Source of the DNA: Bdellovibrionales bacterium
GTDB lineage: Bacteria > Bdellovibrionota > Bdellovibrionia > Bdellovibrionales > UBA1609
DNA: 35,594 bases
Assembly: GCA_007121385.1 (NCBI GenBank)
Contig: SKLV01000098.1
Location: forward strand, 1 to 35,594
Direction: 5' to 3'
The first letter of the stretch is position 1. Each line of letters starts with the position of its first letter. Under the pieces are notes generated by a model, which did no database searches, had not been told where the DNA came from, and saw only the letters and a program-made list of their open reading frames with translations. The position numbers and the translations under genes are program-made. Positions 1-35,594 of the stretch are shown here, in pieces.

Positions 1-2808
1 CGTCAACCCAGTGCCTGTCGCCACATTGGTCACTGTTCCACCTGTTCCCGTGGCACTGATCTCAATTTGTCCGGCTGTGTGATTGATGGTTACCCCGGAA
101 CCGGCGGCAATGGACTTGTACTCCCCAGCATCTCCGGCATTGTTCACGCCCAACACCTGGTTGGAAGTGCCCAAAGACCCCAAACCTGTTCCGCCTTGAG
201 CCACCGGCAAGGTGCCGGTGGTGATCTTAGAGGCATCCAAATTGGGAATGTCATCCGCCACCAGAGAGCGGAAAGCAGGAGCCGCATCGCCACCTGAGGT
301 GGGACCGGCAAAAATCAAATTGGCACTCTGATCCACCAGCCCCAGGCCCAAAGTTCCAGATCCTGTCACAGGAGAGCCCGTCACAGAGAAAATCCCTGGA
401 GCTGAAAGCCCCACACTGGTCACAGAGCCCGCCGAAGCATCTCCGCAATCCCAGCGATCATTCACCGCGTTCCAAACCAGAACTTGGCCTGCCGTACAGT
501 CCACATTGTTTGGCCGGTAATCAAAGTACAGACCGGCTCCACTGGTGATCTTGTCCACAGACACTGAGGCAATCTTGGCGTCGGTCACAGCTCCATCGGC
601 AATCTTAGCTGTGATGACTGCATTGTCGGCCAAGCTGTAGGCCGCACAGCTCACCTGGTCATCCACGCTGCTGTAAGTGAGCATTTGTCCAGCTGGACAG
701 GAGCCAGACACATTGAAGAAGGCAGGGCTTCCCACTCCCGTGGAGCGGATATCATCGATCTGAAGAAGTCGAAAGCCCGGCGCTCCACTGGCCCCCGTGG
801 GAGCGGCAAAGACAGTGCGGGCATCCTGAGAGTTAAAGCCCAAAGTGATGTCTCCACTGGTGGTGATGGGGCCTCCACTTGAACTCATGTAACCTGGCAC
901 CGCGACACCCACAGAGGTCACTGTCCCACCTGTTCCCGTGGCACTGATTTCAATGCTGCCCGCGGTGGGATTGATGGTCACACCCGATCCAGCGGTGATG
1001 GACTTGTACTCCAGGGCGGTGGCGCCCACATTCACTCCCAAGACCTGGCTGGCTCCGCCCACGGCGGTTAAGCCGGTTCCTCCAGAACCCACAGGAACCG
1101 TGGGCAAGCGCCCCACAGGCAGAAGCCCAGAGGAGAGGTCAGAAGCATCGGTTGTGCCCACCACCTCCCAAACCGTACCAGTGTCGCGGAAGATTTGGCC
1201 AGTGTCCGTAGATATATAGAGGCGCCCTGCTGTGGCCGCGGCCGGACGATCGACCAGAACTCCCGACTGCACACTGGGGGTGTCGCCCAAATTTTGCACG
1301 GCATCGGTAATTCCATAGCCGCTGAGATTGGTGGGAGGAGAGGTCACTTTGGTCCAAGCCACAGAGTCAATTTTCTCGTTAGTCACGGCTCCATCTTTAA
1401 TATGATCGGTGCCTACAGCTCTTAAGGCATTATCGATAGCGCTGGAGGAGAGCTTAACCTCAGTCACCGCTCCATCGGCCAGCTGGGTGCTGCCCACGCC
1501 TCCATCGGCAATGCCCAATGTGCCCGTGGTGGTGATGGCCGGGTCGCCGGGCCCTGTGGTCATACCTGTACCCGGGCCCACCGAAGTCACCGTTCCACCG
1601 GAACCGGCGGCCCAAGTGGGCACTCCTCCCACTAAAGTCAAAAACTCCCCATCAGCCCCTGGAGCCAAAACTCCTGTGCCACCGGCCGTGGTGGTGACCA
1701 CTCCCCCCGCCACCAAAGAGGCCGGAGGCAGGGCAAAAAGAACTCGCACAGCCGCTCCATCCCAGTGGCGCACCTGACCGGAGTCTGAATTCGTCCACAT
1801 GGTCCCCACACAGAGCATTCCACAGGGTACTAAGTAGTTGGTGGCCAAGTCTGCCTCTTGAGCGTTGGTGTACATCCCCAGGCCCAAGACCCCTGGCAAA
1901 CTGACATTGGCGGCAAAGGCCGCATTTTGGTTTTGATCCAGAGTGAGAGCTGCATCACTTCCGGTGTAAAAGATCAATTGGTCACTGCCCTCACTGACGC
2001 GAATGCTGGCTCGGGGAGTGGCTCCGGACATAAAGTCAATGGAGCCTGTGCCCCCCTCCCCAGCCGTCATCTCCAAGCGAAAGCCCGGGCTGTCTTTGCG
2101 CACATGAATGTCATCGGCGGGAGTGGTGGTGCCCACCCCAATGGAGCCAGCCGTGTTAATATCCCCTGTAAAGTTATTGGGGACATCGGCATCGATACGA
2201 GCATAGCGCTCGTCGTGGTGGTGAAGAGCTCCGGCTGAACCTCCTCCGGTGAGAATCTCCAGATTGCCTTGAGTCACATTGGTGGAGACCTGAATCAAAT
2301 CATTGAGGGAGCGGCCCTGAAGCATCTGCGCATTGAGTGCAAAGGGGGCGGAGCCCACCGTCTGCATCTGTGGCAGAGCGTAGCCATCCACCACCACCTC
2401 GATCCTCCGCCAGTCGTTGAGACCGGGGTTGTAGGTGCCCGCACAAGAGTCGTCCAAAGCCAAAAGAGGATTGTTGCTGAACACCTGATCAAAGCTGTTT
2501 AAGGGCCCTGTGCGGTTGCCCGCTGCCCCCAGCAGAACAGAAAAAATTCCAAAGTCATTGGGAGTCACCAGCTGAGTGTCTTCGTAAATGTAACAGGCCC
2601 CCGCCGGAGGGTAGATGCGAAAATTGACCGTCACCTCATAGTTGACCGTGTTTCCTGAAAAATCCGTCACCCGCCCCTGAAAGGGCAAGAGAGTGGGCAA
2701 AGCCAATACGGGAGCCGAAAGCAAAAACAAACCCAAGCTCAGGCTCAAGACAGCCGTGAAGTGAGCCCGGCGATTTGAAAGAGAAAATGTGTTTTGCCTA
2801 ATCCCCAT
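1..2808 (-). CDS. Secreted tail-fibre-like repeat protein (partial, C-terminus outside window)
   Basis: An open frame of 936 codons without a stop runs from the ATG at 2808 off the left edge. Residues 1-36 form a signal peptide: basic start, hydrophobic stretch LSLSLGLFLL, cleavage near SAPVLA. The next ~100 residues are a compact domain (around LPFQGRVTDFSGN and FRIYPPAG) seen at the start of many surface proteins of this kind. Near residue 195 is HHHDERY, a motif typical of phage and bacterial tail-fibre proteins. After residue ~400 the chain is Gly/Thr/Ser-rich with GGTVTSVG motifs near residues 410, 627, 793 and 925, and the classic fibre phrase GTLPVAQGGTG near residue 860. The ATG overlaps the stop of the upstream lipoprotein by 11 nt, so the two are probably one operon. 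By analogy I expect an S74-type chaperone/peptidase C-terminus beyond the edge, but it is not visible. Likely a cell-surface fibre or adhesin; function is inferred. Confidence 0.8.
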   Translation of the reverse strand, partial: MGIRQNTFSLSNRRAHFTAVLSLSLGLFLLSAPVLALPTLLPFQGRVTDFSGNTVNYEVTVNFRIYPPAGACYIYEDTQLVTPNDFGIFSVLLGAAGNRTGPLNSFDQVFSNNPLLALDDSCAGTYNPGLNDWRRIEVVVDGYALPQMQTVGSAPFALNAQMLQGRSLNDLIQVSTNVTQGNLEILTGGGSAGALHHHDERYARIDADVPNNFTGDINTAGSIGVGTTTPADDIHVRKDSPGFRLEMTAGEGGTGSIDFMSGATPRASIRVSEGSDQLIFYTGSDAALTLDQNQNAAFAANVSLPGVLGLGMYTNAQEADLATNYLVPCGMLCVGTMWTNSDSGQVRHWDGAAVRVLFALPPASLVAGGVVTTTAGGTGVLAPGADGEFLTLVGGVPTWAAGSGGTVTSVGPGTGMTTGPGDPAITTTGTLGIADGGVGSTQLADGAVTEVKLSSSAIDNALRAVGTDHIKDGAVTNEKIDSVAWTKVTSPPTNLSGYGITDAVQNLGDTPSVQSGVLVDRPAAATAGRLYISTDTGQIFRDTGTVWEVVGTTDASDLSSGLLPVGRLPTVPVGSGGTGLTAVGGASQVLGVNVGATALEYKSITAGSGVTINPTAGSIEISATGTGGTVTSVGVAVPGYMSSSGGPITTSGDITLGFNSQDARTVFAAPTGASGAPGFRLLQIDDIRSTGVGSPAFFNVSGSCPAGQMLTYSSVDDQVSCAAYSLADNAVITAKIADGAVTDAKIASVSVDKITSGAGLYFDYRPNNVDCTAGQVLVWNAVNDRWDCGDASAGSVTSVGLSAPGIFSVTGSPVTGSGTLGLGLVDQSANLIFAGPTSGGDAAPAFRSLVADDIPNLDASKITTGTLPVAQGGTGLGSLGTSNQVLGVNNAGDAGEYKSIAAGSGVTINHTAGQIEISATGTGGTVTNVATGTGLT

Positions 2809-3370
2809 AGACAATCCCCGTGGTGTGTAAATGAACTTTGAAGTTGTCCGCCGGATGAGGAGGAGCTCCGCTAAAGGTCGAAGGCATGGTCATCACGAGG
2901 CGAGGCTCTGTGGCCGAACCCCTAGGAGAAGCACTGGAGGTCACCAGATTCAGCAGAGGCCCCGTGGGCGGGATCACCAAGCGCACATTGGCTCTGGCAA
3001 AATCCGTAAAGGCAAAGCGAGTTCCCGCCCGCACCCAGACCTCCTCTAGAAAAGTCACAAAAATATCAAAGCCATATTGGCCGTTGGCGGGGCATCCTCC
3101 GGGAATGTCAATCCACTCCCCCCCCTGGTTCAGAGAGTACTGGAGTCCATTGGAATTGGGATCGCAGGTCCCCTGCACGGTAAACAAATTGGTGCTGGTG
3201 GACAAATTGCTCACCGCCTCTCCCATAATGGTGGGCATACGAGTGACAATGATTTCCCGAACCTCGGGATCCTTAGAGCGCGAACAGCCCCAAAAAGTGG
3301 AACTCAATAAAGCAACAAAAACTGTTGATATTATGGAAATCCTATTTTTTGGTCCCTTGCCCACAAACAC
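2798..3370 (-). CDS. Hypothetical lipoprotein upstream of fibre protein
   Basis: 190-residue protein with a GTG start preceded by GAGGAAAG five bases upstream. The N-terminus has basic residues (GKGPKNR), a hydrophobic segment (ISIISTVFVALLSS) and a Cys at residue 29 in STFWGC, which fits a lipobox loosely. The mature part contains CDPNSNGLQYSLNQGGEW and a Pro-rich end and resembles short Ig-like or fibre-associated beta domains; I do not recognise a named family. It is followed with an 11-nt overlap by the large fibre-like gene, so co-translation is likely and the lipoprotein may anchor or assist that protein at the outer membrane. The role is inference; the lipoprotein call rests on the signal sequence alone. 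Confidence 0.7.
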   Translation of the reverse strand: MFVGKGPKNRISIISTVFVALLSSTFWGCSRSKDPEVREIIVTRMPTIMGEAVSNLSTSTNLFTVQGTCDPNSNGLQYSLNQGGEWIDIPGGCPANGQYGFDIFVTFLEEVWVRAGTRFAFTDFARANVRLVIPPTGPLLNLVTSSASPRGSATEPRLVMTMPSTFSGAPPHPADNFKVHLHTTGIVYGD

Positions 3371-3411
3371 TGCCTTTCCTCAAAAAAAACCTTTTGGTTT
3401 CAACAGGTTCT

Positions 3412-3440
3412 TTATCGGCACAAAGGGGTTAAAAACTTGA
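3412..3440 (-). promoter_or_regulatory. Possible sigma-28 (FliA)-type promoter
   Basis: On the minus strand the -10 region reads GCCGATAA (3419-3412), identical to the sigma-28 consensus. Upstream is TCAAGTTT (3440-3433), one change from TAAAGTTT. The gap between them is 13 nt rather than the usual 11, so the match is imperfect. A start of transcription near 3405 would leave about 35 nt before the GTG at 3370. Confidence 0.4.
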
Positions 3441-3472
3441 GGAGCGCGAAGCGTTATTTGAAAAAATTAAAC

Positions 3473-3513
3473 AAAAAATCTCACTTTAGACCAGTTTAGG
3501 TGACCCAAACCGA
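3473..3513 (-). terminator. Probable intrinsic terminator after the agmatinase-like gene
   Basis: Just after the TAA of the upstream gene the minus strand can fold GGTTTGGG-TCA-CCTAAACT into a stem of about ten pairs with some G-U. A run of six T follows about a dozen bases later. It separates the enzyme gene from the lipoprotein/fibre unit. The T-run is further from the stem than in ideal terminators. Confidence 0.4.
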
Positions 3514-3517
3514 GACT

Positions 3518-4447
3518 TTAGAAGAGGTGAAGGATCTCAAAAAGAGAATCCACCGCAGCCAAAGCTGTGATCTCGGAGGAGTCAAAAGGAGGAGAGACCT
3601 CCACCACATCGGCCCCCACCAACTGTCCTATTTTGAGGGAGCGGAAAATTTTCTGGGTCTCGTAGGTGGTGAGTCCCCCCACCACGGGAGTCCCTGTGCC
3701 GGGAGCATAGGCGGGGTCCAAGCAGTCAATATCAAAGCTGACGTAGGTGGGCCCCTGATCAAAGACGGGCAGGTTTTGCAAAAAACTGTCCAGCCCCTGC
3801 TGACGAAGATCGTCCACAGTGAAGACTTGAATTCCATGTTGGCGCACAAAATCCAAATCCGAACCTGAGGCCAAGGGTCCACGGATGCCCAGCTGCACAC
3901 TGCGGGTGGGTTCAATCAGCCCCTCATTCACGGCATGGCGAACAAAGGCCCCATGGTGAAACTCGCAGCCCCAAGCGGCTGGATAGGTGTCCAGGTGAGC
4001 ATCAAAATGAATGAGATTTAACTTTTGCCCCCACTGCTGCCGCAAGACTCTGAGCAAAGGCAGAGTGATGGAGTGATCTCCCCCAACCGCCACAAAGCAC
4101 TTTCCTTTTTGCACTATGGGAGAAAAAAAATCCTGTATCCTCTGGTAGGTTTGCTCCTGATCGATAGGCACAGTGGGACAGTCCCCCACATCGGCCACCT
4201 TGAGCCGCTCAAAAAGGTCCACACCGCGCCCCATATGAAAGCCCCGTCCTAGAGAGGAGACTTCACGAATGCGAGAGGGGGCGAAGCGAGCTCCAGGCCG
4301 GTAGGAGACGGCTCCATCGTAGGGCACTCCAACCAGAGCCACTTGGTGGTCAGCCTCTGGAGCCACATGGGGCAGACGAAAGAAAGTTTTGATTCCAGAA
4401 AATCTGGGAAATTCCCGCCCGCTGAGAGGTCTAAAGTCGTTGGCCAT
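3518..4447 (-). CDS. speB: Agmatinase/arginase-family ureohydrolase
   Basis: 309 residues, the usual size for SpeB-type enzymes, which hydrolyse agmatine (or a related guanidino compound) to putrescine and urea using two Mn ions in the cytoplasm. The metal-binding signatures are intact: GGDHS at 122-126, DAHLD at 149-153 and SFDIDCLDPAYAPGTG starting at 237. The following GTPVVGG is also typical. The frame ends just before a likely terminator. There is no good Shine-Dalgarno sequence before the ATG; a TATAAC box lies only ten bases upstream, so the mRNA may be nearly leaderless. Family membership is secure. The exact substrate (agmatine, arginine, guanidinobutyrate, formiminoglutamate) cannot be fixed by sequence alone, and no neighbouring polyamine gene helps. 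Confidence 0.85.
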   Translation of the reverse strand: MANDFRPLSGREFPRFSGIKTFFRLPHVAPEADHQVALVGVPYDGAVSYRPGARFAPSRIREVSSLGRGFHMGRGVDLFERLKVADVGDCPTVPIDQEQTYQRIQDFFSPIVQKGKCFVAVGGDHSITLPLLRVLRQQWGQKLNLIHFDAHLDTYPAAWGCEFHHGAFVRHAVNEGLIEPTRSVQLGIRGPLASGSDLDFVRQHGIQVFTVDDLRQQGLDSFLQNLPVFDQGPTYVSFDIDCLDPAYAPGTGTPVVGGLTTYETQKIFRSLKIGQLVGADVVEVSPPFDSSEITALAAVDSLFEILHLF

Positions 4448-4456
4448 AGAACTTTG

Positions 4457-4485
4457 GTTATAAGTCGTCTTTGGGAAGATGACCA
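4457..4485 (-). promoter_or_regulatory. Candidate sigma-70 promoter for agmatinase-like gene
   Basis: Minus strand TGGTCA (4485-4480), 17 nt, TATAAC (4462-4457). The -10 box ends ten bases before the ATG at 4447, so a transcript would start within a few bases of the start codon. This fits the absence of a ribosome binding site there. Confidence 0.35.
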
Positions 4486-4495
4486 GTGCTTAAAG

Positions 4496-5029
4496 CTAAA
4501 ACTTTCCCGAGCGCCGCCCCACCCACCAATGAATGGGACCCTGGCCATCCATGGGTTTGAGACCAAATTTTTCCCGTTGATCTTCCAAAGAGGAGAGGAT
4601 GCGTCCCCTCTCTCCCTGCTCAATATGGCGGCGCCGGGCCACGACCTCGGAGAGGACAAACTCGATACTGGCCGGCTTGAGTTCGGCCACCACCCAAGTG
4701 AGGCTCTGGATGGAGGCCTCTCCCCGGGGCTCTGACCAAAGGAGCATCTCCACAAGAGGCCGATCATTGACTTCACGGAAGCGAACAGAGACCCACTCCA
4801 CGGCCGGCCCCTGCAGAGGCATATCGGCCAGAGCTCGCCAGGTCCCATCGTGGACCAAGAGAGTCTGGGCCCGAATATGAATGCGCAGCCTCTCCCACTG
4901 CAACAGACAGTCGCGGGAGTTCAGTTGCTCTGAGGTGCAGCTCAAAGCGGTCGATCGCCCCTGCACAGTGTGGGCAGCCAAAGCCAAAGCGGAAAGGACA
5001 AGGGTGGAGACAAAAATGACTTTCAACAT
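4496..5029 (-). CDS. Hypothetical secreted protein
   Basis: 177 residues when started at the ATG at 5029. That start is chosen because GGAGGG sits four bases upstream and gives a clean signal peptide (MLKVIFVSTLVLSALALA, cleavage near AHTVQG). The frame itself stays open to an ATG at 5098, but that would overlap the divergent mutY start and has no matching signal sequence. The mature protein has a Cys pair (CTSEQLNSRDC), no membrane segments and an even mix of charged residues; it ends GRRSGKF. No family recognised. It lies divergent from mutY with about 59 bases between starts, and upstream of the agmatinase-like gene, which seems to have its own promoter. Confidence 0.65.
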   Translation of the reverse strand: MLKVIFVSTLVLSALALAAHTVQGRSTALSCTSEQLNSRDCLLQWERLRIHIRAQTLLVHDGTWRALADMPLQGPAVEWVSVRFREVNDRPLVEMLLWSEPRGEASIQSLTWVVAELKPASIEFVLSEVVARRRHIEQGERGRILSSLEDQREKFGLKPMDGQGPIHWWVGRRSGKF

Positions 5030-5088
5030 AGCCCTCCATCGGTCTTGTTTCTTGAAAAATAAAGTCCAGAGGGGTAGGGCTTTCAGGA

Positions 5089-6093
5089 ATGAAGTCATAC
5101 ACTCAGCACCTCCCGACTTTGGTCCAATGGTATGAAGAGAACAAAAGAGATTTGCCTTGGCGGCAAACTAAAGACCCCTACCGCATTTGGATTTCTGAAA
5201 CCATGCTCCAGCAGACAACCTCAAGGGCGGTGATCCCCTACTACAATAATTTTATTACACAATTTCCGAACTTAAAAAGCCTGGCCCAGGCTCCTCTAGA
5301 GCAGGTCTACAGAGCCTGGGCCGGACTGGGCTACTATTCTCGAGCCCGCAATCTTCATCGGGCCGCCCAACTGCTGGCCACAAACAGCGAATTCCCCCAA
5401 AGCCATGTGGAACTGCTCAAACTTCCTGGCTTTGGCCCCTACACCTCAAGAGCTGTGGCCTCCTTGGCTTTTGCCGAACCTGTGGGTGTTCTCGATGGCA
5501 ATGTGATTCGAGTGCTCTCTCGCTGGCTCAACCAACCCGTGGCTTGGTGGACCCAAGCCGGGCGAAAACTTTTGCAACAGGAGATCGATCAATGGGCTCA
5601 ACAGGACTTTAGTCCGGCCATAGTGAATCAAGCTGTGATGGAGCTGGGAGCCACGCTCTGCTCTCCCCGCAGCCCCAGCTGCTGGAGCTGCCCCCTGAGG
5701 TCCTCCTGCCGGGCCTATCAAGGGGACCAGGTTCACCTTCTGCCCCTTGCAAAGCCCAAAAGGCCCAAGGAGATTTGGCACTGGCAAGTGCAAATTTTTG
5801 AACATCGCAACAACATCGCCATTTTAAAGAACCACTATGCCCCCTTTTTGCGCCAGCAGTGGATTTTTCCAGGAAAAGTTAAAAAATTGGCGACCCCCCC
5901 TAAGACTTATCATTTTCGCCACAGCATCACCCACCATGATATTTTCGTGACCCTAAGACCTCCTCAACCTACAATTGAAAAGTGGGTGGAGAATGAAGCC
6001 CAGTGGATTCCAAAGGAAGACTTGGCTTCCTGGAACCCAGCCTCACTTTTGCGCAAGGCTCTCCAGACAAACAGTGGAGGCCATGGAGAATGA
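5089..6093 (+). CDS. mutY: A/G-specific adenine DNA glycosylase
   Basis: 334 residues. MutY removes adenine mispaired with 8-oxoguanine in base-excision repair. Visible features: WISETMLQQT with catalytic Glu37, the helix-hairpin-helix LPGFGPYTSRAV at 112-123, and GVLDGNVIRV with catalytic Asp136. An iron-sulphur loop has Cys191, Cys198, Cys201 and Cys207 in the C-X6-C-X2-C-X5-C pattern. The C-terminal NUDIX-like domain, which reads 8-oxoG, spans roughly 230-330 and includes FPGKVKKL and HSITHHDI. The ATG follows CAGGA closely, and the end is four bases before the TTG of a TolB-like lipoprotein gene, so they are likely co-transcribed. Confidence 0.95.
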   Translation: MKSYTQHLPTLVQWYEENKRDLPWRQTKDPYRIWISETMLQQTTSRAVIPYYNNFITQFPNLKSLAQAPLEQVYRAWAGLGYYSRARNLHRAAQLLATNSEFPQSHVELLKLPGFGPYTSRAVASLAFAEPVGVLDGNVIRVLSRWLNQPVAWWTQAGRKLLQQEIDQWAQQDFSPAIVNQAVMELGATLCSPRSPSCWSCPLRSSCRAYQGDQVHLLPLAKPKRPKEIWHWQVQIFEHRNNIAILKNHYAPFLRQQWIFPGKVKKLATPPKTYHFRHSITHHDIFVTLRPPQPTIEKWVENEAQWIPKEDLASWNPASLLRKALQTNSGGHGE

Positions 6094-6096
6094 ACA

Positions 6097-7215
6097 TTGA
6101 CTCAAAACAAAGCAATAAAGACATTAACAATAAAAACATTGGGACTCAGTTTTCTCGGAGGACTTCTACTCTTTGGCCTTTTATCTTCCGGATGTCAGAA
6201 CTTTCGCTCGCAAAAGTCCCATCAAGAGGGCCGAGCCCTGCCTCTGCCCCCCAAGGGCTTTAAGCCATCCCCCATTCGTCTGTTGATTGACTTGGAAAAC
6301 AGTGAACAGGCTCAGTTCTCTCCCGATGGAGAGAGACTTCTCTTTATGAGCCGCCAACTTTCCCAGCACCATCAAGCTCAAGTCTACGAATACAATATTG
6401 CTCAAAAAAGAAAGCGGCGGATTACTTTTCAGGATGGAGAAATCCTCTACCCCAATTATCATCCCAGCAAAGATTTGATTCTCTATGCCAGCACAACAGA
6501 TGAGATCAAAGAAAACCCCAAATACATCCAGCGAGCCCTGCAGCGCCTGCAGAACTCTGAAGAGGAAGTGAAGGAGCCCTCAGCCTCTCTGCCCTGGGAG
6601 GACCAGCCTTTTGAGATCTATTCGAGCCTGAGAAATGGCGAAGAGATCCGCCGCTGGACGCGATCTCCCGGTTACGATGGTGAGCCTCGCTTTCACCCCC
6701 TTCAGGACAAAATTGTCTTTTCCTCCCTGCGGTCGGGCTCTTTGCAAATCTACCGCCAAGTGGGGCCCCAAGGCCGCCCTCAACTGGTTTGGGGCGCTCC
6801 AGAACTGCACCAAACTGAACCTCGATTTTCACCCTCTGACGAAAGCTTAATTTGGGTCCAATTGAGCCAAGATCTTAAGACCAGTCAGATCGTGCGGCAG
6901 AGCTCTCCCCAACAAGACCCCGAACCCCTAACCTCTGGGAGCTTTATCCACCGCCAGCCTGAATTTAGTCCTGATGGCGAAAAGTTGATTTTTAGTTCTA
7001 ACCGCGGAGATGGAGAGACCTTTCAGATCTACACCCTCAATATCGAGACAGGTTGCCTCAAAAGGCTGACCTACACCAACTCCAACCAATTTTACCCCCG
7101 GTGGAGCCCGGATCAAAAGCAAGTGGTCTTTCACTCTGACGAGAGTGGAAAGAATAGGATTTATATGATGGAGTACAGAGCTCCAGAGGACTGTGAGGAG
7201 AGTGATGAATCTTAA
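6097..7215 (+). CDS. TolB-like beta-propeller lipoprotein
   Basis: 372 residues from a TTG start; TGGAG lies eight bases upstream and no in-frame ATG is available. The signal sequence ends in the lipobox LLSSGC with Cys33, so it is a predicted lipoprotein rather than a free periplasmic TolB. From about residue 60 there are repeated PD40/WD40-like blades with the phrase F-SPDGE-L-F or its variants: AQFSPDGERLLF, NYHPSKDLILYAS, PRFHPLQDKIVFSS, PEFSPDGEKLIFSSNR, PRWSPDQKQVVFHS. Such propellers occur in TolB, which works with Pal at the outer membrane, and in many Bdellovibrionota lipoproteins. No tolQRA or pal neighbours are seen, so a Tol role is not shown. It overlaps the next gene by 11 nt. 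Confidence 0.8.
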   Translation: MTQNKAIKTLTIKTLGLSFLGGLLLFGLLSSGCQNFRSQKSHQEGRALPLPPKGFKPSPIRLLIDLENSEQAQFSPDGERLLFMSRQLSQHHQAQVYEYNIAQKRKRRITFQDGEILYPNYHPSKDLILYASTTDEIKENPKYIQRALQRLQNSEEEVKEPSASLPWEDQPFEIYSSLRNGEEIRRWTRSPGYDGEPRFHPLQDKIVFSSLRSGSLQIYRQVGPQGRPQLVWGAPELHQTEPRFSPSDESLIWVQLSQDLKTSQIVRQSSPQQDPEPLTSGSFIHRQPEFSPDGEKLIFSSNRGDGETFQIYTLNIETGCLKRLTYTNSNQFYPRWSPDQKQVVFHSDESGKNRIYMMEYRAPEDCEESDES

Positions 7216-7762
7216 GTCTCTTTTCGTAAGCTTTGTTCTCCTGGGCCCCCTTCTCCTGTTAAGCTTTTTGGGCTGGACTCTCCCTCGGCCCCTCAGCCTG
7301 GAGCAGGGCCAATTTGTCTCCCCCACTCTGGGTTTTCAGATCTCTGCAGGTCAGAGTGGTTGGCGGCTTGAGGCCCCCCCAGAGAGCTTGCCGAGCATTG
7401 TGACCATTTTTAAATCTCCTCAGCCCCAGACTGGCTTGCCCGCCACAGCCACAGTGAGAGTGGATCATTTGGAAAGCCCTTTAACTCTAGCCCAGTATGT
7501 CCGACGATGGATGCAAGACTATCACCGCTTTGGTTTTGATATTTTGCAAAATCAGCCCATCCGAGTGGAAGGGCAAGAGGCCTTTCTCCTGGATCTCTTG
7601 CACCGTGAAGAAGAGCGACAGCTGAGACAGATTGTGTTTGTAAAAGAAAAGACAGCGGTGATCCTTACCTGCAGGGATCAGCAGTCGAATTTCAACCAAA
7701 GCTTACCCGCCTGCAATGAAATCGCCCGCCAGTTTCGCTGGCTCAGCTCATCAGCTCAGTGA
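7205..7762 (+). CDS. Hypothetical secreted or membrane-anchored protein, PsbP/DcrB-like fold possible
   Basis: 185 residues from the ATG at 7205, chosen because AGGAG lies four bases upstream; the frame is open a few codons further to a GTG. A hydrophobic segment (LFVSFVLLGPLLLLSFLGW) follows a short basic start and could be a signal peptide or anchor. The mature part (FVSPTLGFQISAG..., RVEGQEAFLLDL, IVFVKEKTAVILTC) has the order of elements of PsbP/DcrB-like proteins: a GF-I-P opening, then V-G-A--L, then a V--L-TC strand. That is a weak similarity judgement. It is translationally coupled to the TolB-like lipoprotein (11-nt overlap), suggesting an envelope role. It faces the DEAD-box helicase gene across a shared hairpin. 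Confidence 0.7.
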   Translation: MNLKSLFVSFVLLGPLLLLSFLGWTLPRPLSLEQGQFVSPTLGFQISAGQSGWRLEAPPESLPSIVTIFKSPQPQTGLPATATVRVDHLESPLTLAQYVRRWMQDYHRFGFDILQNQPIRVEGQEAFLLDLLHREEERQLRQIVFVKEKTAVILTCRDQQSNFNQSLPACNEIARQFRWLSSSAQ

Positions 7763-7773
7763 GCCCGAAATAC

Positions 7774-7804
7774 AATAAGCCTTAAGCTTGCCCTGAGCCT
7801 TATT
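7774..7804. terminator. Bidirectional hairpin between convergent genes
   Basis: AATAAG at 7774-7779 pairs with CTTATT at 7799-7804, and the inner CTTA pairs with TGAG after one C-C mismatch. It lies between the plus-strand gene ending at 7762 and the minus-strand gene ending at 7800, where a two-way terminator is expected. The T-runs are short. Confidence 0.45.
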
Positions 7805-9512
7805 GACCAAAAAGTTTTTTAAAAAAGCCGGTGACTTTTTTCCCCAGTGTGGCCGCAGGAACTGGGGTGGCTGGTGCCGCAGCGGCTGATCGAGAAGCGG
7901 CTGCTGGCCCTCTTCTCTGAGGTCGCCGGCCTCTGCCACTGCGAGACCCATGAGCTCCCGAGTCACCACCCTGATGAGAGCGACGGGGATTCCTGGACTC
8001 AGACCGACGAGGCCCCCGACGGGGAGAAGAAGACTCTCTGGACATCTCAGCTCCGGCTAGGGTCTCGCCTCCACCGGCTGCTGCGGCGGAAGGACGCCCT
8101 CCTTTTTGAGGACGAGAGCGTCGGCGAGCCCCTTCTCGGCCTTCTGAGCGCTTTTCATCTCCAGAGCGAGATCGCCGCTCACCCGAAGGCCGTGAGCGAC
8201 TCCCCGAGCGAGGCCCTGCTGAACGTCCACTGGAACGGCCAAGGGCGCGGCCCCCTCGACCCCCTTCTCGTTCTTGGCCATTGGCTCTGGCCAGCCTTTC
8301 AATATCCAGATCGGAAGGAAAATGAGTGAACTCGGTGAGGATATCCTGATCTTCCATCCAAGCCACAGCCACCTTGTGGTCCAAATACTGCTCCACTCGG
8401 CTGAGGGCATCCACGTCCCGATCGGAGACCAGACTGTAGGCCCTCCCCTTGTGCCCAGCTCGACCGGTGCGGCCAATGCGATGGACATAATTTTCTGGGT
8501 CATCAGGCAGCTCAAAATTGATCACCATATCCACGCCCAAGATATCTAGCCCTCGGGCAGCCAAATCAGTGGCCACCAGCACATTGGCGTCGTTGTCACT
8601 TTTAAATTTTTCAATGACCCGATTGCGCTGGGCCTGGGTGAGCAGGCTAGAGATCCCCATGGCAGGAATCCCATTTTTATTGAGGAAATGAGCAATCCTC
8701 TCCACATTGCGCTTAAAATTAGAAAAGACGATCACCTGGCGCGGTTGATCACGGCGCATAAGAGACAAAAGGTAAGCCGGCTTATCCGCTTGCCCCACAT
8801 GAAAAATCTCGTCTTGAACATTCTCAGCCTTGGGCTGATCCTTGCTCACATTCACTTCCACAGGCTCGGCCCCAAACTGATAGGCCGTATTGAGCACATC
8901 AAAGTTCAAAGTGGCACTGAAGACCAAAAACTGCCTTTCTTTGGGAATGCGACTGAGGATGTAGCGCATATCATCTTTAAAACCCATATCAAACATACGG
9001 TCCGCCTCATCAAAAATGACGGCGCGAACCTGGCGCAGGTCCACAATGTGTTCCTTGTAGAGGTCAATCAGTCGGCCAGGAGTGGCAATCACAAACTCCA
9101 CACCTTGAGCCATACCGGCTTTTTGCTTGTCATAAGAGGTGCCACCGTAAACAGCCACGGACTTTAGAGAAGTGCCCGCTGTGAACTGCTCGGCCGCCTC
9201 GTAAACCTGCTCCGCCAGCTCTCGAGTGGGCACCAATATCAGGACAAAATTTTTCTTCTTCCAATCGGGGAAGAGACGCTCCGGGGGGGACTCCACCCCT
9301 TCCTCCGGCTCCTTGGACCGCAAAACCCGATCAATTAAGGGGAGCAAGAAGGCGGCCGTCTTACCGGTTCCGGTTTGGGCCAGGCCGGCAAGATCCTTAC
9401 CTTGAAGCAAAATGGGAATAGAATCTTTTTGGATGGGAGTGCATTCAGAAAACTGGGCCTTCTCCACATTGGCCATCACTTTGGGGTGGAGATCTAATTC
9501 AGAAAACTTCAC
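7800..9512 (-). CDS. rhlE: DEAD-box ATP-dependent RNA helicase with Arg/Gly-rich tail
   Basis: 570 residues from the GTG at 9512, which gives the usual RhlE-type opening V/M-KFSELDLHP and has AAGG upstream; a GTG at 9539 in the same frame is an alternative. The helicase core is complete: TPIQ (Q motif), AQTGTGKT at 45-52, PTRELA at 95-100, TPGR, DEAD at 168-171, SAT at 199-201, ARGLD and HRIGRTGRAG. A roughly 25-residue charged insert (KEPEEGVESPPERLF) follows motif I. After about residue 410 comes a 150-residue low-complexity tail rich in Arg, Gly, Ser and Ala, of the kind that binds RNA. It ends in a short basic-hydrophobic piece, GKKVTGFFKKLFGQ, that could be an amphipathic helix. Likely roles are RNA unwinding, ribosome assembly or mRNA decay. 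A strong promoter lies upstream. Confidence 0.92.
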   Translation of the reverse strand: MKFSELDLHPKVMANVEKAQFSECTPIQKDSIPILLQGKDLAGLAQTGTGKTAAFLLPLIDRVLRSKEPEEGVESPPERLFPDWKKKNFVLILVPTRELAEQVYEAAEQFTAGTSLKSVAVYGGTSYDKQKAGMAQGVEFVIATPGRLIDLYKEHIVDLRQVRAVIFDEADRMFDMGFKDDMRYILSRIPKERQFLVFSATLNFDVLNTAYQFGAEPVEVNVSKDQPKAENVQDEIFHVGQADKPAYLLSLMRRDQPRQVIVFSNFKRNVERIAHFLNKNGIPAMGISSLLTQAQRNRVIEKFKSDNDANVLVATDLAARGLDILGVDMVINFELPDDPENYVHRIGRTGRAGHKGRAYSLVSDRDVDALSRVEQYLDHKVAVAWMEDQDILTEFTHFPSDLDIERLARANGQEREGGRGGRALGRSSGRSAGPRSGSRSRPSGERRSRSGDEKRSEGREGARRRSRPQKGGRPSAAAAGGGETLAGAEMSRESSSPRRGPRRSESRNPRRSHQGGDSGAHGSRSGRGRRPQRRGPAAASRSAAAAPATPVPAATLGKKVTGFFKKLFGQ

Positions 9513-9564
9513 AACTGACCTTTCTCGAGCTATTGACACAATGAGTCTACTTTTTGACCCTCAC

Positions 9565-9592
9565 ATTATATGCTTCAGCAAAGCAAAGTCAA
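9565..9592 (-). promoter_or_regulatory. Strong sigma-70-type promoter for the RNA helicase gene
   Basis: Minus strand TTGACT (9592-9587), 16-nt spacer, TATAAT (9570-9565, perfect). Transcription would begin near 9558, about 45 nt before the GTG at 9512. The -35 box overlaps the stop codon of the upstream hydrolase gene, so the helicase can be expressed separately from it. Confidence 0.7.
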
Positions 9593-10386
9593 AGATCGCC
9601 TCCATCCTGCAAAAATTGCTTGAGAAGGCGGGTCAATTCCTCGGGTTGATCGGCATGAACCCAGTGGCCAGCCCCAAGAATCTCCACACCCTCCACCAAG
9701 GAATTGCAGTGAAGCATCCTCTGGAACACTTCACTGGTGAGGGTCTCTGACTTCTGCCCCCGAATCACCAAGGTGGGGACTTGGAGGGCCCTCACCTCCT
9801 CCCAGCGACTGCGTGATCGCCCCGCCTCAAGAGCTTGTAAAATGCCCGGTTTAAAAAAGCGCCAGTCATAAAGACCCGACTCCTTTTTCTCAATATTGGT
9901 GTAGAGGAACTGAGCTAGGCTGGGCGGGAAGGAGGCTTTGAGAGAGCTTTGGGCCTCCTCCCGCGAGGAGAAGGGGACTGGGACCTTCTGCAAAATTTGC
10001 TGGATTTGCTGGTCAGAATCCGGGGGGAGCTCAGGCCCTATGTCCACCAAAACCAGTTTCGCCACCCTCTCGGGATAAAGAGAAGCAAAACAAAGAGCAT
10101 TTCTTCCTCCCAGAGAGTGTCCCACCAGGTGAATCTGCCCCCAAGAGAGCTCATCTAAGATCAGGAGCAAGTCTTGAGCGAAGTCCTCAGGGCTATAGCC
10201 CTTTTCTGGCTGAAAAGAGCGTCCATGTCCCCGCTGATCGTAGGCTAAAACCTGAAAGTGAGGTTCAAAATGGGGAATAATTCGCCTCCAGTTATGGCCC
10301 GCCCCCAAAAGACCATGGAGAAAAACCAGCTTGGGTCCTTGCTGATTTCCTGTTATTTGATAGTTGAAGTGTTCTAAAAAATTCAT
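9589..10386 (-). CDS. Alpha/beta hydrolase (YbfF/MenH-like esterase)
   Basis: 265 residues from the ATG at 10386 (MNFLEHFNYQ). The frame extends upstream to 10518, but that part runs through the divergent pcnB gene and does not look like the family. Seen: oxyanion-hole HGLLG at 24-28, YDQRGHGRS at 49-57, the nucleophile elbow GHSLGG with Ser91, LVDIGPE near 113, and GAGHWVHADQPEE near the end carrying the catalytic His. The order and size fit the YbfF-type esterase group of the alpha/beta hydrolase fold. The natural substrate is unknown. GAGG lies about 13 bases before the ATG, which is far for a ribosome binding site. The gene starts back-to-back with pcnB with almost no room for separate leaders. 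Confidence 0.85.
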   Translation of the reverse strand: MNFLEHFNYQITGNQQGPKLVFLHGLLGAGHNWRRIIPHFEPHFQVLAYDQRGHGRSFQPEKGYSPEDFAQDLLLILDELSWGQIHLVGHSLGGRNALCFASLYPERVAKLVLVDIGPELPPDSDQQIQQILQKVPVPFSSREEAQSSLKASFPPSLAQFLYTNIEKKESGLYDWRFFKPGILQALEAGRSRSRWEEVRALQVPTLVIRGQKSETLTSEVFQRMLHCNSLVEGVEILGAGHWVHADQPEELTRLLKQFLQDGGDL

Positions 10387-10405
10387 GGATGGCTTATACC
10401 TCATT

Positions 10406-11686
10406 ATGGCTGATGACGCATTACCGAAAAACCTAAGGCAAAAACCCCAACTGCATCGAGACTGGATTGATCCCCACGCCCTGGGTATTGTGCGAGCCCT
10501 ACAGCGCAAGGGCCACAAGACCTATTTGGTGGGCGGCTGCGTTCGCGACCTTATCTTAGGCCATGAGCCTAAGGATTTTGACATCGCCACCTCGGCCTTT
10601 CCCAATGAGGTCCGACGGGTCATTCCCCACTCCTATGTGATTGGCAAGCGCTTTCGCCTAGTCCTTGTGAAAAGAGACTCTGAACAGTACGAGGTGGCCA
10701 CTTTTCGCCGAGACCTTAAGGAGGATGAAAGTCGAGAAGAGCTCAATATTGAAGGGGACAATTTATTTGGCACCCCAGAAGAGGATGCCCAGCGCCGGGA
10801 CTTTACGATCAATGGTCTTTTTTATGATCCCGTGGAGGATCGCCTCATTGATTACTGCGAAGCTGGACCGGACTTGGAAGATCGCTGGATTCGAATGATT
10901 GGGGACCCCTGGGCCCGGCTCAAAGAGGACCCTATTCGCATTCTAAGGGCTATTCGCCTGGCTCATAAACTGGACTTTTCCCTGGTGCCTGAACTCCGCC
11001 AGGCCATTCAGGAAACGGCCAGCGACCTCAGTTTGACCGTCCTTCCCCGTCGCAGAGAGGAGTTTTTGAAAATTCTCCGCTTGAAGGACCCTTCACTCTG
11101 TTTTCTTGAGCTGTATGACTTGGGAATTTTGCAGCAGATTTCACCTCAACTGCACCAACTGCTCTCCGACTCAGAAAAGGGCGAGAGATTTTTACACAGC
11201 CTCAGTCAAATCCACTCCTTTCCCCTAGATAGTCAAAACCCCGTGGAGCTCTTTGGCCACCTTCTGTATTCGGTGGTGCGAGCCAGCTTGGACCCGGAGG
11301 CCAGTCAGCAGTTCCACAGCAAAGAGATTCTTGAGCACCCTGAATTGGCTCCACTGATGCGGGAGCAGATGGGCCTTTTCAAGCACGAGCAGAGTCTGAT
11401 CGCCAAGGCCCTGCATATGGAGCCTCTTCTGAAAAAAAGAGCGGACTTTGAGAAGCGAGGTGAGCGGAGAAAAATGGCTCTCTTGACCGCTGAGGGCTTT
11501 CCTCTGGCTTTGGGTCTAGCTCAAAAAGACTATTTGCTGTCCCCATCGGATATGCATTTTTGGCTACAAAACTACTGGTCTGCCCAGCCTCAGATCGAGG
11601 AAAAGCGAGAGCTCGAAAAGAGCCAACGCCGCCCCCGCCGGCCTAGACGTCGAAAAACTAAAGACAAAGCTCCCATTGAACAGTAA
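10406..11686 (+). CDS. pcnB: Poly(A) polymerase I / tRNA nucleotidyltransferase family (PcnB type)
   Basis: 426 residues from the ATG at 10406 (MADDALPKN); an in-frame ATG at 10385 would add seven residues and has no clear ribosome binding site either. The class II nucleotidyltransferase head is plain: YLVGGCVRDLILG, then the metal-binding DFDIATSA, EVATFRRD, RRDFTINGLFYD, RLKEDPIRILRAIRLA. The phrase VIGKRFRLVLV resembles the element that marks poly(A) polymerases rather than CCA-adding enzymes. The very basic end (RRPRRPRRRKTKDK) also recalls the RNA-binding tail of E. coli PAP I. The predicted role is adding 3' A tails to RNAs for decay, but sequence alone cannot rule out CCA addition. It is followed by tatA 36 bases on. 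The gene is divergent from the alpha/beta hydrolase. Confidence 0.88.
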   Translation: MADDALPKNLRQKPQLHRDWIDPHALGIVRALQRKGHKTYLVGGCVRDLILGHEPKDFDIATSAFPNEVRRVIPHSYVIGKRFRLVLVKRDSEQYEVATFRRDLKEDESREELNIEGDNLFGTPEEDAQRRDFTINGLFYDPVEDRLIDYCEAGPDLEDRWIRMIGDPWARLKEDPIRILRAIRLAHKLDFSLVPELRQAIQETASDLSLTVLPRRREEFLKILRLKDPSLCFLELYDLGILQQISPQLHQLLSDSEKGERFLHSLSQIHSFPLDSQNPVELFGHLLYSVVRASLDPEASQQFHSKEILEHPELAPLMREQMGLFKHEQSLIAKALHMEPLLKKRADFEKRGERRKMALLTAEGFPLALGLAQKDYLLSPSDMHFWLQNYWSAQPQIEEKRELEKSQRRPRRPRRRKTKDKAPIEQ

Positions 11687-11722
11687 AATGGTTTCAACCG
11701 AATCGAAACTGCGAGGTAGCCT

Positions 11723-11974
11723 ATGAGTCCTTCAATTTGGCAAATTCTATTGGTCCTAGCCATTGTCATCCTTTTATTTGGCCCCAAACGGATTCCCGGC
11801 TTGGGGAAATCCTTGGGAGAAGCCATTCGTGGTTTTAAAAAGGGCCTTAATGAGGACAGTGAGATTGATGTGACGGACGCCTCCAAGAAAGAGCAGATCC
11901 ATGAAGCTTCTCAATCTGAGAAGAGTCGCACAGGCGCTGAGGTGAAGGATAAGCAAGAGAGCTCCTCTTCCTAG
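11723..11974 (+). CDS. tatA: Twin-arginine translocase subunit TatA
   Basis: 83 residues, typical for TatA, the pore-forming part of the Tat pathway that exports folded proteins. It has a short N-terminus, one membrane helix (IWQILLVLAIVILLFG), the hinge FGPKRIPGLGKSLGEA, an amphipathic helix (IRGFKKGLNED) and a polar, charged tail. GAGGT lies six bases before the ATG. tatB and tatC are not in the window. A strong terminator begins at its stop codon, so pcnB and tatA form a short unit. Confidence 0.93.
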   Translation: MSPSIWQILLVLAIVILLFGPKRIPGLGKSLGEAIRGFKKGLNEDSEIDVTDASKKEQIHEASQSEKSRTGAEVKDKQESSSS

Positions 11975-12027
11975 CCCCACCAGGGCCTGTTTGCGGTCAA
12001 AACAGGGGTCTAGTTTTTGTTTTTTTC
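11971..12027 (+). terminator. Intrinsic terminator after tatA
   Basis: CCTGTTT at 11986-11992 pairs with AAACAGG at 12000-12006, within an outer CTAG-CCC/GGG-CTAG pairing starting at the tatA stop. It is followed by TTTTTGTTTTTTT at 12014-12026. Confidence 0.85.
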
Positions 12028-12047
12028 AAAAATTCAAAAAAAAGCCA

Positions 12048-12076
12048 TTGACCCAATTTGATTCTAGAGATTCAAT
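12048..12076 (+). promoter_or_regulatory. Candidate sigma-70 promoter for HU gene
   Basis: TTGACC at 12048-12053, 17-nt spacer, TTCAAT at 12071-12076 (4 of 6 to the -10 consensus). It lies just after the tatA terminator and would give a leader of about 50 nt. GGGGGA lies eight bases before the HU start. Confidence 0.5.
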
Positions 12077-12135
12077 TTCATCAACGCTGATACAGCAATA
12101 ACAACAACCATGATTCCACTACGGGGGAAAACAAC

Positions 12136-12408
12136 ATGAATAAAGCGGAACTGATCGAAAAAATCTCCAAAGAGACAAACATGACTAAAGCTCAAACTGA
12201 GCGCATGTTGGACTGCACGATTGACGTGATCAAAAAGTCGGTCAAAAGAGGAGATGAAGTGAAGTTGGTGGGATTTGGAACTTTCACCAAAGCCAAGCGC
12301 AAGGCCCGCACTGGCCGCAACCCACAAACTGGAAAAGCTATTAAAATTCCAGCTGCTTGGCACCCCAAGTTCCGTCCCGGAACTGAGTTCAAGCAAATGC
12401 TTCGCTAA
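12136..12408 (+). CDS. hup: HU/IHF-family DNA-binding protein
   Basis: 90 residues, the normal HU length. It begins MNKAELIEKISKE and has the signature GFGTFTKAKRKARTGRNPQTG at 49-69, whose beta-ribbon arms bend DNA; the family Pro at the arm tip is replaced within RNPQTGKAIKIPA. The C-terminus WHPKFRPGTEFKQMLR departs a little from the usual P-F-PGK-LK ending. It acts as a nucleoid-associated dimer. It has its own promoter and is followed by two hairpins before pfkA, so it is probably mostly monocistronic. Confidence 0.93.
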   Translation: MNKAELIEKISKETNMTKAQTERMLDCTIDVIKKSVKRGDEVKLVGFGTFTKAKRKARTGRNPQTGKAIKIPAAWHPKFRPGTEFKQMLR

Positions 12409-12436
12409 AATAAAGACTCTCAGGAGTCCTTATTTT
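12407..12436 (+). terminator. First hairpin after the HU gene
   Basis: The arm at 12407-12419 (AAAATAAAGACTC) pairs with 12424-12436 (GAGTCCTTATTTT) with a single imperfect pair and a TCAG loop. The 3' arm ends in TTATTTT, so it can act as a terminator even without a separate T-run. It overlaps the stop codon of the HU gene. Confidence 0.6.
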
Positions 12437-12457
12437 GGTTCATCTAGCTTGAAAGCG

Positions 12458-12491
12458 AAAAAGACCTGCCCTCTGGCAGGTCTTTTTTTTT
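12458..12491 (+). terminator. Perfect intrinsic terminator in the leader of pfkA
   Basis: The 13-bp perfect stem 12458-12470 / 12475-12487 contains GACCTGCC / GGCAGGTC around a CTCT loop and is followed by T to 12491. The pfkA start is only 17 bases later, with its ribosome binding site AGGAGG in between. The hairpin is therefore either the HU terminator or an attenuator for pfkA. Confidence 0.85.
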
Positions 12492-12507
12492 AAAACAGGA
12501 GGACAAA

Positions 12508-13491
12508 ATGAGCGAATCAAAAATAAAAACCCTGGCTGTGATGACCAGTGGGGGGGATTCTCCTGGTATGAATGCGGCCATTCGCGCCGTTGTTCGCCAA
12601 AGTTTATCTGTAGGGCTCCAGGTTAAAGGGATATTCAATGGCTACAGGGGCATGATTCAGTCCGAGTTTTGCGAGCTCCAGGCCGGCTCTGTCGCCAATA
12701 TTATTCAGCGGGGAGGGACTATTCTCAAGGCCGGACGCTGCCCTGAATTTTTAAAGCCTGAAATCCGCGCTCAAGCGGCAGACAACTTGAGGAGTGCTCA
12801 GATTGATGCTCTTGTCTGTATTGGGGGAGATGGATCCTTTCGTGGAGCTCAGCTATTGGCTGAAGAGCATGGGGTCAAAGTTGTGGGCTTACCCGGAACC
12901 ATCGATAATGATCTTTTTGGCACCGACTATACAATTGGCTATGATACAGCCGTCAATACAGCTCTAGACGCCATTGACCGCATCCGCGACACGGCTGCCA
13001 GTCACGACCGGCTTTTTATCGTCGAAGTCATGGGAAGAGAGTCCGGCTTTATTGCCGTGGATGTGGGGGTGGCCGGGGGGGCCGAAGCGGTCTTTATTCC
13101 GGAGAGCCCCATCACCCCGGATCAGGCCGTGGAGCAGATAAAAAAGGGTATGGCCCGAGGAAAAATGAGCAGTATCCTTGTGGCGGCCGAGGGTCAAAAG
13201 CCAGGACGAGCTTATGACTTGGCCGAGGCCATTCGCAAGCGATCAGGCTTTGAAGCTAAAGTCTGCATTTTGGGTCATATTCAGCGAGGAGGCTCCCCCA
13301 CCGCAAGGGATCGAATTTTGGCCAGCCGCTTAGGGGCTGCTGCCGTTGACTTTCTCTTAAAGGGCCAGTCCTCGGTGATGTTGGGTCTTCAGTGGCAAGA
13401 TGTGGTTGCCACCTCTCTTGTCGACACCTATTCTCAGCGTAAACCCATTCCTCAGGACCTTATTGCTCTAAGCCATATTCTGGCCTCTTAA
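12508..13491 (+). CDS. pfkA: ATP-dependent 6-phosphofructokinase
   Basis: 327 residues. It phosphorylates fructose 6-phosphate to fructose 1,6-bisphosphate in glycolysis. Motifs: TSGGDSPGMNAA at 13-24, GGDGS at 106-110, PGTIDND at 129-135, MGRESG at 175-180, and GHIQRGGSPTARDR further on. The Gly in GGDGS and the Gly of PGTIDND are the residues found in ATP-using enzymes (PPi enzymes carry GGDD and PKTIDND), so ATP is the predicted phosphoryl donor. AGGAGG lies six bases before the ATG. No promoter fits between the upstream terminator and the start, so expression may depend on read-through or attenuation. The last codons lie in a hairpin shared with the convergent flagellar operon. Confidence 0.95.
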   Translation: MSESKIKTLAVMTSGGDSPGMNAAIRAVVRQSLSVGLQVKGIFNGYRGMIQSEFCELQAGSVANIIQRGGTILKAGRCPEFLKPEIRAQAADNLRSAQIDALVCIGGDGSFRGAQLLAEEHGVKVVGLPGTIDNDLFGTDYTIGYDTAVNTALDAIDRIRDTAASHDRLFIVEVMGRESGFIAVDVGVAGGAEAVFIPESPITPDQAVEQIKKGMARGKMSSILVAAEGQKPGRAYDLAEAIRKRSGFEAKVCILGHIQRGGSPTARDRILASRLGAAAVDFLLKGQSSVMLGLQWQDVVATSLVDTYSQRKPIPQDLIALSHILAS

Positions 13492-13506
13492 AGCAGAGGC
13501 CAGAAT
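13477..13506. terminator. Shared hairpin between pfkA and the flagellar operon
   Basis: A perfect 12-bp inverted repeat (ATTCTGGCCTCT / AGAGGCCAGAAT) flanks the loop TAAAGC, which contains the pfkA stop. It sits at the meeting point of two convergent units. Neither side has a strong T-run, so termination may be partial. Confidence 0.55.
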
Positions 13507-13536
13507 CTAAAAATAAAGATTAGAAACCCTCAAGAA

Positions 13537-14820
13537 TTATCGCTTGAGATTAATCACTTCCGCCAGAAGCTCATCGGTGGTGGTGATCGTCTTGGCATTG
13601 GCCTGAAAGCCCCTCTGGTTCTGAATCAGATTCACAAACTCTCGAGCCAGATCCACCGTAGAGCGCTCCAGAGACTTGGCCATGAGGTTCCCTCGACCGG
13701 CATGACCGGGCTTACCAAAGGCGGGGGAGCCTGAGTCGTTGGCCTCTTTCATGCGGTTATTACCCACTTTGAAGAGAGCCTCAGGATTTTCAAAACGGGC
13801 CAGAGCAATTTGTGCTAAGTCCTGAGTCAAGCCATTGGAGTACAGAGCTGTCAGCACTCCTCGATCATCAAAAGACAGGTTGGTGATGGTTCCTGCTGAA
13901 GCCCCGTCCTGTTGCCAGCTGATCATGTCTGAGTCTCGACCATACTGCTTAGTGCCGACAAGGCCATTGCCCCCTTCCGCAATGGCGTCCCCAAAGTTCA
14001 GCTTGATCTGCTGGTTCTGAAGGGCCCCACCGGCAAAGTTAAATGCCGAATTCAAAACTTCTTGGCTCTCCAACTTTCCATCCACAGTGAAGGTCAAACG
14101 CCCTGAAACCACCTCGGCCATCTGATCCGCAGAAGCTCCCACAACACTGGCTCCATCCACCATACCTCTATATTCCCAAACCCGGTCGGCCACTTTATTA
14201 AAAAACATGGACACCAAATGTTTATTCCCCTGAGAGTCATAGATCTCAATCCCTGTGGTGTAGTGAGATGTGTCATAGGGGCTGGTGGGGTCAAATGTCT
14301 TGGTGGGCTCCACGCGAGAGTCCAGGTTGAGGTCCAACTTGATCTCAGTGGTGGCCCGGGCGGGAATCAGAGCGCGAGGAAAGCGGATGTCCTCCAACCT
14401 ATTTAAAATCACCCCATTCTCATCGGCTGTAAAGCCTTGAACTCTCTGTTTGTCGTTGGTCACCAGGAAGCCCTCTCGATCAAAGTGAAAAGAGCCATCT
14501 CGAGTGAAGGACTCCCCATCCGAACCTCGGAGAACAAAGTAGCCATCTCCGGCGATAGCCAGGTCTGTGTCCTTTTCTGTCGCATCAATGTTTCCCTGGA
14601 CCAGAATGGGGTTTACCGCACCGATTTTCACACCGCGGCCAATCTGGTTGCCCCCGAGAATGCCCTTCAGGCTCTTTCCAATAATATCCTGAAATTCCGC
14701 CCGACTGGATTTAAACCCTGTGGTGTTGGCGTTGGCGATGTTGTCACCAATGACTCCCAGGGCTTCACCCTGAGCGGCTAAACCGGATACACCGGTGTAG
14801 AGAGACGCAAGAATGCTCAT
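13537..14820 (-). CDS. flgE: Flagellar hook protein FlgE
   Basis: 427 residues. It forms the hook, the universal joint outside the outer membrane. The N-terminal rod/hook motif is complete (LYTGVSGLAAQGEALGVIGD then NIANANTTGFKSSRAEF), as is the C-terminal coiled-coil motif (DLAREFVNLIQNQRGFQANAKT then TTTDELLAEVINLKR). The central D1/D2 region includes DLAIAGDGYFVLR near 85-97. It is the last gene of the flagellar unit, with about 64 bases before it that contain a strong secondary structure covering its GGAGG ribosome binding site. Substrate switching after hook completion would involve FliK and FlgD encoded just upstream. Confidence 0.95.
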   Translation of the reverse strand: MSILASLYTGVSGLAAQGEALGVIGDNIANANTTGFKSSRAEFQDIIGKSLKGILGGNQIGRGVKIGAVNPILVQGNIDATEKDTDLAIAGDGYFVLRGSDGESFTRDGSFHFDREGFLVTNDKQRVQGFTADENGVILNRLEDIRFPRALIPARATTEIKLDLNLDSRVEPTKTFDPTSPYDTSHYTTGIEIYDSQGNKHLVSMFFNKVADRVWEYRGMVDGASVVGASADQMAEVVSGRLTFTVDGKLESQEVLNSAFNFAGGALQNQQIKLNFGDAIAEGGNGLVGTKQYGRDSDMISWQQDGASAGTITNLSFDDRGVLTALYSNGLTQDLAQIALARFENPEALFKVGNNRMKEANDSGSPAFGKPGHAGRGNLMAKSLERSTVDLAREFVNLIQNQRGFQANAKTITTTDELLAEVINLKR

Positions 14821-14824
14821 ATAA

Positions 14825-14864
14825 GACCTCCATGTCTTAATGGAGGGGCCCCCTCAATGAGGTC
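14825..14864 (-). promoter_or_regulatory. Structured flgE leader covering the ribosome binding site
   Basis: In the minus-strand RNA, CCTCCAT (14846-14840) and ATGGAGG (14833-14827) form a perfect 7-bp stem with the loop TAAGAC. The 3' arm carries the flgE Shine-Dalgarno GGAGG. The overlapping GAGGG/CCCTC (within 14843-14855) and GACCTC/GAGGTC (14864-14859 with 14830-14825) pairings offer alternative folds. The pairing is seen; a regulatory role is inferred. Confidence 0.5.
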
Positions 14865-14884
14865 CAGCCCCGGTTAATTAATTT

Positions 14885-15313
14885 TTAAATCACCACTGTA
14901 CTGTCGATATTGGTAAACACGTTCTCCTTTAAGCTACTTTTATCCATTACCGTCACCACAGTTTGACTTTTAATATTCACAATAAGGGCCGACTCATCGG
15001 TCAAAACCAGAGTCTCTCGGGCTCCTTTGGCCTGTGCTTTTTGCACAGCCCTCTCAATTTGGGCCAACTGCTCAGGCCCAAAACTCACTCCGCGACTTCG
15101 CATTCGATCCACCGCGTGGTTGGAAAAGCGCAGGGAATCAGACCCGGCCAAACTGGACTGCGTCGGCTTTTCTAAATTTGAGCGAGACAACAGAGCCTGT
15201 TTGAACTCACTCGCTGAAGCCGGAGAGATTCCCTTTCCCTTCCGAACAATCTCCACTCCGGTCTGAGGCTGGAGTGTTTGAATTTTTGACTGAATACCCT
15301 GACTAGATGCCAA
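14885..15313 (-). CDS. Flagellar operon protein (TIGR02530 / Flagellar_put family)
   Basis: 142 residues from a TTG start that overlaps the flgD stop by 11 nt. The conserved half begins at about residue 62 with LRFSNHAVDRMRSRG and continues through ALIVNIKSQTVVTVMDK and ends NVFTNIDSTVVI. This is the pattern of the small protein often found between flgD and flgE in Firmicutes and delta-like flagellar operons. The N-terminal half is variable and probably disordered. Its biochemical function is not established; the position suggests a hook assembly role. Confidence 0.8.
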   Translation of the reverse strand: MASSQGIQSKIQTLQPQTGVEIVRKGKGISPASASEFKQALLSRSNLEKPTQSSLAGSDSLRFSNHAVDRMRSRGVSFGPEQLAQIERAVQKAQAKGARETLVLTDESALIVNIKSQTVVTVMDKSSLKENVFTNIDSTVVI

Positions 15314-16193
15314 CCTTCACACCCTGTTCATTGAGTTCATTCATAAGCTCTCGACTCACCCCGACACCACTGAGCTCACTCCCCCGCTCCTTATCTTCAG
15401 AGCCAGGAATCTCTCTTTGCAAAAGCTTCTCCACCTCTTCCCCTTTCACGAGCTTGGGGTCCACGATACTTTTGATGTCTGCCATGCGCACTTGCTGAGA
15501 GCCCACCATCATCACAGGCCCTTGCGGAGTGAAGTTCACTCCGGTGATCACTCCCTCAAAGCGTGTTGAGGCATGGACCCTTGAACCGTTAGAGGCTTTG
15601 GCTTCAATTTCCACTCGGTAGTCCCCAGGCCGGGCGATGGAGCCATCGTCCAAAATCCCATTCCAAGTGGCATGATTGCGCCCCTCACCTTGTTGAGTCA
15701 GCACCATGCTTCGAACCACTTGCCCATCTGAATTTAAGATTCGCAGCTCAGTGGACACTGCCGGGGCAGCCAGATCGTAGCGAATCAGGTGGGACTCTCC
15801 CTGCTCGGCGCGAAAAATCTGGGAGGAGTCTCCGGCCACCGCCTTGCCAATCAAGTTCAAGGAGCCCATGTTAGTGTCTGGCTGATGAGCTTGGGCCAGT
15901 TTATTAATCCCTTCATCAATATTAGCCAACTTTTCTAAAGAGGTGAACTGGGCCAACTGGGCTGCCATTTCGTGACTTTGGAGAGGATTGGTGGGGTCCT
16001 GATTTTGCAGCTGGGCCAGGAGCATTTTCAAAAAGGCGTCCTTGTCCATGGCATCACTGCCCACCGTGCGCAGTTGGCGATTGGGATCTGTCCAATTGGG
16101 GTCGGTGATCTGATTCAAAACCTGATCGAGAGGCCGATTGTTGAAGTGCTCTGCACGATCATTGGCACTGAGGGTTTGCAGAATCGAGCTCAT
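15303..16193 (-). CDS. flgD: Flagellar hook cap/assembly protein FlgD
   Basis: 296 residues, somewhat longer than the common 220-250. FlgD caps the growing hook and guides FlgE polymerisation. The conserved N-terminal motif is present at about 52-92: DAFLKMLLAQLQNQDPTNPL then AAQLAQFTSLEKLANI. A beta-rich C-terminal part follows (STELRILNSDGQVVRSM, ATWNGILDDGSIARPGDYRVEI), matching the FlgD Tudor/Ig domains. About 50 extra residues at the end are specific to this protein. AAGGAAGG precedes the ATG. It sits between fliK and the small flagellar operon protein. Confidence 0.92.
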   Translation of the reverse strand: MSSILQTLSANDRAEHFNNRPLDQVLNQITDPNWTDPNRQLRTVGSDAMDKDAFLKMLLAQLQNQDPTNPLQSHEMAAQLAQFTSLEKLANIDEGINKLAQAHQPDTNMGSLNLIGKAVAGDSSQIFRAEQGESHLIRYDLAAPAVSTELRILNSDGQVVRSMVLTQQGEGRNHATWNGILDDGSIARPGDYRVEIEAKASNGSRVHASTRFEGVITGVNFTPQGPVMMVGSQQVRMADIKSIVDPKLVKGEEVEKLLQREIPGSEDKERGSELSGVGVSRELMNELNEQGVKVGI

Positions 16194-16216
16194 AAATACC
16201 TTCCTTTAAAACTCAT

Positions 16217-17842
16217 CTAGGCCACCAAATCCAATCTTCGAGCCATGGCCTCGCGACGAGCGGCCTGAGCCGCCGCCACCATATCCTCATTGTGAGCAGG
16301 GTCGTGAATTTGCGACCTATAGGCTCTTATTCCCGGCATATCTAAAAAGCCCCGGCGAAAAGCCTGGTTCTCCTGACGAAATTGTTCCATAAAGTGCTGT
16401 GCCGTATGCCTTTGCTGCTGCTCCTGCTGTTGACTGAAATCCCGAGCCAGATCGGCAGTCTCAACTTTAATTTGATCCACATTAATTTTTTGCGCCACCA
16501 GCTGAGTGCGAAGGTCTCCCAATTGGGTCTCAAGAAGCTTTTTGGCCTCCACAGATTGGGTCAGCATTTGCACATTCACCTGACCATCTTTGACATTCAC
16601 CTTGAGATTGACTTCACCTAAACCCTCCGGATAGAGGATCACCTTGACTTCGCCGCCGCCCCGCTTGGCGACAAACTGAGCCTGATTCAAAATTTCGTTG
16701 ATGTTGGCCTCAGGTTCGGCCGAAGTCACCCGACTGACTAGAGATGGAAGAGGAGCGGAAAGCGAGGTGGCTGCATTGGAAGAAGAGCTCCCCGGGGCCG
16801 CTGAAACTATAGGTTGAAAAGACTCCCCACGAAAATCCTTGGCTCCCACCTCGCTGATTCCCGAATCAGTGGCTTTGACCACCTCTGAAAGCTCAGGGGA
16901 AGAGGGGGTTTGGGGCATCGAGGTCAAATTGGGCTCCAAAGCGGCTGAGGGTCTGGAGGAAGTGGGTTGCTCTTTGAAAAACTGAGCTTCCTGAAGACCT
17001 CCAGGCTGTCTCTGTCCTTCGGGAGTCGGTTGAAGCGGGTGAGCGGACTCAGAAGTTCTGAGACCTCTCTGAGCATTGGAGGCCCCCTCTTGACCTTCAA
17101 GTTCAAGAGGCTCAACTTCCAGAGGCTCAGCTTCTAAGAGCTGAGGACTTTGAGCCCCCAAGCTCTTTCCGACCTGAGAGACCATGCCCAAAGGCCACTG
17201 GCCCGGCTCTACTGAAGTTTTTTGTGATGATTCTAAAATTTTCTCAAAACCAATTCGGGAAGGCGCAGGCTGTGGGGAAACCTGTGTGGATTCCTCGACC
17301 ACAGTTTTTTTTGTGGCCAACATTTTTTGTTCAATAAAGAATCTCTGATTCAAATCCTCTAGAGACTGGTGAAGCTGGCCCTGCTTTTGCCCTTGGCTCA
17401 TCATGGAGAGTATCCCCAGACCTCCAGCTCCTGGCATAATATAGGCTTCCAGAGGACGACCTGGGGTGGCCTCAAAGAGATCTTTGAATATCTCTCTGGC
17501 TTTTTCCGCTTGATCACTTTCTAGACTCAAGCTCTCTACAAGCTCTCCGATCTGCTGAACAGGAGGGGCTTGTAAACCCAAAGAAGACACTTGCAAAAAA
17601 GCCATCTCCAATTGATTGGCTTCTAGGTCCAAGCTGTTTTGGACCTCACGCACAAACTTCTGTACAGCCGCTCGCTCTTGTCCGCTCACCCGATGAGCCC
17701 CTGAATCTTCTGAGGCCTGAGAGAGGTGGCTCTCCTCGGAAAACTGAGAGGTCTTAGGACCTTTAAGTCCTTCCCCAGAATAAGGTTGAGTCCTTAATCC
17801 AGGAGAAGAGCTCATAAACTGAAGTGGGCTGAACAAATCCAT
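16217..17842 (-). CDS. fliK: Flagellar hook-length control protein FliK
   Basis: 541 residues. FliK measures the hook and triggers the export switch. The first 380 residues are low-complexity, rich in Gln, Ser, Glu and Pro, as is normal for the exported ruler part. The C-terminal Flg_hook domain lies at about 395-470: GGGEVKVILYPEGLGEVNLK, VNVQMLTQSVEAKKLLETQL, and RTQLVAQKINVDQIKVE. A Gln-rich and Arg-rich tail follows (FSQQQEQQQRH). AAGGAAC precedes the ATG. It lies between the MotE-like gene and flgD, the common order. Confidence 0.9.
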   Translation of the reverse strand: MDLFSPLQFMSSSPGLRTQPYSGEGLKGPKTSQFSEESHLSQASEDSGAHRVSGQERAAVQKFVREVQNSLDLEANQLEMAFLQVSSLGLQAPPVQQIGELVESLSLESDQAEKAREIFKDLFEATPGRPLEAYIMPGAGGLGILSMMSQGQKQGQLHQSLEDLNQRFFIEQKMLATKKTVVEESTQVSPQPAPSRIGFEKILESSQKTSVEPGQWPLGMVSQVGKSLGAQSPQLLEAEPLEVEPLELEGQEGASNAQRGLRTSESAHPLQPTPEGQRQPGGLQEAQFFKEQPTSSRPSAALEPNLTSMPQTPSSPELSEVVKATDSGISEVGAKDFRGESFQPIVSAAPGSSSSNAATSLSAPLPSLVSRVTSAEPEANINEILNQAQFVAKRGGGEVKVILYPEGLGEVNLKVNVKDGQVNVQMLTQSVEAKKLLETQLGDLRTQLVAQKINVDQIKVETADLARDFSQQQEQQQRHTAQHFMEQFRQENQAFRRGFLDMPGIRAYRSQIHDPAHNEDMVAAAQAARREAMARRLDLVA

Positions 17843-17868
17843 TTGTTCCTTTCTCTCCCTTTTTCAAG

Positions 17869-18639
17869 CTACCTCTTGTAGCCAGCAAACCTCTCTGTCA
17901 GCGACTGTGCTTTCTCTGGGTCCAAAACATTCAAAATCTCCGCCGCGTTCTGCCTCTTCATGCTACCCAAAATTTCAACGGCCAAGTCGTCGTTCAGGTT
18001 GGCGATAATCTGAGCTGCTTGCTGCGGTCTCATGTTTGAGTAAACCTCAACAAGCCTATCGACCCTGGCCCTATCCGTCTCCACTCGATCCTTAAGGACT
18101 CCCGCAATCTGGCGACGCGTCTCTTCAAGCTGCCGAATACGTGCATCAATCTCATCCTTTTGCCTATGCAATTCCTCTTCCAACCTATTGAGCTGAGCCT
18201 CCCGCTGATCTAGCTGCTGTTTTCTCTCAGCTAAGCGACTAAAATGATTCAGTTCTTCAAGGCTGTAGTCCCCAGCCATCTCGCTACCCATCGAGACTGG
18301 TTCCGTCCCTTGACCAGGGACTTCTTGCCTAGTCCCTGCGGGAAGGCCAGGGTTTTTTTGCCGATCCTGATTGGCCAAGGCGGAACTTCCCCACTTCACC
18401 TGAACTCTCGTAAGTAAAAAATCCAGGACCTCAGGCCGAGTACTCAAACCCGCCATCAGGCTCAGCAGAATCAACCCCACTGAAAAAGCTCCCCAAGGAA
18501 AACGGGCTCGTCGGCGAATCAGGGTTGGAGAAGTTTTTCCCCTCTTCTTGAGAGAAGGGCCACGTTGGGTCGGGCGCTCCCGAGTTCCTGCCTTAGCCGC
18601 TTTTGCGGCTTTAAAAAATTGATCATATCCCTGGCTCAC
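17869..18639 (-). CDS. motE: MotE-like flagellar protein (membrane anchor, coiled coil, MgtE-N-like end)
   Basis: 256 residues from a GTG that shares one base with the fliJ stop (TAGTG); GGGGGAG lies upstream. The order is a basic cytoplasmic N-terminus (1-47), one membrane helix at 49-66 (WGAFSVGLILLSLMAGLS), a spacer, a coiled coil at about 125-195 rich in Glu, Arg and Gln, then a helical C-terminus (YSNMRPQQAAQIIANLND, VEILGSMKRQNAAEILNVLD) like the MgtE N-domain and FliG-like repeats. This is the layout of the MotE family, which in some bacteria helps stabilise or chaperone the stator. Position after fliJ and before fliK fits. The role here is inferred. Confidence 0.8.
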   Translation of the reverse strand: MSQGYDQFFKAAKAAKAGTRERPTQRGPSLKKRGKTSPTLIRRRARFPWGAFSVGLILLSLMAGLSTRPEVLDFLLTRVQVKWGSSALANQDRQKNPGLPAGTRQEVPGQGTEPVSMGSEMAGDYSLEELNHFSRLAERKQQLDQREAQLNRLEEELHRQKDEIDARIRQLEETRRQIAGVLKDRVETDRARVDRLVEVYSNMRPQQAAQIIANLNDDLAVEILGSMKRQNAAEILNVLDPEKAQSLTERFAGYKR

Positions 18640-19088
18640 TAGATTCTCCCCCTCCCCGAGCGCATGACCACAATGTCATCAAGTTCTCGACCCTCTCTCT
18701 TTTTCAAGGTCTGCCGATACTCCTGATACTTTCTCTCTTTTAAGACATCTAAGGTTTTACGCTCTTTGGAAGCTTCCACAAGAGTCTCTTGTTTAGCCTC
18801 CACATCCATCATCAAATCTCGAGCTTTCAACCGCTCTTGCTTAATCTTGATTTCCAAACCAAAAATATACGACTGCAGTTGAGTGATTCGATCTACAGCT
18901 CCCCTCTCTCTCCCCTGCTCCTCTCTCGCAATTTTATCACGGGCCATTCTTATTTGGTCAAAGTGGGTCTGAATCTGGCCCAAACACTGGTCCAACTTGT
19001 TTCTGGCCTGAAAAAAACTTCTTTTCGCTTCCCCTTCCTGTTGAATTGCGTTCTTAAGGACGGCTTCTAATGAAAATTTAAACTTCAT
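18639..19088 (-). CDS. fliJ: Flagellar export protein FliJ
   Basis: 149 residues, almost wholly helical and charged, beginning KFKFSLEAVLKNA, the typical FliJ opening. FliJ is the stalk-like coiled coil that inserts in the FliI hexamer and links it to FlhA, resembling the F1-ATPase gamma subunit. It follows fliI after 19 bases and shares one base with the next gene. GAGAGAT precedes the ATG. Sequence conservation in this family is low, so the call relies on length, helix pattern and gene order as well as the N-terminus. Confidence 0.85.
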   Translation of the reverse strand: MKFKFSLEAVLKNAIQQEGEAKRSFFQARNKLDQCLGQIQTHFDQIRMARDKIAREEQGRERGAVDRITQLQSYIFGLEIKIKQERLKARDLMMDVEAKQETLVEASKERKTLDVLKERKYQEYRQTLKKREGRELDDIVVMRSGRGRI

Positions 19089-19107
19089 CTTAGAAATCTC
19101 TCATGAC

Positions 19108-20451
19108 CTAAGTCTGGCTATATTGTTGCATCTGCAGCATAAGATCATAGGTTTGACCCCATTCAGTGGGATCATCATGAGCCTGTCGCAAAAAGGCCTC
19201 AATAGCGGGCTGCATCTGGACCGCCTGATCCAGCCGAGCATTAGCTCCTTTTTTATAGGCTCCAATAGAAATCAAGTCCTCAGCCTCCCGAAAAACTGCC
19301 AGATTTTCCCTTATCACCTGGGCCAACTGGCGATGCTCCCGAGAGATTACACTGTCCATCACGCGGCTGGTGCTCTGCAGAACATCAATGGCTGGAAAAT
19401 GGCCCCGATGAGCTAGCTTGCGACTGAGAACAATATGCCCATCAGTGATGGATCGAACTGCATCGCCAATAGGATCATCCATGTCATCAGATTCTACGAG
19501 AACCGTATACAAACCCGTGACACTTCCTCCGTGGTCAAAAGATCCCGCCTGCTCCAAGAGCTTTGGCAAAAGGGAAAAAACACTGGGTGTATATCCCTTG
19601 GTGGTGGGTGGTTCTCCCACATTGAGCCCAATCTCTCGCTGCGCCATGGCCAATCGGGTGATGGAGTCCATCATTAACAAGACCTGACGTCCCTGATTGG
19701 CAAAATAGCCAGCAATTCGAGCGGCTGCAAAAGAGGCTCTCAGACGAACCAAGGGACTTTGATCTGAGGTTGCCACAACAACCACTGACTTTTTAAGTCC
19801 CTCCTCTCCCAAATTTCTCGCAATGAACTCTTTGACCTCACGACCCCGCTCACCAATAAGGGCAATGACATTGATGTCTGCACTGGACCCACGAGAGATC
19901 ATTCCCATCAGGACAGATTTTCCAACTCCCGACCCCGCTAAAACGGCCATTCTCTGTCCCTGACCTATAGTCAGCAGACCATCGATGGCTCTCACCCCAA
20001 AACTTAAAGGCTCTTCAATAAGCTTGCGATCCATGGGCCTTGGCGCCTCTCCATAAAGAGTCTGTTCCTCCTCGGACTCAAATTCGCCTAGGGAATCCAG
20101 CGGCTGCCCCAAACCATCAATGACCCGTCCCAAGAGACCTGCCCCCAAGCCAATGGTCGATCTGGGCTGAACCAAGACCACCTTTGACCCGAGCCCCACC
20201 CCATGCATCTCTCCTAGGGGCATGAACAGAACTTGACGATCCTGGAAGCCCACCACCTCCACCAAAAAAGGGGGTTGTCCCCCGACAGGAAACACCTGAC
20301 AAAAACTCCCTAGGGAAACCCCTGGAATGTAGCCTTTGAGTAAAAAGCCTGTGACCTGAGTGATCTTACCAATATCATGGGTGGCTGACCCATGTTCTAG
20401 GGCCAAATTGTATCGATTGAGGTTGAGTGTTTGTGGTCCCACAGGGTTCAC
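19108..20451 (-). CDS. fliI: Flagellum-specific ATPase FliI
   Basis: 447 residues. It is the ATPase of the flagellar type III export apparatus, related to F1 beta. Walker A GSGVGKS at 173-179, ALIGERGREVKEF at 197-209, VVVVATSDQSPLVRLRA, and LLMMDSITRLAMAQREIGL are all intact. The GTG start overlaps the fliH stop in a GTGA, so translation is coupled to fliH, whose product binds and regulates FliI. Confidence 0.96.
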   Translation of the reverse strand: MNPVGPQTLNLNRYNLALEHGSATHDIGKITQVTGFLLKGYIPGVSLGSFCQVFPVGGQPPFLVEVVGFQDRQVLFMPLGEMHGVGLGSKVVLVQPRSTIGLGAGLLGRVIDGLGQPLDSLGEFESEEEQTLYGEAPRPMDRKLIEEPLSFGVRAIDGLLTIGQGQRMAVLAGSGVGKSVLMGMISRGSSADINVIALIGERGREVKEFIARNLGEEGLKKSVVVVATSDQSPLVRLRASFAAARIAGYFANQGRQVLLMMDSITRLAMAQREIGLNVGEPPTTKGYTPSVFSLLPKLLEQAGSFDHGGSVTGLYTVLVESDDMDDPIGDAVRSITDGHIVLSRKLAHRGHFPAIDVLQSTSRVMDSVISREHRQLAQVIRENLAVFREAEDLISIGAYKKGANARLDQAVQMQPAIEAFLRQAHDDPTEWGQTYDLMLQMQQYSQT

Positions 20452-21236
20452 GAGGCCTGCTCTCCTACATCACTCTTGAACTTTGGGAACTTCTTAACTA
20501 AAATTTCCCAAACTTTCTGGACTCTCTTCTCCCAAGTGGCATCAATAGACCCGTAGTTGCTCTCGACAAGGCAGCCCCCTCGGGAGAGACCGCCTTTGGC
20601 CTCCAAGCGAAGTTTTTTCAAAAAGTCCAAATCCTGACCCTCCTGACTCTGAAGACTCTTCACAAATTCCAGATCCTCGGGAGCCAGATAAACTGTTAAA
20701 CGCTCGTCACTCTGGGCCGATTCCACCACTTGCTTCATCACTTCTAGAACTAAAATGGGGCTGTGCTCCAGATTGGCCATAGCCACTTTATTGGCAATTC
20801 GGTAAGTGAGGTCCACCAAGCCCTTCTCATTTTGGGCCAGCAGACTCTGTTTCATTCTCTCCAAAGACAACAGAACCTCACCCAGTGATTTTAGACTCTC
20901 CTCAAACTGATTTCGGTACTCGGCTAAGGCTTGCTCTCGCCCCTCAGTGCGCCCCAGCTCGAAACCCTCGGCAAAGGCTTTCTCCTGGAGGCCCTTCATT
21001 CTCTCAAGAGTCTCCTGCTCAATTTTCTCTTCCAGTTGCTGCTTTTGGATCTCGGAGATGCCCACTCGAGCGGCCACTAAAGGACTGATTTGAAAACCAC
21101 TTTGAGATTGCTCTTGGAGCATTAGGAATTCTTTGGCCTGGTTCTCTGGAGCCTTTGGCAAAGGCTTCAGACTGTAGTCCAGAATGACCTGATTGCCTGA
21201 ATCTTTTTTATATACATTGACCTTAGACAAGGGCAT
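20448..21236 (-). CDS. fliH: Flagellar assembly protein FliH
   Basis: 262 residues from the ATG at 21236 (MPLSKVNVYKK); the frame is open to a TTG seven codons earlier. FliH is the FliI-binding, stator-like element of the export apparatus. Seen: a helical middle (about 65-130) with FAEGFELGRTEGREQALAEY, where G-EGREQALA resembles the FliH/YscL glycine-containing helix, and the C-terminal V-ATPase-E-like domain with GGCLVESNYGSIDATWEKR. It overlaps fliG by 14 nt and fliI by 4 nt. Confidence 0.9.
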   Translation of the reverse strand: MPLSKVNVYKKDSGNQVILDYSLKPLPKAPENQAKEFLMLQEQSQSGFQISPLVAARVGISEIQKQQLEEKIEQETLERMKGLQEKAFAEGFELGRTEGREQALAEYRNQFEESLKSLGEVLLSLERMKQSLLAQNEKGLVDLTYRIANKVAMANLEHSPILVLEVMKQVVESAQSDERLTVYLAPEDLEFVKSLQSQEGQDLDFLKKLRLEAKGGLSRGGCLVESNYGSIDATWEKRVQKVWEILVKKFPKFKSDVGEQAS

Positions 21237-22263
21237 CTTCCGATCCACCGCGAGCAATCAAAATCTTTCCCTCGGCCTCTAAGCGTCGAGCCACATTTAC
21301 AATCTCTACCTGAGCAGACTCCACATCGGAAAGGCGTGAAGGACCCATATTGGCTAGATCGTCTTGAAGAAGCTTCGCTGCCCGTTGGGAAATATTTTTG
21401 AAAATCTTATTTCGAATCTCTTCATTGGAAGTCTTAAGGGCCAATAAAAGCTTGTCGTTGGGCACTTCCTTAAGCAGAGTCTGTATACCTCTGTCATCAA
21501 TCTTAATGATATCTTCGAAGACAAACATCAGTTTTCGAATCTCCTCAGCCAAAATAGGGTCTTTCTCTTCGATTCTCGACATAATGGCCGTCTCGGTATT
21601 CTTGTCCATGACATTGAGCATCTCCGCCACCGGTTGAACCCCACCCAGAGCTGCCTGCTCCACGGTGCCAATGGTGGACAGCTCCTGCTTGAGGACTCGA
21701 TCCACCTCAGCAATAAGTTCCGGCGCCACATGATCTAAATTAGAAAGTCGCAAAACCACCTCAGCCTGAAGGGACTCCGGCAGACGCTTGAGAACCTCTC
21801 CTTTTTTCTCTGGCTCTAGGTGAGCTAAAATGACCGAAATGGTCTGAGGATGTTCGTTCAAAAGAAAATTCGAAAGGGACTTAGCATCCACCAACTCCAA
21901 ACTCTCCAAGTTCCTTGCCGCCGGAGTGTTGGCACTCAAGTGCCCAAGGATTCCCCGTGCTCTTTCCTCCCCCACTGCATCGACCACTGTGTCCTTATTT
22001 GTGGTCTTCTCGGAAAAAATATAATCTTCGGCTTCACTGATCATTTCATAGTACTCTTCCAGAACCCTTTTGGTGATGGCCACCGGGACGATGCGATACT
22101 TTTGCATGGTATTAAGAAGTTTTCGAATGTCACTGTCATCAGTTCGCCGGAAGAGTTTTTTTGCAGCATCGGGACCCAGATAGTTTAAAAGGATTGCAGC
22201 TTTATCAAAGCCTTTGAGGTCTTCATATTTTATGTTTTCTAACTTCAGAAGACGGGCACTCAT
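21223..22263 (-). CDS. fliG: Flagellar motor switch protein FliG
   Basis: 346 residues from the ATG at 22263, fixed by AAGGAG upstream and an ATGA overlap with the fliF stop; a GTG seven codons earlier is less likely. FliG is the rotor protein on the MS ring that meets the stator. Seen: GFDKAAILLNYLGPDAAKKL near the start, the middle EHPQTISVILAHLEPEKKGEVLKRLP motif (EHPQT at about 156), and the C-terminal charged torque helix MFVFEDIIKIDDRGIQTLLKEV. The charged residues that interact with MotA are present. Confidence 0.96.
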   Translation of the reverse strand: MSARLLKLENIKYEDLKGFDKAAILLNYLGPDAAKKLFRRTDDSDIRKLLNTMQKYRIVPVAITKRVLEEYYEMISEAEDYIFSEKTTNKDTVVDAVGEERARGILGHLSANTPAARNLESLELVDAKSLSNFLLNEHPQTISVILAHLEPEKKGEVLKRLPESLQAEVVLRLSNLDHVAPELIAEVDRVLKQELSTIGTVEQAALGGVQPVAEMLNVMDKNTETAIMSRIEEKDPILAEEIRKLMFVFEDIIKIDDRGIQTLLKEVPNDKLLLALKTSNEEIRNKIFKNISQRAAKLLQDDLANMGPSRLSDVESAQVEIVNVARRLEAEGKILIARGGSEDALV

Positions 22264-23909
22264 ACATCTCTCCTTGTCAGCCACAGACTAAAAGCTCCTG
22301 CTGACTTCTCTTCATCTTGCTCCATCATGCTCATGATTCGCTCTTTCAACAGCTCACTTTCTGCCTTGTCCGGATCCAAAGACTCCTCTAAGACTGGCAA
22401 AGCCCCACTCATTCCCGGCAGTGTATTGTCGACGGACTGAAGCTCCTCCAGCTCCTCAATTGTTCGGGGAAGAATATCCTCTACCGAATCCTGGAAAGAA
22501 TCGGTGATCCACCGCATGAAAGGTCGCATGACAATAAAGAAAAATAGAACGAGAATAAGTCCTATCAGCGACCACTGCGTCAGCTGTCGGAGTAGTTTTT
22601 CCTGATCCAGGAAGGTCATGAGGGATTGGGCATCAGACATATCATCGTATTGAAAGCGTATGCTCTCAATGCTCACGCTGTCGCCACGGGCGGCATTAAA
22701 GCCAATGGCATTGCGCACAATGGTTTCAAAGCGAGCCAACTCCTCGGCCGATCGAGGCTGCCACTGCATCTCCACAGTCCCATCTTCAAGGGTCACTGGG
22801 GCCTCTACACCATCCACAAGTACGGCCACAGAAATTCTCTCCAATCCTCCTGCGGCCTCCCGGATATTGCGGACTGTTTTGGGAACCGCGAAATTGGTGC
22901 TCTTCAGTTCCTTGCGGACATTCTGCTTAAAACCCACTTCTCCCATTTCCTCGGCCCCGGGCAAGTTGGCCCGAGCGCCAGGAATCCCCACCGGATTGGT
23001 TCTGGCTCCATCCAGGACCTCCTCCTCAGTCTGAATACTCCGAACAGCTGTTGAGTCAGGGTCCACTGTCTCTTCAATCATGGAAATATGTCGAGGATTG
23101 AGAGTGGCATTCACCCGGGCTGTCACTTTGCCCACCCCCACCACCCGGGCTAAAATAGACTCCACTCTCTGCTCAATATTGGACTCCACCCGGGCCTTAA
23201 TGTCCAAAAGCTCCGCGGAGGCCACGGACTCAGGAGAACCATCTCTCGACAAGGTCCGACCTCTCGTATCTACAACCGTCACCCGCTCAGGCGCCATTCC
23301 CTGCACCGAGCTCGCCACCAGTTGGGTGATGCCCCGAATTTGATCCGGCTGCAGAGTCTTTCCTTGGTGAAGGTCAAGAACCACCGAAGCTGAGGGCTGG
23401 CCGGCTTCTTCCAAAAAGGTCTTTCTCTCGGGTAAAGCCAAAATCACTCGAGTCTGACGAACAGCGCTGAGGGTGTTGATCGCTCGCATCAATTCGCCTT
23501 GCAGAGCGCGCTGGTAGTTGATTCTCTGAGAGTAGGAAGTGGCCCCAAAGTCCTGCTTTTCAAAGATCTCGAGCCCCACATTGCCAATCTTCCCTGTCCC
23601 GAGCTCTGTCATCACAGACATTTGAGTGGCATGGAGGAGATCCTTGGGGACCATCACTGTGGCCCCATTGTCCGCCAGGCGAAAAGGAATATTCTTTTCT
23701 TGGAGATTCTGGACAACCAGAGGTAACTGGTTGGGAGGAACATTAGAGAACAAAACCGCATAGTTCGTTGATGAGACCATGAGGCCCACAATGACCACCG
23801 AGGCAAATATCGTAAAGATAGAGGCCAAGATGGACATTTTCTTTATAGGACTCAGAGTGTTGTAGAACTCTGAGAACTGTGAGATCAGTTGTGCCAACAG
23901 CTGTTGCAA
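22260..23909 (-). CDS. fliF: Flagellar MS-ring protein FliF
   Basis: 549 residues. FliF forms the MS ring in the inner membrane, the first basal-body structure to assemble. It has two membrane helices: about 26-46 (ILASIFTIFASVVIVGLMV) and about 445-465 (LIGLILVLFFFIVMRPF). Between them are the ring-building domains with YAVLFSNVPP, PSASVVLDL, ITQLVASSVQGMAPERVTVVD and VGKVTARVNATLN. The C-terminal 40 residues (PDKAESELLKERIMSMM) bind FliG. The start is a TTG with GGGGGAA upstream; no ATG lies ahead of the first helix. The TTG may hold down output of this protein. Confidence 0.95.
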   Translation of the reverse strand: MQQLLAQLISQFSEFYNTLSPIKKMSILASIFTIFASVVIVGLMVSSTNYAVLFSNVPPNQLPLVVQNLQEKNIPFRLADNGATVMVPKDLLHATQMSVMTELGTGKIGNVGLEIFEKQDFGATSYSQRINYQRALQGELMRAINTLSAVRQTRVILALPERKTFLEEAGQPSASVVLDLHQGKTLQPDQIRGITQLVASSVQGMAPERVTVVDTRGRTLSRDGSPESVASAELLDIKARVESNIEQRVESILARVVGVGKVTARVNATLNPRHISMIEETVDPDSTAVRSIQTEEEVLDGARTNPVGIPGARANLPGAEEMGEVGFKQNVRKELKSTNFAVPKTVRNIREAAGGLERISVAVLVDGVEAPVTLEDGTVEMQWQPRSAEELARFETIVRNAIGFNAARGDSVSIESIRFQYDDMSDAQSLMTFLDQEKLLRQLTQWSLIGLILVLFFFIVMRPFMRWITDSFQDSVEDILPRTIEELEELQSVDNTLPGMSGALPVLEESLDPDKAESELLKERIMSMMEQDEEKSAGAFSLWLTRRDV

Positions 23910-23933
23910 GTCAGTTCCCCCCGATAGATTTTA

Positions 23934-24269
23934 TCAAACCTGCATCCTCATAACTTCTTGATAAGCATCGATAACTTTATTGCGAACCTGAACGAGCATT
24001 TTGAGCGCAATATCTGCCTTTTCTACGGCCAACATCACCTCGGGAATATTCTTGTTCTCCCCCGTGGCCAGAGCTTCCATTTTGCTATCTGAAACTCTCT
24101 GCAGCTCATTGACTTGATGGACAGCTGATTTAAGACTTTCGGCAAAAGAGGGGCCTGATGAACTCGGGATCTCTAGGCCGGTACTTTTTTGCCGCTGACT
24201 CCGGATTTCACTTAGGGTGTCTCCGGTACTTATAAAATGCTCCGCATTTCCTATCGTCAAACCTTCCAT
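23934..24269 (-). CDS. fliE: Flagellar hook-basal body protein FliE
   Basis: 111 residues. FliE joins the MS ring to the rod. The conserved second half is present: FAESLKSAVHQVNELQR, then PEVMLAVEKADIALKMLVQVRNK and the ending VIDAYQEVMRMQV. AGAGGT lies seven bases before the ATG, in a short AT-rich palindromic stretch (CTTTA...TAAAG around TTAATTAATTAA, 24286-24297). It is placed between flgC and fliF as usual. Confidence 0.93.
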   Translation of the reverse strand: MEGLTIGNAEHFISTGDTLSEIRSQRQKSTGLEIPSSSGPSFAESLKSAVHQVNELQRVSDSKMEALATGENKNIPEVMLAVEKADIALKMLVQVRNKVIDAYQEVMRMQV

Positions 24270-24307
24270 GGCTTAACCTCTTTAGTTAATTAATTAAAGT
24301 TTAACAC

Positions 24308-24745
24308 CTAGCGCCCGATTTCCAAAGCACTTAAAGCCATATCTTTGGTGGCTTGCATAGCTGCGACGTTGGCCTCGTAAGATCGGGTGGCCTGAATCAT
24401 GTTGGCCATCTCCTCCATTAAGTTAATATTAGGATAAGCCACATAGCCCTCGTCGTTGGCGTCGGGGTGGTTGGGCTCATACTTCATCATAGGCGCCTTT
24501 CGATCCACATGAATATCCGTCACTTGAACCCGCTTTAAGTTCCGGTCTGGACTTGTGGTCAGGATTTCGCCAAAATTCCTAGCCTCAGGTATAGCTTCAA
24601 ACACCACGTCCTTGCGCCGGTAAGGCCCCCCTTCAGGAGTCCTTGTGGTGTTGATGTTGGCGATATTACTGGCCACGGTATTCATTCGCATTCTCTGGGC
24701 CGTCAGTCCACTACTAGACACATTCATGGCTTTTGAAAAATCCAT
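24308..24745 (-). CDS. flgC: Flagellar proximal rod protein FlgC
   Basis: 145 residues, normal length. The N-terminal rod motif (SSSGLTAQRMRMNTVASNIANINT) and the C-terminal motif (NLMEEMANMIQATRSYEANVAA, then ALSALEIGR) are complete, with YVAYPNINL before the C-terminal helix. AAGGAGAT precedes the ATG. It forms part of the proximal rod with FlgB and FliE. Confidence 0.95.
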   Translation of the reverse strand: MDFSKAMNVSSSGLTAQRMRMNTVASNIANINTTRTPEGGPYRRKDVVFEAIPEARNFGEILTTSPDRNLKRVQVTDIHVDRKAPMMKYEPNHPDANDEGYVAYPNINLMEEMANMIQATRSYEANVAAMQATKDMALSALEIGR

Positions 24746-24761
24746 GTCCTATCTCCTTTCC

Positions 24762-25175
24762 TTACCTCGTACCTTCGGTGACGGCATAGCGCATAGAGGC
24801 CAACTTTTTATTCATCAACTGAAGGGCCGCCTTGTACAAAATAGAGTTTTCGTTAAGAGTGGCTATCTCTTTTTCCATATCCACAGTATTCCCATCCTGG
24901 GAGACATTCACATCTGGGTTGTCGTAGACATCTGGACGCACTCTGGACAGGGACCCTTGGCCCATGAGAAAGTGGTCAGGATGATCTGCATGGAGACGAC
25001 CAAGCCTCTCACGATCAATGGCTCTGGATAAGGCCTGTTCAAAGTCCACCACTTGGGCCTTGTAGCCAGGAGTTTCCGCATTGGCAATGTTGGCGGCGGT
25101 GACATTGTGACGCAAGAGCCGCATATTGACCGAGGCCGCCAAGGCGTCCGTGGTTTTATCAAAAAGTCCACTCAT
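24762..25175 (-). CDS. flgB: Flagellar proximal rod protein FlgB
   Basis: 137 residues. FlgB is the first rod protein. The conserved pattern is seen: LLRHNVTAANIANAETPGYKA at about 20-40 and the C-terminal DMEKEIATLNENSILYKAALQ then LNKKLASMRYAV-like ending. The ATG overlaps the stop of the upstream sigma-54 activator in an ATGA, so the regulator and the first structural gene are translationally coupled. The upstream GGGGGTG may serve as ribosome binding site. Confidence 0.93.
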   Translation of the reverse strand: MSGLFDKTTDALAASVNMRLLRHNVTAANIANAETPGYKAQVVDFEQALSRAIDRERLGRLHADHPDHFLMGQGSLSRVRPDVYDNPDVNVSQDGNTVDMEKEIATLNENSILYKAALQLMNKKLASMRYAVTEGTR

Positions 25176-26131
25176 GAGGTCACCCCCAAATTTAAACCAT
25201 CTCGATATTCGTTAATTTTATTGCGTAGAGTTCGAATGCTGATGCCCAACAGCTGGGCAGCCTGTGTGCGGTTTTGACAAGTGTGCTCTAAAGTTTTTAA
25301 AATAAGTAGCCGTTCCGCCTCTGAGACTGTCATTCCTGGCATCAAAGCAGGATCGCTGGGCTGGGGCCTAAAATCTTTAATCAGAATATCAGCTTCTGAA
25401 AGCTGGCGTTGAGGACTCATCAAGACCGATCTTTCAATGACATTTTGAAGCTCTCGGACATTGCCCGGCCAACTCCAGGATAAAAGCTTTTCCCGAGCCT
25501 CGGGCAAAAGTTCTTTACATTCCAATCCATTATTGGCGCAGGACATCTCTAAAAAGAGCTCAGAGAGCAAGCGAATGTCAGCCTTTCGCTGTCGCAGGGG
25601 CGGAATTTCCAAGGGGATGACATTAAGACGATAGTAGAGGTCCTCTCGAAAGCCCCCTTGCTGGATGGATTCCAGCAGATTCCTATTTGTTGTGGCAATA
25701 ATCCTAACGTCCACAGGCTGGGGCCTGTCAGCCCCTAAACGCTCAACTTCCCCTTCCTGCAAAACCCTGAGAAGCTTGGCTTGAAGGGGCAAAGACATTT
25801 CCGTAACTTCATCCAGAAGAAAGGTGCTTTTATGAGCCAGTTCAAATTTTCCCAGCTTTCGATTGAGGGCTCCCGTGAAGGCCCCTTTTTCATAGCCAAA
25901 GAGCTCACTCTCTAGAAGCCCTTCAGGCATTGCAGCACAGTTTATTGCCACAAAAGGGCGGCCAGATCGAGAGCTCTTGCTGTGAATATATCGAGCCATC
26001 AGCTCTTTACCCGTCCCGCTCTCTCCACTGATCAGTACACTGGCCCGACTCCCGGCCACATTTTCGGCCATCTGCACCAGACGGCGCATCGTAGGGTCGG
26101 CGGTATTGATCAAGTTAAACTCACTGCTCAT
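25172..26131 (-). CDS. Sigma-54-dependent activator without receiver domain (FlbD/FlrC-like)
   Basis: 319 residues from the ATG at 26131, which has AAGGAG six bases upstream; a TTG eight codons earlier is less likely. It is an AAA+ enhancer-binding protein that remodels sigma-54 RNA polymerase. Walker A GESGTGKE at 36-43, the sigma-54 contact loop GAFTGA at 83-88, Walker B STFLLDE at 102-108, the arginine-finger stretch FREDLYYRLN at 161-170, and a Fis-type HTH at about 287-309 are all intact. Unlike NtrC or FlrC there is no N-terminal receiver: only about ten residues precede the AAA+ domain. Activity must then be constitutive or controlled by a partner protein. It lies in the flagellar operon between a TPR gene and flgB, behind a sigma-54 promoter, so it may activate its own operon. 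Confidence 0.92.
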   Translation of the reverse strand: MSSEFNLINTADPTMRRLVQMAENVAGSRASVLISGESGTGKELMARYIHSKSSRSGRPFVAINCAAMPEGLLESELFGYEKGAFTGALNRKLGKFELAHKSTFLLDEVTEMSLPLQAKLLRVLQEGEVERLGADRPQPVDVRIIATTNRNLLESIQQGGFREDLYYRLNVIPLEIPPLRQRKADIRLLSELFLEMSCANNGLECKELLPEAREKLLSWSWPGNVRELQNVIERSVLMSPQRQLSEADILIKDFRPQPSDPALMPGMTVSEAERLLILKTLEHTCQNRTQAAQLLGISIRTLRNKINEYRDGLNLGVTS

Positions 26132-26164
26132 AAAAGTCTCCTTTAAGCTCTCCAATATTCCTGT

Positions 26165-29128
26165 TCACTCCACCATGGCTGGGATTCGGTTAATGTACCT
26201 TTGATATTCTTCACTCCACTGGGAATGCTGGAGTCTCTCGTCAGCCAAAGACCGGTAAATTGAGTCCTTTTGAGAGTCTAGGGCTTGCCAGATCTGTTCC
26301 GCGCCCCTAATGTCGCCCAAGTCATAAAGAATGTTGCCAGCGCGAAATCGAACATCGGCCAAGGACGTATGACTGGAAAACTCCTCCAAGAGACGGGTGT
26401 AGGACTCCAGAGCAGCTATTTTCTGCCCCTTCTTAAAGAGAATGTCGCCCTGAAGCCTCAAAGCCGCCGCCAGATTTTCAGAGGCTTGACTGTTCTGAGT
26501 TTGAGGGCCTTGCACGAGGCTCTCAACTATTTTCGCCCCCCTCTTATAATCCTTTGTCTGCTTGTAAAGCCTTGCCAGCTCTAAATCAAGCCGACTCCGC
26601 TCCTCCTGAGGACCTTTCCAGTTGGAGCGCACCCACTCCAGTCCAGCAATGGCCTCCCCAACCAAGCCTCTCTCCTCAGCTAAGCGGGCCGCCAACTCAG
26701 CCCTTTCCAGTTGCTCTTGACCACTCAACGCATTCTCAGGGCCCAAAGCACTCAGGTGGTGGGCGGCCCTAGCAAACTGTCGCTGTTCCCAGGCTGTCTT
26801 CGCCAGTCGAAGCTTTAAAGTGTCTATGGAGGGCAGGTTTTCGTTCACCCTTTTTTCTCTCTCCATCTCTGTCCCTGCAATACCCTTGAGCTCTTTAAGA
26901 ACTTTCTCATAGAGGCTGGCCGCCTGATCAAAGACTCCCGCCTGCTCATAGGCTCTGCCAATCAAATAGGGAATATCTGTTCTCGTCGAGTTTCTTAACC
27001 AGTTTCGGGAGTATTGACTGTGCAGTTTTAAGCTTTCCAAAAACTGGTTTTCACTCACCAAATCCAGAATAGCATCTGAAAATGCCGCCGCGACCCGCTG
27101 ACGAAAGAACTCCTGGTTGGTTGTAGTGGGATGGCGCTGGTAGTAGGCTGTCAAGTACTGCATAGCTCGCTGATGTTCACCCCGAGCCTGAAAACCATCG
27201 GCAATAAGGAGTGTGACAAACTCAGGAGCCCTGGGCAGGGGCGATCGCTCGGCGATCTCGAGCATCTCGGTCAGGGCCTGGTTCAACTCAGCCTCCCTCA
27301 TCCCCCTCATCCTTTGACTTAACATGCGAATACGGGCCAACTCCGCCCCGGGGTGACCCCGATAGCGAAAGTGACTCTCCAAAAAAGCCCCCATCACGCG
27401 ACTCTTGTCCACGCCGAGAATGTCCATGATTTCCCCGATCCGAGTCATGGCATAGCCCCCATGGGAGTGGGCTGGAAACCGCTTTAGAAACTCAACCAGA
27501 TGATCCAAGCTTCTCAAGTGCTGGGCCTGCCAAAATAGAGCCTCGCCCTTATTAAAGTGAGCATTTGGAAAAATATCTTCAAACTCCGGATGTTCGAGGA
27601 GAGCTTTTTGGTAAGCCTTAATGGCCTGATCATAATCTCTCTGCAGAAAATGAATGTCTCCCAATCGATACTTGGCCTCCACCGCCGAACTGGGAGACCG
27701 GGCGGATTGTACCATCTGTCGGTAGACTTCCTCGGCTTCCTCAAATTGATTAAGGCTCAAATGAACCTCAGCGAGAGCTCGACGGACCGAGTCCGTCTCC
27801 TCAGACTCAGGATGTTTTTTTAAGAAATCCACCAACCTCTGCAGAGCCCTCAGTCCGTCCTCCATCTCCAAACTTCCGTAGGCTAGAATCAGCTCTGTTC
27901 TCTCGGCAAGTGGAGAGTTGGGATAGCGATGAAGAAGATAGGTGTAGAGCTGACGGGCCTGGTCAAAGTCCCTTCTCTGTCCATTTTGGAGCCACTGACT
28001 TAAGTGCAGCTCAGCGGCCAAATTCTTCACTATTTCGTCGTAGTCTGAACTAGGATAGCGATCGTTAAAGTATTCAAAGGTCTTTAAAAAAGTGGCCAGT
28101 CGTCCTCTTTGGTAAAGTGCCAGCAAGAGTCGAGCCTCCCTATTTTCTCGAGTTTCTTTAGGGATAATTTCAAACTCTGGACGATCCTGAGCGAGATGAC
28201 GGAGACGGCTCGCCGGCATCATCAATAGAGGGAAGCGAATATATATATTACTCCGACTGGCAATCACAGCATCTGGGTTCACCTCATACTCTTTGACTCG
28301 AAAGCGGAGAAAATCCCGATCCCCACCATCAAAGACACCCCTTTGCTGGCCCCCCATGGCATTTTCTAGAAGAGCTGGATCTTCTTCTCCACTGAGAAAT
28401 TCCGCCATAGCGGGGGTGCGTCCAGACCCAACAGACTCCTCAGTGACCTCAGAATCTATTCTCTGATACTCCCCCTCAACGAGCTGTCCTGACTCCTTGA
28501 CTGGCATTGGTGCTTTTTCACTCACCCGTGGCTCTTTGGACGTCTGTGATGGGGGTTCCTGTGCCACAGGCTGCTGTACCACCTCCATGGGCCGATAAAA
28601 ATCCATGATGAGCCGAGAAGGTTCATCAGTGAGGTAATCAAAAATCTCTACCGCAGCCTCGCTGAGATGGAAGGTGACCAAATGAGATCCATCTGGCCCT
28701 TCTGTGTCCACTTCAATGGAGTTGACATGCATACCGCGAAAGGTGTTCAACTGGACAATGGTGGGGCCATCGAGAGGAGGAACCATGGCCTGTATTTTCA
28801 GATCCTCGACTCTTCTCACATCATAGTCCCAGTGACGACGGCCGGAGAGCTCTAGATGAACTGTATCTCCAATGATAGAAATCCGTCCTCGAACCTGATT
28901 CATTTGGCTACTCGCTCCCACAGCCTGCCCCAAGGTCCACTCAGAAAAGCCAAGAAAAAAAACAAAGATCAAACCCAAAACAAGGTTCCCCTGTCTTTGA
29001 GTCCTGTCGAATCTTCGGCTTGATCTTAGTCCAAAGACTCTCAGTACAAATTTCTGAGTTCTTGATTTCTGAAGTGATAATAACTTCTTATTCAAATGAG
29101 TTCCCCACTCCTTAAGAGGCTCGACCAA
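26165..29128 (-). CDS. Large TPR-repeat protein with AMIN-like N-terminal domain, first gene of flagellar operon
   Basis: 987 residues from the TTG at 29128, with AGAGG 11 bases upstream. A TTG at 29092 is also possible; no ATG lies before residue 76. After a basic N-terminus, residues 48-69 are hydrophobic (LVLGLIFVFFLGFSEWTLG), so the protein is exported or anchored in the inner membrane. Residues ~76-178 are beta-rich (VRGRISIIGDTVHLEL, PSRLIMDFYRP) and resemble AMIN domains that bind peptidoglycan. A Pro/Glu-rich linker follows (180-300). From ~330 to the end there are many TPR-like helix pairs, for example FEEAEEVYRQMV, YDQAIKAYQKALLEHPE and FDQAASLYEKVLKEL. It is followed by the sigma-54 activator gene 33 bases on. 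A periplasmic scaffold for flagellar assembly is my inference; no defined function is known to me. Confidence 0.85.
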   Translation of the reverse strand: MVEPLKEWGTHLNKKLLSLQKSRTQKFVLRVFGLRSSRRFDRTQRQGNLVLGLIFVFFLGFSEWTLGQAVGASSQMNQVRGRISIIGDTVHLELSGRRHWDYDVRRVEDLKIQAMVPPLDGPTIVQLNTFRGMHVNSIEVDTEGPDGSHLVTFHLSEAAVEIFDYLTDEPSRLIMDFYRPMEVVQQPVAQEPPSQTSKEPRVSEKAPMPVKESGQLVEGEYQRIDSEVTEESVGSGRTPAMAEFLSGEEDPALLENAMGGQQRGVFDGGDRDFLRFRVKEYEVNPDAVIASRSNIYIRFPLLMMPASRLRHLAQDRPEFEIIPKETRENREARLLLALYQRGRLATFLKTFEYFNDRYPSSDYDEIVKNLAAELHLSQWLQNGQRRDFDQARQLYTYLLHRYPNSPLAERTELILAYGSLEMEDGLRALQRLVDFLKKHPESEETDSVRRALAEVHLSLNQFEEAEEVYRQMVQSARSPSSAVEAKYRLGDIHFLQRDYDQAIKAYQKALLEHPEFEDIFPNAHFNKGEALFWQAQHLRSLDHLVEFLKRFPAHSHGGYAMTRIGEIMDILGVDKSRVMGAFLESHFRYRGHPGAELARIRMLSQRMRGMREAELNQALTEMLEIAERSPLPRAPEFVTLLIADGFQARGEHQRAMQYLTAYYQRHPTTTNQEFFRQRVAAAFSDAILDLVSENQFLESLKLHSQYSRNWLRNSTRTDIPYLIGRAYEQAGVFDQAASLYEKVLKELKGIAGTEMEREKRVNENLPSIDTLKLRLAKTAWEQRQFARAAHHLSALGPENALSGQEQLERAELAARLAEERGLVGEAIAGLEWVRSNWKGPQEERSRLDLELARLYKQTKDYKRGAKIVESLVQGPQTQNSQASENLAAALRLQGDILFKKGQKIAALESYTRLLEEFSSHTSLADVRFRAGNILYDLGDIRGAEQIWQALDSQKDSIYRSLADERLQHSQWSEEYQRYINRIPAMVE

Positions 29129-29155
29129 AATTCAGATAACCTCTAAAAAAGAAAG

Positions 29156-29173
29156 AAGCACATAAAGTGCCAA
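29156..29173 (-). promoter_or_regulatory. Sigma-54 promoter of the flagellar operon
   Basis: The minus strand reads TTGGCACTTTATGTGCTT. GG and GC are separated by exactly ten bases, as sigma-54 requires. TGGCAC is perfect and GTGCT differs by one base from TTGCT. Transcription would start near 29146, about 18 bases before the TTG of the TPR gene. The operon encodes its own sigma-54 activator, which supports the call. Confidence 0.8.
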
Positions 29174-29266
29174 GTGGCTCAGATGATCTAAAAGCTTCTT
29201 ACAAAAAAAATAAGCTGACCCCAGGCCCCTGATATCTCAGTGGTCTCTGTCATATTCCAATCAGCC

Positions 29267-29319
29267 CTGACAACTCTCTGACAGGTCTGACTTTTAGATC
29301 CTTTGGTCTAGGACAAAGG
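29267..29319. promoter_or_regulatory. Candidate upstream activator sites for the sigma-54 promoter
   Basis: About 95-160 bases upstream of the sigma-54 promoter are three CTGAC repeats (starting 29267, 29278 and 29287, spaced 11 and 9 bases). Next to them is a 20-base imperfect palindrome at 29300-29319 with the arms CCTTTG / CAAAGG. Distance and symmetry fit enhancer sites of a Fis-HTH activator. The rest of the 29129-29397 gap holds only the sigma-54 promoter and a possible TATAAA box at 29355-29360 for the divergent lipoprotein gene. Confidence 0.35.
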
Positions 29320-29397
29320 CATCGACCTGGACTATTTTTATGCAAAATTTTTCCTATAAATCTCTTGGAAAAGAGTTCGTCTTTGCCGATAAACAAG

Positions 29398-29955
29398 ATG
29401 ATGAAATGGTCAATGAAAACGGCATCTTTGATTTTTAGTTTGAATTTCTTCTTAGGCCTGAGCGGGCTGACTTCCGGCTGTGTCTCTATTCACCTTGGAG
29501 GTCAAAATCTCCATCGTGCCACGGGTTTTTCTTTTACTCCTCCCTCAGAGCCTTTCAAGGCCGTTCATGTTGAGGACCTGGATCAGGCCTGGTATTCCCC
29601 TGAAGATAAAACCAGTATCTCTTTCCTAACCGAATGTGGCGATGTTCGCCGTTTGAATTTGGACCAACTAGAACAGGGCCTATTGCGAAGTCTTGAACAG
29701 CCCAGAGTTCTAGCCAGCTCCAATGTTCCCTACCAAGGGGTTACAGCCCGACACAGTCAATTCACCGGCCAGTTGGATGGTCAGGACACTTACTATCAAG
29801 CTCGGATCTTTATTAAGGGAGACTGCCTTTACTTGATCAGTCATGTGGCTCCCCTCCCGGCCACGCCAAAAAAACAAGAGCGCCAGGCTGCCTCGACGCA
29901 TTTGCCCGGTCACACACAGTATGAAAAATTCCTAGAGGACTTTGTAGTTCCATGA
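29398..29955 (+). CDS. Hypothetical lipoprotein coupled to mlaE
   Basis: About 185 residues. Possible ATG starts are 29398, 29401 and 29413, none with a clear ribosome binding site. The signal sequence (MKTASLIFSLNFFLGL) ends in LTSGC, a good lipobox, so the protein is a predicted lipoprotein. The mature part includes GFSFTPPSEPF, AWYSPEDKTSISFLTECG, DQLEQGLLRSLE and YYQARIFIKGDCLYLISHV. Together these suggest a small alpha/beta domain with two Cys. Its stop overlaps the mlaE ATG (ATGA), so it is made together with the lipid transporter. It is not MlaA, MlaB or MlaC by any motif I can see. I suspect an outer-membrane partner of the MlaFED-type complex; that is inference. Confidence 0.75.
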   Translation: MMKWSMKTASLIFSLNFFLGLSGLTSGCVSIHLGGQNLHRATGFSFTPPSEPFKAVHVEDLDQAWYSPEDKTSISFLTECGDVRRLNLDQLEQGLLRSLEQPRVLASSNVPYQGVTARHSQFTGQLDGQDTYYQARIFIKGDCLYLISHVAPLPATPKKQERQAASTHLPGHTQYEKFLEDFVVP

Positions 29956-30716
29956 CTTTGGCGAAGGATATGATCCGCTGGATGGGCGGCACAGCGATTC
30001 TCTCCAAACAGGTCCTCAGCGAGCTGGTTCGCCCCCCTCTTTACTTCCGTTTAATACTAGAACAAATTCACCACATCGGCCTTATGTCTCTACCTCTTGT
30101 CTTTATCACAGCCATCAGCACGGGCATGGTGATGGCTTTGCAGTTTGGTCTGGGCCTAGAGAAATTCGGCGGAAAGATGTATGTGCCCAAGGTGGTCAGC
30201 CTGTCCATCATCCGGGAGCTGGGGCCTGTTTTTACCAGCTTGATGATGGCGGCCCGAGTGGGAGCCGGCATCACCAGTGAGTTGGGATCGATGAAAGTGA
30301 CTCAACAAATTGATGCCATTCGCGCCCTGGGGACCTCGCCAATTAAAAAGATTGTCATTCCGCGGGTGATTGCCTGTCTGATCTGTGTGCCTCTTTTGGG
30401 AGCCATGGCCAACTTGATCGGCATTATGGGTGGGCTGATTGTGGGCTGGAGTGAATTGGGACTCAGTCCACATTTCTATTGGCAAAAGGTTCTCGAGACC
30501 ATCGAGCTTGTGGACTATATGTCGGGAATGGGCAAGACCTTCTTTTTTGCTCTCTTTATTGCTCTGCCCGCCTGTTACTTTGGCCTCAATGTCTCCGGTG
30601 GGACCCGGGGTGTGGGTGTGGCCACCACCACTTCAGTGGTAACGGCCTCGATTCTGATTCTGGTGGGCGATTATTTTTTAACTAAGTTATTTTGGATTTT
30701 TGAACAATGGCTGTAA
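29952..30716 (+). CDS. mlaE: MlaE-type lipid ABC transporter permease
   Basis: 254 residues with five to six membrane helices. The conserved MlaE core is present: ELGPVFTSLMMAARVGAGITSELGSMKVTQQIDAIRALG at about 89-127 and RVIACLICVPLL next. MlaE with MlaF and MlaD moves phospholipids between the inner and outer membranes. It overlaps the upstream lipoprotein gene by 4 nt and mlaF by 10 nt. Confidence 0.95.
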   Translation: MTLAKDMIRWMGGTAILSKQVLSELVRPPLYFRLILEQIHHIGLMSLPLVFITAISTGMVMALQFGLGLEKFGGKMYVPKVVSLSIIRELGPVFTSLMMAARVGAGITSELGSMKVTQQIDAIRALGTSPIKKIVIPRVIACLICVPLLGAMANLIGIMGGLIVGWSELGLSPHFYWQKVLETIELVDYMSGMGKTFFFALFIALPACYFGLNVSGGTRGVGVATTTSVVTASILILVGDYFLTKLFWIFEQWL

Positions 30717-31441
30717 TTGAAGTCAAGAATTTCACCAAGTCCTTTGGTTCAAAGAAAGTGCATCGGGGTGTTAACCTCAGTGTGGAACCCGGCGAATGCT
30801 TGGGGCTTATTGGAGGCTCAGGGGTGGGGAAGTCGGTGATTCTCAGAAGCCTTATTGGCCTGGAAAAACCGGATTCAGGAGAAATTTTTATTGATGGAGA
30901 GGAGATCTCTGGCTGGACCGAAAGACAGCTGGTGGAAATTCGGAAAAAAGTGGCCTATGTTTTCCAAAATGGGGCTCTCTTTGACTCTATGACTGTCTAT
31001 GACAATTTGGCCTACCCTCTGCGCGAACACACTCCTCTTACTGAGAAAGAAATTGGTGAGCGGATTCACAGCCAGCTGGAAGAGTTTGGCCTTTTAGGCA
31101 ACCACTCCGTTTACCCCTCTCAGCTTTCGGGAGGTATGCAAAAGCGGGTGGGCTTGGCCCGATCCATTATTATGGGTCCTAAGGTGGTTCTCTATGATGA
31201 GCCCACTGCTGGACTGGACCCCTACAACACCAAAAAAATTCAAGAGATGATTTTACGACTGAAGGCCCGTGGAGTGACCTCGGTTTTCGTGACTCATGAT
31301 ATGCCCAGTGTTTATGCTGTATGTGATCGGATTGCTCTTTTGCTCAATGGAGAGATTCAAGCTTCTGGCACAGTTCAGGACTTGGAAAGGGACCCCGAAG
31401 GTTTGATGCAGAGGTTTATCAACGGAATTGAAGGAGCTTAA
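30707..31441 (+). CDS. mlaF: MlaF-type lipid ABC transporter ATP-binding protein
   Basis: 244 residues. Complete ABC ATPase: Walker A GGSGVGKS at 36-43, Q-loop Gln87 in VFQNGALFDSMTV (typical of Mla and Mkl ATPases), signature LSGGMQKR at 140-147, Walker B VVLYDEP at 160-166 followed by TAGLDP, and switch His in VTHDM. It overlaps mlaE by 10 nt and is followed directly by mlaD. Confidence 0.95.
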   Translation: MAVIEVKNFTKSFGSKKVHRGVNLSVEPGECLGLIGGSGVGKSVILRSLIGLEKPDSGEIFIDGEEISGWTERQLVEIRKKVAYVFQNGALFDSMTVYDNLAYPLREHTPLTEKEIGERIHSQLEEFGLLGNHSVYPSQLSGGMQKRVGLARSIIMGPKVVLYDEPTAGLDPYNTKKIQEMILRLKARGVTSVFVTHDMPSVYAVCDRIALLLNGEIQASGTVQDLERDPEGLMQRFINGIEGA

Positions 31442-31445
31442 GAAA

Positions 31446-32258
31446 ATGGAATCGAGCTTGGGATCAGAACTGAGAGTGGGAATATTTGTGGCCATTGGGG
31501 TCTTGGCCCTTTTGGCTTCCATTGTTTTTTTTGGCGGCGACCAAATGGTTTTAGCCCGAACCTACAGCCTTAAAGTCAAGCTGGTCGATGTCCAGGGCTT
31601 GGCTCCCGGAAGCAATGTTTCCCTAGCCGGCCTCCCGGTGGGCCGAGTACGTCGCATTGACTTCGCCCCCGGAACCACCGAGATTGAGGTTCACCTCTCC
31701 ATCAATCAGCGCTTCTCAGATCGAATCACCAGGGACTCCACAGCCTCCACCCGCACTCAGGGAGCCCTGGGGGATCGCTATATCTACATTGAGCCTGGGA
31801 CTCCTGGAGCCCCACCCCTGAAGAGCGGAGACTATATCAACTCTCTCCACCGACCTGACCTCTTAGAGATGATCTCCAGCAAGGGCTCCGAGCTCTCGAA
31901 TGTGACCGATGTGATCAGCGAGTTTCACAACCTGCTCTTGGCCTTTAATCAAGATCAAAGAACCGCCCAATTGATTGTCAACTTGGTGGGCACCAGCGGG
32001 GAACTGCAGAGACTGGTTCAAGAGATGAGGACCACCCTTCGCGAGATCCGCAGTGAGGAGTCCAAAGTGCACCTCAGCGAATCTCTCCAACACCTTCACA
32101 GTATATTGGCCAAAATTGATCGGGGGGAAGGGACTCTGGGGGCCTTAGTCAATGACCCCGCTCTCCATAATCGGCTCAGCTCCCTAGTGGGAGCTGACTC
32201 TCCCCGTCAGCGCTTTCTCCGCCCCCTGATCCGTGCCACTATGAAGTCTGAGGATTAA
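31446..32258 (+). CDS. mlaD: MlaD-type MCE-domain substrate-binding protein
   Basis: 270 residues from the ATG at 31446, chosen because AAGGAG lies upstream; the frame opens six codons earlier with a TTG. One N-terminal membrane helix (LRVGIFVAIGVLALLASIVFFGG) is followed by the MCE domain: KLVDVQGLAPGSNVSLAGLPVGRV at about 45-68 and TQGALGDRYIYIEPGTPG. A long helical C-terminus (about 135-270) exceeds that of E. coli MlaD (183 residues) and resembles longer MCE proteins. GEGTLGALVNDPALHNRL near the end is a phrase often seen in such tails. It forms the periplasmic hexamer on MlaFE. mlaC, mlaB and mlaA are not in the window. Confidence 0.93.
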   Translation: MESSLGSELRVGIFVAIGVLALLASIVFFGGDQMVLARTYSLKVKLVDVQGLAPGSNVSLAGLPVGRVRRIDFAPGTTEIEVHLSINQRFSDRITRDSTASTRTQGALGDRYIYIEPGTPGAPPLKSGDYINSLHRPDLLEMISSKGSELSNVTDVISEFHNLLLAFNQDQRTAQLIVNLVGTSGELQRLVQEMRTTLREIRSEESKVHLSESLQHLHSILAKIDRGEGTLGALVNDPALHNRLSSLVGADSPRQRFLRPLIRATMKSED

Positions 32259-32279
32259 CAGACTAAAAGAGGCCGATTC

Positions 32280-33179
32280 ATGCATCGCCGCCGCAAAGGA
32301 AAGTTCTTCACTTTCACAATCACTTTCTTCTTTGTTTTCCTGATGCCTTGGAAGTTGGGACAGCAAGAGTGGGTGGAGGTGGAGCTGGCTCTTCAGCCGG
32401 AGTATCAAGCCGGCACCGCTCTGCTTATCCCCTTTCCCCCATCCGACCAAGGGGTGCAGAGCTTACAGCTGCAGGGCCGCTCTCTGCTGCGGCTCGATGA
32501 CAAACAAACTTGGTTTGGTGTGATTGGCCTCTATGGTGGGGGGCAAACCCTGCTCCACGGCCGGGTGGACCAAGGACGACCTGGATTCAGCACCTACTTC
32601 CGGCGAAGTTTAAAGGTTTTGGTGAGGCCCTTGGGTGAAGCTCGTCGACTCAATGTTCCCCCAGAGGTTTGGGCTCGGGTGGACGACAGACACGAAGAAC
32701 AAAAGCGCCTCGAGAGAGAGATCATGCAGGAGGTGTTGAGGGGAGATCAGTGGGGTCCTCTGATGAGGGGCTGCTGGAAAAGACCGGTGAACTCCATCAT
32801 GACTTCCCCCTTTGGCTCTCCTCGCAGTCTGCCCGATGGCCGAAGATACTATCATGTGGGCGTGGACTTAAGGGCCCGCACGGGCACTCCCATCTATTCC
32901 CCTGGCCCTGGAGTCGTGGCCTGGGCCGGACATATGATTGTGCCGGGCAATGTGGTGGTCTTGGCCCATGGAGATGGCCTCTTCTCCCGCTATATGCACT
33001 TGAGCCGCATTGATGTGGAAATGGGTCAAAAAGTGAGCACCGGAGATCAGTTGGGCTTAGCCGGAGCCACTGGCCGAGTTACGGCTCCCCATCTGCACTG
33101 GGAGGTTCTGTGGAGAGAAAATCACGCAGACCCTCTGCAGTTTCTTCAAGTCTGGGAACAGATTTGTCATCCAAAGTGA
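32280..33179 (+). CDS. M23/LytM-family metallopeptidase
   Basis: 299 residues, with AGAGG seven bases before the ATG. A basic start and hydrophobic segment (FFTFTITFFFVFLMPW) make it exported or anchored. The peptidase domain is at about 165-290. Its zinc site is complete: HVGVD with His192 and Asp196, YMHL with His240, and HLHWE with His271 and His273. This predicts an active endopeptidase cutting peptidoglycan cross-links. It lies 21 bases after mlaD, so it may share that transcript. Its last 101 bases overlap, antisense, the 3' end of the DUF721/DciA-like gene, including the codons for His271 and His273. Confidence 0.92.
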   Translation: MHRRRKGKFFTFTITFFFVFLMPWKLGQQEWVEVELALQPEYQAGTALLIPFPPSDQGVQSLQLQGRSLLRLDDKQTWFGVIGLYGGGQTLLHGRVDQGRPGFSTYFRRSLKVLVRPLGEARRLNVPPEVWARVDDRHEEQKRLEREIMQEVLRGDQWGPLMRGCWKRPVNSIMTSPFGSPRSLPDGRRYYHVGVDLRARTGTPIYSPGPGVVAWAGHMIVPGNVVVLAHGDGLFSRYMHLSRIDVEMGQKVSTGDQLGLAGATGRVTAPHLHWEVLWRENHADPLQFLQVWEQICHPK

Positions 33180-33513
33180 GGCTGATGCGGTGGACGTATT
33201 TTTGACCCAAGTAGCGGTTGACGGCCTCGGTGATCTGCCGACGCAAATAGAGCATCTCTTGCAACTGCACTGAGTTCTCCACCCAGATCACCAAAGCCCC
33301 GCGGTCGTAGCCCACCGGTCGACTGTGTCGGGCCACCGTCTCCCCCACCACCTGGGGCCAAAAACGCCACAGCCGCCAGCGAATAAACTGATGGGAGAGG
33401 GGGGACTTGCCATTTCCAAAAACGGCCTGTAGGACATGGGGCAAAGATTGAAGGTTTGACTGCCGCGGTTTGGGCGGTTTTTTAGGTCCATCCATGGTTT
33501 TAAGAGGTAGCAT
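33079..33513 (-). CDS. DUF721/DciA-like protein
   Basis: 144 residues from the ATG at 33513, chosen because GAGGG lies eight bases upstream; ATG codons at 33519 and 33495 are alternatives. The domain is recognisable from FIRWRLWRFWPQVVGETVARHSRPVGYDRGALVIWVENSVQLQEM (by parts W-FWPQVVG, H-RPV, L-IWVENS-Q-QE) and continues LRRQITEAVNRYLG. DUF721 proteins include DciA, the ancestral loader of the replicative helicase DnaB; this role is possible but not shown here. The start interlocks with trmFO in one CATG, and the end overlaps the M23 peptidase gene by 101 bases. Confidence 0.78.
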   Translation of the reverse strand: MLPLKTMDGPKKPPKPRQSNLQSLPHVLQAVFGNGKSPLSHQFIRWRLWRFWPQVVGETVARHSRPVGYDRGALVIWVENSVQLQEMLYLRRQITEAVNRYLGQKYVHRISLTLDDKSVPRLEETAEGLRDFLSTEPPSADGEP

Positions 33514-34927
33514 GTCCATTCCCTCACCGACAATTCATATCGTGGGCGCAGGCCTGGCGGGCTCGGAGTGCGCTCTGCAGCTGGCTGATATGGGTTTTCA
33601 AGTGGTGCTTTTTGAGATGCGTCAAGCTCAGGTCATGACTCCCGCCCACAAAACCCAAGACTTTGCCGAGCTGGTCTGCTCCAACTCCTTTGGCAGCCAA
33701 ACCGACTACTCCGCCCCCGGCCAGCTGAAGTGGGAGGCCGAGCAGCTGGGCAGCTTTATCCTGAAGGCCGCCCGAGACCACAGTGTTCCCGCCGGCATGG
33801 CCCTGGCTGTGGACCGGGAGCGCTTTTCAGCCCGGATCACTGAGGCGGTGAAAAACCACCCCCGCATCGAGCTGCGCAGTGAAGTGGTTCAGTCTTTAGA
33901 AGACCTTCCTCGCCCGGCAGTCATTGCCACAGGCCCCCTGACCCATGACTCTTTAGCCGAGTCCATGCGTCGCCACTTTGACCAGGAGTTTTTGTACTTT
34001 TTTGATGCCATTGCCCCCATTGTGGATGCGGATAGCATCAACCCTCAGGTGGCCTGGAAGGCCAACCGCTACAATCGCAGCTCAGAGGCAGAGGCTGTGG
34101 AGAGCGAGTCTGGGGATGCCACTCCTGCCCCAGACAGTGAGTTGAACTCCTCTGGAGATTATTGGAACTGCCCCTTGGACAAAGAGCAGTACTACCGGCT
34201 GGTGGAAGAGATTAAGGGAGCGCGCAAAATTGAGCCCAAGGAGTTTGAGACCACTCCCTACTTTCAAGGCTGTATGCCCATTGAGGCCATTGTGGACCGA
34301 GGGGATGAGACCTTGCGCTTTGGCCCCCTCTCGCCCAAAGGGCTATCTAACCCCCACACTGGGCACAAGGCCTATGCCGTCGTTCAATTGCGACAGGACA
34401 ACAAAGAGGGCACAGCCTACAATATGGTGGGCTTTCAAACCCGCATGGCCTATGGGGAGCAGACCCGGGTGTTTCGCCTGATCCCGGGCCTGGAGCAGGC
34501 CGAGTTCCTTAAACTGGGCAGTATTCACCGCAATCTCTACATTCACAGCCCCAAAAAGCTCACTCCCACTTTGAGCAGTCGCAAGGACGAATGGCTATTT
34601 TTTGCCGGACAAATCACTGGGGTGGAGGGCTACTTTGAATCCACCTGCACCGGTCTCCTGGTGGCTCACTTTTTGGCCCAAAAGCTGCGCGGCCAAGAGG
34701 TCTCCTTGCCCCCGCGGGCCTCGGCCTTGGGCTCACTGCTCAACGCCATCACCGAGGACAACGAGCTCTTTCAGCCCACCAATATCAACTTTGGCCTTTT
34801 CCCCAAGCCCCCCGGCTTTGAAAAGATCCGCGGCCATAAACAAAAAGAAGCCAAAAAGGCCGCCCAACTGGAGCTGGCCAAGCAGAGCCTGCTGGATTTT
34901 AGCCAGAGAATTCCCGTCTCACTTTGA
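33512..34927 (+). CDS. trmFO: FAD/folate-dependent tRNA (uracil-54-C5)-methyltransferase TrmFO
   Basis: 471 residues from the ATG at 33512, which has AAGAGG five bases upstream; the frame is open 14 codons further. TrmFO makes m5U54 in the T loop of tRNAs using methylene-tetrahydrofolate. Seen: dinucleotide-binding GAGLAGSE at 12-19, the substrate and Cys region ELVCSNSFGS with Cys56, and FQGCMPIEAI with Cys254. The phrases TLRFGPLSPKGL, YNMVGFQTRM, FAGQITGVEGYFES and NINFGLFP are all typical. An unusual acidic, Ser-rich insert of about 25 residues lies at 189-215, just before DYWNCPLDKEQY. The gene is divergent from the DUF721 gene. Confidence 0.95.
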   Translation: MSIPSPTIHIVGAGLAGSECALQLADMGFQVVLFEMRQAQVMTPAHKTQDFAELVCSNSFGSQTDYSAPGQLKWEAEQLGSFILKAARDHSVPAGMALAVDRERFSARITEAVKNHPRIELRSEVVQSLEDLPRPAVIATGPLTHDSLAESMRRHFDQEFLYFFDAIAPIVDADSINPQVAWKANRYNRSSEAEAVESESGDATPAPDSELNSSGDYWNCPLDKEQYYRLVEEIKGARKIEPKEFETTPYFQGCMPIEAIVDRGDETLRFGPLSPKGLSNPHTGHKAYAVVQLRQDNKEGTAYNMVGFQTRMAYGEQTRVFRLIPGLEQAEFLKLGSIHRNLYIHSPKKLTPTLSSRKDEWLFFAGQITGVEGYFESTCTGLLVAHFLAQKLRGQEVSLPPRASALGSLLNAITEDNELFQPTNINFGLFPKPPGFEKIRGHKQKEAKKAAQLELAKQSLLDFSQRIPVSL

Positions 34928-34981
34928 GACAGGTTTCAGTTTTTTGTTTTGAAATAAGTCAAGGCGATTCAAAATGGAACT

Positions 34982-35508
34982 ATGAGAAATCTATCTCTTT
35001 TAATTGTTTTAAGCTTCACTTTGGCAGGCTGCCTAAAAAATAAGGATGATTCAACAGATCCAGAGTTGGAGGCAAGGGCTTGCCGGGGTATATACTTATT
35101 TTCCAGCTTGAAGGTACATATTCGATCTGCAGACCCTCTGCCTCCCAACTTGTCCTTGGCTGTGGAGGAGGACCTCCTCTATGTTGACGAGTGCCCCAAC
35201 CCAAACTCTAACGAAGCCTGGGGAGGTATTGAAACCAACTCAGACCGCAATGAGATCAGCTTCAGTTTCACCATAAATGAATACTTGCTTGAATTTTGGA
35301 TCCTCATTTTTCAGATGATTTATATGAAACTCAATTCAGCCCAGTATCACTAAGGCTCTTCAGCCGACCTGAATGCGGCCAGGACCCGGAACTGCTTTAT
35401 GAGATAGATCAACAAGAGGTCACCTGGGAGCCTGTTTTTACCAATGACAGAGAGTGCGGGCCCCCCATATTTTCTGGAAGCTCCGAAGTCCTATTGGAAT
35501 CATTTTAG
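34982..35508 (+). pseudogene. Lipoprotein gene with apparent 1-nt frameshift
   Basis: The first frame (34982-35353) starts with a clear lipoprotein signal (MRNLSLLIVLSFTLAGC, Cys17) and continues with a Cys-containing domain up to about residue 105. It then turns into a hydrophobic tail that looks out of frame (FWILIFQMIYMKL). The next frame, from about 35296 to 35508, gives a natural-looking continuation (LDPHFSDDLYETQF, RPECGQDPEL, NDRECGPPIFSG). One extra T in the run TTTT at 35294-35297 would join them into a single protein of about 175 residues. No family recognised. It could be a decayed gene, a sequencing error or a slippage site. Confidence 0.6.
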
Positions 35509-35519
35509 ATTCGAGGACA

Positions 35520-35549
35520 GGCAGCGGAACACCCCCTGTTCCGACTGCC
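35520..35549 (+). terminator. Hairpin after the frameshifted lipoprotein gene
   Basis: GGCAG-C-GGAACA (35520-35531) pairs with TGTTCC-GA-CTGCC (35537-35549) around a run of C. No T-run follows, so it may be a Rho-assisted terminator or only a stable 3' hairpin. Confidence 0.4.
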
Positions 35550-35594
35550 CATTTCAAGACTTATCACTTTTATGCCCTAGTTATTAAAAATAGA

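Follow-up and report, generated by a model that had tools for sequence, protein, structure and literature searches.

A probable PflA-type motor spoke protein at the head of a flagellar operon in Bdellovibrionota

The window analyzed here, a 35,594-nucleotide stretch of DNA from a Bdellovibrionales bacterium, carries on its minus strand a gene for a 987-residue protein that is probably (with a likelihood that we put at roughly 0.8) the Bdellovibrionota counterpart of PflA, the periplasmic spoke of the flagellar motor. This reading is based on the best structural match of the protein, chain K of PDB entry 9HMF, together with an AMIN-fold domain, co-occurrence with flagellar genes, conserved gene order, a sigma-54 promoter, and a gene of the FlgY/FlbB type in the same operon. 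PflA-type spokes have been proposed as ancient motor parts, and those outside Campylobacterota were mostly assigned by counting TPRs near flagellar genes. A PflA-like protein was already suspected in Bdellovibrio, and the window protein is a well-supported added member of this group. New findings are the presence of an AMIN fold in this lineage, its strict co-occurrence with flagella, the promoter, a FlgY gene in the operon, and a pair of conserved RxPA motifs.

Gene, operon and promoter

The coding sequence occupies 26165..29128, as the initial annotation had it, and lies on the minus strand, with 987 codons counted from a TTG at 29128. Judged by sequence conservation it is a genuine gene, far above chance, because full-length orthologues exist at 24–63% identity. 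By eye, translation could equally begin at a second TTG, codon 12 (29095), which is preceded by AAGGAG. The spoke gene is the first of a run of flagellar genes on the minus strand, in which neighbors overlap or are separated by 64 bp or less as far as flgE at 13537. It is followed by a sigma-54 activator with AAA+ and Fis-type HTH domains (25172..26155), by flgB, flgC, fliE, and fliF (22260..25175), by fliG, fliH, fliI, and fliJ (18639..22284), and, beyond a 256-residue E-ring-type gene discussed below, by fliK, flgD, a gene of the Flagellar_put family, and flgE (13537..17842), all of these identified with Pfam.

A putative sigma-54 promoter of the -24/-12 type, TTGGCAC-TTTAT-GTGCT, lies upstream of the spoke gene at 29157..29173 (minus strand). 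Its score of 27/30 was reached in 0.4% of shuffles, and 52 of 69 orthologues have a site scoring at least 26 ahead of the gene, where shuffles would predict 0.9. Gene order, the short gaps, and this site before the gene indicate that the spoke gene heads a flagellar transcript of about 15.6 kb, in agreement with its original designation as the first gene of a flagellar operon. An Rfam scan of the window gave no match. Upstream and divergent lies an Mla-type lipid-transport operon (29365–32258, plus strand), comprising a 196-residue gene that had no Pfam match, MlaE, an ABC ATPase, and MlaD; the two operons adjoin in this divergent arrangement in 57–59 of 73 loci, as tested with the 196-residue gene and MlaE.

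Protein architecture

The initial annotation described a signal or anchor segment, an AMIN-like domain at residues 76–178, and about 650 residues of TPR-like helices, and the features described here lie close to these. The putative signal-sequence region spans residues 47–69 (GNLVLGLIFVFFLGFSEWTLGQA; 28922..28990, minus strand). Residues 47–66 or so are hydrophobic and are followed by GQA, giving by eye the look of a Sec signal; an equivalent segment is present in aligned orthologues, and the signal-like N-terminus of the window protein and these orthologues may direct export to the periplasm. Next comes the beta domain, at residues 76–178 (28595..28903, minus strand), delimited by a confident AlphaFold prediction (pLDDT 95), Foldseek, and conservation. 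It is built from eight strands and one helix, with the beta structure itself placed at 79–178, and ends in the closing motif FDYLTDxPSRLIxDFY.

The domain is followed by a variable linker, rich in lysine in many orthologues, that is predicted to be disordered (residues 183–235; 28424..28582, minus strand), as judged by pLDDT below 50 and by column conservation. In the same disordered region, still at pLDDT below 50, lies a short RxPA motif (residues 237–240; 28409..28420, minus strand) that reads RTPAM in the window protein and in which R is kept in 61/62, P in 59/62, and A in 56/62 orthologues. It is possibly a partner-binding motif. A conserved and, in the model, mainly extended arm (residues 264–302; 28223..28339, minus strand), with the consensus GxFDGGDPxYxRF...FPML, then leads into a TPR-like superhelix at residues 327–981 (26186..28150, minus strand), supported by Pfam, AlphaFold, and Foldseek. 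The superhelix has about 21 hairpins, or about 42 helices, and runs to the C-terminus; its strongest Pfam match was TPR_6 (E 4e-18), and nothing beyond TPR-type and other helical-repeat families was matched in the protein. At the extreme C-terminus is a second RxPA motif, RIPAM (residues 981–985; 26174..26188, minus strand), which the orthologue alignment shows to be near-invariant (R 62/62, P 62/62, A 61/62). The protein carries RxPA twice, once in the linker and once at the C-terminus, with both copies near-invariant in the 62 orthologues.

The N-terminal domain has an AMIN fold

AlphaFold modeling of the full spoke protein from an alignment of 62 sequences gave a mean pLDDT of 87.5, with, in the numbering of the mature protein, strands and a helix at 12–111, disorder at 116–200, the extended arm, and then helices. 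The original AMIN proposal for the N-terminal domain is borne out by structure, with sequence profiles hardly detecting the domain. A Pfam search for AMIN (PF11741) with the domain of the window protein found no match, the AMIN profile matched only 5 of 29 orthologues and those weakly (best E 0.0016), and profile-profile comparison with the AMIN domains of Bdellovibrionales PilQ was not significant. Since the Pfam search was empty, fold comparison was used. When the domain was modeled separately (pLDDT 95), the four best Foldseek matches among 350,542 PDB chains were AmiC (4bin; E 6e-4, TM-score 0.75) followed by three PilQ structures (4aqz, 4av2, and 3jc8). Because all four of the best matches are AmiC or PilQ, the modeled domain is assigned the AMIN fold; no other fold matched it better, and the domain thus shares with AmiC and PilQ a fold to which the Pfam family is blind in the window protein.

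In AmiC and PilQ, the AMIN domain binds peptidoglycan. The fold, together with the position of the gene at the start of the operon, is compatible with a protein that marks a site on the peptidoglycan or scaffolds a gap in the cell wall, placing the basal body or admitting the rod, rather than one that serves as a stator spoke. This is improbable: a Pfam search of the protein found no hydrolase or lytic domain, and a TPR superhelix of this size greatly exceeds what such a role would need. The earlier idea that the protein opens the wall for the rod is accordingly unsupported.

Structural likeness to PflA

When the full model was compared by Foldseek with the same 350,542 PDB chains, the top match was 9hmf_K (E 1.8e-12), a chain of 773 residues aligned over 939 columns. 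Entry 9HMF is a deposit of the Campylobacter jejuni motor periplasmic scaffold (PMC12222027), and its chain K is taken to be PflA on the basis of length, as 773 residues fit PflA minus its signal. Chain 9hmf_L and a chain of a PflB complex, 9leq_B, were also among the matches. Unrelated TPR superhelices trail by a modest margin (next E 5e-11) and TM-scores are low (0.22–0.25), the superhelix being flexible and 9HMF an alpha-carbon trace, and therefore the Foldseek match is by itself no proof of kinship.

An alternative with the same biological role is that the protein is a motor ring component that acquired its combination of AMIN and TPR domains separately from PflA and differs from it in orientation or partners. 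It overlaps the reading as a PflA counterpart and differs solely on descent and geometry. TPR superhelices are generic, and CTR9, IFT, and SKI proteins were also matched by the full model. Three profile searches of PDB sequences returned many TPR proteins, and sequence similarity to PflA went undetected, PflA being absent among the matches listed (the best 60 in two of the searches). The sequence of PflA is itself not conserved between phyla, with homology shown just within Campylobacterota (PMC11870540), and convergence has been named as an alternative for such proteins (PMC5758724). Against it stand the domain order and AMIN fold, which are as in PflA, the FlgY gene in the operon, and the finding that PflA is the top structural match across essentially the full length. 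Convergence is therefore rather unlikely, although common descent is not proven, given the modest margin, the low TM-scores, and the nature of 9HMF, which is an alpha-carbon trace.

Co-occurrence and synteny

The distribution of the protein ties it closely to flagella. In a set of 59 genomes drawn from its own genome, genus, family, and order, the spoke protein was found in 46 and a true fliG, defined as a full-length frame with E below 1e-39, in 42. Both were present in 42 genomes, fliG alone in none, the spoke protein alone in four, and neither in 13 (Fisher P 6e-10, a value uncorrected for kinship among the genomes). The four with a spoke protein but without a true fliG (G013, G024, G028, and G049) have completeness of 89, 82, 74, and 86%, respectively. 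Twelve genomes of the same family, 1.2–2.4 Mb in size, have neither gene and may represent a reduced group that has lost its flagella.

A scan of named genomes yielded 74 loci, almost all of them in Bdellovibrionales or Bdellovibrionota and including B. bacteriovorus kdesi. In 68 of the 73 named loci tested, the gene is followed in the same orientation by flgB, flgC, and fliE, and the other five end at a contig edge. In remoter families of the phylum, whole frames of 840–1030 residues matched the profile with E-values down to 7e-60; 16 of 17 of these loci have flgB downstream, the remaining one being truncated by its contig, and the closing motif of the N-terminal domain is recognizable by eye in most of the proteins. 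Orthologues are thus found beside flagellar genes wherever the contig permits.

Length and architecture are near-constant across the order. This constancy argues against a further alternative, that the protein is a periplasmic chaperone or stabilizer of stator or E-ring proteins and has no structural role, comparable to what was first proposed for MotC and MotE. TPR proteins are frequently chaperones, and MotE was initially called a chaperone of MotC (PMC13023049), but homologous E-ring proteins proved to be structural (PMC13023049), and this explanation is the least probable of those considered.

An E-ring-type gene in the operon, and TPR and FliL-like proteins elsewhere in the genome

Between fliJ and fliK lies a gene for a 256-residue protein (17869..18639, minus strand). 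It has a membrane segment at the N-terminus, a coiled coil, and at the C-terminus an MgtE_N or ARM-like domain. The MgtE_N match scored 33.8 bits against a cut-off of 25.9, and the match to the Borrelia model NF047368 (collar_FlbB) had an E-value of 4e-13 and a score of 49.6, under that model's cut-off of 110. FlgY/FlbB E-ring proteins have this domain make-up and a place beside fliJ and fliK (PMC13023049), and the gene is read as FlgY/FlbB-type because both its domains and its position fit that description. Relatives follow fliJ in 29 loci, these being the loci that reach that far. The FlgY/FlbB-type protein is the predicted partner of the spoke.

Elsewhere in the same genome, a weak TPR match on contig C92 was considered as a second, spoke- or rim-like paralogue and was rejected because it sits in a Glt-type gliding cluster. 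This cluster (24000–42000 of C92) includes GltC (E 3e-62), a TPR protein of 1311 residues, and two OMP_myx barrels. Three FliL-like genes are present, on contigs C170, C24, and C92 (E 4e-24, 1e-18, and 1e-7), the last lying about 6 kb from the gliding genes. A TPR protein of 983 residues is encoded at 1408–4359 of a 5.6-kb contig, C152; its match to the Borrelia collar protein FlcA is weak (E 3e-12, far under the cut-off).

A model for the Bdellovibrionota spoke

The coiled coils of FlgY are reported to contact the PflA spokes at their inner ends (Feng et al., PMC11870540), and PflA lacking its sandwich and linker no longer supports PflB binding and rim assembly (PMC12222027). The orientation, partners, and ring proposed here are carried over from C. 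jejuni. Following Sec export, copies of the spoke protein would assemble early, with the MS ring or just after it. On the model of C. jejuni, RIPAM and the C-terminal end that bears it would point toward the MS ring and E-ring and touch the FlgY coiled coils, the superhelix would radiate outward as a spoke, and at the outer end the linker, with its RxPA motif, and the AMIN domain would hold a ring partner, a stator, or peptidoglycan. Such an assembly would account for the small ring of 12-fold symmetry at the inner membrane in B. bacteriovorus motors, which would position about 12 stators. An E-ring-type ring has also been reported in the B. bacteriovorus motor (Rossmann 2020, as cited in PMC13023049).

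A more tentative extension, somewhat doubtful at present, is that spokes in Bdellovibrionota work without a PflB rim. The RxPA motif of the linker might dock on MotB, FliL, FlgY, or a neighboring spoke, perhaps through the groove that also takes RIPAM, so that the spokes would close head to tail into a 12-fold ring. If true, such a PflB-less ring would represent a minimal, perhaps ancestral, PflA scaffold. The speculation about the Bdellovibrio 12-fold ring becomes directly testable in any event, with short motifs on offer for mutation.

Comparison with known systems

It was originally stated that no standard flagellar protein has this layout; in fact PflA and MotK both have it, and a Bdellovibrio protein had already been proposed as PflA-like (PMC5758724). 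PflA of Campylobacterota consists of a signal, an AMIN-like beta-sandwich, a flexible loop, and 16–17 TPRs (PMC12222027, PMC11870540), the TPRs forming an elongated superhelix that an unstructured linker connects to the N-terminal sandwich (PMC12222027). Feng et al. named this N-terminal domain AMIN from its resemblance to the AMIN domains of PilQ (PMC11870540). The window protein resembles PflA of C. jejuni and H. pylori (chain K of 9HMF, assigned by length, and the N-terminal domain in 9LEQ) in its export-type N-terminus, AMIN-like sandwich, linker, and TPR superhelix, and PflA co-occurs with FlgY much as the spoke gene shares its operon with a FlgY/FlbB-type gene. It differs in having about 21 helical repeats rather than 16–17, a longer linker with an RxPA motif, and a gene placed first in the flgB–fliE operon, and sequence similarity between the two was not detected. 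No candidate for a PflB rim partner was noticed beside the flagellar genes seen, which does not prove absence, and Chaban et al. likewise found no PflB homologue in delta-proteobacteria (PMC5758724).

MotK of Cereibacter sphaeroides likewise combines AMIN and TPR domains (PMC13023049). With MotC of Sinorhizobium, CC_2058 of Caulobacter, and FlcB of Borrelia, it belongs among the TPR-rich periplasmic flagellar proteins that the spoke protein resembles, each having an E-ring protein as its partner (MotE, CC_2059, or FlbB) (PMC13023049). These proteins come from other phyla, and they are likened to the spoke protein by description, with great sequence divergence reported in the literature (PMC13023049).

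The closest precedent is WP_011165745.1 of B. bacteriovorus, a long TPR protein of the flagellar operon with PflA-like architecture (Chaban et al., 2018; PMC5758724). It was speculated to form the 12-fold inner-membrane ring of the motor (PMC5758724), an idea repeated by Drobnic et al. (PMC12222027). In B. bacteriovorus kdesi, the orthologue of the window protein lies immediately before the sigma-54 activator and flgB, and from description and gene position it very probably corresponds to WP_011165745.1, which was published as a signal, a transmembrane helix, and TPRs with AMIN unmentioned. The initial suggestion of a lineage-specific motor part, of the sort seen as additional rings or scaffolds, is thus supported in the form of a PflA-like spoke, now described across a whole lineage with its full anatomy of AMIN domain, linker, and TPR superhelix, its co-occurrence with flagella, its fixed place in the operon, and a gene for an E-ring partner.
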